A stretch of 64,000 bases of DNA from Mesostigma viride (lineage: Eukaryota > Streptophyta > Mesostigmatophyceae > Mesostigmatales > Mesostigmataceae). The stretch is taken from positions 1,700,529 through 1,764,528 of the forward strand of contig RPFO01000015.1 of assembly GCA_009746045.1 (NCBI GenBank), read 5' to 3'. A program made the translations under genes and the position numbers. Positions within the stretch are counted from its first letter, which is position 1, and each line of letters begins with the position of its first letter. The notes below the pieces were generated by a model. The model was not told the origin of the DNA. It saw only the letters and a program-made list of their open reading frames with translations, and did no database searches. This document shows positions 1 through 64,000 of this stretch, piece by piece.

Positions 1-130
1 CGCTTTTGAACGTCGTTGCATGCATTACTATGCTTTGAGGCCGTCTGTTTGAATTGTATTTCCGTCAGCCACGGGCAAGGAGGCCCAGTTTGCTCGGCCA
101 TAACATTCGTTGCGTCACTTCCCGCATGCC
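1..130. repeat. Dispersed repeat, copy 1
   Basis: This segment is closely similar to 39862-39998, in the same orientation. Both share the stretches GAACGTCGTT, CCGTCTGTTTG and CATTCGTTGCGTCACTTCCC. Two reading frames are open through both copies, which simply follows from nucleotide similarity. The minisatellite begins directly after this copy, whereas the second copy runs into unrelated sequence. It is an unclassified interspersed repeat; no transposon ends are visible. Confidence 0.7.
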
Positions 131-1264
131 ACGCATCCACCACCACACCCACGCATACATGCCACCCATCCGACACACCCACGCACGCATGCCACCCATC
201 CAACACACCCACGCACGCATGCCACCCATCCAACACACCCACGCACGCATGCCAGCCACCCACCACACCCAGGCACGCATGCCAGCCACCCACCACACCC
301 ATGCACGCATGCCAGCCACCCACCACACCCACGCACGCATGCCAGCCACCCACCACACCCACGCACACATCCACCACACCCACGCACCCATGCCAGCCAT
401 CCACCACACCCACGCACGCAGGCCAGCCACCCACCACACCCACGCACGCATGCCACCCATCCAACACACCCACGCACGCATGCCAGCCCACCACCACACC
501 CACGCACGCATGCCAGCCCACCACCACACCCACGCACGCATGCCAGCCCACCACCACACCCACGCACGCATGCCATGCATCCACCACCACACCCACGCAC
601 GCAGGCCTGCCAGCCACCACACACACCCCACGCACGCATGCCAGCCCACCACCACACCCACGCACGCATGCCAGCCACCCACCACACCCATGCACGCATC
701 CACCACACCCACGCACGCATGGCAGCCATCCACCACACCCACACACGCAGGCATGCCACCCACCACACCCATGCATGCATGCCAGCCACCCGCGACACCC
801 ACGCACGCATGCTAGCCCACCACCACACCCACACATGCATGCCAGCCATTCACCACACCCACGCACGCATGCCAGCCATCCACCACACCCACGCACGCAT
901 GTTAGCCCACCACCACATTCACGCACGCATGCCAGCCACCCACCACACCCACGCACGCATGCCAGCCACCCCAGACACCCACGCACGCAGGCCAGCCCAC
1001 CACCACATCCACGCGCGCATGCTAGGCCACCACCACATTCACGCACGCATGCCAGCCACCCACTACACCCACGCACGCATGCCAGCCACCCATCACACCC
1101 ATGCACGCATGCCAGCCACCCACCACACCCACGCACGCATGCCAGCCACCCACCACACCCACGCACGCATGCCAGCCACCCACCACACCCACGCACACAT
1201 GCTAGCCCACCACCACACCCACGCACGCATGCCAGCCACCCACCACACCCACGCATCCCACCCA
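118..1264. repeat. 30-bp minisatellite array
   Basis: About 38 imperfect copies of a roughly 30-bp unit with the core CACCACACCCACGCACGCAT followed by GCCAGCCACC. Some units are shortened or vary as CCATCC or CCCACC. The unit length is mostly a multiple of three, so long His/Thr/Pro-rich or Trp/Gly/Val-rich reading frames stay open in several frames on both strands. I regard these as artefacts of the repeat, not genes. Confidence 0.95.
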
Positions 1265-1350
1265 GCACACCCACGCCAGTCCTTGCATGTTTGGCAAGGG
1301 TCTCTCTGCAGAGAGACGCTATTACTCATTTGTGATAAAGTTCTCGAATT

Positions 1351-1880
1351 CTTGTAAGGGTCTAGCTGCAGCTAGACCCCTCCCAACTTCCCAGGTTTCA
1401 TCCTTTTTGATTGCATGTAAGGGTCTAGCTGCAGGTAGACCCTCACAATTATTGGTTGTTTTTTCGCATTCCTGTAAGGGTCTAGCTGCAGCTAGACCCC
1501 TCCCAACTTCCAAGGTTTCATCCTTTTTGATTGCATGTAAGGGTCTAGCTGCAGGTAGACCCTCCCAATTATTGGTTGTTTTTTCGCATTCCTGTAAGGG
1601 TCTAGCTAAGGGTCTAGCTGCAGCTAGACCCCTCCCAACTTCCAAGGTTTCATCCTTTTTGATTGCATGTAAGGGTTTAGCTGCAGGTAGACCCTCCCAA
1701 TTATTGGTTGTTTTTTCGCATTCCTGTAAGGGTCTAGCTGCAGCTAGACCCCTCCCAACTTCAATGTTTCATATTTGTATGATTGGAGGGGTCTAGTTGC
1801 AGGAAGACCTCCCAGTTATTCGCTGTTTATTTTTTGCGTTCACGGAAGGGTCTAGCTGCAGCGAGACCCCTCCCCAATTT
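1351..1880. repeat. 120-bp tandem repeat with GGGTCTAGCTGCAGCTAGACCC-type palindromes
   Basis: A 120-bp unit repeats about four times. Each unit holds two half-units: one with a perfect palindrome built on TCTAGCTGCAGCTAGA, followed by CCCTCCCAACTTCC and a T-rich spacer; the other with the imperfect form TAGCTGCAGGTAGACCC followed by CAATTATTGG. One unit near 1605 carries a 12-bp partial duplication (AAGGGTCTAGCT), and the last copies near 1785-1875 are diverged. A 169-codon frame is open through the array because the period is a multiple of three; it is not considered a gene. Confidence 0.9.
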
Positions 1881-2184
1881 GAGGTTGTGAAACATGCTTT
1901 TGTGCGGGGGTACTTCGTTCGTCGAATACTTTCAAAATGCCTCCGTTGCTTTGCATCATTTTTTGTAAATGTTTTCGAGCGACGCAGCGTAGTACTTGCT
2001 TACTAGGACTACAGGTGCTTGACGACGGTATGCGTGACTGTTTTTTTGTCGTGTTATGTGCAGCCCGACACATTGACGGTAATGAAACTTTTGAAGGGTG
2101 AGGCGGGCTATTAAGTGGATAAGGCCATAATCCGCTTGCCATACTAAGTGCTTGCTATGTGTTGAGATGGCGGGTGCGGGTGCC
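1881..2184. other. No recognisable feature
   Basis: This is the stretch between the palindromic tandem repeat and the E1 LTR. I see no coding region or repeat here. It ends with GTGCC (2180-2184), the left copy of the E1 target-site duplication. Confidence 0.6.
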
Positions 2185-3014
2185 TGTTTGGATTAGGAGA
2201 GGAGACTAATGGGTTTTACACAATGCCTTGTGCTTGGCCTTGCTACCCACACACCTTGCAGGTGCTGAAAGAAAGAGAGGTTGAAGACAATTTACGTGGA
2301 AGAATAAATGGCTTTATTAGAATATAATAGTTGGAGAAGAGCTTGAATGGAGGTTGAATGGAGGTTCAATGGAGGTTAAATGGAGGTACCTGCCCTTAGG
2401 GGGCAGTTTCCTTTTATACCTTTTAGGCTAGGAAGGATGACATCAGCAATGACATCATCACAGAAGCTTGTAGAAACATCCTAGCATATTCCTAGCATAT
2501 TCCCAGCATATTCTCAGTATATTCCAGGAATATTCCTGGCATATTCTTAGAACATTCCTAGAACATTCTAGACATGATCCAATGAGCTGGCATAATAGCT
2601 AGATGCCAAGTGTCTACATAATAATGTGCCACATAACATAATTAATAAAGTGACACATCTCTTCTCCTTGGAGTGACAAGTGTCATGCAATGAGTCTACC
2701 CACTTGTCATCATGTAAGTGATAACATGTGTCATCATGAGCTTCCAACACTTGTCAGCTCATGGACCAAACACTTGTCCAATAGGCCATAGCACCACTTG
2801 TCAATCAAATACGTGATGCCACTAGGCTGACTCAGGGTACAAGTCATCCATGTCCAAGTATAGGACTATGGCACATGAATATTGATCAGCTCATTGAGTC
2901 CAATCCATCTAGCTCATCATAGCTATCAAATTCCCAGTCCATATGGAATAAATCCAACAAGAAATAAATCAGGCTGGGATATATTGTGGCCAGGTGGATA
3001 TAATATCCCTAACA
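2185..3014 (-). repeat. E1 3' LTR
   Basis: 830-bp LTR with TG...CA ends, matching 12169-13002. On the minus strand it carries a TATAAAAGG box (plus 2411-2420 region) and an AATAAA signal (plus 2313-2318), as expected for a U3-R-U5 LTR. The purine run preceding it on the sense strand (complement of CCCCCC TTAG at 3015-3024) fits a polypurine tract. Confidence 0.93.
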
Positions 3015-3082
3015 CCCCCCTTAGCCACATGGGCACAATGCAAAAGATGTCTGGATAGGTGGAATCTCAACACCCCCCTTAA

Positions 3083-3760
3083 TGTTACGAACCCAGATTT
3101 ACACCTAAACCTGAGCTACGTCGCGAAAGATCTACCATGCCGGAATTAGGAAGATTCAAGGTGGCCTAATGCAGATTGCGCTTCACGACTGGGGTCGTGA
3201 GATATCTGGCACCGCGGCTTGATGCCAAGCTATTTAATACACACTTATAATGGCTAGCAATACCAATTACAAATGGATAAGTGCCCCAGGTTCAATGTGT
3301 AGGCTTCATCGCACTTTACATTCATCAAACCAAGAGGACGAGACTCTCGTCCTCGGACCAATTTCACCTAGGTCTGCCACCAAGCTGGCAAGTGGCGCCG
3401 ACATGGCGCCGACCTTCTAGAGAATTTAGAAGCATGCAGTCCACACAAGATCCTCGGGTCGACATCGACCCTCGCCAGGCTACAGAATCCACGCATGAGT
3501 ACAATATCTCAAACAGCTATAAAGTACGCAGCGCGGCGCGACTGCACCGGCCCCTAGAAGATCGCATACATCAACCTAGGCCCAAAATAACTGGTCCGAA
3601 TCACACAAACTATCATAATTCCATACAAAAGTCCTGACCAAGGGACAATTCCCAAATTAAGTCCCGAAATGAGTCCCAAAGTCCTACGGACTATGACAAC
3701 AAGCCAAAATACATAATTTATTCCATTGTTGCGCCCGTTCCAAGGGTCGGGTTCGCAACA
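3083..3760 (-). repeat. E2 3' LTR
   Basis: 678-bp LTR starting TGTTACGAACCC and ending GGGTTCGCAACA in plus orientation. It is nearly identical to 8662-9338 except for the first roughly 25 bp, where this copy reads TTACGAACCCAGATTTACACC and the other TAACGTGCCAGCCCAGACACC. A short open frame of 118 codons is duplicated in both LTRs and is not a gene. Confidence 0.92.
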
Positions 3761-5375
3761 CTCCTCCCCCTCCCCGGGGGACGGTAGTCCCTACCGTCAT
3801 GCAGGTAAGGACCAACAACGAAAGGGAGAAAGCACACAACAAACATACTACTAACCACGTAGGGTTACTCTACCTGCCACGCAGGGCAAAATCAGATTGA
3901 CCATAGGGGTACTATGTCCCAGCCCTTGTTCTCCAACGGGCCAGTAAAACCAATTCCCCCAAAACTCGCCACACAAGGACAAGTCTTGACGTAGTCAACG
4001 TATCTCCCTACTATAGGCCGAAGGGAGGAAACTAGATCCTATCACGTGAGGGCTTTAGGGTTTTGACCACAGAAACTTCTCCGCGTGGGTTAACAGTCGC
4101 CTGAATGAACAGCTCGTTTGACTTTTTCGCCATGGCGGGGCTTCCATGACTAGAGACTGCTCCAGACGGCGGGGATATTCCCAGTACTGACGGTACAGGG
4201 CATCCATTGGCATTATATGTGTGGGGCGCTCCACCTTGCCTGCTGGCTGTCTTCCCACCACGAAGTCATTCCTATAGTTTCCACCTTCCGACTCCCACGT
4301 TTGTCCTATCTACCGGGACCTTACACCAACTCAACCAAGAACCAGGTCCAGGTTGGCCTAAGGCCGGCTACCTACCCCAGGTCAAGCCTAACATAATACC
4401 GTGCCCTCATCACATGAGGCACCACTGGAAACTGGAACAAATCACAGGGCAATGTGACTGGAAACTCTGGATCTCTGGACTGGAACAGCAGGAACAGGAA
4501 CCCCCATAATCCTTCCTGGAATCTCCCCCACTTCCCACAAATCCATCAATTTCCCTCTCACCGCTGCCCTCCCTGGCGACCGCGCTAGTGCAGGGCCGCG
4601 GCAGCATATAAAATTCCGCCAGCGACCCGAATCAGAGGCGCACACCAATCAACGCCATGCAAGACAACCCAATTGATGGGGTCGACCGATACCAATACTA
4701 CCGGATGCATGGTTGCAGGCGACGATGCTTATCACAACTGGGATAATAATACGCGCGTGGCAGACATGTTGCGCGCGACCATGCACAGTGGCGGGCACGC
4801 AACAGTTGGGGTGCGCAACAGTGATCCGCGGGGCGCGCACGCGCCAGCATGTGAAAGCGTTGTAAACGCCACCGCCGAGCAAAGGCCAAAATATGGATCA
4901 CGGCAGTCGTCATCAGCGACTACGGGAGGTGCTCGCGTGCAGAACTGTCCAATGCGGTGGATGCACTGAGGGAGGACCAGTGACCAAGCTGAATCACGTC
5001 TTGCCTGCACGCGTGTGCGGAGATGCGCGCGCAAGCGCTGAACTCGTCATCCCGTCTGCAAGACACCTGATGTCGAGTCAACCACAGCGGAAGGCGCCCA
5101 GGGGCTGAATTACACAGACAACGCTGCCAACTGCATGGGAGGCGCGTCCGAAGATGTCGTCCGGGAAACGTATTAGCGAGAGGCACCAATGGCCCGCAGC
5201 TAGCTTGGTAGAATGACACATGCACCAATACTAACTGCGACCATCACGTCTCCCGGGGGAAGTGACCGTGTATACGTCGGCCTGGAGCCTCCGCCTCCTC
5301 CTGCTGGTCACGTGTGTGGTATAGGTACTCCGCCACGACCACAGGAGGGCCGAGAGGTTCCAGCGCACTGAGGGA
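3761..5375. other. E2 internal non-coding region downstream of gag
   Basis: Roughly 1.6 kb between the E2 gag stop and its 3' LTR. Only short overlapping frames in GC-rich sequence are present, and none shows RT, RNase H, protease or integrase motifs. In an autonomous gypsy-like element this is where pol would lie, so it appears lost or replaced. Confidence 0.65.
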
Positions 5376-6962
5376 TCAAACCTGAGTGTGGGATCCCTCC
5401 CCTTCCCCAGGGGACCGCGCGTCCGCGCGCTGGTCGTCGTCATCCGGGGGGCCTTGCTGGAACTTGTGGGCCCACGCAGGAACACGTGTGCGCGTCTTGA
5501 GTCGCGGGCAGTCCTTCTTGAGGTGTCCGATCTCGTTGCACCTGAAGCAGCGGGCCTTGGACACGTCGATGGTGTGTAGCTGCGTGGTTGGCACCTCATC
5601 GTCCTCGGATTCCTCCTCCCGGACGGATTCAACTTCCCGCGGGCTGGCTGAGCGCCGGCGCGTGATGATGTCGGCCACTTGGAGAAGGTACTGCTGGACG
5701 GCATGGATGTCCAGGCGTTCCCAGGGGACCTCCGCGTAGTGTTTCGTAACCTCGTCCAGGAGGTCAGGGTGAATAGCCTCCAGAAACCGAATCTTGTACT
5801 CGGTCCACGTCAGGTCGCCGGTCAGCCGCGCCGCAAAGGAGTCAAAGGTGGTGAGGAACTCCGCCAAGTCAGTGTTGCCCTGACGTAGGCGGCCGAACTC
5901 AAACCGCTCTGTCAGTCGATAGCCGGGAGGGATGAGCTTGCGCCGGATGCGCTCCAGCAGTTCCTCAACCGTCTGCGGGTATGACTGAGCCGCCACACTC
6001 TCGACGTTAAGCATCCCGACTACTGATGGGTCCATACACTTCACCACCACGTACGGGATCAGCACCTTGGTAGCCAGCTGCCACTCGTTGTGTTCACACC
6101 ATACTGTGTACAGCTGCTGCCACATACGAGCCCACTCGTCGATCTCGCGGGGACTCATGCCCGCGTGGAGCTTGGGCACCGCCTTGAAATCTGGCAGGGG
6201 CGGGGCCTTGACCGGCTCTCCCAGGGGCCCGCCCGTCTCGCAGTACGCGGGACTAGAAAAGGTGGGGAGCTGTTGGCGCCTCGCCCACGCTTCATAATGG
6301 GACCCATGGGAGGGGGCATACTGGGCATACTCGCGCCGGGATACGAGAGCGTCCGCCGCGCGCCAAGCTGCATAGTCGCCAGTCCCACGTCGGGGTGCGT
6401 AGGCGTCAGATTGCCGCCGAAAGGCGAAGCGGTCCGACTCGCGCCGCACGCGGACCGACGTGGGATGCTCGTAGCCAGGGTCGTCCAAGCGCAGCCGACT
6501 GAAGTTGACATTCGTGGGCGCGCTCCTGGCGGGGTGTATGGTGGTACGGTGGGGAATGGGCCAGGAGGAGCTTGTCCATCGTCCCATGGGTCGCCGTGGA
6601 CGTAGGCCGACGATCCTGGCACTCTATGCGGGGGCCTGGACTCTCGCTCGTAAGACCCAAAGGATACCCGACGAGGGACCCGCCCGGGCTCCGGTCCCGA
6701 CCCCCCCTGTCCACGCCCGGCCCATGCATGGATCAGACGCGCGCTCCCGCGCGCGTACGTCGCCGGGTAGTACCGATCCACAAGAGCACCAGGCGGGGGT
6801 ACGAACGGAGAGCTGGCCGTTGAGCTACCTGCGTCCTCTACATCCTCCTCCTCCTGCACCTCTTCCACGGAGGGGGTCGCTGCGTAGGAGGTACCCTGTC
6901 CCAATTGCCCATATGCTGGGGCGATAGCGGTCGCTGCTGCTGCTGCGTCTGCTGTCGCTGTC

Positions 6963-7012
<50 letters not shown>

Positions 7013-7356
7013 TGCGTCTGTCGCGACGGCGGAGACTGCTGAGACTGATGCTGTCGCTGCGGCGACTGCTGAGACTGAGGCTGTCGCTGCGGCGACTGCT
7101 GAGACTGAGGCTGTCGCTGCGGCGACTGCTGTTGCTGATCAAACCCTAGGGCAGCTCGCTCTAGCTGCGACTCCAGGGTCGTCTGCCGTTCTGCGGTAAC
7201 CCTAGCGGCTGCCTCGGATCTCCGGGACCCACTGGAACTCCGACTAGATGTGCTAGCTATTTCTTGTTCTTCCCTGCTATTGTCCTCCGGGGACTGTGTC
7301 TCTCTACGGCCCTTCGGGGGCTGTGCATTACCACCACCTCGCTTCCTAGAGGGCAT
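5376..7356 (-). pseudogene. gag: E2 gag (gypsy-type, CCHC zinc knuckle), frameshifted
   Basis: Structural capsid/nucleocapsid protein of E2. The likely start is the ATG at 7354-7356 (MPSRKRGGG). The N-terminal part is basic and Ser/Gln-rich, with a (CAG)n tract at about 6930-7020 and a QSQQSPQRQ repeat. The middle part is Pro/Gly-rich. The C-terminal 300 residues are a helical capsid-like domain (ARMWQQLYTVWCEH, LLERIRRKLIPPGYRLTE) ending in the zinc knuckle CFRCNEIGHLKKDC. The coding frame changes twice, once within or just after the CAG tract (near 6900) and once near 6500, so this copy is probably inactive unless the changes are assembly errors. Family: retrotransposon gag domain of gypsy-type elements, judged by eye. 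Confidence 0.75.
6925..7130. repeat. CTG/CAG triplet tract and 30-bp repeats in E2 gag
   Basis: Plus strand carries interrupted (CTG)n at about 6928-7020, followed by three copies of a 30-bp unit around GACTGCTGAGACTGAGGCTGT (about 7030-7130). On the sense strand these encode polyglutamine and QSQQSPQRQP repeats. Slippage in the CAG tract plausibly explains the frame change in gag. Confidence 0.85.
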
Positions 7357-8661
7357 TTTGGGCCCTAGTACCGTACCAGCACGAGTACCTCCCCAACACA
7401 GGCAAGCAAGATAGAGAAGAGGAAGCCACAACTAATTCTTCTAATAGTAATTATGTATTATCTGCTAACTATTGTAGCTGAGCTAGTAGGCAGTATCACT
7501 GTATACTCGTATCTAGTAGTGAGAGTGGTGCTTATGCCCTACAGGGTGGGCCCAGGTGAAGCTGCTCCAGTGCACGCAACACATCCTGTGGATCTGGGTG
7601 ACACTCCTATGCTGGTGCAGCCCTTCTGGGACGGGCATGTTATCCTTAATAAACTGATCTGCCTCTGCTAATGTATTAAATCCCTGCTACCTAGCTAACG
7701 ACGCTGGGTGTCAGACTTTATCCTTAATATGATTACTACACGCAGCCCAACTATAGAAAATTCCTGGTTGGCCTGTGGCCCCGTCGTGTGCTACTGCATA
7801 GTATAGGTATTGGGATCTACCTCCTTGATTAATACGTCTATATCCTCCTTCATTATTACGTCTGCTGCGAGAGGTTCCCATGAACTACCGATTAGGTATA
7901 AAGCAATATCACACGGTATTACAGCATGCAATGCAGGAAGGGGAAAGAAAGGGAGGAAAGCCCACCCAGGTTACCTCTACGTGCAGGTGACGTGCTCACA
8001 GCGAGAGAGAAACACAAGGCAGAAACAGGACGTTCACAGACAGTACGAAAAACGTTGAGGTACAGCTACCGGCAACACAGTAAGGCAACGGCCAGCCGGT
8101 AACTACCCTCGAGCTGTAAGCAGCGTTGCCCTCCGGGGGTCCGCCCACAGCTCACGAAGGTCTGCCTCCGGGGCGACCCATTCACCAACAAGCACAAACA
8201 TGAATACAGAGCACGACAGAAAACAGAAACCCCGTTTCTACGCGCGTGGGTAAGACAGGAAGGGCAAGAAGGACTTACATATATATGTATATTGCTTTAC
8301 CGATGCCTAACTGCCGTCAGTATCGTTGAAAACCCTGAGTTCTGGCCGCCACCTGGTGTCGTTGAAAGCCGGAGCTCTGGCCGCCACCGGGTGTCGTTGA
8401 AAACTGGGGCTTTAGCCGCTACCGTCGGCAGCCCAACACCACGGGATCGCTGCTGACCCCGCCGAGTATTCCTTACTGGCCGCTCGCCGTCTAGGTCGTC
8501 GTTGAATCCCTTGCGGGATTGCCGCCGACCTGTCCAGCGGTCGTTGAATAACGGAACCTCTATCTACACCAAGCTCCGCCTTGGTCTTCCTGACTGGCTA
8601 CACTAGCTCTCTCTGCGAGAGTTAGCTAACCTAGCCAGCAACACAAACCTCCGATAACCAG
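7357..8661 (-). other. E2 5' leader with TCGTTGAA repeats
   Basis: Sense-strand leader of about 1.3 kb between the 5' LTR and the gag start. At 8320-8550 the plus strand has at least five copies of TCGTTGAA spaced irregularly, three within a roughly 36-bp motif ending GGCCGCCACC or GCCGCTACC. No coding region is seen. Confidence 0.6.
8642..8660 (-). promoter_or_regulatory. E2 primer-binding site, initiator-tRNA-Met-like
   Basis: On the sense strand, one base after the 5' LTR, the sequence reads TGGTTATCGGAGGTTTGTG. It resembles the 3' end complement of initiator tRNA-Met (TGGTATC...) with one extra T, and matches the site used by E1 at TATCGGAGGTTTGT. Confidence 0.7.
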
Positions 8662-9338
8662 TGTAACGTGCCAGCCCAGACACCTAGCCTGAGCTACGTC
8701 GCGAAAGATCTACCATGCCGGAATTAGGAAGATTCAAGGTGGCCTAATGCAGATTGCGCTTCACGACTGGGGTCGTGAGATATCTGGCACCGCGGCTTGA
8801 TGCCAAGCTATTTAATACACACTTATAATGGCTAGCAATACCAATTACAAATGGATAAGTGCCCCAGGTTCAATGTGTAGGCTTCATCGCACTTTACATT
8901 CATCAAACCAAGAGGACGAGACTCTCGTCCTCGGACCAATTTCACCTAGGTCTGCCACCAAGCTGGCAAGTGGCGCCGACATGGCGCCGACCTTCTAGAG
9001 AATTTAGAAGCATGCAGTCCACACAAGATCCTCGGGTCGACATCGACCCTCGCCAGGCTACAGAATCCACGCATGAGTACAATATCTCAAACAGCTATAA
9101 AGTACGCAGCGCGGCGCGACTGCACCGGCCCCTAGAAGATCGCATACATCAACCTAGGCCCAAAATAACTGGTCCGAATCACACAAACTATCATAATTCC
9201 ATACAAAAGTCCTGACCAAGGGACAATTCCCAAATTAAGTCCCGAAATGAGTCCCAAAGTCCTACGGACTATGACAACAAGCCAAAATACATAATTTATT
9301 CCATTGTTGCGCCCGTTCCAAGGGTCGGGTTCGCAACA
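8662..9338 (-). repeat. E2 5' LTR
   Basis: 677-bp LTR (TGTAACG...CGCAACA in plus orientation), near-identical to 3083-3760 apart from the first roughly 25 bp. Right-hand TSD CTTAA at 9339-9343. Confidence 0.92.
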
Positions 9339-9343
9339 CTTAA

Positions 9344-10420
9344 CCACATGCTCGTAGCATGAAGTCCAGTTGCTAGCATGGTGCAACTGAAAATGAAGAT
9401 GCCGTCCTCGTGAAATGCTTGAAGCTCCAACATGCGGTCATGAGCCGCACTACCGCCACTGATCCCCCCCGGCAACGCGAATGAGTGTCCTACCATAGCA
9501 GCAACGCACTAGCTGCCCATCCTGGATGGCTGATACCCAACCCTTAGTTGGAAAAAGTGCTCTAGATGCTACATTCCCCCCTCACTCAAAGCGGCTGCCC
9601 ATGGACACAATAGGGGCACACAGTCCCACACATATAATACGGCAACACATGCCAACAAAGAAAGTCCCTATGAGCTAACCCAAACGGTAAAGAGGTAGGG
9701 CAACGGCAACAACACGTGCTGTACACGCACGGAGCAACATAACATACGCCATCTCACAAAATAAATGACACCAACATCACGTTTTACGCCAAATAAACGG
9801 GGTGACAAACAACATCTAGGCAACAAATGCCACACAAACAAGGTGCAATACAACCTTCAACACAAAACACAGTGGCCATAACAGATAAACGCGCTTCATA
9901 GCAAAGAAAACAGGACGTGCAAAACATTACCGCCACAAAGGCGAACACATAAGTAACGATTACTTCGTCACGATTCACAAATCAGTGCCCGAGAGTAAAC
10001 ATAACGTCCGACATTACAGGCTATGCCGAAATGCACAGCCGAATTCGACACAAAGGACGTAAACACTTGCATACAAGCAATGCTCTCAGCACAAAACCAA
10101 ATAACACACGCGTCACAGGCACTTAACTCACGAAAACAAGTCGTAGACGACGATACAACGGCGCTCAACTACGCCGCAGACTAGTGCCACAAATAGCGTG
10201 CAAAAACTCTGGAGATACACTCCAGGTACGTAGAAAACGTCTCGTGGGAACAATACCAATATGCGTGGGCCATCGCCACTGAACGCATGGCAAAATAAAC
10301 ACATAATTGCTGGAAGAACACAAAGAAAGAACCAGAAAACGCAGGCTTACGGCGCCTCACAATTTCCAGCAAACACGACACAAAAGTCGACATACAAGTT
10401 CATTTCCTACAGACAAAACA
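9344..10420. other. E1 internal non-coding segment
   Basis: About 1.1 kb of AC-rich sequence between the E2 insertion point and the end of the E1 gag-protease frame. Only short frames occur and none has recognisable motifs. Integrase, RT and RNase H would be expected here in an intact copia element; I see no remnants. Confidence 0.6.
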
Positions 10421-12085
10421 TTAGGGCAACCTTGAGGAGTGGGGTCTGTGCATCCTGGGCGACAATTTCCAAGGGTCGTTGCAGCTAGCGCAATTGCAAA
10501 TGCCATGGCCTGGCCGAACACCGTCAACTGACCGACGTGATGCCTTGGCAGCATTTTGCAGTCGACTTGACCGTTGGTGCTTGACCGCACTTTGGCTGAC
10601 AGGTCGCTGTCCACGACGTGGTCGGCTCGCTCGAGGCCTCGCGCCAGCACCGGACTTGGCAGTCCAGGACTTAGAAAAATTTGGCAGCTTGGTCGATTTC
10701 GCCCTCGCGTCACGAATTTGTTCCCCCTCAGTTAGGCTGGCAGCGTTCGAGCGCCGCGCCTTTGGTCTGGTCGCCGGACTTTGGTTACTAGCACCAGTAT
10801 CACCTGGTATGCTGGCGGCGACAACGCGCTCCGCCTGCACTGGGCTGTTCTGGACCGCAGTTTCTGGAAGTACTTCAGCGTCTGACACGGACTTCTCCAT
10901 TGCGCTGGAAACTTCTCGAATTGGCGTGAACTTCCACTGGGCCGGCGCAGAGTATATAAAGCCACGCAGTGTGCGAGTAATGCCCAGTAGGCCGCCCCCG
11001 ATCCCGCATACACGGGCAAGCATGGCCAGTATGACCGTTAGGCCCACGGCCAGCCACTCCGCCGCGTGTCCCGAGGCACGTGAGATGCTGCGCTCGCTGC
11101 TCGCCATTTTCTGCCCTTGACAGGCAGCGTCGTTCTTGAAGCTCGTCGCCGACGATTTCAGCTCTGGGATGGCGTCCATCGCTGCGTCCGCACCGTGCGC
11201 GGGCAAAAAGTAGGTGTTGTTCCTCGTCCCGATGCTGCAGTGCCTGCTGTCCAGCACAGCAACCCGCTGGGCGAGGTCGACCTTGTGGCCATCCTTGACG
11301 AGCTGGCCGACTGATAGAAGTCGGGTGCTCAGCCTGGGAACGAGCAGCGCGTTTTGGAGGTGCACGTCCGCGTCCTGACCCGGCAGCTTCAGTTTGACAG
11401 TCCCGATGGCTGTCGCCTTCAGTTGGCCGCCTGAGCCGGCGATTTCCCTGTCATGAGGGTGCAGGCACACGAAGTCCGACGGGCATGGCGTCATGTGACA
11501 GCTCGCTGCGGAATCCAGCACCCAGCTGGTCGGTGCTTTCTTTTCATACTGCGTGAGTGCAGCAGCATCCGACGGCGATGGCGACTCGGCGATGGTGGCG
11601 AAGACGAAGCCGGACCGCTCCGCAGCCTCCTCGGTGATACGCGCCTCGCTGGCACCTGGTGAGTGCTCCTTTCTCGCTTGGTTCCGTCGCGTTGCCTTGT
11701 TCTTGCGTTCTTGCTTCAGCTCCGGATGCTTCTCCCAGCACTGGGTGTCCACGTGCCCGGCCTTCTTGCAGTAATTGCACCGCCTCTTTCCTCCACTTTT
11801 CTTCGTAGTAGTGTGGAAAACCTGGCCGTTAGGGGAGCCCTCCTTCTTTGCTTGAGCAGAACGCCTTCCGTGCAGTAGCTCCTCCGCCTCCAGCAGCGCA
11901 GTCTTGACCTCCTTTAGCGAATCCTCCTCTCCAGTTAGGACCTTGACCAGGTCACAATAGGCCGATGCTAAGGCCTTCAACACAGCCTTGATTTCTTCCC
12001 ATTTCCTCAGAGACCGCCCATCAAACGTTGTGATGGACTTGCTTGTTGCCCGGAATTGCTTGTAGCACGCTTCCTTGGTAGCCAT
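10421..12085 (-). CDS. gag-pro: E1 gag-protease polyprotein with unexplained C-terminal extension
   Basis: A continuous frame of about 554 codons. The ATG at 12085 (MATKEACYKQF) is preferred over an upstream TTG. Residues 1-110: short helical gag (FDGRSLRKWEEIKAVLKALA). About 120-135: zinc knuckle CNYCKKAGHVDTQCW. About 190-300: copia-type aspartic protease, with active site WVLDSAASCHMT (DSA where DSG is usual) and the typical block LLVPRLSTRLLSVGQL. The following roughly 230 residues do not match integrase. They contain a hydrophobic stretch (WLAVGLTVILAMLARVCGI), which could span a membrane, then an Arg/Ser-rich tail. The gag-PR order is canonical copia. The C-terminal part could be a deletion junction into the IN-RT linker or captured sequence. 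Confidence 0.8.
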   Translation of the reverse strand: MATKEACYKQFRATSKSITTFDGRSLRKWEEIKAVLKALASAYCDLVKVLTGEEDSLKEVKTALLEAEELLHGRRSAQAKKEGSPNGQVFHTTTKKSGGKRRCNYCKKAGHVDTQCWEKHPELKQERKNKATRRNQARKEHSPGASEARITEEAAERSGFVFATIAESPSPSDAAALTQYEKKAPTSWVLDSAASCHMTPCPSDFVCLHPHDREIAGSGGQLKATAIGTVKLKLPGQDADVHLQNALLVPRLSTRLLSVGQLVKDGHKVDLAQRVAVLDSRHCSIGTRNNTYFLPAHGADAAMDAIPELKSSATSFKNDAACQGQKMASSERSISRASGHAAEWLAVGLTVILAMLARVCGIGGGLLGITRTLRGFIYSAPAQWKFTPIREVSSAMEKSVSDAEVLPETAVQNSPVQAERVVAASIPGDTGASNQSPATRPKARRSNAASLTEGEQIRDARAKSTKLPNFSKSWTAKSGAGARPRASRPRRGQRPVSQSAVKHQRSSRLQNAAKASRRSVDGVRPGHGICNCASCNDPWKLSPRMHRPHSSRLP

Positions 12086-12156
12086 GGTGTCTTCAGTCGC
12101 CAATGGAACTGGATGTCTCTGGGTTCACAGTGGTCTTCTTGTTCCTCAGTAACAAA

Positions 12157-12168
12157 CCTCCGATACCA
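12157..12168 (-). promoter_or_regulatory. E1 primer-binding site (initiator tRNA-Met)
   Basis: Immediately after the 5' LTR the sense strand reads TGGTATCGGAGG, continuing GTTTGTTAC. This is the classic initiator-tRNA-Met type primer site of copia elements (TGGTATC start). Confidence 0.85.
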
Positions 12169-13002
12169 TGTTTGGATTAGGAGAGGAGACTAATGGGTTT
12201 TACACAATGCCTTGTGCTTGGCCTTGCTACCCACACACCTTGCAGGTGCTGAAAGAAAGAGAGGTTGAAGACAATTTACGTGGAAGAATAAATGGCTTTA
12301 TTAGAATATAATAGTTGGAGAAGAGCTTGAATGGAGGTTGAATGGAGGTTCAATCAATGGAGGTTAAATGGAGGTACCTGCCCTTAGGGGGCAGTTTCCT
12401 TTTATACCTTTTAGGCTAGGAAGGATGACATCAGCAATGACATCATCACAGAAGCTTGTAGAAACATCCTAGCATATTCCTAGCATATTCCCAGCATATT
12501 CTCAGTATATTCCAGGAATATTCCTGGCATATTCTTAGAACATTCCTAGAACATTCTAGACATGATCCAATGAGCTGGCATAATAGCTAGATGCCAAGTG
12601 TCTACATAATAATGTGCCACATAACATAATTAATAAAGTGACACATCTCTTCTCCTTGGAGTGACAAGTGTCATGCAATGAGTCTACCCACTTGTCATCA
12701 TGTAAGTGATAACATGTGTCATCATGAGCTTCCAACACTTGTCAGCTCATGGACCAAACACTTGTCCAATAGGCCATAGCACCACTTGTCAATCAAATAC
12801 GTGATGCCACTAGGCTGACTCAGGGTACAAGTCATCCATGTCCAAGTATAGGACTATGGCACATGAATATTGATCAGCTCATTGAGTCCAATCCATCTAG
12901 CTCATCATAGCTATCAAATTCCCAGTCCATATGGAATAAATCCAACAAGAAATAAATCAGGCTGGGATATATTGTGGCCAGGTGGATATAATATCCCTAA
13001 CA
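12169..13002 (-). repeat. E1 5' LTR
   Basis: 834-bp LTR with TG...CA ends, followed by TSD GTGCC at 13003-13007. Differs from the left LTR mainly by a 4-bp duplication (TCAATCAATGG versus TCAATGG). Contains TATA and AATAAA signals on the minus strand. Confidence 0.93.
12297..12408 (-). promoter_or_regulatory. E1 LTR TATA box and polyadenylation signal
   Basis: Minus-strand GGTATAAAAGG (12398-12408) is a good TATA box, and minus-strand AATAAA (12297-12302) lies about 100 nt downstream, before the LTR end at 12169. The order TATA then AATAAA gives a conventional U3-R-U5 layout with a short R. Confidence 0.65.
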
Positions 13003-13295
13003 GTGCCGTCGGCGCGCAAATTAAGTTGTGCGAGAGTGTAGCTTAGACAGATAACTGGCTGGACCACATTGCGATGTTGGAAGCCATAGCGTGATCCCTA
13101 ATCGGGAACAGTGTCAAGGAGGACGACATTTTTCATGTTTTGAAGATTGCCGAATCGTGCATTTTACAGTTGAAGTCGGATGTTGGGAGTGTCATACCTT
13201 GTCGTGCTTTTTTATGGGCGACGCTCGTTGATTGATTTGGCGAGTCCAGAAGTACAAGTTTGAGGGTTGTGATGAACGGGAAACGTTGTATACTA

Positions 13296-13345
13296 ATTAA
13301 TTAATTAATTAGACTCGTGCTCCCGGTGGGGAGTCACGGAGCATT
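13296..13345 (-). mobile_element. Candidate LINE 3' end: stem-loop plus (TTAA)n tail
   Basis: On the minus strand a hairpin with stem GTGCTCC / GGGAGCAC is followed by ACGAGTC and then (TAAT)n. The same hairpin and an AT-rich TTAA/TTTA tail recur at 51609-51660. A structured 3' end followed by a short tandem A/T repeat is typical of some non-LTR retrotransposons. No coding part is attached. Confidence 0.45.
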
Positions 13346-13354
13346 ATTAACCCC

Positions 13355-13404
13355 GATGGATGGATGGATGGATGGATGGATGGATGGATGGATGGATGGA
13401 TGGA
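13355..13404. repeat. (GATG)n microsatellite
   Basis: About twelve perfect tandem copies of the tetranucleotide GATG between the candidate LINE tail and the LINE coding fragment. Confidence 0.97.
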
Positions 13405-13477
13405 AACGGTGAATATGGAAAACCGTGATACTTGCTGCCATGTGGTTTTCTCCTTAATGTATCAAATATATAAGACA

Positions 13478-13806
13478 GCCGGCACTTGCTCATTGACGTT
13501 TCTGTGGCTCGCCCCTTGGCTCTTAGCCATGTGCGCATGGTTCAGTTGGTGCATCCCAGGCGGCGGCCGGGCTACACGGCGGATCGGGTTGAGCGGGCCA
13601 AGCCCACGGCCTATGGCGACGTCGGGCACCACCGTGTGGTGCCCTTCGTCTTGGAGTTCGGGGCCTTGGGGACCCTTACCGCTGGCTTCTTTAAGGAGTA
13701 AGTAAGTACCTGCGGAAGTTCTTTTAAGGAGTGTTGCCCGCGGCTCCGGGAGGACTGCGTGGACCTGGAGGGCTAGCGGGCCCCTGGGTCGGCGCGGACC
13801 TGGACG
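13478..13806 (+). pseudogene. LINE C-terminal (endonuclease-like region) fragment
   Basis: The plus strand encodes [21 protein letters not shown]-type sequence in shifting frames, closely related to the C-terminal region of the LINE copies at 26281-28620 ([32 protein letters not shown] region). A 33-bp insertion near 13698-13730 duplicates TTCTTTTAAGGAGT-like sequence, and there are frameshifts and small deletions. It is a decayed fragment of the same LINE family in the opposite orientation. Confidence 0.75.
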
Positions 13807-14684
13807 CCGTACTGTTTAGGCTTGTTGTTGTTGTTGTTGTGTCTCACGCCGCACATGGGCAGCAGAGAATCTGTAGTGGCCGAGGGCCGGATATATTTAG
13901 TATCGGTGGTACTATCAAGGAGACAACCAGCAGTACTATGTTTAGGCTTAGGCCCGGTCTAGTACACGGAAAGTTGGGAAGCCGATAACCCAAAGAATAA
14001 AGCTTGGTCAACGCGAGTCCGCGCATGGAATCCAGTAGAATCTGGCAGCGAGGAACGGATAACGCTCGGGTTGTCTTTTTCATTTGTCTCGATATACACC
14101 GATTTTCGTGAGTTTTCGTGTAGTTGGCTAGTTGCCCCCGTGTACAGGATTTCAGAAATCGGACGTATCCAACGCAGGTCAACCTTCCTTTTCGGGTTTG
14201 GTGTGCGTCGAAAAGACGATTCCAGGTATCAAGAATCTCTGCTTACCGTATTTGACGGACGACTTCCCGATTCCTACGCCGACCCTTGAATCTTCATGTC
14301 GGCTCGCACAAACTTTCACTTTTGCCCCCCCCAACTTTCCGTGCCTTGAGTACGTAGTAAGATTATATGCCAGCCCGGGTCTATCTGCGAGGAGAGGTTG
14401 AAGGTCGAACCGCACCATGTGCAAAGACAACAAGGGTAAATTATAAGAAGGGTAATCTAAAATTTCTGCGAGTGGATTGTGTCCTCACTTGATTTCCAAA
14501 CTTTGGCAATCCCTCTTCTTCTAATAACTCGACTTTAGTCACTCGTTGATGGGTTGATCGGTATGCGCGCAGGTAAGGAGGATGTGGAGCGGATCCTACA
14601 CTTGGCAAATGTGGCGGTGGACTTCGGACCAACGGCTCAACATGCTGACACTTCCGGAGGGAAGGCTAAGGGGGCGGAAGAGAG
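13807..14684. other. No recognisable feature
   Basis: About 0.9 kb between the LINE fragment and E3, starting with a (GTT)n-like tract (13822-13838). Only short frames occur. It ends next to GCTAA (14685-14689), the left TSD of E3. Confidence 0.5.
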
Positions 14685-14689
14685 GCTAA

Positions 14690-15310
14690 AGTTGTGAGGG
14701 AGAGAATGCCACGAATTCCGCCATGGTTCTTGCAGGAAGTTGCCTTTATTAATAACAAGGAAACACAGACGTAAGTCACGTCACTTCCAAGACTGCACGC
14801 AGCACAGGCGACAGGGTCGCAGTGCCAAGAGAACGTGCACGCAAGAACTAGCGTCCCGGTGTGACCAAGTCACTCATATAGGTTGTTAGGGACGCGTCCA
14901 AGTATTTAGCTGCACTGTCACAGCTGAACTGTCAATCAATTGATTACACAGACTCTGGCACGCCTTTGGCGCGCAGATCTATCAATTGTCCATACGGCTA
15001 GTCCTGTGGACCTATCCGTACACTAGTCAGCATCAATTGTCTCATAGGTCCTGGCGCGCTACAGCACGCCTACCTATCAATTGACTATCAAGTCCTGTAC
15101 AAGTCCTGTCAACGTCCTGCGGACTATCAAAGTGACACTTGTACATCCTGTGTCCGTACGCGCCCACAGTGGCGCGCCGGGTACTGTCGGCACAGCCTAG
15201 GAAACGTCATAACTTTTACGTCCCGTAACCAAATGAGGCGTTCAAGGTGCCGTACGTTGGAAAGAGCGTAACAATCTCTATCCATCTAACGTAAATCCTT
15301 TACGTTAACT
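14690..15310 (-). repeat. E3 3' LTR
   Basis: 621 bp, starting AGTTGTGAGGG and ending CGTTAACT on the plus strand. It contains four copies of TCAATTG (about 14935-15080) and several GTCCTG motifs, possibly regulatory. AATAAA occurs on the minus strand near 14745. The sense-strand sequence preceding it (AAAGAAAAGAAGGGATTGG, complement of 15311-15329) fits a polypurine tract. Confidence 0.93.
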
Positions 15311-16260
15311 CCAATCCCTTCTTTTCTTTAGGGATCACATCCCCTGCCAGGGACCCTTGAAGTAGCTTGAAATGTCCTTCACTCCAGCTTGAAGCTTGAA
15401 CAGATGTCTTTAATGGCCATTGCCATTCCCCCAGCCCTTTCTTTTAAGGAACTGGAAAAGAAACAGATCTGCAACAGGGAAAACCATTCCATGAGAAATG
15501 GATAAAAACATATGGAAGTGGCATTACAGAGTACCACCAGATATTAGAAGCACACAAAATTAAATACATACAGGTTAATTCTATGAGGTCTTCTCCAGAA
15601 ATTAATCCCATCACCTCGGTAGAGCCTCCAGTACAATGACCTTCTGGCGGTGAGTTACATTAATTCCAGATACTAATCCCATAAAACCCAGTACATATTC
15701 AATATAAGTACAATAAATCCATGACAATTAAAATACCACTTGACAAAGTAAGGCGTATTACAATAGTTTGCCTGTCATTCTCTCAACAGGGGTCTATTGG
15801 CGCCCGTCTTACGGCGCCCGTCTACTTGCCAGATGGTAAACTGCCACAGCAAACAAATGACAAAATGAAACACATAGGCAACAATTAAATCCTGCCCTGG
15901 GGAACTAGGGAAGTCTGAACAGGCAAACACCTGAACAGGCCAGCTTGTAGAAACATAATACCAGGGAATCGAACCCCGCCCTATAAACCCCAGAATAAAG
16001 GTTCCCAGACCATTGTGAGAGGTATGTACAAATATACATTTCTTTTAAAATAGAATACATGGTCTGTAATGGACCTGTCAACCTTGTGTAGTCAACAGCA
16101 TGAACCCCAGCCAAAACCTGGCTGTATCCTGAACAAAATCAGAGTGAGTGTACCATGGTCCATGAGCCTTAGTACAGACTAAAATACAGGTATTATGCCA
16201 GTCACAATGCTGACACTACCACACAATCTGCTCTCCAATGCCCTATAACCAGGCACCAGC
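15311..16260 (-). other. E3 3' untranslated region
   Basis: About 950 bp between the pol stop and the 3' LTR with no coding capacity. At 15964-15977 the sense strand has GGGGTTCGATTCCC, a tRNA T-arm-like hairpin also found in the E5 3' UTR (43972-43986). Both UTRs also share GGCGCCCG motifs. Confidence 0.65.
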
Positions 16261-16802
16261 TTAGACAGCTTGCTGAGATGGGTCCATCAGAGACTGAAGA
16301 ACCTTGTATTGCACTGCTGCCTTCTGCACAAGCTTGGTCAAAGCATCAGCAGGATTGTCAACCCCAGGGATATGCTCAATATTGGCCAAGGAGGACAATT
16401 CCTTAAGAAGGAGATAATCCAAGTCCCTACTTCTGGCCATCTGCCTGTGCACAAACTGCACCATCCCCATGGAGTCTGTCTTTAGAAGAGTGGTAACCTG
16501 AAGTGGCCAAGGAGTGTTAGAAGTCATCTGATGAAGCAACTCCTTCAGATAAAGGCTTGTGTGAATGCCTTCACAAATAGCCCTGCATTCTGCCACATCA
16601 CTGCTGACAGCCACCCGTTTGTGCAGGCGACTAAACCAGCTCACCAAACTCCCCAGGCCTTCCTGTCTGAGCACAAAGAGCCCTGCAGCCCTGCCCCTGA
16701 CCTTGGAGACCTGCCTGCTGTCCATTGAGCTATCCACATACAGCTCCATGCAAATGGGTTGTGATAAATCCACTGCAGACAACAGAATGCCAGATGAAGC
16801 CC
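16261..16802 (-). pseudogene. pol: E3 pol, RNase H portion downstream of the insertion
   Basis: This is the 3' part of E3 pol, encoding a copia-like RNase H: YVDSSMDSRQ (first Asp), WFSRLHKRVAVSSDVAECRA (Glu region), LLKTDSMGMVQFVHRQMARS (third Asp), and ADALTK near the end. It aligns with the intact E5 protein. It is separated from the RT-coding part by the 3.6-kb insertion. The reading frame at the junction is also one base out when the insertion is removed, though this depends on how the TSD is counted. Confidence 0.85.
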
Positions 16803-18161
16803 CATTGCATTACCGAAAGCCAAGCCTTGACCCCCAAGACGTCCGGCTTTCAAGTTGGAGTGTACCCCCGCGGCATCTAGCAATGCCGACTAGTTTCAAG
16901 TGCGCACCAGTCAAAGTAGTTACCCTTCGCACAAACTCCAGCCACACATTTTCGTAACCGCCCTTTTGGCACCGCAGGAACTATTCTGTCTGATTCGGCC
17001 AGATTTCATCCAAGGAATCGGAAAGGAAAAACGGTGGAATCAGAAAAGGAAAACGGTGGAATCATTTTCAGCCTGACCTAGTACAACACTATCGTCCGTT
17101 CAAGTCCGGCCTCACGGCCCATGCGACGCCATGTCGACCCGCCCATGCTTAGCCTTTTTTGCGCTAGACTAAAGAAAAATGGTCCCGTTCTTGCCTAAGC
17201 AAAAAAATGCACCTCAGCACCTGCTAGCCATGGTATATTTGCTAGCGATGGCAGTCTGGGAAACTTACAAACCAAACGGCAAATCAATCCAATCTCACGT
17301 TCAAAATGCCGCTTCCGTAGACATGTGTCGACTACTTTGTTTATGCGTGTGATTCAAACAAGCCAATTGTGAATTCCAGATTAGGAGTTAAGGTTTATGG
17401 CTGGCAGGACTGATATATTGCATGACGACACACCCTTTTTTGGCTTGAGACAGAAAGCTGTATATAAATTTCTTACATGAGATGTTTGTCATGTTCATTT
17501 TGATTTTAACGCACAGCCCCCCATTCAGCATGTCGAATGGCATGCGCATGTGCTGGCCGGCAGCCACTGCCATGTCGCCGGATCAGACTGGCGTACAAAC
17601 CACACAATCTTCTTGTTCACGCATGCTAACCACAACCATCGGTAAGCCGACGTTGTGCAGGAATTTTTTTTCATATGCCTTGGTTTAATAGTGGACGCTG
17701 CATCCCTGATTCGGCCGTGAAGCTTGTTGTCAGCTAGACGTTAGCAGCTGAGTGCCGGGCCGCCCTATGTGGAATAACTTTCACATTGTCCATCGGCATT
17801 AACAGTTGAAAATTCCCTCCGATCGACCATGCCATAACAGGAAAATGCCATCATCTGTTGCAGTCCAGGCTTATATTTGCCACGATGTGGTGTGTGCCAG
17901 TTGTGCCACCTGTAATTTACATTACTAGGCTTGGTGTTCCTAGGGATTCCATTCATGGTGTTCCACTTAGTAGCCATACCAGCATGCCTTGCAGTTTTCA
18001 CAATAGATTGCCTGCAGGCCATATCAAACCCAACTCCCAAGTTGTCCAGTAATGCATGTGGTACCAATGAACCTTACCTTGTACAGTAAAATAAGTTATG
18101 ATATTGGTTGATGTTGTGCGCCCGTGCTTTCAATTTGTTTCATAATCCATGTGCCGTTCAG

Positions 18162-18298
18162 GCATGCACGTGTGAAACATCCAGGTATGCCTGTCATCTT
18201 CCCCCCCCGTATGATTCAATATCTCAGAGCCCAGATTGTTGTGGCACTGCGATAATGCATTATATAGCGTTGAAGAAAATGTGGGGCAGGTATTTGTG
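18162..18298. repeat. Direct repeat flanking the microsatellite, left copy
   Basis: Shares GCATGCACGTGT, AAACA-CCAGGTA, TTGTCATC-like, GATTGTTGTGGCACTG and GAAGAAAA blocks in the same order with 19143-19280, at roughly 75-80% identity by eye. The two copies bracket the microsatellite, suggesting duplication of the unit followed by microsatellite growth between them. Confidence 0.7.
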
Positions 18299-18463
18299 CA
18301 ATTAACGCGCCATACGAACATTCCGGACGGTACATTCCGGTGATGTCGGGCAGTTGGGGGGTTCGCTTGGTCCCTTGGTTGCTTCCTCGCTTGGCTGCCA
18401 CTGCGGGGGTGTAAGGACAGGTGCTCAAATGGAGAGACACTAGACGTGCATGCATGTTTGATG

Positions 18464-18928
18464 GATGGGTGGGTGGGTGGGTGGGTGGGTGGGTGGGTGG
18501 GTGGGTGGGTGGGTGGGTGGGTGGGTGGGTGCAGGTGGGTGGGTGGGTGCAGGTGGGTGGGTGGGTGCAGGTGGGTGGGTGGGTGCAGGTGGGTGGGTGG
18601 GTGGGTGGGTGGGTGGGTGGGCGGGCGGGCGGGCGGGCGGGCGGGTGGGTGGGTGGGTGGGTGGGTGGGTGGGTGCAGGTGGGTGGGTGGGTGCAGGTGG
18701 GTGGGTGGGTGCAGGTGGGTGGGTGGGTGGGTGGGTGGGTGGGTGGGTGGGTGGGTGGGTGGGTGGGTGGGTGGGTGGGTGGGCGGGCGGGCGGGCGGGC
18801 GGGTGGGTGGGTGGGTGGGTGGGTGGGTGGGTGGGTGGTGGGTGGGTGGGTGGGTGGGTGGGTGGGTGGGTGGGTGGGTGGGTGGGTGGGTGGGTGGGTG
18901 GGTGGGTGGGTGGGTGGGTGGGTGGGTG

Positions 18929-19014
<86 letters not shown>

Positions 19015-19016
19015 GA
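18464..19016. repeat. Large (GGGT)n/(GGGC)n microsatellite followed by (GA)n
   Basis: 18464-18930 is almost pure GGGT tetranucleotide with blocks of GGGC (about 18620-18645 and 18781-18802) and a higher-order GGGTGCAGGTGGGTG interruption repeated seven times. 18931-19016 is (GA)n. Every reading frame on both strands is open (Gly/Trp/Val or Pro/Thr/His), which is a repeat artefact. The G-rich strand has very high G-quadruplex potential. Confidence 0.97.
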
Positions 19017-19142
19017 CATGTGTGTGTGTCTGGCTGTCTGGGTGGGTGGGTGTGCGTGCTTGGGTGCGTGGGACAGTGTGGATGTGGGTGTGCTTGCTTG
19101 CGTGGGTGCGTGAGGGAGGGAGTGGCTGGGTGAGCGAGTCAA

Positions 19143-19280
19143 GCATGCACGTGTCAAACAGCCAGGTAGAATTGTCATCCTTTCCCCCCATCATGACAAA
19201 TCATTGGCATGGATTGTTGTGGCACTGCCATCATGCACTACAGCGCTGAAGAAAACGACGATGGGCAAATATATGTGAAA
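19143..19280. repeat. Direct repeat flanking the microsatellite, right copy
   Basis: Partner of 18162-18298, same orientation, with about 20-25% divergence by eye. Confidence 0.7.
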
Positions 19281-20452
19281 GTGACACAACATAGCCCATG
19301 GCGGTGGCTGCTATCAACAAGCAGCTCTTGCCTCCATGCACAGTCAAACACCTGCATCTTCTTCAATGCAGATTATTGACATCTCTTTTGTATATTATGT
19401 ACAGATTATTTGCATTTGTAATATTATTTGTATACCACTGCAGTTTGCAACATGTAACCAGTGTTGCTAGTAATCTGGTAATGTGAGCCGTGTTGATATC
19501 AAAGTGCTGCGATGCAAGTCATACATCAGAACTAAAGCGGCAACACTGGCTACGGACACAAAGAGTCATACACACGCGCGCACACACACACACACACACC
19601 GTGCTTCGTGCATCGCGACCCAGGGCCTGACAAGCTGCGGCCGAGACCAATGCCGAACACACCCATGCTCAGAGCACATTGCGGATGCCAGGCACACCGC
19701 GTTTGCCATGGAACACATGGGTAGACGCTTCGTAAACGTGACAACGAATGACCCGCTGAGATCCCCACACTTGCGCACGGGAAAGGCGGCACACTTACGT
19801 TTCATAGATTAGCCGGGGCGAGATAGTAGCTCGTTTGCCTAGCCGTCATTAAGCCTATAGGCGTTCCAAGAAACGCATGAAATTTCTCTACCACTACCGG
19901 TGGCGCACTATCGGTCTATGATCGCAGAAACTTCTCTTGAAGGGGCCTTACACTGTCGTGCATGTAACCACGGAGCTTGAATGGTGGCATGACAACGAAA
20001 GAAAGTTTTCCTTAAGCCCGACCTCCCCTCCCGCATTCCACTGGTGATATTACAGCTGTTATAACTCCTGGAGCTAAAAACATGCGGAAAACATGCTGGG
20101 CGAGTCCTGTCAAAATTAAAAACCAACAGACTTGATTGACAGCGCCGTTTAAACGACAGCAAGAGCTTCCATGCCATCGAACACTGCCCGAGGTTGGTCT
20201 AATTTAAAGACTAAGCCTGCCGTCTCAGAAAAAAATGTTCTATGCTCGGAGTCCACGGAATCAGGAAGTCGGCCCGCAGGTGCCGTACAGATCCGGTAGT
20301 GACTCGTGAAGTGAAAGATTTGGGCAGATTTGGGCAGATCGGGTTTGGTCGATCCGGTCCTGGATCAGTCCGTACGCTGAAATTTGCGCGCCGTCCGTTG
20401 TACTTGAATTTTCAAGGGAAACGAATGTTGCCTCTTTCGGTAATGCAATGTG

Positions 20453-23400
20453 ACCTGATCAGCCACCTTGGCGGACCCTAGCTCCACCAGCATGTCATCA
20501 GGCAACCTGGCTATGACCATAAGGTCTGGCCTGGAAATGCCTGCCACCCAAGCAACCATGCCCCTCACCATGGGACACAGTGCCTGTGTGATGGTTGGAG
20601 GAAGCTTGCTAATGAGGGTCTCTTGATAATCATTGCCCCCCACAAGCAGCATACGCCACTCCCCCCCCTTCTTCACCAGTGTGGCCTCCATGCCCACAAA
20701 CAGCAGAGGCTCATTCTCCACCTGCCATTGCTCCCTACCCAGAGGAAACTTGGACTTAATGATGGAGATCAGCTCCTTAAGCCACGACGTGGGAGCTATC
20801 AGATGTAGGTCATCCCCGTGCAGCGAAGCATACACTGGCAGGCCTTCCCATTGCCCCAGAAACAGACAGGGGTCTACAGGAGAGACCTTCAAGTTGCAAT
20901 GTTCCTTCAGGAAACGGTTGAGAGTCTCCCTCCAGATTATTGGACTTGACCTCAGGCCCTCCAGGCCCTTGAGGATTTTAAGGAACTCCGTGTGGATGTC
21001 CCTTTTCCATACAGCAGGCACCCTAACATAGAAAGGCGTCTTGCCCTCCCACTTTTCCTGTGCCACATCTGCATCCCCCTCCAGAAATGCCCTCTTGAAG
21101 TCTACCACCACTGAGCCATAGTCCAAGCCCTTGTTGAGAAGGCCTAGAAATACACACAGCAGCAGCCTCCAAGTGTCATGCAACATGCCAGGGGTATACA
21201 ACTCCTCAGCAGTGCACTCACCAGTACCCTTGAACTCATTCAGCACTGGCCTGACATGTGGTACCTTGACCCCGTCCACCTCCTTCATCTTGATGACAAA
21301 CTTGAGCTTGAGTAGACGTCGTGCAGGAGGCAGGTCATTGACAGGTTCCACGCATTTCTTGGAGATCCAGTCCTCCCCAGATTTAATCAGACCCAGTGTG
21401 ACCTGGGGACACATAATGGGAGAGGACATGAGCTTCACCAGGCCTTGGTAGTTGATAGGGCTGTGTCCAGCAAGTGAGTGAGGACCAATGCCCAAACTGC
21501 TTGGATGACTAGCAGCTGGCAGTATGAGGTCATCAACCAAGGGCTCCTGCCCCTGGCACACTTGCACACGCTTAACCGACCTGGTTACTGCACGTGATAG
21601 GTGAGTGGTCCTGAAATTAATCAGTGGGACCTGACCAGCCCCTTCCTTAGTCAGGAGAGAGGACGTGATCACTACCCCATCCTGGCATAGGAAATTCTGC
21701 CCCAGAAGAGCAGGTCCTTGATAGCCCTCCAAGACACAAAAAGCAGTGTCCTGTCCAAGGATAGGAATGAATACCTCACCCAGTACCTTCACGTGTACCC
21801 CGCCACTGAAGTCAGACACAAACTGATAGCTGGGTTCAGACATGCTGTACCCTGCTGCAGCCCTGGTCCCAATGATGGAGACCTGAGAATTAGTGTCTAC
21901 CTCTAAGGCAGTGTCCAGCCCCAGATTGCCATGCCACCTGAGCTTGGCTACCTTGGGCTGCTTCTTGGCTCTTTGTAGAGCCCCAATCAATCCAGCCAAA
22001 CTTGTCCCCCTGGGCTTGGTTAGTGCCTTGGGCTTGACAGTTGACTCCCCAGCTGTTGACCTTGCAGCCTGTTCAACAAGTACCTCTGCAACCTGGCCAG
22101 GGCTGACAGATTCCCCTGCAACAGATGTGGTCGTTGCGTCAGTGATGTCACCTGGGACCTGAAAATCCTGCAGATCCTGTGAGCCTTGTGCCTGACTGCC
22201 CTCATTCATCAGGTTAGGCTTGACATATGACCAACTCAGCCGGTGCACATGCTTTGGTTCGTCCTCCATGCTGACCAAGCATGCGTGGCTAGCTTCATCA
22301 ACCTGGGTAACCACCCCAGGACTCCAGCTACCACGTTTGCCATAAAGGCTAGGTTCCTTCCAAGCTAGGACCTTCTGACCCACTTGTGGCTCCAGCATCT
22401 TCCAACCCCGGTCCTTCTCCCTCAGCTTGGCAAAGGTGACATGTGCAGCATGTTTCCAGCCCTCCAGCACATGTGGTGGGCACAGGCCATGATATAGACC
22501 CATTGGGCTGACAGCAACTCCATCATAGTAGAAGTTAACCCTGCTGTTCAGCTGCTGCTCCACGTTCCTCAGCCATGCACTCCTGACAAGTGCAGGTGCA
22601 GACAAGGGTACCCAGTCTTCAGAGATGATCAATTTCTTGACCTCCTGGATTGCCCTCTCGATAGCACCCTGCTGCCCATGAGCCTCCCTAGGTGTAACCA
22701 GCAACTCAGGAAGGGTAGGATCACCCTTGAGATGCTGAAACTGCATGTCCACCTGGATCCTTGTGGTAGGAAACTTGGCTCTTACATTCTGCAGGGCAGC
22801 CAGCAAGTACCTGTTCTTCATAGAAGGTAAATGCTCTAGCACCTTGTATTTCGTGTACCTGTCCACGCACACCAACAGTTGCATGCCCCTGATGTGTTGG
22901 ATATCACACTGCAGATCACCAATGCTCTGAGGTAGAGCTTTGGCATGTGATTTCCTGGGCTTGTTGGAGGACAACTGGCACTTACACCGTGAGGCAGCTT
23001 GCTGACACGCCTTAAGAAGGGGTGCCCTGCCCATACGGAAGGCAAAGTTGTTTGACAGAGAAGTGGCATGCCCAAACATGTTGTGGATTCGGGCACCCAA
23101 CTCCTGGTACACAGAGGAAGCAGTCCCTGGCACAGTCAGGACTGTGCTGTCAGGTTGTCCAGCATCACCATGCTGACTTCCATCCTGTTCTGACTCAGAG
23201 CCTGAGTCACCCTGCTCATGCCCAACACCTGGACCGCCAGCAGGGACCACATGCATACCACCAGAGGCCTTCACACCCCTCTGTGGTTGTACATTGGTTT
23301 CTCTCAAAATGAGAGGTCCACCCTCGTGCCCAGCACGAGGATGCATGGGGTCAGACATTCTTACAGCTGCACCAGCTGTCAAGGACGTCTTCATAGGAAC

Positions 23401-23535
23401 CTGTACCTCTCCAGGTGACCTGGGGCCACCCTGAACCTGGAGATCACCCTCTTGTTGCCCAGATATAAAATCTGCATTGGAGCACCTGGCCTCCCCCTTG
23501 GGTGAATTAAGGTGTGTAGGGGTTGCCTCAGACAG
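20453..23535 (-). CDS. pol: E3 pol: integrase, protease, reverse transcriptase (3' end cut off by insertion)
   Basis: Reads in the same frame as gag directly after its TGA stop. Numbering from the ATG at 23394. About 95-140: His/Cys-rich region with NMFGH and a CKC motif, possibly the HHCC zinc domain. D164 (LQCDIQHIRG), D216 (QVDMQF) and E246 (GQQGAIERAIQ) form the integrase triad, followed by a C-terminal domain with GKRGSWSPGVVTQVDE. D500 lies in ALEVDTNSQVSIIG, and GPALLGQNFL follows: a retropepsin-like fold with DTN in place of DTG. RT follows (LLKLKFVIKMKE, VVVDFKRAFLEGD), with active site HGDD at 861-862 (ASLHGDDLHLI). The frame runs into the 3.6-kb insertion before RNase H. Integrase thus precedes protease. 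Confidence 0.88.
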
Positions 23536-24647
23536 TCACTGCTCCTTGTTGTCTTCTTGCTGACTGCCCTTTGAAGGCTGGCCCTGGGACTTGTTGTTGT
23601 TCTTCTTGTTGTTGTTGTTATTCTTGTTGCTGCCCTGGCCCTGGGACTTCTTGAAGCTGGGACACTCCTTCTTGATGTGCCCCCACCCCTTGCACAGGTA
23701 GCATTGTATCTTTGACTTGCCCTGGCCTCCTCCCCCGTTGTCAGACGCGTTGCCCTGCTTGGGCTGACCACCCACCCGCCTGAACACCGACTTGGAGTGT
23801 GACCTCCTGTCAGAGTCAGGTGAATGATCGCCCTTGCGCTTGTTATGGTTGCCCCTACGCCCTCCTTGGCTTCTGTCAGCCTCAGACGTCTTGGAGCCCC
23901 CCTGGGTACGCCCACCTGCCTGGGTAGCCTTCACTGCTGGCACTCCACCCTCAAACAGCTCCTCTGCCTCGAGTGCTTGTTTGATTATGACCTTGTAGGC
24001 CTTGAGGGTTGAGTGTGGGGCACACATGACCTTTAAGGAGCCACGTGTAGCCTTATCCAGCCCAGAAACCTTGAGCCAGTTGGTCAGGGCTATGTTATCA
24101 GCCACATTAAAGCCGTGAGCCCTGCCCTCCTCAACCATTTTACAATAGTTAAGGAAATTCTGGATCAGGTCCCCCTTGACCTCCCACCCTTGATACTTGT
24201 CCTGCCAATGGATGCCGACCTTCTTTCGCTGGTCTTCAAGCAGCTCCTTCAGCTCAGCTACATACACTGCCCAGGCCTTGTTGGCCTTCTTACATTCCCT
24301 GGTTAGGTCCTTGATCTGATCAGTGCACTTGCCAAAAGTGCTGCTGCCTATCCAGATCTGATAGTAGTTTGTACCACCGTACAAACTAGGAAACCCTTCC
24401 AGCCCTTCCACAAACTCTTCAGCCTGCTTAGGCTTAGAGTCAGATGTCACAGGTTGCAGCTGATTTACAATTAATAACCCCTGAGTGGTAAGGTCAAAAC
24501 CATGAACAGCTTGTGCATTATTATTATTGTAGGAAGATTGGTAATCTCTCCGGTAACCCCCACGTCATCTACGTGAGCGGTCCCACTACCAGCACCACCA
24601 CCATTCCCACTGGCTGGGGCACCCTTGCTACGGCGCCCGTCTGCCAT
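23536..24647 (-). pseudogene. gag: E3 gag with one CCHC knuckle; one frame change near the N terminus
   Basis: The likely start is the ATG at 24645-24647 (MADGRRSKGAPASG). A 1-nt frame change at the G-run near 24555 joins it to GGYRRDYQSSY and then an uninterrupted frame to the TGA at 23536-23538. The body is a helical gag (LTRECKKANKAWAVYVAELK, YKVIIKQALEAEELFEGG) with a basic linker, zinc knuckle CYLCKGWGHIKKEC and an Asn/Lys/Gln-rich tail. Sequence around the stop is CAG TGA CTG. The frame after the stop stays open into pol, suggesting readthrough. The N-terminal frame change may be a real mutation or an assembly error in a homopolymer. Confidence 0.8.
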
Positions 24648-24815
24648 TCTGCACTAGAAGCTATTCAAAAGAACACCTCAGCAAAGCAGCAGAAAAGTAT
24701 GTACAAAAAGTTGTCGCCACTGCCGCTTGCGCCGGTGTCGCCCCCGCCCCGCGAAATGCCGCTGAAAATTCGACAAAAAATGTCGACGAGTACTGCAAAA
24801 GAAAATTAGGCCGAC

Positions 24816-25526
24816 CTAGTAGTCAAGGCCCCTGAAGTCGCAGTACGTGTATACGAACTCACGATCCTCCATATCCAGCTCTGGACCTGCACCGGTATGT
24901 ATTAAAACCGGTGTGCTCCCCGCCGCGTAAGTTGCGACGCGCCGACGCGCGACGAGGCGCAGAGGATGTGTGAAGATCGTCAACAATTCCCACCCCGCGG
25001 GAATCCACTCTCGCACAGATGCGAGAAATGCCACCAGGTTAATTAGAACCTGGCGCTCGCGACTGCGTACGCCGCGTGTGAGCAGCGATAACAACGCGAG
25101 ATCCTGAAACAAATTTGTCGACACCGCCGGCGCGCCCCCCGTGCGTAGCGATGCCCAGTTTTGTAGGTTTCTCTGGTAACCGGTGAGTGAAGAGATGATG
25201 TTGTCCAACTCTTCAATGGCAGTCGTGACTTCGGTCACCGACCGCAAACCTCCCCGCACCTGGACCGTAAATGTCGATAAAATGTTGCGGATCTGGTCCA
25301 ATAGTGCGCGTATAGCCGGCACCAGTGCTGGCAAATCGGGGTCCTCGGGGTTATCCCCGAGCAATGCGTGAGCTGCGCGCTGCTGACGATGAAGCTCGTC
25401 GAGCGAGATTGTGACTTCGTCGAGCAATTGCTGCCACGACGGCGCAGTCGGTCTTGACGAAGGACCAGCCGGCGGAGCGGCTATTTCCTCATCATCGGGG
25501 ATCCGGAATTCTTCAGAATTTGGCAT
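24816..25526 (-). CDS. E3 pre-gag ORF (236 aa), unknown function
   Basis: An ATG at 25526, 24 nt after the 5' LTR, opens a 236-codon frame starting MPNSEEFRIPDDEE. It has an acidic/Pro-rich start, then predicted helical segments (WQQLLDEVTISLDELHRQQR, VPAIRALLDQIRNILSTF, VTTAIEELDNIISSLTGYQR), a hydrophobic region around LFQDLALLSLLTRG and LINLVAFLASVREWIP, and ends at TAG 24816. It does not resemble gag or pol. It is in a different frame from gag and ends about 170 nt before the gag start. E5 also has reading frames at this position, but with no obvious sequence similarity. Function unknown; could be an accessory or N-terminal structural protein. Confidence 0.65.
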   Translation of the reverse strand: MPNSEEFRIPDDEEIAAPPAGPSSRPTAPSWQQLLDEVTISLDELHRQQRAAHALLGDNPEDPDLPALVPAIRALLDQIRNILSTFTVQVRGGLRSVTEVTTAIEELDNIISSLTGYQRNLQNWASLRTGGAPAVSTNLFQDLALLSLLTRGVRSRERQVLINLVAFLASVREWIPAGWELLTIFTHPLRLVARRRVATYAAGSTPVLIHTGAGPELDMEDREFVYTYCDFRGLDY

Positions 25527-25550
25527 CTTTTTAACAGAGCGTGTAATACG

Positions 25551-26171
25551 AGTTGTGAGGGAGAGAATGCCACGAATTCCGCCATGGTTCTTGCAGGAAG
25601 TTGCCTTTATTAATAACAAGGAAACACAGACGTAAGTCACGTCACTTCCAAGACTGCACGCAGCACAGGCGACAGGGTCGCAGTGCCAAGAGAACGTGCA
25701 CGCAAGAACTAGCGTCCCGGTGTGACCAAGTCACTCATATAGGTTGTTAGGGACGCGTCCAAGTATTCAGCTGCACTGTCACAGCTGAACTGTCAATCAA
25801 TTGATTACACAGACTCTGGCACGCCTTTGGCGCGCAGATCTATCAATTGTCCATACGGCTAGTCCTGTGGACCTATCCGTACACTAGTCAGCATCAATTG
25901 TCTCATAGGTCCTGGCGCGCTACAGCACGCCTACCTATCAATTGACTATCAAGTCCTGTACAAGTCCTGTCAACGTCCTGCGGACTATCAAAGTGACACT
26001 TGTACATCCTGTGTCCGTACGCGCCCACAGTGGCGCGCCGGGTACTGTCGGCACAGCCTAGGAAACGTCATAACTTTTACGTCCCGTAACCAAATGAGGC
26101 GTTCAAGGTGCCGTACGTTGGAAAGAGCGTAACAATCTCTATCCATCTAACGTAAATCCTTTACGTTAACT
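25551..26171 (-). repeat. E3 5' LTR
   Basis: 621 bp, essentially identical to 14690-15310, ending AACT and followed by TSD GCTAA. The sequence right after the LTR on the sense strand is CGTATTACACGCTCTG, not a TGG-type primer site. Confidence 0.93.
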
Positions 26172-26280
26172 GCTAAGGGGGCGGGCAATGAGGGTGATGA
26201 GAAGCCCACGCTGGAAATGAGACTTATTAATGTCCATCTTCCCAGTAAAAGTCCTAAATTTAGGACCAAGTGGAATTAAA

Positions 26281-27709
26281 ATATATATATTAAAAATATA
26301 ATTACTTACAGCAGAGTGAAATCACTCAAACCAAAGCAAACGCCCAGCTATAAACCTATATACAGAGCCATGTCAAAGCTCTATACTACGATAAGACCAA
26401 TGGAAACGCCTAACGGGAGGAACCTAATAGCCCTGCTGCACCGCAAAATCAGCCCGCGTACGGCGGAGCATGATGTCAGCCATGGCCCGAGTCAGCGCCA
26501 CCGACAAGCGCTGACGCCAATATGACGTCCAGGTCCGCGCCGACCATGGGGCCCGCTGGCCCTCAAGGTCCAGCCGGTCCTCCCGGAGCCGGCAACACTC
26601 CTTGAAGAAGGCGGAGGTCAGGGGCCCCATGGCCCCAAACTCCTCCAGGACAAAGGGCACCACACGATGGTGCCCGACGTCGCCGTAGGCCAGGAGCTTG
26701 GCCCGCTCCGCCCGGTCCGCCGTGTAACCTGCCGTGAGGGAGGCCCCAGCCACGTGGCTAAGAGCCAAGGGCCGCGCCACCGAAACGTCAATAAGCAGAT
26801 GCCGGCCACCCCCCTCAAAGTCCAGCACCACGATGTCAGGCCGGTGGTTGGGGGAATAGAAGGCAGCGCCATCCGCATCCTCGGACCGGATGTTCGCGTG
26901 GGGGAAAACCGACCGAATCATGGCGAGCACCACCGTCAGGAGGACAGTGTGCAAATACAAATACCAATTCTGATTCTGTTGGCCCCCCATGCAGGCAAGG
27001 TAGTGAGTCCCCGTGGGATCCAGCGGCTGCCCACAGCTACCACAAGGCCGCCCGGCCGGAACAAGAGGCTGCGGGGCAAATAGCTGGTGCCGGAGCGCCA
27101 CCGAGTAGTGGCTGGGAGCCAAGGCGAATGGGGGGCCATGGGAAGAGCACGAAGGTACGCCGAGCCCACACTCCGCAAGGAAAGCGAGAACAGCCACGCA
27201 CGTCCCTGGGCGTTGAGGTCCGCGAAAAGAGCAATCCAATCAGCCGTGTGCAGAATACCCGCGTAGGTTTTCTGGTGTTTATCGATGACGCGAGCAGGGA
27301 ATGCGGCGGGAGATTGAACGGAGGCGACCGAGGGAGTGCCGCGAGGGAGGTGGCGCTGTACCGCCTGAGCGGCACGGACGGGAGAACAGGCCTGCTGGAT
27401 CTCAGCATAGGCCTCCTGGATGGCGGTGACGAAGGGCAAAGGGCTGCTGGGGTCCAGGAGGTCAGGCGCTGCCGTTGCCAAAAGGGGCAGGAGCCGGCAG
27501 CTTTCCGCCCACGACTGAGCGACGGAGCCCAAAAATGCTGCTGGGGCCAGCCGGGCGGCACGAGTCAGACCGCAGCCACCCATCCGTGCAGGCAGGGAGG
27601 CAATGCGAATAGCATGTGGCGGGAGGTCGGGGCCCGGGATCAGCTGCGCCAAGGCCGACTGGATGCGTTCGTCGTGGCCCTCGGCGGCCAGCCGGACCTG
27701 AGCCGGAAA
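26281..27709 (-). mobile_element. LINE copy A, 5'-truncated, R2-like endonuclease family
   Basis: Minus-strand non-LTR retrotransposon 3' end. It carries the RT C-terminal region (LPARMGGCGLTRAARLAP), the zinc motif and endonuclease-like domain, a roughly 130-bp 3' UTR and an A/T-rich tail (complement of AAAATATATATATTAAAAATATAA). It abuts copy B at 27709/27710. Truncated at the 5' side, as usual for target-primed reverse transcription. Confidence 0.8.
26424..27652 (-). pseudogene. LINE copy A coding region (RT thumb to endonuclease), one frameshift
   Basis: Two frames overlap: 26936-27652 (from PHAIRIASLPARMGGCG through SLRSVGSAYLRALPMA) and 26424-27239 (from ALAPSHYSVALRHQLFAP to the stop). 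They are joined by a 1-nt loss in a G-run near 27130 (six G here, seven in copy B). Zinc motif CGSCGQPLDPTGTHYLAC is followed by NHRPDIVVLDFEGGGRHLL then IDVSV: R-P-D...D spacing like the restriction-like endonuclease of R2-type LINEs. C-terminal region: [20 protein letters not shown]. Function in an intact element: target nicking and reverse transcription. Confidence 0.75.
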
Positions 27710-28620
27710 ATATATATATTAAAAATATAATTACTTACAGCAGAGTGAAATCACTCAAACCAAAGCAAACGCCCAGCTATAAACCTATATACAGAGCCAT
27801 GTCAAAGCTCTATACTACGATAAGACCAATGGAAACGCCTAACGGAGGAACCTAATAGCCCTGCTGCACCGCAAAATCAGCCCGCGTACGGCGGAGCATG
27901 ATGTCAGCCATGGCCCGAGTCAGCGCCACCGACAAGCGCTGACGCCAATATGACGTCCAGGTCCGCGCCGACCATGGGGCCCGCTGGCCCTCCAGGTCCA
28001 GCCGGTCCTCCCGGAGCCGGCAACACTCCTTGAAGAAGGCGGAGGTCAGGGGCCCCATGGCCCCAAACTCCTCCAGGACAAAGGGCACCACACGATGGTG
28101 CCCGACGTCGCCGTAGGCCAGGAGCTTGGCCCGCTCCGCCCGGTCCGCCGTGTAACCTGCCGTGAGGGAGGCCCCAGCCACGTGGCTAAGAGCCAAGGGC
28201 CGCGCCACCGAAACGTCAATAAGCAGATGCCGGCCACCCCCCTCAAAGTCCAGCACCACGATGTCAGGCCGGTGGTTGGGGGAATAGAAGGCAGCGCCAT
28301 CCGCATCCTCGGACCGGATGTTCGCGTGGGGGAAAACCGACCGAATCATGGCGAGCACCACCGTCAGGAGGACAGTGTGCAAATACAAATACCAATTCTG
28401 ATTCTGTTGGCCCCCCATGCAGGCAAGGTAGTGAGTCCCCGTGGGATCCAGCGGCTGCCCACAGCTACCACAAGGCCGCCCGGCCGGAACAAGAGGCTGC
28501 GGGGCAAATAGCTGGTGCCGGAGCGCCACCGAGTAGTGGCTGGGAGCCAAGGCGAATGGGGGGGCCATGGGAAGAGCACGAAGGTACGCCGAGCCCACAC
28601 TCCGCAAGGAAAGCGAGAAA
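27710..28620 (-). mobile_element. LINE copy B, 5'-truncated, adjacent to copy A
   Basis: Near-identical to the 3' part of copy A, including the 3' UTR and AT-rich tail (27710-27745). Its 5' truncation at about 28618 again lies at AAAATATATATAT. Copy B probably inserted at an AT-rich site at the end of copy A. The two copies differ at very few bases. Confidence 0.8.
27852..28618 (-). pseudogene. LINE copy B coding fragment (zinc motif and endonuclease-like domain)
   Basis: A single open frame of about 255 codons from SLSLRSVGSAYLRALPMAPP to the stop, with the 7-G run that keeps it in frame. Contains CGSCGQPLDPTGTHYLAC, NHRPDIVVLDFEGGGR and LIDVSVARP as in copy A. It lacks the RT core, so it is a 5'-truncated, non-functional copy, but it shows the ancestral frame. 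Confidence 0.75.
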
Positions 28621-31600
28621 ATATATATATGCAAACATTAAAATTTGACCCTGGCATTCGTGCCCATGACAGATAACACACTTTTTTAGTTTCTATCAAA
28701 AACCTGGGGTCAAATAATTACATTTAGTGCATGAATGGGCCCTGCCACCTGCCAGACCTCAAAGCGCGAATTTGGCCAAAATGTGGGTTTTAGGACCATT
28801 AGGACCAATTAGTGTCAACGCATGACCATGCTATCCACACGGTCCCTTGAGCATCTTACAAGCGCTAGGGGACCCTACGAGGCCTTGGGATGGTGGGGCA
28901 GCGTATAACAAGGCCATACCCTGCTGTGGCTGCCTCTATATATACGCGTGCTTAACGGTGTCACAGATGGTGCAGGTAATGCAATATACGGTTGCATGGT
29001 TGCTGAGGTTGCCCGGCTTGAACATGGCCCACCCCTTGCGGTAAACTTTCTCTAAGCATATTGTCCAAAAACCAAATGTCCTCATTTGAGGACATAGTCC
29101 TCGTTTGAGACGGGGGGGGTCAGGGGCGCGGTTTTGGCGCCAAATTTGGTCCTAGGGTCACTTGGTGGGTTTTGGCGCGAAACTGGGATAGGTCCTGAGC
29201 GCGCCAAGCCCCTGGGGTCGACAGGGGTCGACCGTACCTGGAAAATATGAGGCGACGAAAAGTACCTACAATAGCAAGAACATCGCAATGCAATCGAGTG
29301 TTTTGTCGAGTGGCGGCTATGGGGTCGTGCCAGTTCCGAGGCTTGCCTGAATGTTATAGGGCATTATTTTGCCCCGGACGAAGACAGCATTTTAGACCGT
29401 CATCTAGTGATTTCGAAGATGCTATTCTTCACGTGCAGGTGCTTTGTATACGTCGAAAATTTTGCTCATGAATGGATTTTGGCATTGTTGAAGAAAATCT
29501 GAGAGCTAAGTAGATCGCATGATAGGTCAGTTCGCAGTTCGGTTGTACAATTTCTTTTTCCGCCCAGGCGCTGCGGATATCGCGAGTATGGGTTATGGTA
29601 CGCTTCTGGGCTTATGGGCGACATGGGGAGAAGAGGGACCTGGGCAGTTGCATGCGTCAAAGAGTCTCTATTTTTTCGTCGTGATGTCGCAGTCGCGCCT
29701 GGCGAAAACCAGGGCGAGCGCGAGCCATATTTTTCTTTTGCCGCAAGGCTGGGTGCTTCCCACGCGTCACCGTCCTTTAATATATATTTCTTGAGCTGGC
29801 CCGCGCAGCTGGCGGCCTGGGCGCACGTCAAGAACAAGGTTCCGACTGTCATTCTCAACCGCATCGTTCTAAGTAAGCGTGTTAAGCGGATTGTAACCTA
29901 TAACTCCCGCAGACGTGATAATTCCGGTTGCTTTCAATGCCCAACTTCGTGGTTTTGATTACGTTTATGTCCGGGGAATAACGGAAGTTTGCTGGGCGGT
30001 ACTTTCTTTTCCCGTTGCGTCACTGAAAAGGTAAACGGCCTTGCGTTATCAAAACAGCAGCAAGTAGAAGTCGCTGTGCTTAATTGCGATGTGCTAGTTT
30101 GATTCAACACATATACTGCCTTGTTGCTGAGAAGTTTTTCAAGGCTTGCTGGTATGTTGCCCATATGTTTCTAATGCTTCAACTCATGTCCAAGTGATCA
30201 AGACTGGCTTGGAAACTTGAGCTTGTCATGTTAACATTGTGCTTGTGTTACAACTTGTGCCTCTTTGCAGTATATGTTTCATATATAACGAAGGGTTCAG
30301 CATCATGGTTTAGCACCGTGGTGGCAGCCGAGCCTCTACTAACGATCATGGACCTAACCTTGGCAAGTATTTGCTTCATATTTCACTCTTTGGACTGAGC
30401 TAGCTTTACACCTGCTGTTTGGCCTGCACCGTGGTCCCTGGCTTCCAGCTACATTTTGTGCCCCCCCCTGGCAGGCTGCAGGGTCTAGGACCGCGAGGGT
30501 GTAACATAGACATGTTGTGGGCACCTTGGGTGCATTTTCAGGGCCAGCCATGACCTGGCCATGCCTTCTTTCTTGGCATATTGTTGGCTTGAGTGCTATT
30601 TGGTCACTCGCGTAGCGACCCCCCTGCATTCATAAATCGTAAACAATTATACAATGAGCATATTTCATGGATGTTAAGCATTGCAACTCTTGAACATATC
30701 ATAAATGAACATGGTTCCATACCGTACCCATGGATGTGTTGACATGTGTTAGTTATTACAAATGGTATCCATGCTGAAAAATGTCCTCATTTGAGGACAT
30801 TTTCTTGGTGATTAGACATATGCCAAACCTTCTTTGACATCACGGACATGCTGGCCACCACCCAGCGATGAAAAAACAATGCATTTGCATTGCAACTAAA
30901 ACATGAATGCAGCCAAATCAAGTTACAAAACAACGGTGTGCTAACATGCAACGCTTTGTGAGCGAATTCAGGGTGCATGTAACACGTAAACCATACTGTA
31001 TATACTGTCTGAGAACACCCTGAACGACTGCAGGCCATAGGACCATGGTTTATAACTAACACATGAGTAAAACTGCTCTTACGCATGTGTGTTTTAGCTG
31101 CAGCGGACGACGAAGATAGAGACGTAAAAAATTGTATGACGTAAACCAACTATGTGTGACAGTTATGTGCACAGAGAGCGTCCCCTCTTTTTAGGCATAG
31201 CTGGCTGACTCAAAACACCACGACAGCGTTGCCAGTTACACTCATGATCTAGGACAACCCGGCACGTACCTGCTACTTACGTCGCCTCATTCCAGATGGT
31301 TGCAAAAAAGTCGCTGAAATCCGCAGCGAGGTCAGCTTTCCGAGAGCTGAGCGCACCAAAGCTGGCCAACCGGTTCGACAATGATATAAACCACGCTTGT
31401 GCTGCGTTCTAGGTCCAAGAAATACCGAAAGTGAAGACCTATAAGGTGCGCTCGCTGCCCAGCCTGAACGTCCCTAAAACATGGTCGACAATGGAAATCG
31501 GGCAAGAATATCACGGCCCAGGCGCTCCCATGTCAAATACTCCGTTTCTCAACTCCAGACTATAATAAAAATCGTCCACGAAAATTTCCTGGCTTGATTC

Positions 31601-32107
31601 GCACCACCATTGCTAATACACTAACATGTTTGTGCCAAAATCGACCTTCCGCGAGCAGGCGATCTGCGACCCATTTGTGTTGTGCCGCTGTGCTACAGCG
31701 CTACACATAAAAACTTGCGCAGAAAATATTCACAGCCTTTAAGCATAACTAACAACCTTTCGTTTTTGCTACTGGGCGCCCGAAATGATAAACGCACGTG
31801 AAAACGCCGGCCACGATTGTCAGGTCGCCATATCCACCTCACTTCATTCCCGCACCCACTTTTTCGCTCCAAAATCGGTTATATTTTTGGTCGAGGTACC
31901 TACTTTCCCGCCATTATACCCGGTACCCGGGTACGGAATCCGGGTACCATGTGCCGGTACCACGGGTCGGGTACATCATGCCGGGTACGGTGGACATGGG
32001 GTACGGTCCATATAGTGACCCCCCCCCCGGTACCTCGGTTATAGTGACCACTAGGACGATTTAGGACAAAGTCCTAAATTTAGGACCGTGGGAGGCATTA
32101 AGTGAGA
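28621..32107. other. Non-coding region with scattered palindromes
   Basis: About 3.5 kb without a convincing gene. Two identical near-palindromes ATGTCCTCATTTGAGGACAT occur at 29076-29095 and 30781-30800. The stretch 31895-32037 is rich in GGTACC and CGGGTA motifs. AGTCCTAAATTTAGGACC occurs at 32070-32087 and also at 26253-26270. Host intergenic or old transposon sequence are both possible; host exons cannot be excluded from sequence alone. Confidence 0.5.
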
Positions 32108-32323
32108 CAACTAATTTAGGTTAAATAGTGCCGGAACCTTTTTGCCCACTGAGGCAAATCGGTCCGTCACACTATTTTGCCCGGAATAACCACTTCCGAG
32201 CACCCAAGTTAATTCGGCCGAATTAACTTGGGTGCTCGGAAGTGGTTATTCCGGGCAAAATAGTGTGACGGACCGATTTGCCTCAGTGGGCAAAAAGGTT
32301 CCGGCACTATTTAACCTAACTAA

Positions 32324-32440
32324 AAACCTGGCCTCGTGGAGGGTGAGTTGAATATGAGACATCCGCCTAGGCCACTGAGCACGCAAATGTAAATGCGCCG
32401 GAGCTGCCCGGATTCGAACCCCTGACCTCCAAGGTGCACA
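32324..32440 (-). repeat. tRNA-like/SINE-like block 1
   Basis: Minus-strand block with GGAGGTCAGGGG, B box GGTTCGAATCC (32410-32420 complement) and CGGGCAGCTCC. The outer GGAG/CTCC can pair around a T-arm hairpin, as in a tRNA 3' half. Confidence 0.55.
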
Positions 32441-32661
32441 GGTTTTAGTTAGGTTAAATAGTGCCGGAACCTTTTTGCCCACTGAGGCAAATCGGTCCGT
32501 CACACTATTTTGCCCGGAATAACCACTTCCGAGCACCCAAGTTAATTCGGCCGAATTAACTTGGGTGCTCGGAAGTGGTTATTCCGGGCAAAATAGTGTG
32601 ACGGACCGATTTGCCTCAGTGGGCAAAAAGGTTCCGGCACTATTTAACCTAACTAAAAACC

Positions 32662-32778
32662 TGTGCACCTTGGAGGTCAGGGGTTCGAATCCGGACAGCT
32701 CCGGCGCATTTAGTGGTGCGTGCTCAGTGGCCCAGGCGGATGTCTCATATTCAACCCACCCTCCATGAGGCCAGGTTT
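32662..32778 (+). repeat. tRNA-like/SINE-like block 2
   Basis: Plus-strand copy with B box GGTTCGAATCC at 32682-32692. It differs from blocks 1 and 3 at a few positions (GGACAGCTCC, TTTAGTGGTGCG). Confidence 0.55.
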
Positions 32779-32942
32779 TTAGTTAGGTTAAATAGTGCCG
32801 GAACCTTTTGCCCACTGAGGCAAATCGGTCCGTCACACTATTTTGACCGGAATAACCACTTCCGAGCACCCAAGTTAATTCGGCCGAATTAACTTGCCTC
32901 AGTGGGCAAAAAGGTTCCGGCACTATTTAACCTAACTAAAAC

Positions 32943-33058
32943 CTGTGCACCTTGGAGGTCAGGGGTTCGAATCCGGGCAGCTCCGGCGCATTTACATTTG
33001 CGTGCTCAGTGGCCTAGGCGGATGTCTCATATTCAACCCACCCTCCACGAGGCCAGGT
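32943..33058 (+). repeat. tRNA-like/SINE-like block 3
   Basis: Plus-strand copy with B box GGTTCGAATCC at 32964-32974, near-identical to block 1 after inversion. Confidence 0.55.
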
Positions 33059-33272
33059 TTTAGTTAGGTTAAATAGTGCCGGAACCTTTTTGCCCACTGA
33101 GGCAAATCGGTCCGTCACACTATTTTGCCCGGAATAACCACTTCCGAGCACCCAAGTTAATTCGGCCGAATTAACTTGGGTGCTCGGAAGTGGTTATTCC
33201 GGGCAAAATAGTGTGACGGACCGATTTGCCTCAGTGGGCAAAAAGGTTCCGGCACTATTTAACCTAACTAGC

Positions 33273-33955
33273 TATGGACGGGGAAAAAGACTTCGGAGCA
33301 CGAGAGGCCTTTTGGTCTGATGGGTGGACTTCTGCCGTTATGAAGGCAGGGAACAAGGATCCGGAGAATCCAATGTGTGCAAAGTTAGAAGACGTGATGC
33401 TTTATGGGCAGATGTCTGGATACGACACCAATAGGAGGGTCGTCAGTCGCACTTAATTTTTTGAGGGCCTTATCCGTAATTTCGCTTCCGCAATCTGCTC
33501 TCGCGTTTACGACTTCCTCCTCTTGCTGTCCGTCAGCTCTGCCACCTTTATCGCGTAGTCTAGCTGCATCCAGTACAACTGCCTCTTCAACTTCCCTCCG
33601 TCCTCCCCCTCAGGAAAAAAGTTGAGGGGAAATGATGAGCGCTCCATGTGGTTGGCCATGCTCGTCCTATTGTTTTAGATTCGAAGTTTAGGTTGTTGTT
33701 GAGTCCCTCCATGTGAAATATACCCTTATATTGACATGTTTTACTAAATTTCAAGCCTCTCGATGTGGAATGTGCGTTCAAATTGACATGAATTAAGCAT
33801 TATGACACCAAATTAGCTCGAAAATACGCGATCGGACGCTAAATTTGCGCGAAAAAACGCGATCGGACGATTGAAACTAGCGTTTTTTTCTTGCAAAATG
33901 CGCGAAAAATGACCCCATTCCGCGTGGGACCACCCTGCACGTGATTTCCAGGTCT
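33273..33955. other. Unassigned segment before E4
   Basis: About 0.7 kb. A 60-codon frame at 33277-33456 follows the last palindrome, starting MDGEKDFGAREAFWSDGWTS. It might be a remnant of the missing E4 gag N terminus, but similarity to E6 gag is too weak to claim. At 33818-33870 the motif CGCGATCGGACG is repeated in tandem. Confidence 0.4.
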
Positions 33956-33957
33956 TC

Positions 33958-36900
33958 GTGCACAAGCACAAGCTGCTAGATACTCTCAAGCCCATTTTCC
34001 TGTGCAATCGATTTCTCAAGAAATGCGACCTCTCGTCGGATGTGCATCTGACCATAGCGACGGAACTCAAAAAGAAGAGTGCCGTCAGTTTCGACGAGGG
34101 CATGCTGTATTTGATCTCATGCTTCAAGAGTGCGCAGTCCAAGCCGACTGCCTCGGCCGCTCTGCCATCCCTGCGCAAGGTGGATACCGGCGCGTCTTCT
34201 TCTTCAGGCGCAGAGGCTCCAATTACGCGGTCGGAGCTTACGGCCATCCTGAAAAAGGTCGTCGGCCACGGCAACAACGGGGGCCAGCGAGGGCGCAAGC
34301 GCGGGCATGGTGGCGACGCCAAGCAGGGTGATCATCCCCCGGCCAAGCGGCAGCAGGGGGCGTCTACTGACCGCAAGCAACGCTGTGAGCGCTGCTTCGG
34401 ACGTCGCCATGTCCGGGATGACTGCCGAGTTCGCCCGGACCTGGAGCTCGAGGACAACCTTTGCCGCAAGTGCCACGACGTTCTGCGTGGTCACAGCGTG
34501 GAGGCGTGCAAGGCCAAGCGCATCGTCGTCCACGGCACACGCGAGGAGTGGGCAGAGCGACGGGCAGCACGAAAGTCAGGTGAGAGCACGCTCGATACCC
34601 CTTCTTTTGCTCAATGCGTCACGCTGAACCGGGCCGTCGTAGAGCCTGACGTCGTTCCTAAAAGCAACGTGACTGCATCCTCTGTCTCATTCCGTGATGT
34701 GCTCACGCAATCCGTTGATGCTGCTCTGGCTCTGTCGCGCCAGGATCACGTGCTTCCTGAGCACGGGTCTACAATGCGTGACCTAAGCAATGTGGTGTCT
34801 TCTAGGTCGGGTGTGTACAACGCCGAGCGACCAAGCACTACTGCAGCACCCCAGCTAGATACTGGGGCGGTTGGGCCTATGAGGAATGTTGTGACAGTGC
34901 AAGAGAATGCTGGGCGGGCAGATGTTCTCGGTACACACCACCCTAGTGTGGATCTTCACATTGGCAAGGTGCTCACACGGGCGGCCTTTCGTGCAGCCTC
35001 TGAAGCTGCCCAGTTAGCCAATGTCACTACCCCAGTAGTCACCCCACCTGTTGAGAATCCTGACAATGCCACTGCACCTCAGGCTGTCACCCTGAAACTG
35101 TTAGCATACCAGATGCACCGTGCATACGGGCATGAGGCCCAAGCCGAGGTAGAGGGGGCACACATGTTGGGGGCACCTTTATACAACGAGCTGAAGAATG
35201 TGCGTGCTCAGTGTCCTGCCTGCATCAAGATCAGGAAGAAGTCGCGTAGGCGGCATGCCAAGACTCCACCCTTGGAGCGAGGGTACCTTGTGGGGGATGT
35301 CATGCACATGGAAGGGGGGGACACCTATTTCATAGTCAAGGATAGGTTCAGCAAGGTCACCTACATTGAGCCGCTGCCCACATGTTTGAGGCTGACCTGC
35401 ACAGGGCTATCAAGATCAGCCTGGCTTTCTTTCATCCCGTAGTGGAGCTCATGCTAGACCAGCAGTTCCGCTGTGTGCAAGGTTTGCCGGGGATGGAGGC
35501 CGTGGTCATCGTGGGGCGTGAGGATCACGGCAATATGGGCATGATAGATCGCACTGTAAGCTATGTCAAGACTGTGGCAGCCAAGCGACAGGATAACCCA
35601 CATGGCAAATCCTACGCGGTCAAGACGGCGTGGTGCAAGGAGCTCATGCATGTGTGCAACCATAGGCACGTGCTTGATGTCAAGGGCTTTGGGCTAGTCA
35701 CGCCTCGGGGGCTGTCAGCGGGCACCTACTCACCCGAGGTAGTAGAGGCATACCAACAGCATCTACAGGATACCGCCGCCAAGCTGCGGCTCAAGGATGC
35801 CACGCTGCCTGATTTGTCTAGCGCTTTTGAGGTCGGGCAGTTGGTCATGTTCCACAAGGAGAGCTCGCCCAGCGGCAAACGGGGCACCATGCAGGGGCCT
35901 GGGGCCATCACAAAGTTAGACTGGCCGCTGCGGGTCATAGACATAGAGTGGAATGATCGGGTGTATAGGGTACCATGGGCATCGGTGGCAGGCTATAAGC
36001 AAGGGGATAGCATGGAGAGTGAGCTGGCAGCCAACAGGGCACTGGGGTGGGTAGTGAAGGATAATGCGCCTGTCGTAGCATCTGAGGTGGTACCCCACGG
36101 GTCGCTCCCAGGGGCAGACACAGCTACACCCCCCCCTCCCCTGGGCCCCAATATGACCCCGTGGATGGGTGGGATGAGGATGGGGTGGGTTTGACGGGAC
36201 CTAGTGCACGTAGTGACTCACCTCCTGTGCTAGCCACGGATAATGTGGGAGGCCCGCCTAGCGTGGCCTCGCCGGAGGGTCAGGGTCCTGCCCATGCGCC
36301 TCGCCCACCTAGGGACCTGGCTTCAACGGTCACGGCCTTGTGGCGTGCTCAGGCGCTTAAAGCGAAAGCTGCATCAGGGGTGGCTCAGGTCAAAACTCTC
36401 TCACAGGGGGTCAGGCCGGTTAAGTCAGCCTTGTTTCCTACGTGTAGACCGTGGCAGCTGGTGGCTGTGGACACGCAAGCATCCGTGTCTATTATCTCTC
36501 GTCGGGCAGCCACCCTGTATCCAGTGCTAGAGTCGCCGTACAAATCGGTGACCGACTTTGCAGGCACTTCGGCATATCAAGTTACCGGGATGGTGGTGCT
36601 GCCGGTGTTGGGCATTGACACGCCGTTTCACGTCGTGGATGGCTACGAGGATGTGGCCTTGCTGGGCGAACCTTTCGTATCATACCCGGGGTTCTCAGTG
36701 TCCGCTGACTTGCTGTCAGTCGCGGGGGTGGGCAGCATCCCGCTTCGCGAGTACCACGCTCCATTGGGGGTGGTGGTCGGGCAGCCCGGCGTCGTGCGGC
36801 GCTTACCGATGGCGGCGTTTTCCACACCGCCGCTCGTCCAGTCCATCATTCAGCCTCAGGATTGGCACCCGCGCAGCTTCGGCCTCCACTCACACTCACT

Positions 36901-38479
36901 GGCGGCGGATAGCCCTGTGACGTGGGAGCAACTTGTCCTGGACTGTCAAGATCCTCTCAAGTTTGCTTTGTGGCGCGACGCGTTCATTCGAGCCAAGGAG
37001 CAGTGGCGAGAGCGCGAGGTCTACCGAGGATTGGAGAGTGTGCCAGCCGGGGCCACGCGGTTGCGGTTGAAGTTCGTGCTCACCTACAAGCCGGACGAGA
37101 CCAACTCTTCGGTGGTGTTCCGGGTAAGGCCCGTGGTCACGGAGACGAAGGGGTCCTCCCCGCTGGACGCCAAGGATCTTTATACCCCTGGGCTCAACCA
37201 TGTTTCGCATCGGCTACTGACGGTCATCTACTTGGGCAAGCGGAACGCGGGCAAGGACTACGGGATGTGGTGCGGTGACTTTCAGCGGGCATTCCTCCAC
37301 AGCGACGCTGGGGTCGCGCAGCAAACATGGCAAGGCACCCGCTACGTGGTGAAGGTCCCGGTGGTCTGGCAGGATGGCACCATTGGCAGCGAGTATATCG
37401 AGCTGTTGACAGGGGTGGAGGGGCTGCAGAGCTCTCCCATCATCTTCCGCATTTCCGCGGAGGAGGTCTTGCAGAGCTTAGGGGCCACGTACCATCGCGC
37501 GGATCCTAACTTCTTTGTGGTCCCCACCGGCGTCCCTGGCGAGCCAGCCCTCTTCGTGTGGCATGGCGATGACTTCAAGCTGGTGGCACCTCGCACCTTT
37601 GCTACCCAGTTTCTTGCTGCAGTGGCGGCTAAGTTTCCCCTGGGCAGGGCGGTGGATCATGAGGAGGGTAAACCCGTGGTGTTTTGCGGCGTGCAGTCTA
37701 CGTTGCAGCGGGATTCGCGTTCTGGCGAATGGGTCATGCACATGCAGGATAGCCGCAACTATGTGGTTGACCTGCTGGCCGACCTCCCGTCCCCGCTGTT
37801 GGCAACCCATGGGCCCTCGGTTAAGGGCAAGCTCGGGTGGTTGGCGGACACGGTGGCACCTGATTTGGCAGTGCTCGCTCGCCTGCCCGATGATGTGCTG
37901 GAAGGACTAGGGTCCATTCATGTTCGGCGGCAGCTGGCCATGACGCCCGGCATTGTGCTTCGTGGGCTCGATTGCTCACAGCCGGTGCACCTCGAGATAG
38001 TGACGGATGCTAATCTAGAGACGCGCACAGTCAGCCAAGTGCGGGCCCGCATGGGGGCACTGTTCTTTATCAGCAATGAGGGCCAGCCTGGCATGTTGTT
38101 AGATTGGTACTCGCGCTTGCACAGCCGCATTGCCACTAGCCCCAACACGGCTGAATGCCGGGGCATTGTTTCAGCTATCTCACATGGCATGTGGCTGCGG
38201 TACTTGCTGGGTTGGGTATTTGGCTCGTGTGGGTTCACTCTTCACTGGACTAGCACGGTGCACACTGACTCACAAAGTTGTTTGGCCTTCCTTGACAATC
38301 CCTATGCGCGGTCACAGGACGTTGATTACCTCGTACTCGCTGAGGCGGCCTCCTGCGTCACGCGTCTCCAGCACATCGCGGATGAACTCAATCCCGCGGA
38401 TGCACTCACCAAGGAGGCGCGGGAGGCTGCCCCGCAGTACGCAGTGTTGCGCAAGCGCATGACGATGCAACACCCGTGA
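33958..38479 (+). pseudogene. gag-pol: E4 gag-pol polyprotein, two frameshifts, no gag stop
   Basis: Three successive frames. 33958-about 35385: gag C-terminal half with zinc fingers CERCFGRRHVRDDC and CRKCHDVLRGHSVEAC, then without any stop into integrase (GDVMHMEGGDTYFIVKDRFS). 35382-36194: integrase core with MLDQQF and DHGNMGMIDRTVSY, where the position of the catalytic Glu is Asp, and C-terminal GKRGTMQGPG. 36161-38479: protease-like VAVDTQASVSIIS and VALLGEPFV, RT (GDFQRAFLHSD, active site WHGDDFKL), and RNase H (TDANLETR, DWYSRLHSRIATSPNTAECR, HTDSQSCLAF, NPADALTK). The frameshifts lie near 35385 and 36180. Unlike E3, E5 and E6, no TGA separates gag and pol. Confidence 0.85.
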
Positions 38480-38856
38480 GCCACACAGGGTTACGGCTCG
38501 GGCGCTTTATGAATACAGCCATAACTCACCCTGTGTTGCTAGCATTCACGAATATCATGGTGGTAGTTTTTTTGCTTGTCCTGACCATACCCTAGCCACG
38601 TTGGACGGTGCCTTGGGCCCGTCGGCGGGTCACTGGTCCTAATAAATGGGTCACCTTTTGTCTGGTGGCATAGTTGTTTTTTTCTCGCTACTTATTACAT
38701 CACTATTCATGTGTGATCACAAGGGCGCGGGTCGATACCGTGGTGATTTTGACGGCCTTGAGGCCCCCTTGAGTTCCCTACCTTAGAGGGTTTTGTATGG
38801 TCTGCATTTGATGTAATTATTTTGATAATTTATCAAAGAACAAAAGAGTATGTCGG
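38480..38856 (+). other. E4 3' untranslated region and polypurine tract
   Basis: Non-coding sequence after the RNase H stop. Contains AATAAATGG (38641-38649) and ends with ATCAAAGAACAAAAGAGTA before AGTTGAAG. The E6 3' UTR is of similar length and also ends with an A/G-rich tract before AGTTG. Confidence 0.55.
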
Positions 38857-39208
38857 AGTTGAAGTAACTCTAGAGCCCTAGGATCTGGCTCTAAGTTCCC
38901 CATGTCCGTCCGCACGCCTTCCGCTAGCGTCCGCTAAGCCGCCGGCTATAATCCGGCGGTCCGATGCGGTCGACCGGTCTAAGGGCGGCGCCTAGCTAGG
39001 GCCGGCGCCACCTAGGCCCCAGTCCGGGGCCTTATCCGGGTCGGTACGGACAGCTAGCTTGTCCAACGGTTACGGCTAACCGGATAGGCTTTGCTGGCTA
39101 AGACATAAACCAGTGGTTGGCCAGCTCCGACAGCAGTTCTCTGTGTTCACCTTATCCCAAGCTCAACGTGACCGACCGCCATAGCTCAGCCGGTCGGGGG
39201 CTTTAACT
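38857..39208 (+). repeat. Candidate E4 3' LTR
   Basis: Begins AGTTGAAG right after a purine-rich tract and may end at TTTAACT (39208), giving 352 bp with the AGTT...AACT ends seen in E3 and E6. No second copy lies in the window, so boundaries are inferred, not proven. Confidence 0.45.
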
Positions 39209-42200
39209 CGAGCACCGTACTGCGCACAGCGAGCGCAGCGAGCCGCGAGCGAAGCGAGCACCGTACTCTACTATTCCTCTCCGGAGCGCAGCGAAGGAGC
39301 ACGTTACTTAGAAAAAGATACGCCAACGAATTTCAGACCTACGGCCGCTTACGATTCCTCTCCGGAGCGCAGCGAAGGAGCACGGGCAATTTCAGCGAGG
39401 GACGGAAGGAAACCAGCGCCGACAGGCCATGGGCCACGGGCCACGGGCCATGGGCCACGGGCTAGAGCCACCCCAGCGCCCAGCAGGGCGCGGTCGGCCC
39501 ACCACTTCAGCAGCGTGCAGCATCGGGGCCCAGCATGAAATTTCAAATGATGGCCGCGGGAAGACGGGATGGCTGTTGACAGCCGCCTGTTCAGGAGGTC
39601 GTGACTGTTGGGCAAGCTACGTTTCCCCCGATGACTGTCGGGGTAAGAAGGTGGCACCCGTTCTGACGCCTGGGTAAGCTGCGTTTGTTGTTTGCTGGGC
39701 TTTGGAACGGTGTCACATAAGCATTTTGGCTTCCAGTCGGTCTCTTTCGAGCGGACAGGGAGAGGCAGTTTGCCTACCGTGCGGTTCCATAGCAGCACTG
39801 TCCCGCCATGCACATATTCCACCGTCTTTTGCGCTCGGTTTTGTTTTATTTCGATTTGGGACGCTTTGGAACGTCGTTTCATGTTTCATGCATTCCTATG
39901 CTTCGAACCCGTCTGTTTGCTTTGTGTTTCCGTCATCAGCGGGAAAGGAGGCCCATTTTTCTCGGCAACAACATTCGTTGCGTCACTTCCCGCATGGCAG
40001 GTATGCCTCCCGCTCTTTGCTGCTGTATTTCGGTCGGGGACACATGCCGGCGAATGCCTTTCCATTCCTTTTCCTGCACTCACGCATTATTTTTCCATTG
40101 TGTTTCGGTCAGCCACGGGAAGTGTTCCTGTTTTTGCTGCATCTGCGTGGGCTGTTGCTTTAAAAGCAGGTATTCTGCCTGCGGGGGATGGCATACACAC
40201 GGCGTGGTATCCTGAGCGTCAAGCCCAAGCAAACGGCCGGGGAAAAAACCTTTGTATTTTGAGCTCGAATTCAATTTGTTCCTTTTCATGAAAGGGACCT
40301 TTACTGGGCATTTTTGGCATTACTGATGAATCACTAGATTAATGCATTAAAGGAGATGGTGTCTCTGCCTTTGTCATGTTTTTAAGGGGAGGGTCCCATA
40401 GAAATATATCAAAACTTACCCCCCCTAATAACTACAGAAATGCAACTGACAACCACTGAATGATGTTTGGGGACCATAAACATGATGTTTGGGCATGCAT
40501 ACCACCACTTGTTGGGGGTACTACCCCCAGCCATACACCGGCTATGAGCTAAAAATAGAAAAAAACGCTGTCCGGGGCACATCTTGCCCAGAACAGTGGG
40601 AGAACCAGTTGCATGAAAAAAGCACACCCCATATAAAAATGTCATGGGACATTGTTTCTACCTAATTGGATCAACAAAATCAGCACATCCCTTTGAGTTA
40701 TTAATTTTTGGGCCAAAAATACGCTTTTTTAGGCGGGGCGTCCCCATACACACTCATAACACATCAATTAGGCCGGAAAAGCACAAGTCAAATTCTGTCA
40801 TGACCATAGAAGGCACTGTCGAAGTTTGGTGGCATTCTGAGCTCAGCTGTAGCAGTTATTAATTTTGGCAGTTGGCCACCTGTGCAGACGCTAAGGAAGG
40901 CATTAGTGAGTATTAAGGCACACTAACACTTCCTATGCCATCCAAAAGGCTCCTGACCATGCCCAATTCGACCACAATGTACAAGGAGGTGGCTGGGCAC
41001 GTCATGTGCCCTTGCCTTACCTCGACACGGGCAACCTGTTGCGTGTGTGCACAACAATGAGGCAGGTAGCTCTACATGCCTAGCCAACACTTCTAAAGCA
41101 TATTCCAGGTTTATGGTGTGGGCATCATCCCAAAACCAAGCTCAAACACACCCTAGAAAGCCATATCCACTAATTGCCCAACAAGGGTAACAACAGACAG
41201 TCCACAGAGAAAGCAGAATTATCATACATGCTGCTTGCCAAGGCTTCTTACCATGGTTACCTTGCCTTGCTACAATATGAATTAGGGCTCTCCCATTTTA
41301 GTGGGAGAAAGGCCAACAAGACAACGATAACCCCTACCTACGTGCCGTTCCACCCATGCAGTATGCCCCTCAGAAAAACCACTGCCACCTTTCTTTCCAG
41401 CGCAATTGTTTGCCAAGAAACAAACTCAAGCTTGTGAGCCTCTAACCACAATGAAGCCTCTGCTAAGAAAGGCCGCGTCAATATTCACACAAAACTGAGT
41501 GCTGTTAGCAATCTCCTTCCAAGAAACCACTCAGCAAATCCCTGACAACTTGACGATATGCCACGGTCACGCTTTGACACATCCCGCCATGCAACGTACA
41601 TAAAAACCACTGAAAGGTGCCAGGAATCTGGCGATGCGCAGCACGGAATGGCATTATACCTGGCGCTAACTGCACGGAAAGAAGCCGAAAACTTGCGTTG
41701 ATAACCCATAAAGGAAGCGAAACATTCATAGGGTCACGTTGATCACACGATCGTACCATTACCGGAATTGTCCTTCGCCCAGCGGCGCAAGAAAGAACAA
41801 CCTTCCATGGAATAATAAGACGCGCATCCCGCGAGCCTGGAGAGTGTCTTACCGATCATGACGGAAATCTTGCCGAAACCCAGCAAATTTTTTAAAGCTT
41901 TACCAATAACGATTTAAACGCATCCTTGACGCTAGGTAAAGCCCATAAAACCTGACAATCACCGCCGCCAGCGTGCATTCTAATTTATTCCTCTCGACGA
42001 AAACATCAGATTGGACCCCCGTGGCGATGGTCATCAATAAAATCATCGACACTGCAAAAAACGCGAACTCCGCTACGAAGTAGTATCATTTACTCATCGT
42101 CTTTAAGATTCGCTCAGTTTCTCTGCATTCCGCGAGCTATCTTTTTCTACTCTGCCTGAAAGCACGTCGCCATGGCCAGCTCCGGTAGGGGTGCGCGCCC

Positions 42201-42317
42201 CGTGCACCACTTTTTCACGGTACGGACGGGTACCGCGAATTTTTCGGCGCCAAAATATTCGCGCCGGGACCGTCCCCTTAAGAGCTATCATTTGAATGGT
42301 AATCCTCCCACCCACAC
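39209..42317. other. Unassigned non-coding region
   Basis: About 3.1 kb without a convincing gene. Features: GCGAGCGCAGCGAGCC-type short repeats at 39225-39262; a duplicated 28-bp segment (CCTCTCCGGAGCGCAGCGAAGG...) at 39276 and 39357; GGGCCACGGGCCATGG repeats at 39426-39466; and the dispersed repeat at 39862-39998. ORFs up to 199 codons here overlap one another in several frames and show no motif. Confidence 0.5.
39862..39998. repeat. Dispersed repeat, copy 2
   Basis: Second copy of the segment at 1-130, same orientation, roughly 80-85% identical by eye, with a 6-bp ATGTTTC-type insertion near the start. Confidence 0.7.
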
Positions 42318-42847
42318 TGTTGACCAAGCACACTTTCAGCCCACTGACCACGCACGGGTTCCCCATACTGACCAAGCACACGTTCCACCCACTGACCAAG
42401 CACACGTGCCACCCCGACTGACCAAGTGCACGTTCCACCTACTGACCAAGCACACATTCAGCCCACTGACCATGCAAGCACGGGTTCCCCATACTGACCA
42501 AGCACACGTGCCACCCACTGACCAAGCACACGCTCCACCCACTGACTAAGTGCACGTTCCACCCACTGACCACGCACACGTTCCACCTGGCACTGACCAA
42601 GCACACCTTCCACCCACTGACCAAGCACACGTTCCACCCACTGATCATGCAAGCACGGGTTCTCCATACTGACCAAGCACACGTGCCACCCACTGACCAA
42701 ACACACGTTCCACCCACTGACCAAACACACGTTCCACCCACTGACCAAGCACACGTTCCACCCACTGACCAAGCACGCGTTCATCCCACTGACCGAGCAC
42801 GGGTTCCCCATACTGGCACACGTTCATCCCACTGACCATGCAAGCAC
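42318..42847. repeat. 24-bp minisatellite, left part
   Basis: About 22 copies of a unit such as CACCCACTGACCAAGCACACGTTC with variants (ACGTGCCA, ACGGGTTCCCCATACTG). The same array continues at 51246-51432 on the far side of E5, so E5 inserted inside it. ORFs on both strands here are repeat artefacts. Confidence 0.93.
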
Positions 42848-42852
42848 GGGTT

Positions 42853-43506
42853 ATTTGCGCAGCAACTCGTCAGCAGAGCTTGTGAGCTCCTGGTCCTTGC
42901 CGGCTGGAATGACCCTAGGCTGCTGGCTAGCAACCTTTATCCTCACACCAGGCCTACGACCCTCGATAGGCTCGCCACTCGTCGTGACGACCAAGGTTCG
43001 TGTGTGAAGACGCTCATTGCCTCGTTGAGCCTCGAGCTATATGCAACCTCGTTCCATCCTTGTTCCTCGGTCATGAGCAACGCTGGGCAACGCTACATTG
43101 CCAGAGCCTCGTATCGCTGCCTTGCATCCTCGTTGCAGGCAGCATACAGGAATCTCTGGCTATCCTGTGTCTAGGACAGCACAGGACCTGCCACAGTCCT
43201 GCAAGGACTTACATCCTTGCAGACCTGCTGGCTGGTTACTGGCTTCTACTAGCCACAGTACCGTTGAGTCCTCAGTACACTGTGTCCCAGTCACGTGAGA
43301 GTCCAGGCTAAGCCTGTGCAGGCACGGCCTGCCACGTGTCCTGTCCACTATGCCCTGAGTGTGCACCGCCCTCGCCCACCGGTCGGCAGTACTTCGGGAC
43401 TTGATAACTTTCTAGTCCCTTGTCTGTTCTAGGCGGTTGACACGGCGTTGGAAAGGTCTCCTCAACCTGCATCCATCTAGCACATTGGTGCCCCAATATG
43501 CTAACT
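42853..43506 (-). repeat. E5 3' LTR
   Basis: 654 bp, ATTTGCGCAGC...ATGCTAACT in plus orientation. The sense-strand purine-rich stretch AAAACAAGAAAGGGTTGG (complement of 43507-43524) precedes it, closely like the E3 tract. Confidence 0.93.
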
Positions 43507-44441
43507 CCAACCCTTTCTTGTTTTGGAGCTTGGACCAGCCTGAGAACCTATCAGCCACTGTCCCCACAAGCCTTCAGACATCTGATCCCTCCCAGAGACC
43601 AGACCTGCCTTTTCTTTTGGAACCTGAGGTGCCTCCAAATATTAGCTAGGCCTGCTCATTGGTTCAAAGGTTGCCCTCTGACCCACATGACATCCCAACC
43701 CTTTCTTTGGGAACCTGGTGTAGATTAAAGTTAGGTCTTCACTTAGTCAGAGGAGTTTGGATAGAGGAGTCCATGAACGTACTATTGTGAGTTCCTGGTC
43801 ATCCAGTTATCACAGGCGCCCGTTCATATGGCGCCCGCCACGGAGCCTCCTTTATCTTTTAAATCCTTCCAAAGACTGAGAGAGCCCTGACAAATGTTAG
43901 CCAACACATGGGGAGCCCATGTCCTCACTGAGTCTCACTCAGGATTCATACATGCCAGGCTGAGGTCAGCTGGGGAATCGAACCCCACCCCATATCCTCC
44001 AGGTTTGGATCAGCTCCTGGAACTGAGCATCACAAACAACAAGACATGACAATAACAAGATTATGTTTTATTATAAAGGAGTATAACCCATAGTGAGGCC
44101 CCTGGCAACCACGTCCAACATGGTCACACAACCAGGGATTTTATTAGCATGCAACAGGTTGGTTACAGAGAATATATACAAATGTACAGCAACCTGTTAG
44201 AGCCAACACTTGGGCTGCCCTTGCAGGGTCCATTCCATGAAGACCCAAGGCCCATTACAAAGTCCTTAAGACTCTTCTGCAGCTCCATGACAGAGCCAGG
44301 CGAAATTCTCAGCCAGGGGAGTGACTCCACCCTGACCCCTGTCCAGCAGAGTGTGTCTGAACTCTGAAGGACCTGCTGTCAGCCACCACGTGGCTGCCCA
44401 GCCCACTGGGATGCCTCCCACCTAGAGCAAGGCTGTTTGGT
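43507..44441 (-). other. E5 3' untranslated region
   Basis: About 0.93 kb with no coding capacity. The sense strand has the T-arm-like hairpin GGGGTTCGATTCCCC (43972-43986) in a position comparable to that in E3, plus GGCGCC motifs near 43815-43835. Confidence 0.65.
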
Positions 44442-47400
44442 CTACTCTGGCCCTCCCCCCTTGGAGGCCATGAGCCCACGAAGCAAAGGGTATTGCAGCT
44501 CAGCCTTCTCCTCCAGCTTGGTGAGAGCATCTGCAGGGTTGTCCACGCCAGCCACATGTTCAATGTTAGCTAAGCAAGACATTTCCTTGAGCAACAAATA
44601 ATCAAGGTCCCTGCTCCTGGCCAGCTGCCTGTGCACAAACTGCACCATGCCCATGCTGTCAGTTCTTACCAGTGTGTGCATCTGCAACCGACAGGAAGCC
44701 ACTTGACATAGCTGGTAAAATAGCTCCCTCAAGTAAAGAGCAGTATGAAGCCCTTCACAGATTGCCCTGCACTCAGCAATGTCACTGCTGGGAGTTACCC
44801 TGTTCTGCAACCGACTGTACCAGCAGACCAGAGAGGACTGTTCCTGCACCAGGGATATTAATGCTGCTGCACGGCCCCTGACCTCTGTGACCTTCCTACT
44901 ATCCATAGAACTGTCCACATAGAGCATCATGTCAAAAGGCCTGTACAAATCCAAAGGACCCAGCATGAGAGGGGGAGACATGCGAACAGCCTCTACCACT
45001 CTCTCAGCACCCACCTCAACCAGTTGGGAATCGGTCAACCGACTCAGTACCAACAGGTCAGGAGCACAAATGCTGGCCAGCCATGCCAACATACCTCGTA
45101 TTGTTGCACATCTGGCCTGGGTGATGGGCTCCTGCAAGGCATCTATGATCTGCTGAGGATAATCCTTACCACCCTCCAGCTGGATGGACCATGTACCCTG
45201 CTGATGGACCAAGGTCGCCTGCATTCCACAAAACACCATGGGCTCATTCTCAACCATGTACTGGATCTTACCCAGTTCAAACCGTTTCTGGATCCTGGCC
45301 AGAGTCAACTCTTGCCAAGTGGGATGGCCCAGGAGATGCAGATCATCACCATGCAGGGAGGCAAACGCTGGCAGCCCCTCATAGCTACCCTGAAACAGAC
45401 AAGGATCAACTGGAGAGACTGAGAGACCACAGACAGACCTGAGGTACTTCTCCAAGCTCTTCCTCCAGATGATGGGACTCGATCTAAGGCCTTCCACGCC
45501 TTTGAGAATCCTCAAATACCTCGTCTTCAGCTCTGCCCTCCACACTGCAGGCACCTTAACAAAGAAAGGGGGTATTGTGCGCCAAGTATCCTGTGCTTCC
45601 TGCTGATCACCCTTAAGAAAAGCCCTCTTGAAATCTACCAACACAGAGCTATAGGGTATCCCCTTCTGCAGAAAAGACAAATAAATGCACAACAAAATCC
45701 TCCATGTATCATGCAGCATCCCTGGTGTGTAAAGCTCCTCATCTGCTAACTGTCCAGTGCCATGGTACTCAGTCACAACTGGTCTAACATGTGGCACCTG
45801 CACGCCATCTACCTCCTTGAGCTTGAGGACAAACATCAATCTGAGCAGCTGGTGATCCTCAGGGAGGACATCCACAGGCTCTGCACAGTTGGCAACTATC
45901 CACTCATGCCCAGAAGCAACAAAGCCAAGAGTCCATGCCTTAGCCATCTTGGGGCTTTGCATCATCTCCACTAGCTTGCGCCAAGGTACAGGACTCGTTC
46001 CTGGGATCTGGTACCTCTGCACACCCAACTCACGTGGGTCAAACGTAGTAGGGAGGATCAGCAGGTCCCCAGCAATGGGCTCCTTTGTATCAGGACCCTC
46101 TGCCTCTAGACCCCTCACAGCCCTTACAGCCACACTAAGACCCTGGGAGTAGCGATATCTCTGCAAGGGAAGGCGGCCCTGCCCTTCTAATGCTAGCTCC
46201 TCAGAGGATATCCTCACCCCTGGTAAGCACAAGAAGTTCTGACCTAGAATGGCAGGCCCCTGATACCCTTCAACCACACTGAACGTGGTGGGCACCCCCA
46301 GGATAGGCACACTCACTTCTCCCAAGATCTTCATGGACACATTCCCAGAGAAATCAGACACAGCTAGGCAGCTAGGGGATGACCACTGCAAGCCTGCAGC
46401 ATCCTCTACCCTTAGAATGGACACCTGTGAGTTGGTATCCACTTCTAGTGCTGGTGCCCCACATGACCCCCATCCCGTGAGCTTAGATACCTTGGGATCA
46501 CGCTTGCTGTTCTGCAGAGCTCGAATGATGTCCGCCATAAGCAGCCCCCTGGACTGTGGTGCAGCCCTGGCCACCTCTGGCCTTGTGACAGACGTCTCAG
46601 CAGACTCCTGCTCACCCTCATCCATCCAGGACAGACCATAATCCAAGCATGGTGGGTTAGCATCTGCTGCCTGGCTCTCATCCTGCTCATCTCCCTCCAA
46701 GGGAGGATCAGGGCCGTCTTCAGGCCAGATTGCAGTTGGCCTTCTCTCCTTGACGTGAGCCCAGGATAGCCTGTACACGTGCTTGGGATTACTCTCCAAA
46801 GCCACCAGACAAGAATGGTTAGCTTCCTCAACATGGGTTACCTGCCCATCTTGCCACTTGCCACGCTTGCCTGGTAATGACGGTTCCTTCCACATCCTGA
46901 CCCTCAGTCCCACCTGGGGCCTCAGCATTTTCCAACCCTTGTCCTTACGCCTCAATCTGGAAAACACCCTGTCTGCCTTCTTCAGGCAGGCTGCCACCAC
47001 GTCCTGTGATAGCATACCAAACTGCAATGCCAGGGGAGAGACTGCCACACCATCATAGTAATAGGTTACCCTGTGGTTAAGCTGCTCCTCAATCCCCTTA
47101 CACCAAGCTGCTTTCTCTAGAGCTGATGCCACAACAGGCACACTCCTAGCTGCTAGCACCACTGTTTTTACTTCACGTATAGATCTCTCTACAGCTCCCT
47201 GCTGCCCATGGGATTCCCTAGGGACCACTACCAACTTACAAGGAAGCTGGTCAGCCAGCTTGATCAAGCAGTCAAACTGCAAGTCAGCTTGCACCTTGGT
47301 GTACACCCCAAAGCCTGGCAACAAAGACTGGAGACCCATCAACAGCTGATGCTCCTGCATTCCAGGAAGAATGGTCAGCAACCTATATCTGCTAAACCTA

Positions 47401-48029
47401 TCCACCCCCACCAACAGATACATGCCCCTGATGTGTTGGATGTCCACCTGGATATCCCCCCGCTCTCTAGCAGGTTCTCTGGCATGGGACTGTGGGAGGC
47501 GAACAGCATTCTCCTGACAGACACAATTCTGAGCAGCTGCACTGCAGGCCTCTAGCAAAGGCTCCTTGCCAATCTTCCAAGCAAACATCTCTGCCTGCTT
47601 AGAGTGACCAAAGATATGGTGTAGAGTGTTTCCAGCCTGAGCATAGCTCAACCCCCTGTCAGCCTGGCTGCACAGAGAGGAACGTGACAAAGACTGTGTG
47701 CTTGGGATAGCACGACCCACCTGCTGTTCTCTTGCTCCAGGGACCTCCTCCAAGGTAGCTCGGCTCCCAGAGCCAGCCCCGGTTCCCACAGAAGCTGCAG
47801 GTCCTTCCAGTCTGGCGGCTTGACTCCCAGAGTCAACCCCAACAACTGGAGACCCTGCACCTGCCACAGGCACAGGGAATTCCACTGCTGCAGCAGCGTT
47901 ATTGCAATCATTGAGTGGAAGCACCTCATCATTCCCAACCCCTTGCTGCTGCACAAGAGGGACACCCCCATTACTATGTACAACTGTTCGTCCCACTAGG
48001 GGTGATTGACTATTTACAGGGGACAACAT
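44442..48029 (-). CDS. pol: E5 pol polyprotein (integrase, protease, RT, RNase H), intact
   Basis: 1195 codons from an ATG 6 nt after the gag TGA, in the same frame. Residues 1-130: Ser/Gly/Gln-rich linker. About 130-175: HHIFGH...CVC, candidate zinc domain. Integrase triad D196 (VDIQHIRGMY), D249 (QADLQFD), E281 (GQQGAVERSI), then the C-terminal GKRGKWQDGQVTHVEE. Protease-like D531 in ALEVDTNSQVSIL with GPAILGQNFL. RT D799 (VLVDFKRAFLKGD) and D895-D896 (SLHGDDLHLL). RNase H D1039 (YVDSSMDSRK), E1086 (DIAECRAICE), D1124 (VRTDSMGMVQ), ending NPADALTK. RT and RNase H resemble copia, yet the protease lies after integrase. This is the best reference copy for the group in the window. Confidence 0.9.
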   Translation of the reverse strand: MLSPVNSQSPLVGRTVVHSNGGVPLVQQQGVGNDEVLPLNDCNNAAAAVEFPVPVAGAGSPVVGVDSGSQAARLEGPAASVGTGAGSGSRATLEEVPGAREQQVGRAIPSTQSLSRSSLCSQADRGLSYAQAGNTLHHIFGHSKQAEMFAWKIGKEPLLEACSAAAQNCVCQENAVRLPQSHAREPARERGDIQVDIQHIRGMYLLVGVDRFSRYRLLTILPGMQEHQLLMGLQSLLPGFGVYTKVQADLQFDCLIKLADQLPCKLVVVPRESHGQQGAVERSIREVKTVVLAARSVPVVASALEKAAWCKGIEEQLNHRVTYYYDGVAVSPLALQFGMLSQDVVAACLKKADRVFSRLRRKDKGWKMLRPQVGLRVRMWKEPSLPGKRGKWQDGQVTHVEEANHSCLVALESNPKHVYRLSWAHVKERRPTAIWPEDGPDPPLEGDEQDESQAADANPPCLDYGLSWMDEGEQESAETSVTRPEVARAAPQSRGLLMADIIRALQNSKRDPKVSKLTGWGSCGAPALEVDTNSQVSILRVEDAAGLQWSSPSCLAVSDFSGNVSMKILGEVSVPILGVPTTFSVVEGYQGPAILGQNFLCLPGVRISSEELALEGQGRLPLQRYRYSQGLSVAVRAVRGLEAEGPDTKEPIAGDLLILPTTFDPRELGVQRYQIPGTSPVPWRKLVEMMQSPKMAKAWTLGFVASGHEWIVANCAEPVDVLPEDHQLLRLMFVLKLKEVDGVQVPHVRPVVTEYHGTGQLADEELYTPGMLHDTWRILLCIYLSFLQKGIPYSSVLVDFKRAFLKGDQQEAQDTWRTIPPFFVKVPAVWRAELKTRYLRILKGVEGLRSSPIIWRKSLEKYLRSVCGLSVSPVDPCLFQGSYEGLPAFASLHGDDLHLLGHPTWQELTLARIQKRFELGKIQYMVENEPMVFCGMQATLVHQQGTWSIQLEGGKDYPQQIIDALQEPITQARCATIRGMLAWLASICAPDLLVLSRLTDSQLVEVGAERVVEAVRMSPPLMLGPLDLYRPFDMMLYVDSSMDSRKVTEVRGRAAALISLVQEQSSLVCWYSRLQNRVTPSSDIAECRAICEGLHTALYLRELFYQLCQVASCRLQMHTLVRTDSMGMVQFVHRQLARSRDLDYLLLKEMSCLANIEHVAGVDNPADALTKLEEKAELQYPLLRGLMASKGGGPE

Positions 48030-48035
48030 CTCAAG

Positions 48036-49381
48036 TCATGGCTTACCCACCTGGCCAGAGCCTGCTCCAGCAGACTTGGCCTGGTCTGGGCAGTCACGTC
48101 GCCAATGACCCGTCCTGCCACATCCAAAGCATTTGTCATCCTTCCCAGCAGCAGCCTTCTTCAGGCCACCCTGGTTCTGGCTGCTCTGACTGGCCTGGGT
48201 GCCCTGGCCCTGGCTCTTGCCTTGCCCTTGGCCACCCTTGTTCTGCTGACCACCCTGGTGACCACCAGCCTGCTGCTGACCCTTGCCTTTGGATCCCTGC
48301 TGCTGGCCCTTGCCACCCTGGTTACCATTCTGCCTGCGCCTGTTAGCCCTCTGACGCCTACTAGGTCTGGTTTCTCCCTGAGCACCCTGCCCAGGGGCGT
48401 CACCATGGACCTGATGAGCGGAGGCTGAAGGGGCACCAGTCACCTGGATTGCCTTGCAAGCAGCATTGTCAGATGGACGGATATTGAAAATAACCTTTTG
48501 CAAGGCTGGCCACGTCCCATCTGTCTGATCAGCAAACATCCTAGCTGCATTTCTCCCATCCACACTCAGCCCCATGCGATCCAGGAAGTAATCTGCCACT
48601 GCTCTATCAGTCAGATTGAAGCCATGCTTGGCCCCCTTCTCCCTGATGCGTGTGAGCCGCTGCAGCTCCTCAGCTATTGTGCCCTTGATCTCAAAGGTAT
48701 CATAGCTGAGCTTATAGTGATTAGTGAGGTTGAGTACCTTATCAGAAAACTCCTGACGTAGGCCCTCTAGGAACTGAGACCAAGTCAGCTTGTCCTTGAC
48801 AGCCTGCCTAGCCTTGTCCCTCACCCTCTCACTTGAATCCCTATTAGTCGTGGATGTGTGGAATACCTGCACAAGGTTGACAGTGGGATCTACAGAGCAT
48901 GAAACTAGCTCCATATCCTCCAACCACTTGTCTAGCTCTTCCTGTCCCACAGGAGGCTTGAGAGGCTTCTGGCCATTCATCACAGCCACAGCACTCATAT
49001 GAGGTCTAGTCCCAGGCAAAGCACGAGGGTCACTGCCAATGACAGCAGCTCCTACGGTGCTAATGGCGCAGGAACATAGCTGCAGGAACACCAGACGGAG
49101 GCACACATGGTCTCTTACCAGGTGCTTGCCGTTCAGCATCATTCTGGCCCTCCCCCGTCAGCACCACGCCGTCGGTTGGCCACCCTGCACGCTCCTCCCC
49201 TTGTGCCACCTCTTTCCTCTTCCGGTTGGACGCCCTCCTGCCATTGACGCCCTCTGCCGTTGGGATTGCCTGTCCCTCTGGCACGACGTTGGCGGGGCTC
49301 CCGTGTCTGCCCTTGCCTCACCCCCGCCATCCCCCGCTCCCGCCCCGCTCCCGCTGCCGCCCCGCGCGTGTTACGAAGCAT
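48036..49381 (-). pseudogene. gag: E5 gag with CCHC knuckle, two N-terminal frameshifts
   Basis: The start is the ATG at 49381 (MLRNTRG), by comparison with the better preserved E7 gag (51903). Frame changes near 49285 and in 49060-49140 disrupt the N-terminal 110 codons. From VGAAVIGSDPRALPGT onward it is intact: helical gag (LDKWLEDMELVSCSVDP, LTRIREKGAKHGFNLTDRA), a Gln/Gly/Lys-rich basic linker and zinc knuckle CFGCGRTGHWRRDC. It ends KP TGA CTT GAG ATG, with pol in the same frame. Confidence 0.82.
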
Positions 49382-49588
49382 TATAGAATACCACAGAAAA
49401 CACACGCAGATATGGCGCTGGAACCCACTCAGGCTCACGCACTTACTCCAGACGAGGCCGCCTCCTGGCTTGCACTCGCCTGCCCCTCCTCACGGTCTGG
49501 ACGCTGCTCAACACCCTCAGCAACCGTGTGGCTGCTGCTGCCTCTGCGACAATCTGGAGGTCTGGGTTAAACTCTCCCAGCACGCAGG

Positions 49589-50568
49589 TCACAGGTCGCC
49601 CGTCTTCCTTGCGTTCGACTGGATGTTGTGTCTCGCCTGGGTTGCGATGCCAAGCAAGATGCGCAACCACCGCTTACCGCCGCCGACAAGCTCGTTCTGC
49701 TCGCCTCGGCCGTAACGGTCGTACTCGTGAGTCACCTCACGAGGGATATGCAGATCAGCTCTCTGCCTTGCCTCGTAGGTCTCGGTAGTGCCGTCGCCCT
49801 CGTTTATCTGCTGGGCTGAGCGCTTGACGGAGCCCTCTGGCTTGTCAGTCCACTCAAAATGGACGTCTTCAGGCGTCTTCTCGACCCCTGCGACAATCTC
49901 CACCTCCGGACCCCACGCAGTGGTGGTTTCCGGCCTCGGTGTATCAAGCCTGGAGTACACTCCGAAAGGCTGCGTGGTAATATAGAACCTGTCTGCGTAC
50001 CCTCTCGACTCTTGCAAAAGGACAGCAACAAGATTCTCAATGGTTTGGGCAAATACCTCCGCCGTGCTCCAAGGATTTACCGTCTCCCGAGCACGCGCGT
50101 TCCGGATGATGTCGGCGTCTGGTACCCCCTCTCCTAGCACTGCTGTCGCCACCCAGTGGTTGAACAGTCTGGTGCTGCCGAGCGCTGTTGCCACGATCTG
50201 GCTAAGCGCCTCCCTGGCTAGGTCGAGACCGGCAAGCGTGATATGGGCGCCCTGATAAGCGACCTCCACACGATTAGCAGTTTCAGCTAGCGCGTCCGAA
50301 TGCGCACCAACTCTTCCACCGCCACTCGCCCCGTCTCACCTGGAGAAATCACGACGCGAGCCCGTTGAATAATCGGGTCCGCCGCCGCTGGCCTGTTGCC
50401 TCCCCCACTCACCGCCACCCACCCCTCTTCTGCCAAGTGCCTCGCTACGTAGGCCGCTTGCACGAATGTTGGAGCGTTTGCTTGGTTACGGTAGGGGAAA
50501 AACGCTTGCGCGTCTCTCTGCTCGTTCGCCTCACCAGCACCGTGGCTGCTTGACGATGAACCAGACAT
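49589..50568 (-). pseudogene. E5 pre-gag ORF (two frames), unknown function
   Basis: An ATG at 50568, 24 nt after the 5' LTR, opens 93 codons (MSGSSSSSHGAGEANEQRD ... AVEELVRIRTR). An overlapping second frame continues from about 50300 (HSDALAETANRVEVAYQG) to 49589, giving about 325 residues in total if joined by one frame change. It includes helical and amphipathic segments (LARHLAEEGW, LDLAREALSQIVATALG) and an acidic C-terminal half. No known domain recognised. Position and start distance match the E3 pre-gag ORF. The frame change may be a mutation, an error, or recoding. Confidence 0.55.
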
Positions 50569-50591
50569 GAAAGCGTGGAAGCAATAGTACG

Positions 50592-51245
50592 ATTTGCGCA
50601 GCAACTCGTCAGCAGAGCTTGTGAGCTCCTGGTCCTTGCCGGCTGGAATGACCCTAGGCTGCTGGCTAGCAACCTTTATCCTCACACCAGGCCTACGACC
50701 CTCGATAGGCTCGCCACTCGTCGTGACGACCAAGGTTCGTGTGTGAAGACGCTCGTTGCCTCGTTGAGCCTCGAGCTATATGCAACCTCGTTCCATCCTT
50801 GTTCCTCGGTCATGAGCAACGCTGGGCAACGCTACATTGCCAGAGCCTCGTATCGCTGCCTTGCATCCTCGTTGCAGGCATCATACAGGAATCTCTGGCT
50901 ATCCTGTGTCTAGGACAGCACAGGACCTGCCACAGTCCTGCAAGGACTTACATCCTTGCAGACCTGCTGGCTGGTTACTGGCTTCTACTAGCCACAGTAC
51001 CGTTGAGTCCTCAGTACACTGTGTCCCAGTCACGTGAGAGTCCAGGCTAAGCCTGTGCAGGCACGGCCTGCCACGTGTCCTGTCCACTATGCCCTGAGTG
51101 TGCACCGCCCTCGCCCACCGGTCGGCAGTACTTCGGGACTTGATATCTTTCTCGTCCCTTGTCTGTTCTAGGCGGTTGACACGGCGTTGGAAAGGTCTCC
51201 TCAACCTGCATCCATCTAGCACATTGGTGCCCCAATATGCTAACT
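50592..51245 (-). repeat. E5 5' LTR
   Basis: 654 bp, matching 42853-43506. The sense sequence directly after it is CGTACTATTGCTTCC, lacking a TGG-type primer site but sharing YGTAYT with E3 and E6. Confidence 0.93.
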
Positions 51246-51432
51246 GGGTTCCCCGTACTGACCAAGCACACCTGCCACCCACTGACCAAACACACGTTCC
51301 ACCCACTGACCAAACACACGTTCTACCCACTGACCAAGCACACGTTCCACCCACTGACCAAGCATACGTTCCATCCACTGACCGAGCATGAGTTTACCAT
51401 ACTGACCAAGCAGCCACCCACTGACCATGAAG
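51246..51432. repeat. 24-bp minisatellite, right part
   Basis: Continuation of the array at 42318-42847 with the same ACCCACTGACCAAGCACACG unit, starting with the right TSD copy GGGTT. Confidence 0.92.
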
Positions 51433-51895
51433 CAAACACTCGGCCTTGGCTGTGCTCTGATTAAGTAATTATTGTATAAATGAAATACCTGTTCTGATCA
51501 TGCACATGTTGTCTCCTTGATGTTGTCTCCTTGATAAACCATGTGCCCATGGCCGTGGCTGTCTTGGTGACTCGCATCATTCACGGGTTGTTCAGCTGCC
51601 AAAGTTGCCCTATTAATAAATAAATTAATTAAACTCGTGCTCCCGTTGGGGAGTCACGGAGCACTCCTAGACTAGCCCCTAGACTGCACAAACCCAACCA
51701 ACCAAGTAGCCAAGGCATAGGAGCCCGACCACCCAAGCCAAGGCCGCTGTCCCATCTCCCCAAATCAACGTACAGGGAGAATGAGGATTGTATAGTAGGG
51801 GACGCAGTTACGCGTCTATATGAATTAATTAATAGTAGTGGACTTGAATAAAGTCTCGAATAGTAGGGGCTTGGCCCCTACCGGGTCTACTTGTA
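51433..51895. other. Unassigned segment with candidate LINE 3' end
   Basis: Mostly featureless. At 51609-51660 the minus strand carries the hairpin GTGCTCC...GGGAGCAC followed by an AT-rich TTAA/TTTA tail, the same structure as at 13296-13345. Similarity to the E5 gag leader begins abruptly near 51896 (TTTATAATGCTTCGTAACAC). Confidence 0.5.
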
Positions 51896-51902
51896 TTTTA
51901 TA

Positions 51903-53259
51903 ATGCTTCGTAACACGCGCGGGAGCGGCAGCGGGAGCGGGGCGGGGGATGGCGGTGGTGAGGCAAGGGCGGATACGGGAGGTCCCGCCAGCGTCGTGCC
52001 AGAGGGACAGGCAATCCCAACGGCAGAGGGCGCCAATGGCATGAGGGCATCCATCCGGAAGAGAAAGGAGGTGGCACAAGGGGAGGAGCGTGCGGGATGG
52101 CCAACCGACGGCGTGGTGCTGACGGGGGTGGGCCAGGAGGATGCTGAACGTCAAGGCCCGGGTAAGAGACCATGTGTGCCTGATTCTGGTGTCACTCCAC
52201 CTGCAGCTAGTGCTCCGGGGCCTTTAGCACCGGTAGGAGCTCCTGTCATTGGCAGTGACCCTCGTGCTTTGCCTGGGACTAGAGCTCACATGAGTGATGT
52301 GGCTGTGATGAATGGCCAGAAGCCTCTAAAGCCTCCTGTGGGACAGGAAGAGCTAGACAAGTGGTTGGAGGATATGGAGCTAGTTTCTTGCTCTGTAGAT
52401 CCCACTGTCAACCTTGTGCAGGTATTCCGCACATCCACGACTAATAGGGATTCCGGTGAGCGTGTGAGGGACAAGGCTAGACAAGCTGTCAAGGACAAGC
52501 TGACCTGGTCTCAGTTCCTAGAGGGCCTAATATGTCAGGAGTTCTCTGATAAGGTACTCAACCTCACTAATCACTATAAGCTCAGCTATGATACCTTTGA
52601 GATCAAGGGCACAATAGCTGAGGAGCTGCAGCGGCTCACACGCATCAGGGAGAAGGGGGCCAAGCATGGCTTCAATCTGACTGACAGAGCAGTGGCAGAT
52701 TACTTCCTGGATCGCATGGGGCTGAGTGTGGATGGGAGAAATGCAGCCAGAATGTTTGCTGATCAGACAGATGGGACATGGACAGCCTTGCAAAGGGCTA
52801 TTTTTAATATCCGTCCATCTGACAATGCTGCTTGCAAGGCAATCCAGGTGACTGGTGCCTCTTCAGCCTCCGCTCATCAGGTCCATGGTGATGCCCCTGG
52901 GCAGGGTGCTCAGGCAGATCCCAGGCCTAGTAGGCGTCAGAGGGCTAACAGGCGCAGGCAGAATGGCAAACAGGGTGGCAAGGGCCAGCAGCAGGGATCC
53001 AAAGGCAAGGGTCAGCAGCAGGCTGGGGGTCACCAGGGTGGTCAGCAGAACAAGGGTGGCCAAGGGCAAGGCAAGAGCCAGGGCCAGGGCACCCAGGCCA
53101 GTCAGAGCAGCCAGAACCATGCAGTGTGGCCTGAAGAAGGCTGCTCCTGGGAAGGATGACAAGTGCTTTGGCTGTGGCAGGAAAGGTCATTGGCGACGTG
53201 ACTGCCCAGACCAGGCCAAGTCTGCTGGAGCAGGCTCTGGCCAGGTGGGTAAGCCATGA
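51903..53259 (+). pseudogene. gag: E7 gag, one frameshift before the zinc knuckle
   Basis: Starts MLRNTRGSGSG and preserves the N-terminal region broken in E5 (VPEGQAIPTAEGANGMR, RKRKEVAQGEERAGWPTDG). The helical gag domain is intact. A frameshift at about 53115-53130 moves the knuckle CFGCGRKGHWRRDC into the frame ending at TGA 53257-53259. The stop context is CCA TGA CTT GAT ATG, as in E5. Confidence 0.82.
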
Positions 53260-53859
53260 CTTGATATGTTGTCCCCTGTAAATAGTCAATCACCCCTAGT
53301 GGGACAGACATCAGTTGTACATAGTAATGGGGGTGTCCCTCTTGTGCAGCAGCAAGGGGTTGGGAATGATGAGGTGCTTCCACTCAATGATTGCAATAAC
53401 GCTCCTGCAGCAGTGGAATTCCCTGTGCCTGTGGCAGGTGCAGGGTCTCCAGATGTTGGGGTTGGCTCTGGGAGTCAAGCCGCCAGATTGGAAGGACCTG
53501 CAGCTTCTGTGGGAACCGGGGCTGGCTCTGGGAGCCGAGCTTCCTTGGAGGAGGTCCCTGGAGCTAGAGAACAGCAGGTGGGTCGTGCTATCCCAAGCAC
53601 ACAGTCTTTGTCACGTTCCTCTCTGTGCAGCCAGGCTGACAGGGGGTTGAGCTATGCTCAGGCTGGAAACACTCTACACCATATCTTTGGCCATTCTAAA
53701 CATGCAGAGATGTTTGCTTGGAAGATTGGCAAGGAGCCTTTGCTAGAGGCCTGCAGTGCAGCTGTTCAGAATTGTGTCTGTCAGGAGAATGTTATTCGCC
53801 TCCCACAGTCCCATGCCAGAGAACCTGCTAGAGAGCGGGGGGATATCCAGGTGGACATC
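53260..53859 (+). pseudogene. pol: E7 pol part 1 (linker and zinc-like region), cut by E6
   Basis: In frame with the knuckle after the gag TGA. Corresponds to E5 pol residues 1 to about 196 and ends inside the first integrase motif (GDIQVDI), where E6 inserted with TSD ACATC. Confidence 0.85.
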
Positions 53860-54289
53860 AGTTGAATGCCCTTCACCGCTGGCTAGCACGCCGGCGATGG
53901 AGACGGGATTTTTTGTTGTTTGGGGAACCGATTGTGGGAGGCTGAGCCCGCAGCCGCCACTGATTGCTATTGAACCCTTGCAGCTGGCCAGGCCGCAAGG
54001 AGCTCAGCGGCGCGGCGCTAACCGATAAGGCATGCTCGAGCCTCTAACCCGAGACTACCGGTAGGCTACCCGATAGTGCATGCTCGAGCCTCTAACCCGA
54101 GACTACCGGCACTCAGCGGATCTGTGCTACCGAGGGCGACGGTTCTCTGACCGTCCCGGCGCGCACTGGCTTCCGTACCTTGCTTAGGCACCGACTAGCA
54201 TCTAGACACCAATCTTTGATGCCCACCTGACTAGGCGCCCAGGCCGGCGACTACCGGCCAGCGGATAGATGCCACTCGGGAGCACAACT
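53860..54289 (-). repeat. E6 3' LTR
   Basis: 430 bp with a 5-bp terminal inverted repeat AGTTG/CAACT. Contains a tandem duplication of CATGCTCGAGCCTCTAACCCGAGACTACCG (about 54031-54110). The sense strand before it has AAAAAGAAAGTATGGG as a purine-rich tract. Confidence 0.92.
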
Positions 54290-54626
54290 CCCATACTTTC
54301 TTTTTAAATAATTATCATAAATTATTTAAAGCGAGGGGCAATAGGGTAGCACTGACCCTACGTACGTTCAAGTAGAGAAACACGTAACGGCACACTGGCC
54401 GTCCCCAAATCCTAAACCCCAAGGAGGGTGCCCTACGCTGGGATCTGAGCACGCCAAAAACACCCGGGCTTTGCTCCCGGCCTCCTTTTCTACTTGGGTG
54501 CAACTGCACCACATGCATCATTATTAGGCACACTGGCCGCCTGTCAGGTCTAGGGAAATGTATTCACAGATGAAAGAAGCGCCCATTCCCATGCAAAAAG
54601 ACGACAGGTCACACGGTAAAAAAAAC
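54290..54626 (-). other. E6 3' untranslated region
   Basis: Non-coding, about 340 bp, including an AT-rich inverted stretch (AATAATTATCATAAATTATTT, about 54307-54327) close to the LTR. Confidence 0.6.
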
Positions 54627-57600
54627 TCATGTCATCATGAGCTGCCGCAGCAGCTTGTACTGAGGCCCCGACAGCATCGCTGGCTTGGTCAAGGCATCGG
54701 CAATATTCTCGCTCTCGGGGATCCACCGCCGCTCATCCAACACCGTGGCGGACTCGGCCAACACAAGGTAATCTAGTTTGGTGGTGGAGGCGAGCGGGTT
54801 ATTCAGAAACTCAATTATTGACTTGCTATCTGTGCACAGCCGCATGCGGAGCGACAGCGCCACGCGGGCCTTATCCGCAATCCATTGCAAAAGATGCTGC
54901 ACATAACACGCATGGTCGACAGCGGAAATGAACGCGCGACACTCCGCGCGATTGCTGTCTACCACTACCCGCTGATGGATGCGGCTATACCAGTCGACAA
55001 TAGTGGGCTGCCCAGTGGGGCTATCAAGAAAAAAGATGGCCGCCTCCCGCGCGCGCAGCTGCGTGATGGTACGCGACTCCAGGTTCGCGTCAGAGTAAAT
55101 GGTCATTGCCACCGGGCGGGTGATATCAACCCCCCACACGCGCAGGCCCGGTGACGCCAAGACTTGCGTCCGAAGATGCTGCGCTCCCATGCCCGCAAGC
55201 ACGGCGTCGGGCGCACGCGCGTAGATGGACAGGTCGGGTCGCACCGTGCCCGCGAGCCACCCCAGCTGGCCGCGCAAGTGCGGTCCCGCGGACGCATCCA
55301 GCCGCTCAGGCAGCGATTGCGCGAGCTTGTCGGCGTATTCCTGCTTGGCCGCCATGTCAATGCACCAGCCAACCGGTGTGCGGTGCAAAGTGTAGGTTAG
55401 GCCACAGAAAGGGACGGGGGTGTCGGGGTCCAGCCACAACGTGCGGCTAGTGGGCAAAAGCTTGGCCACAGCGGTTATGAACTGCCGGACCCACGCCCGG
55501 GGTCCAATAAGCCGCCAGTCATCCCCATGCCATTGCATGAACGCGGGCTCGTGTGGGTTGGGTGTGTGGATGTGAAAGAGGTTGCTATCGATGCGGGAAA
55601 ACACCGCCCCCATGCTAGCAAAGATGCGTTCAGCCGTCTTGCGAAAGATGATGGGGCTAGACTGCAGGCCCTCCACACCAAGGAGAAGCCGCAAGTACAC
55701 ACACCGCAGCTCCCCCTGCCACACCAAAGGGACCTTGACCACATACACCGTGCCACGCCACACTTCCTCGGCCACTGCCGGGTCGCTATGGAGAAAGGCC
55801 CGCTGAAAATCTGAGCAGGCCATGGCATAGTCCAACCCCCGATCCAACAGCCCCAAGAACACCGATGTTAACACCCGGCTAGTGGTCTGCGACAGCCCGG
55901 GCGTAAACAATTCCTCCTCCGACAACTCAGACGAGCCCCTAAACTCCGTGACACAGGGCCGTACATGAAATGTGACAGGGTCAGTGGGGAGGACCTGCTT
56001 ATACTTGAGCACAAACTTCAAGTTCAGCTTTACCGCCCCTTGCGGCACCTCCATCAACTCCCCATACACCCCATACATCGCCCACTCCAGCTGCGCGCGC
56101 AAGAAAGCCGCGCGCCACTTATGGAACTTGACAGGGTCACGGCAGTCCTCCTTAAACTGCGGATAACTAACAGGAGATTTAGTGGCGATGCTCCAGGGAA
56201 AAATGCCAAGACTGCTGGGGTGACACTTCTGCGGCTGCGTGACATCGGCTACCAGCGGCTCTGCCGTATATTCCGCCCCGCGAATGGCCCCTACTGCAGT
56301 GGCATAATCCTCAGGGTGATTAATAGCCTCGGGGGGACCCCGGCCCGTGAGGGCTGCAAGCGCTACGTGATATTGGTACAAGCCTATGCTCCCCACCCCC
56401 TCGAGGGTCACCAAGCCGGCTGACACAGAAAACCCGGGGAGGGAAACAAAAGGGTTACCTATGAGGGTGATCCCCTTGTAACCCTCTAGCACTTGCACAG
56501 GGACATCTACCCCTAGGATGGGCATGAGCACCTGCCCAGCCACCTTATAGGCCCGCTGCCCGTCAAACCCCGCAACTCCTTCCAACTACTGGGCAGCAAA
56601 GGGTAATAGGCCTCGGCCGCCGCCGGGCTCGTGATAGACACGCCTGCCATGGTATCTATGGCCGCAATATGCCTAGAGGGAACATCATGAGCTTCAGTCA
56701 CAACCGTGGGGCACTTATCTGGCATGACGCGGCTGACTTGTGCCGCACCCCCCGCTGCCGCCGCCTTGAGCTTGTCCGCCTTGAGCAGCTGTCGGAGGAC
56801 GTGGGCCAGCTGGGAGCCCACGCCCGCGCCTGACGATGTGTCCGGCGCCGCCACGGTGGGCGCTGCTGGGGTCGCGGGGAGGGGCTGAGGTAGCGCCCCC
56901 GCGTCGACCCCGGGGACTTGCTCCGGCGCGGCGCCTGCAGGGGGGTGGGCAACAAGCGCATCATGCACAGCCACCCCAAGTGGGGTGGGTAGGACAGGTT
57001 CCAGCCGGGCCCGCTTGGCCGGCCGGCTATCCACATCCCAACCGAGCTGGCGGCTGTGCTCCTTGGCCGCCTGGACCTGGGCATCGGACGCCTTGTACCG
57101 ATACACCTTATCCCACGGGATGAGATAGTCCCTATGCTCCCAGTGCACCTTCACCCGCCTATGCACCCAGTCCAAATCCACCACCATGCCTGGCCCTTGC
57201 ATCTGCCCCCGCTTGCCAAAGGAATTCTCCTTGTGAAACAAGACCAACTCCCCCAGCTCCCACTCCTGCGACAAGTCAGGCTGGGTGCGGTCTAACTGCC
57301 GCCTAACCTCAGCGGTGGTAGCGAGGTGGGCCTCCCAATGGTCTGCCACGTCCGGAGGGTAAATGCCCGACTGCAGCCCCCGCGCGGTAATAAGACCTAG
57401 TCCCTGGGGCAGCTTGAAAAGCACCTGGCTGTTGTACTTGTCCATGAGCAAGCGGCACCACAGCGCGCGTTGTGCATAAGGCTGCCCCGCGGGCTTGAAT
57501 CCTAACCCGCTGGCCTGCTGCTTGGCTGCCATGCCCTTTACGCTGCTGATGTGCCTATCAATCAGCCCCAAGTTGCCATGGTCCTGCCGCCCAGCAATAA

Positions 57601-58375
57601 CCACCATCTCACAGCCCTCCCGCCCCACAATGCAATCAAATTGTTGGTCCAACATGACCTCAGAAATGGGAAAGAAGTGAGACATGGCAATGCGCAGCCC
57701 CCGCCACAAGGACTCCTCTACCATGCTTGGCAGGGGCTCGATGGCTAGGAACTTGGTATAGCGATCCATCAAGACCAAATAATAGTCCCCCTCCTCCAAA
57801 TGCATGACATCCCCCACTAACCTCCCCCGGTACGGGGAAGGAGTCTTAGCATGCCAGCGCCTACGCTTCTTCCTGACACTTGCGCATGCGTGGCACTCCT
57901 CTAACTCCGCCTGAGCGACCTTCAACCCCGGCGCCCCCATAAGCCGAGTCGCCCAGTCTAGCGTTTGCCCCGCCACATGACCCACCGCAAGGTGAATCTG
58001 GTGAGCAAGCATCCGCAATCCTATGGCCGTGGGGGTGGTGCCATCCCCTTCTATGCTAGGCACCTGCCCCGCCAAGCTCTCTGCATGTGCATTCCTGTCG
58101 GCAATGTGCTCTAGTGAGGCCTTACTGAGGCGGCGACCCAACTCCACGTCTACGTGAGGGGCTACCTCGGCATCTGCCGGCACTATCTCACCTGAAGGGG
58201 TGAGCTCCGGAAGGGCGTGTTCAGGCTCTATTGCGACCACGCTGGGCACGCACTCCTGATCAGCTGCAGCACTTGCACTTCCATTCTGAACCACTGACGT
58301 GGGAACATTAGGACTACAAGGCACAGCATCCTCACGCCTAGCCGACTCACCGCGACACACATCACCTCTATGACG
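54627..58375 (-). pseudogene. pol: E6 pol (integrase, protease, RT, RNase H), one frameshift in protease
   Basis: Continues in frame after the gag TGA (TGA CGT CAT AGA). First frame to about 56575: His/Cys region, integrase with GDVMHLEEGDYYLVLMDRY, MLDQQFD and DHGNLGLIDRHISSVK (Asp where Glu is expected), C-terminal GKRGQMQGPG, then IAAIDTMAGVSITS, the protease active-site region. A frame change near 56575 leads to GFDGQRAYKVAGQVLMPILG and ITLIGNPFV, RT (CSDFQRAFLHSD, QWHGDDWRL), and RNase H (YSDANLESR, DWYSRIHQRVVVDSNRAECR, LCTDSKSIIEFLNNP, NIADALTK). Length if joined is about 1249 residues. Inactive unless the frame change is an error or recoding. Confidence 0.85.
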
Positions 58376-59581
58376 TCACTTGGGCATGGCTGGCCGTGGG
58401 GCGCGGCATGTGTTGGGGTCGTGTCCAGGAAGCCGAACCGCCCAGCAGCGCCGGCACACTCGAGTCGCCTTGCCGAGGTCCAGCCGCAGCGTGCAGTTGT
58501 CCTCGGTGTGCCCCACGCCGGTGCACCGCTCGCAGACGACCTTCTCCTTGGGGACACCACCCTGCTGCTGTTGCTGCCTGCCAGTGCCGCCCTCCTGGCG
58601 AGGCTGCTTGCCCTGACCGCCTCCCGGCCCGCGTTTGCTGGACGCGTTCTGGTTGTGCCGACCACCGCGAGCTCGGCGTTTGCCACCCAACATTCGCACC
58701 ACGTTGTCGGCCACCGTCGTGGACAGCTGGGTAACAAGAGTGGTCAAGTCCGACAGAGAAGCTGCTGGCGGGGTCGAGGCAGGCACAGGGTTTACCTGAG
58801 CAACTGTCGGCAGCTTGTTGTTACGCCTGGGGCCGCCCCGGTCCTTGAACATCTCTCGGAGGTGCGCCATGGCTGCGTTGAACCGTTTCTGGTCGTCCGG
58901 GGTGCCCACTACCACGGAAGAAGCTAGCGCAATTTTCATGCCGAGACCGGCCTTGACATTGGCACGGCTCTCTGGCGTCAGCCCCAGCGCATCCAGAACT
59001 GCGCTGAGTAAATATTCGCTACTCATGTGCTTCAAGACACCCTTGCTCCGGACCTGGGCCGCGAATCTGGCCATGTCCGAGCTGAGGTAATTGGGGTCAA
59101 GCGACAGGTTGCGCACCAGCGCCTGCCCCTCCTTTTCCTCGTCAGGAAAGCTTGAGGTGTCGAGCACCTCTTGCAGGGCCTTCACTGTGTCGGGCCAGGT
59201 CCACGCCTCTTTGCTGGCGTTGATAATGACCCCTCGCACGTCCGCATTACCCGTAGCCTCGTTGCATACCTCTGACCGGCGCAGCTTGGTGAGGAAAACT
59301 GCGTCGGACAGTTCGTTGTAGTCCTGCCGGAGCTCGCCCAGGCTGTTAATAAACTCCTCCACGGCGGACGGCGTCAGAATTTCTGGCAGCTTACTTGGCA
59401 GCTCTTCTTTCTTGAAAACTTTCCGGGCAGTTGGTGCTGACTGCTGCCCCGGAGCTGTGCTGACCGAGCCACCAGCTGGCTCAGTCGCCACGGTGGCTGC
59501 GCCACTCCCATCCGCCGGAGTTGATGCTTGCGTTCCCTGGTCCTGGGTTGCAGCTGGCGTTCGCTCCGCGCCACGCGCCAT
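58376..59581 (-). CDS. gag: E6 gag with two zinc fingers, intact
   Basis: 401 codons from the ATG at 59581 (MARGAERTPAATQ). Ala/Thr/Pro-rich N terminus, helical capsid-like region (LRQDYNELSDAVFLTKLRRS, PDTVKALQEVLDTSSFPDEE, EYLLSAVLDALGLTPESR), basic Gly/Gln linker, then CERCTGVGHTEDNC (CCHC) and a second finger CRRCWAVRLPGHDPNTC with longer spacing. It ends MPK TGA CGT. E4 gag has the same two-finger arrangement. Binds genomic RNA and forms particles in known retroelements. Confidence 0.85.
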   Translation of the reverse strand: MARGAERTPAATQDQGTQASTPADGSGAATVATEPAGGSVSTAPGQQSAPTARKVFKKEELPSKLPEILTPSAVEEFINSLGELRQDYNELSDAVFLTKLRRSEVCNEATGNADVRGVIINASKEAWTWPDTVKALQEVLDTSSFPDEEKEGQALVRNLSLDPNYLSSDMARFAAQVRSKGVLKHMSSEYLLSAVLDALGLTPESRANVKAGLGMKIALASSVVVGTPDDQKRFNAAMAHLREMFKDRGGPRRNNKLPTVAQVNPVPASTPPAASLSDLTTLVTQLSTTVADNVVRMLGGKRRARGGRHNQNASSKRGPGGGQGKQPRQEGGTGRQQQQQGGVPKEKVVCERCTGVGHTEDNCTLRLDLGKATRVCRRCWAVRLPGHDPNTCRAPRPAMPK

Positions 59582-59627
59582 GAGCCCAGAAAAATGGTCA
59601 ACGGTAATGTTGACTGTTGTGAATACA

Positions 59628-60056
59628 AGTTGAATGCCCTTCACCGCTGGCTAGCACGCCGGCGATGGAGACGGGATTTTTGTTGTTTGGGGAACCGATT
59701 GTGGGAGGCTGAGCCCGCAGCCGCCACTGATTGCTATTGAACCCTTGCAGCTGGCCAGGCCGCAAGGAGCTCAGCGGCGCGGCGCTAACCGATAAGGCAT
59801 GCTCGAGCCTCTAACCCGAGACTACCGCTAGGCTACCCGATAGTGCATGCTCGAGCCTCTAACCCGAGACTACCGGCACTCAGCGGATCTGTGCTACCGA
59901 GGGCGACGGTTCTCTGACCGTCCCGGCGCGCACTGGCTTCCGTACCTTGCTTAGCCACCGACTAGCATCTAGACACCAATCTTTGATGCCCACCTGACTA
60001 GGCGCCCAGGCCGGCGACTACCGGCCAGCGGATAGATGCCACTCGGGAGCACAACT
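59628..60056 (-). repeat. E6 5' LTR
   Basis: 429 bp, partner of 53860-54289. The sense sequence directly after it is TGTATTCACAACAGTC, not a TGG-type primer site. Confidence 0.92.
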
Positions 60057-60061
60057 ACATC

Positions 60062-60429
60062 CAGCATATCAGGGGCATGTATCTGTTGGTGGGGATGGAT
60101 AGGTTTAGCAGATATAGGTTGCTGACCATTCTACCTGGAATGCAGGAGCATCAGCTGTTGATGGGTCTCCAGTCTTTGTTGCCAGGCTTTGGGGTGTACA
60201 CCAAGGTGCAAGCTGACTTGCAGTTTGACTGCTTGATCAAGCTGGCTGACCAGCTTCCTTGTAAGTTGGTAGTGCACTACCATGGTCCCTAGGGAATGCC
60301 ATGGGCAGCAGGGAGCTGTAGAGAGATCTATACGTGAAGTAAAAACAGTGGTGCTAGCAGCTAGGAGTGTGCCTGTTGTGGCATCAGCTCTAGAGAGAGC
60401 AGCTTGGTGTAAGGGGATTGAGGAGCAGC
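60062..60429 (+). pseudogene. pol: E7 pol part 2 (integrase core)
   Basis: Continues the E7 integrase after E6: QHIRGMYLLVGMDRFSRY, KVQADLQFD. A 9-bp insertion creating GTAGTGCACTAC at about 60271-60282 breaks the frame, after which the GAVERSI region follows in another frame. Ends at the TTAA where the MITE inserted. Confidence 0.85.
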
Positions 60430-60433
60430 TTAA

Positions 60434-61779
60434 CCCATAGTCCGGGAATGGGTTTTTGGCATTTTTTGACCCCTGAAAATGAAAAAAATCATAACTCATA
60501 GACCACAACTCCAAATACCCCCAACCAAGGTGCTAGGAATATCTACACTTCAAGGGCTTTCAGAATATGCAATAATATCATGAGTTTATAAAGTGGTTTG
60601 CAAGATATTTAATGTCAAAGTTGGCCAAAAGACGATCATTTTCGGGCAAGGGAAATCCCCTTAGTAGTTTACCCCTGCAGGGAGGGTTCTAAAAAATTAT
60701 TCTGGGGTTGGACAATGTCAATAGATAGTGCCACCATGCTTTCCTTGGGTCAGACCGCACGGATAGCCCATCTGACCTATATAATCCGCTCACTTACGTG
60801 TGTGGGTTACGCGCGCGTAAGCAGCCATCCATGAAATGCCACACAGTTATGCATTGTATACAGCCACATAGGACTGTCAAAAGTGCTGGGAAACAAAGAA
60901 GTGCTTAACCAGCACTAACGGAATGGCATCCTCCAAAGAAACACCACAAACTGAGCAGATTTGGGGCTAATAGCACTCATACAGCAGGCATGGAAACCTG
61001 CTGCAAGAGGCACTGATGGCACTCGTGTAAAATCGATGCATAAACGACAGATTCCCGTGCAAACGACATGCAAACACGTCGCCGTACCTGGCTTGATCAC
61101 GACCTTTCCGGGTTCTGCTGGCCGGGACCCTCATATCTCACACTGGCTAATGCTTTCCAGGCATGGGCCGCCATAGCCGCATAGTGAATGCATCCGACAT
61201 GATTACCAGGTTGATGTTCTGTGCAGAGATGACCTATAAACGCATCCGAATTCACAGGGACGCTGCTGCGGATGTCCCGTACCAAAACTGGGTGCTCGGG
61301 CTGGCGCAGACTGCCGGGCCATAAGAAGAAAATCGAAATATGGCATGCCATTACTCATCTGGTACTGACGACCAAGAAAGCAGTAATTTCCTACCTGTAT
61401 TTTACCAATGCCATCCCATCTGGCCACCCCTGACCTACGAAAATCACGCATCATCATTCTGAGCAACATTCTGAACCATTGCAAGCCTCGAGACGCAAAA
61501 TTTCCTTGATAACGGCACGCTAGCAGCCATATCTCGTTACGCGCGCGCGCGAGTGAAAATTTCCCGCCAAAGTCACGTGATACTGTCTCAATACACGTTG
61601 TATTTACCAGGCTATGGCGAATATTACCCCCAAACCTATGCATCACCTTCGTCCTTAAGTGTTCCCAGACCCACCGGACCACTGACATCCGTCACAGGTG
61701 GCGCGGCGCTCCGGGAATTGAGCGCCGCGCCACCGGGGGTCAAACAGTTCGATATATCGAACTGTTTCCGGACTATGGG
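60434..61779. mobile_element. piggyBac-like MITE with TTAA target duplication
   Basis: A 1346-bp insertion bounded by inverted repeats CCCATAGTCCGG (60434-60445) and CCGGACTATGGG (61768-61779) and flanked by TTAA on both sides (60430-60433, 61780-61783). Removing it with one TTAA restores the E7 pol sequence matching E5 (GAG CAG CTT AAC CAC AGG). TTAA duplication and CCC-starting termini are hallmarks of the piggyBac superfamily. No transposase-like frame is present, so it is non-autonomous. Interior palindromes include AGTTCGATATATCGAACT (61746-61763). Confidence 0.85.
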
Positions 61780-61783
61780 TTAA

Positions 61784-64000
61784 CCACAGGGTAACCTATT
61801 ACTATGATGGTGTGGCAGTCTCTCCCCTGGCACTGCAGTTTGGTATGCTATCACAGGACGTGGTGGCAGCCTGCCTGAAGAAGGCAGACAGGGTGTTCTC
61901 CAGGTTGAGGAGAAAGGACAAGGGCTGGAAAATACTGAGGCCCCAGGTGGGACTGAGGGTCAGGATGTGGAAGGAACCGTCATTACCAGGCAAGCGTGGC
62001 AAGTGGCAAGATGGGCTGGTAACCCATGTGGAAGAGGCTAACCATTCTTGTCTGGTGGCTTTGGAGAGTAATCCCAAGCACGTGTACAGGCTATCCTGGG
62101 CTCACGTCAAGGAGAGAAGGCCAACTGCAATCTGGCCTGAAGACGGCCCTGATCCTCCCTTGGAGGGAGATGAGCAGGATGAGAGCCAGGCAGTAGATGC
62201 TAACCCGCCATGCTTGGATTATGGTCTGTCCTGGATGGATGAGGGTGAGCAGGAGTCTGCTGAGACGTCTGTCACAAGGCCAGACACACAGTCCAGGGGG
62301 CTGCTTCTGGCGGACATCATTCGAGCTCTGCAGAACAGCAAGCGTGATCCCAAGGTATCTAAACTCACGGGATGGGGGTCATGTGGGGCACCAGCACTAG
62401 AGTCTAGAGGTGGATACCATCTCACAGGTGTCCATTCTAAGGGTAGAGGATGCTGCAGGCTTGCAGTGGTCATCCCCTAGCTGCCTAGCTGTGTCTGATT
62501 TCTCTGGGAATGTGTCCATGAAGATCTTGGGAGAAGTGAGTGTGCCTATCCTGGGGGTGCCCACCACTTTCAGTGTGGTCGAAGGGTATCAGGGGCCTGC
62601 CATTCTAGGTCAGAACTTCTTGTGCTTGCCAGGGGTAAGGATATCCTCTGAGGAACTAGCATTAGAGGGGCAGGGCCGCCTTCCCTTGCAGAGAAATCGC
62701 TACTCCCAGGGTCTCTAGTGTGGCTGTAAGGGCTGTGAGGGGTCAAGAGGCAGAGGGCCCTGATACAAAGGAGCCCATTGCTGGGGACCTGCTGATCCTC
62801 CCTACTACGTTTGACCCACGTGAGTTGGGTGTGCAGAGGTACCAGATCCCAGGAACGAGTCCTGTACCTTGGCGCAAGCTAGTGGAGATGATGCAAAGCC
62901 CCAAGATGGCTAAGGCATGGACTCTTGGCTTTGTTGCTTCTGGGCATGAGTGGATAGTTGCCAACTGTGCAGAGCCTGTGGATGTCCTCCCGGAGGATCA
63001 CCAGCTGCTCAGGTTGATGTTTGTCCTCAAGCTCAAGGAGGTGGATGGCGTGCAGGTGCCACATGTTAGACCAGTTGTGACTGAGTACCATGGCACTGGA
63101 CAGTTAGCAGATGAGGAGCTTTACACACCAGGGATGCTGCATGATACATGGAGGATTTTGTTACAAGTGCATTTACTTGTCTTTTCTGAACAAGGGGATA
63201 CCCTATAGCTCAGACTGTGTTGGTAGATTTCAAGAGGGCTTTTGACCAGCAGGAAGCACAGGATACTTGGCGCACAATACCCCCTTTCTTTGTTAAGGTG
63301 CCTGCAGTGCGGAGGGCAGAGCTGAAGACGAGGTATCTGATGATTCTCAAAGGGGTGGAAGGCCTTAGATCGAGTCCCATCATCTGGAGGAAGAGCTTGG
63401 AGAAGTACCTCAGGTCTGTCTGTGGTCTCTCAGTCTCTCCAGTTGATCCTTGTTTGTTTCAGGGTAGCTATGATGGGCTGCCAGCGTTTGCCTCCCTGCA
63501 TGGCGATGATCTGCATCTCCTGGGCCCTCCCACTGGGCAAGAGTTGACTCTGGCCAGGATCCAGAAACGGTTTGAACTGGGTATTAAAGATCCAGTACAT
63601 GGTTGAGAATGAGCCCATGGTGGTTTGTGGAATGCAGGCAACCTTGGTCCATCAGCAGGGTACATGGTCCATCAAGCTGGAGGGTGGTAAGGATTATCCC
63701 CAGCAGATCATAGATGCCTTGCAGGAGCCCATCACCCAGGCCAGATGTGCAACAATACGAGGTATGTTGGCATGGCTGGCCAGCATTTGTGCTCCTGACC
63801 TGTTGGTACTGAGTCGGTTGACCGATTCCCAACTGGTTGAGGTGGGTGCTGAGAGAGTGGTAGAGGCTGTTCGCATGTCTCCCCCTCTCATGCTGGGTCC
63901 TTTGGATTTGTACAGGCCTTTTGACATGGTGCTCTATGTGGACAGTTCTATGGATAGTAGGAAGGTCACAGAGGTCAGGGGCCGTGCAGCAGCATTAATA
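61784..64000 (+). pseudogene. pol: E7 pol part 3 (integrase C terminus, protease, RT, RNase H start)
   Basis: Follows E5 pol closely: GKRGKWQDGLVTHVEE, the protease-like region around VSILRVEDAAGL, GPAILGQNFL, RT to SLHGDDLHLL, then RNase H YVDSSMDSRKVTEV at the window end. Frames are broken at about 62402 (GTCTAGAG insertion beside the protease Asp), 62705, 63165, 63245 (about 12-bp loss plus shift in the RT FKRAF region) and 63583. Clearly non-functional. Confidence 0.87.

What the first reader, a model, noticed from the sequence alone, without database searches (positions are those of the whole stretch)
44442..48029. Retroelement group with integrase before protease (gag-IN-PR-RT-RH)
In E5 (intact) a DDE integrase (D196, D249, E281) is followed by a retropepsin-like segment (ALEVDTNSQVS at about 531, GPAILGQNFL downstream), then RT and RNase H. 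The same order is read in E3 (20453-23535), E4 (33958-38479), E6 (54627-58375) and E7. No protease-like segment lies between the gag knuckle and integrase. Copia elements have PR before IN; gypsy elements have IN last. The RT and RNase H resemble copia. This looks like a domain shuffle fixed in a lineage. The DDE and protease motifs are seen directly; the lineage claim is inference.
Basis: partly seen in the sequence, partly recalled or inferred. Interest (0 to 1): 0.88.

Follow-up and report, generated by a model that had tools for sequence, protein, structure and literature searches.

The report
Retrotransposons with protease after integrase
In what is most likely the alga Mesostigma viride, a large and young group of LTR retrotransposons carries a protease-like domain between integrase and reverse transcriptase instead of in front of integrase, an order not found in the known retrotransposon groups compared here.

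Summary
E5 has a 1197-codon pol frame reading HHCC/DDE integrase, retropepsin-like segment, copia-type RT, RNase H. Four families in the window (E3, E4, E5/E7, E6; RT 36-56% identical) share the order. Elsewhere in the genome, 7 further E5 copies and one E6-family copy that I read show it in one open frame; in the E4 family protease-RT-RNase H sits in the -1 frame relative to integrase.

E3, E5 and E6 also share 5-bp target duplications, AGTT-type LTR ends, a non-TGG primer site and TGA-C between gag and pol. All four families have RT box HGDD and a protease motif DTx without the usual glycine. Canonical copias of the same genome have protease before integrase under the same scans.

Main weakness: the protease fold. 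The region is under purifying selection (Ka/Ks 0.08, small counts). Its second motif is gypsy/retrovirus-like, which favours capture of a foreign protease over a simple permutation. My searches found no printed description. New variant of a known kind.

The parts
44442..48035 (-). E5 pol, one open frame of 1197 codons: integrase, protease-like, RT, RNase H
   Evidence: same frame in 7 further genomic loci
46734..47621 (-). E5 integrase: HHCC finger, D198, D251, E283, SH3-like C-terminal part
   Evidence: profile of the four families best matches integrase chain 3f9k, E 0.0041 whole sequence, 0.3 for the best stretch alone; rve 0.037-0.16, below cut-off
46116..46535 (-). E5 retropepsin-like domain (VDTNSQVSI ... 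ILGQNFL) between integrase and RT
   Evidence: weak matches, all retropepsins; Ka/Ks 0.08 against E7
45036..46043 (-). E5 reverse transcriptase, box HGDD
   Evidence: RVT_2 0.0022 in E5, 4.8e-6 in E3; alignment
44469..45035 (-). E5 RNase H (D, AECRA, TDS, ADALTK)
   Evidence: by motif in the alignments; no PDB match to the profile
48036..49157 (-). E5 gag frame with CCHC knuckle, ending in TGA followed in the same frame by pol (TGA C)
   Evidence: zf-CCHC 2e-5; junction
50592..51245 (-). E5 5' LTR, AGTT...AAAT, outside it TSD GGGTT
   Evidence: 99.4% to the 3' LTR, ends
42853..43506 (-). E5 3' LTR with TSD GGGTT
14690..26171 (-). E3: LTRs 14690-15310 and 25551-26171, gag 23536-24564, pol 20446-23535, insertion, RNase H tail 16285-16797; TSD GCTAA
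33913..38479 (+). E4: gag and integrase in two frames, protease-RT-RNase H frame 36086-38479 overlapping the integrase frame in -1 relation
   Evidence: copies
53860..60056 (-). E6: LTRs 53860-54289 and 59628-60056, gag 58376-59650 ending in TGA C, pol 54627-58375 with one frame break inside the protease; nested in E7, TSD ACATC
51893..64000 (+). E7: second, broken copy of the E5 family (51893-53859, 60057-60435, 61779-64000), split by E6 and by a further interruption
2185..13002 (-). Control E2: canonical copia (LTRs 2185-3014 and 12169-13002, TGTT...AACA, PBS TGGTATC, TSD GTGCC) with protease after the knuckle
   Evidence: Pol_BBD 3.3e-14, LLSVGQL, ends; its RT was not found in the window

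Best explanation
E3, E4, E5/E7 and E6 are members of one divergent, copia-related lineage of autonomous LTR retrotransposons whose pol runs integrase, retropepsin-like protease, RT, RNase H. Gag is read first; in E3, E5/E7 and E6 a small share of ribosomes pass the UGA-C stop into pol (inferred). The E4 family needs a further -1 frame change between integrase and protease (inferred). The protease-like domain would dimerise in the particle and cut the polyprotein; RT copies the RNA; integrase inserts the cDNA with a 5-bp target duplication (the duplications are shown in E3, E5, E6). The domain most likely came from a gypsy/retroviral-type or cellular retropepsin placed between integrase and RT, with loss of the old copia protease in front of integrase (inferred).
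For: One open frame with this order in E5, in 8 of 8 E5-family loci read, one of which is the window copy, and in the one E6-family copy read, 1249 codons, HHCC 128-161, D189, D243, D273, protease 574-640, HGDD 950, ADALTK 1226. 27 of 39 scored E5-family matches (9,930 candidates) have no internal stop; 13 of 73 E6-family matches have the 1249-codon frame; 57 of 57 scored E4 matches (8,349 candidates) have the 797-codon protease-RT-RNase H frame. Protease region: all 3 PDB matches at E <= 10 of 177,635 sequences are retroviral proteases (E 0.33-0.94), 3 of 3 for P0016, 5 of 5 with the four-family profile (E 0.32-2.7); in register in the 3 and 2 alignments shown. gag-asp_proteas E 0.11 over profile 11-90 of 92 for P0016. 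Ka/Ks 0.08, 2 nonsynonymous changes at 314 sites against 8 synonymous at 106, Fisher p 0.0004; linker and spacer show no constraint, p 0.5. Same-genome copias give Pol_BBD, pre-integrase, rve, SH3, RVT_2 in that order in 3 of 4 frames scanned; the fourth, L014, is cut at the locus edge. LTR pairs with exact 5-bp duplications in E3, E5, E6.
Against: No match in the protease region reaches a curated threshold; P0017, P0018 and P0019 alone give no protease match in Pfam and P0019 none in PDB. The PDB stretches matched cover the flap-to-second-motif half and not the D-T motif. The glycine after D-T is N, Q, M or (E7) I in every copy read, which should harm a standard retropepsin (recalled). A profile comparison with four canonical copia proteases is negative. 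Four isolated D[ST]G matches lie upstream of integrase. No RNA structure beyond chance follows the TGA in 3 of 3 junctions. RT and RNase H profiles find nothing in PDB. Ka/Ks rests on ten changes in one pair of copies; RNase H could not be judged (60 codons).
Confidence: 0.7

Rival explanations
1. The domain is a retropepsin relative that has lost catalysis and is kept as a structural or dimerising barrel; processing is done by a host protease or not at all.
For: The D-T-G glycine is replaced by N, Q, M or I in all families; PDB matches cover the second half, not the active-site half.
Against: D and T are invariant in all five rows and the region has the lowest Ka/Ks of the pol parts measured (small counts). 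Canonical copias of the same genome also lack this glycine (DSAAS in L039, L040, E2), so its loss alone is not proof of death.
Confidence: 0.22
2. The segment is not a retropepsin; the DT...ILGxxFL resemblance is chance and the element has no protease.
For: Only sub-threshold profile matches; no structure prediction possible.
Against: Near-fixed spacing of the two motifs (65-66), invariant D-T...V-S and G, and every PDB match being a retroviral protease.
Confidence: 0.1
3. The order arose by moving the original copia protease behind integrase rather than by capturing another one.
For: RT is copia-like and integrase precedes RT, so an ancestor with a copia protease is likely.
Against: The second motif is [IL][IL]Gx[NP]F[LV], as in gypsy and retroviral proteases (recalled, and seen for HIV protease), not the LLSVGQL type of canonical copias; the only protease matches are gag-asp_proteas and retroviral proteases, never Pol_BBD.
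Confidence: 0.25
4. An assembly or nesting artefact put a foreign protease piece inside pol.
For: The window is full of nested insertions.
Against: Single open frames repeated in many separate places of the genome, four families sharing the order, and EukProt proteins carrying pieces of it.
Confidence: 0.02

Closest known systems
Ty1/copia elements (Pseudoviridae)
   Same: Integrase before RT and RNase H; RT with D..AFL and G..SP boxes as in RVT_2 (alignment); ADALTK end; 5-bp target duplications as in control E2; gag-UGA-pol is known in Tca2 (PMC2194720, abstract and section list seen).
   Different: Protease-like domain follows integrase instead of preceding it; its second motif is not copia-like; RT only 20-24% identical to same-genome copias; HGDD; LTR ends AGTT instead of TG...CA; primer site without TGG.
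Ty3/gypsy Gmr1 lineage
   Same: A known case of integrase at an unusual place for its superfamily (passage of PMC2774666 seen).
   Different: Gmr1 is gypsy; that its protease is still in front of integrase is recalled, not seen in a call. Here the RT is copia-type and the protease is behind integrase.
Retroviral and gypsy retropepsins, gag-asp_proteas (PF13975)
   Same: D-T-x-[AS]-like and [IL][IL]Gx[NP]F[LV] motifs at retropepsin spacing; the only protease families matched.
   Different: Glycine of D-T-G missing in every copy read; position after integrase; matches below threshold.

Membership tests
Pseudoviridae / Ty1-copia | RT of RVT_2 type | tested here: inconclusive
   RVT_2 4.8e-6 (E3), 0.0022 (E5), none for E4 and E6; 3e-7 for P0011, 2.3e-4 for P0008, none for P0010, all below the curated cut-off 31.6 bits; no RVT_1 listed at E <= 10
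Pseudoviridae / Ty1-copia | Pol order protease, integrase, RT-RNase H (order in which PMC8515867 lists them, whole text read) | tested here: not met
   Protease-like domain lies after integrase in all four families; 3 of 3 uncut control copias of the same genome meet the feature
Pseudoviridae / Ty1-copia | Primer site usually complementary to initiator tRNA-Met | tested here: not met
   E3 CGTATTAC, E5 CGTACTAT, E6 TGTATTCA after the 5' LTR; control E2 has TGGTATC. Reading TGGTATC as initiator-Met is recalled; half-tRNA priming was not tested
Pseudoviridae / Ty1-copia | LTRs, polypurine tract, short target duplication | tested here: met
   E3, E5, E6: LTR pairs, purine-rich stretch before the 3' LTR, 5-bp duplications; no LTRs found for E4 and E7
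Metaviridae / Ty3-gypsy | RVT_1-type RT, integrase after RNase H (Gmr1 excepted) | tested here: not met
   No RVT_1 match at E <= 10; integrase precedes RT
Retropepsin (A2) family | D-[ST]-G active-site residues | tested here: not met
   DTN, DTQ, DTM, DTI in the copies read
Retropepsin (A2) family | Retropepsin fold | not testable with these tools
   Structure prediction switched off; sequence matches only suggestive
Retroviral-type DDE integrase | HHCC finger and D, D, E core | tested here: met
   Complete in E3 and E5; E4 and E6 have D in place of the last E; best PDB match is integrase 3f9k, E 0.0041; the other 8 of 9 matches (E 1.2 and above) are unrelated

The most novel reading that the evidence does not exclude
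A superfamily-level lineage of LTR retrotransposons in streptophyte algae, sister to or outside known copia, that discarded the copia protease and runs on a captured gypsy- or cell-type retropepsin set between integrase and RT, with altered active sites in three enzymes (protease DTx, RT HGDD, integrase DDD in two families), its own LTR ends and its own priming site, and that has amplified very recently.
Probability: 0.42. Interest if true: 0.85.

Novelty: new variant of a known kind. Interest (0 to 1): 0.74.

Why it matters
The places of integrase and protease in pol are a main character for dividing LTR retroelements. A mobile, multi-family lineage with protease behind integrase shows that pol tolerates this order and that the protease can be replaced. 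It makes testable whether a retropepsin without the D-T-G glycine cleaves, and how cleavage is timed when protease is made after integrase, in the E4 family only after a frame change.

Tried and rejected
Rejected: a protease upstream of integrase (four isolated D[ST]G matches, none with a second motif); an RNA structure behind the TGA (z -0.24, 0.36, -0.65); common ORF0 in E3 and E5 (E 2.0). Led nowhere: single-sequence protein search with E5 pol (none); viral and bacterial contig collections (no relatives); PDB search with pol, RT or RNase H (chance matches or none); NCBIfam (one chance match); profile comparison with copia proteases; LTRs of E4 (none). Not done for want of answers: gypsy outgroup from the same genome (PF00078 asked) and genomic copies of the E3 family.

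Rows dropped: the front half of the window E6 protease (P0020, P0022) was left out of A7 because it misaligned; E7 was left out of A1 and A8. The control tree uses L014, L039, L040, L043; one search examined 13 of the 47 loci then held, of which L009 gave no frame of 500 codons, L016 and L038 look like L014, and L041, L042, L044-L047 share motif strings with L039, L040 or L043 and were not used. In the tree 3 of 5 inner branches are open and E3 differs in make-up.
Full report
What is there. E5 lies on the minus strand between LTRs 42853-43506 and 50592-51245 (99.4% identical). Its pol is a single open frame of 1197 codons. The same layout is found in E3 (46% identical pol; RNase H tail cut off by an insertion), in E4 and E6 (about 35% to E5 in the protease-RT-RNase H part, 46% to each other), and in E7, a broken second copy of the E5 family split by E6. 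So four families, not copies of one element, share the order.

Host. The window is most likely Mesostigma viride: a Mesvir1 gene model in EukProt (P0014) is identical to E5 up to codon about 515 and then continues with another frame of E5's own 3' end (compared by eye). The genome held is 439.9 Mb in 2243 contigs. Proteins labelled Prorocentrum lima (100% to E5) and Lingulodinium polyedra (77%) also turned up; cross-contamination is my guess for the first, not tested.

Other copies. Of 39 scored E5-family matches (9,930 candidates) 27 have no internal stop; 8 of 8 loci read, including the window copy, have integrase, protease motif and HGDD in one frame and TGA CTT in front. Of 73 E6-family matches 13 have a frame of 1249 codons; the one I read, L058, has HHCC 128-161, D189, D243, D273, DTMAGVSI 574, LIGNPFV 638, HGDD 950, AECRA 1144, ADALTK 1226, and TGA CGT in front. 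The break in the window's E6 is therefore not general. Of 57 scored E4-family matches (8,349 candidates) all 57 are listed as 100% identical 797-codon protease-RT-RNase H frames. In 10 of 10 E4 loci read, this frame overlaps the integrase frame by 106 bases in -1 relation; in 7 of 10 the integrase frame holds both the first and second D. The first frame change of the window copy, inside integrase, is thus not general; the second, between integrase and protease, is. These ten are 99.6-99.9% identical, so they are one recent burst, not ten independent witnesses. The overlap holds C CCC CCT and G GGC CCC in the phase needed for -1 slippage (phase worked out by me).

Is the extra domain a protease? 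By motif: D-T...V-S, then G, V, P-x-L-G, V, G-Y, G, F are invariant across four families, with [IL][IL]Gx[NP]F[VL] at 65-66 residues. By profile: all 3 PDB matches (of 177,635 sequences, E <= 10) of the A7 profile are retroviral proteases, E 0.33-0.94 (the listing says protease or tethered dimer, HIV-1 is recalled); with a full E6-family row 5 of 5, best 0.32, two of them named HIV-1; P0016 alone 3 of 3, P0019 alone none. The matched stretch is the second half of the domain, not the D-T motif. Pfam gives gag-asp_proteas E 0.11 for 1 of 6 members, there including the D-T motif. None is significant alone. By selection: E5 against E7 over 140 codons, 8 synonymous and 2 nonsynonymous changes, Ka/Ks 0.08, p 0.0004; integrase 0.20, RT 0.23; linker and spacer together 4 synonymous and 8 nonsynonymous, p 0.5; RNase H too short to judge. 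The residue after D-T is N, Q, M or I, never G, in the copies read, so activity is open.

Which kind of protease? Canonical copia proteases of this genome carry LLSVGQL, LLSAGQL, LLSVAQL or LLSVSQL and match Pol_BBD (E 3.3e-14 for E2; 4.1e-15, 5.7e-13, 2.1e-9 for L039, L040, L043). The E5-type domain has neither; its second motif and its protease matches are gypsy/retrovirus-like. A profile comparison of the two gave nothing. Capture is thus favoured over permutation, without proof.

Which kind of RT and integrase? RVT_2 matches E3 (4.8e-6), E5 (0.0022), P0011 (3e-7) and P0008 (2.3e-4), none above the curated cut-off; E4, E6 and P0010 do not match; no RVT_1. RT identity is 36-56% inside the lineage, 20-24% to four canonical copias of the genome, which are 55-75% among themselves. 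A tree of these 8 rows separates the two sets with 100/100 on a very long branch; it has no outgroup, so sister-to-copia and inside-copia cannot be told apart. The box is HGDD where the genome's copias have HVDD, so H is shared and G is new. Integrase best matches chain 3f9k, listed as integrase (E 0.0041; best stretch alone 0.3); E4 and E6 have D for the last E.

Element ends. E3, E5 and E6 have exact 5-bp duplications (GCTAA, GGGTT, ACATC). E3 and E6 LTRs run AGTT...AACT, E5 AGTT...AAAT; the sequence after the 5' LTR is CGTATTAC, CGTACTAT, TGTATTCA. Control E2 has TGTT...AACA, TGGTATC and GTGCC. Gag and pol are in one frame separated by TGA C in E3, E5, E6, E7; E4 has no stop there. A UGA at this place is known from Tca2, where flanking sequence alone did not direct readthrough in yeast (PMC2194720, abstract).

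Known or not. The ICTV profile of Pseudoviridae lists protease, integrase, RT-RH (PMC8515867, whole text). Passages of PMC2774666 name Gmr1 as gypsy with a copia-like integrase place; passages of PMC12440569 and PMC3587641 gave no case of protease behind integrase. Searches listed nothing that I recognised as describing this order, and 43 and 86 returned no paper; most papers were seen only as listings, and Repbase was not searchable. Passages of the Mesostigma genome paper mention repeats without this (PMC7027972).

Verdict. The order is real and belongs to a young, multi-family lineage (about 0.93 for integrase, protease-like, RT, RNase H). That the domain is an active retropepsin is probable, about 0.7 with the mechanism above.

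Noticed in passing
36086-36194 and L048-L057: In the E4 family the integrase and protease-RT-RNase H frames overlap by about 106 bases in -1 relation in 10 of 10 loci, with two slippery-like heptamers in phase: possible programmed frameshift.
   Followed up: partly
G000 contigs C30, C667, C1456, C1469, C1593, C2028: Six 93% identical E5 relatives have equal scores and one internal TGA each, as if amplified with it.
   Followed up: no
26278-28619: A tandem duplication (99.7%) of a frame with a Cys-rich cluster and a PD..D-type stretch ([23 protein letters not shown]), possibly the endonuclease of a non-LTR retrotransposon; Pfam finds nothing relevant.
   Followed up: partly
3101-9340: E1, an LTR element nested in E2, has gag with a CCHC knuckle but no long pol frame in the ORF listings: probably non-autonomous.
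   Followed up: partly
24819-25730 and 49592-50775: E3 and E5 have extra coding frames (ORF0; two overlapping frames in E5) between the 5' LTR and gag; the two are not detectably alike.
   Followed up: partly
L039, L040, L043, E2 10424-12124: Canonical copias of this genome have HVDD in RT, and some have DSAAS instead of D-S-G in the protease.
   Followed up: no
P0009, P0016: Proteins labelled Prorocentrum lima (100% to E5) and Lingulodinium polyedra (77%): contamination or transfer between alga and dinoflagellates.
   Followed up: no
32116-33270: A stack of direct and inverted repeats next to E4.
   Followed up: no
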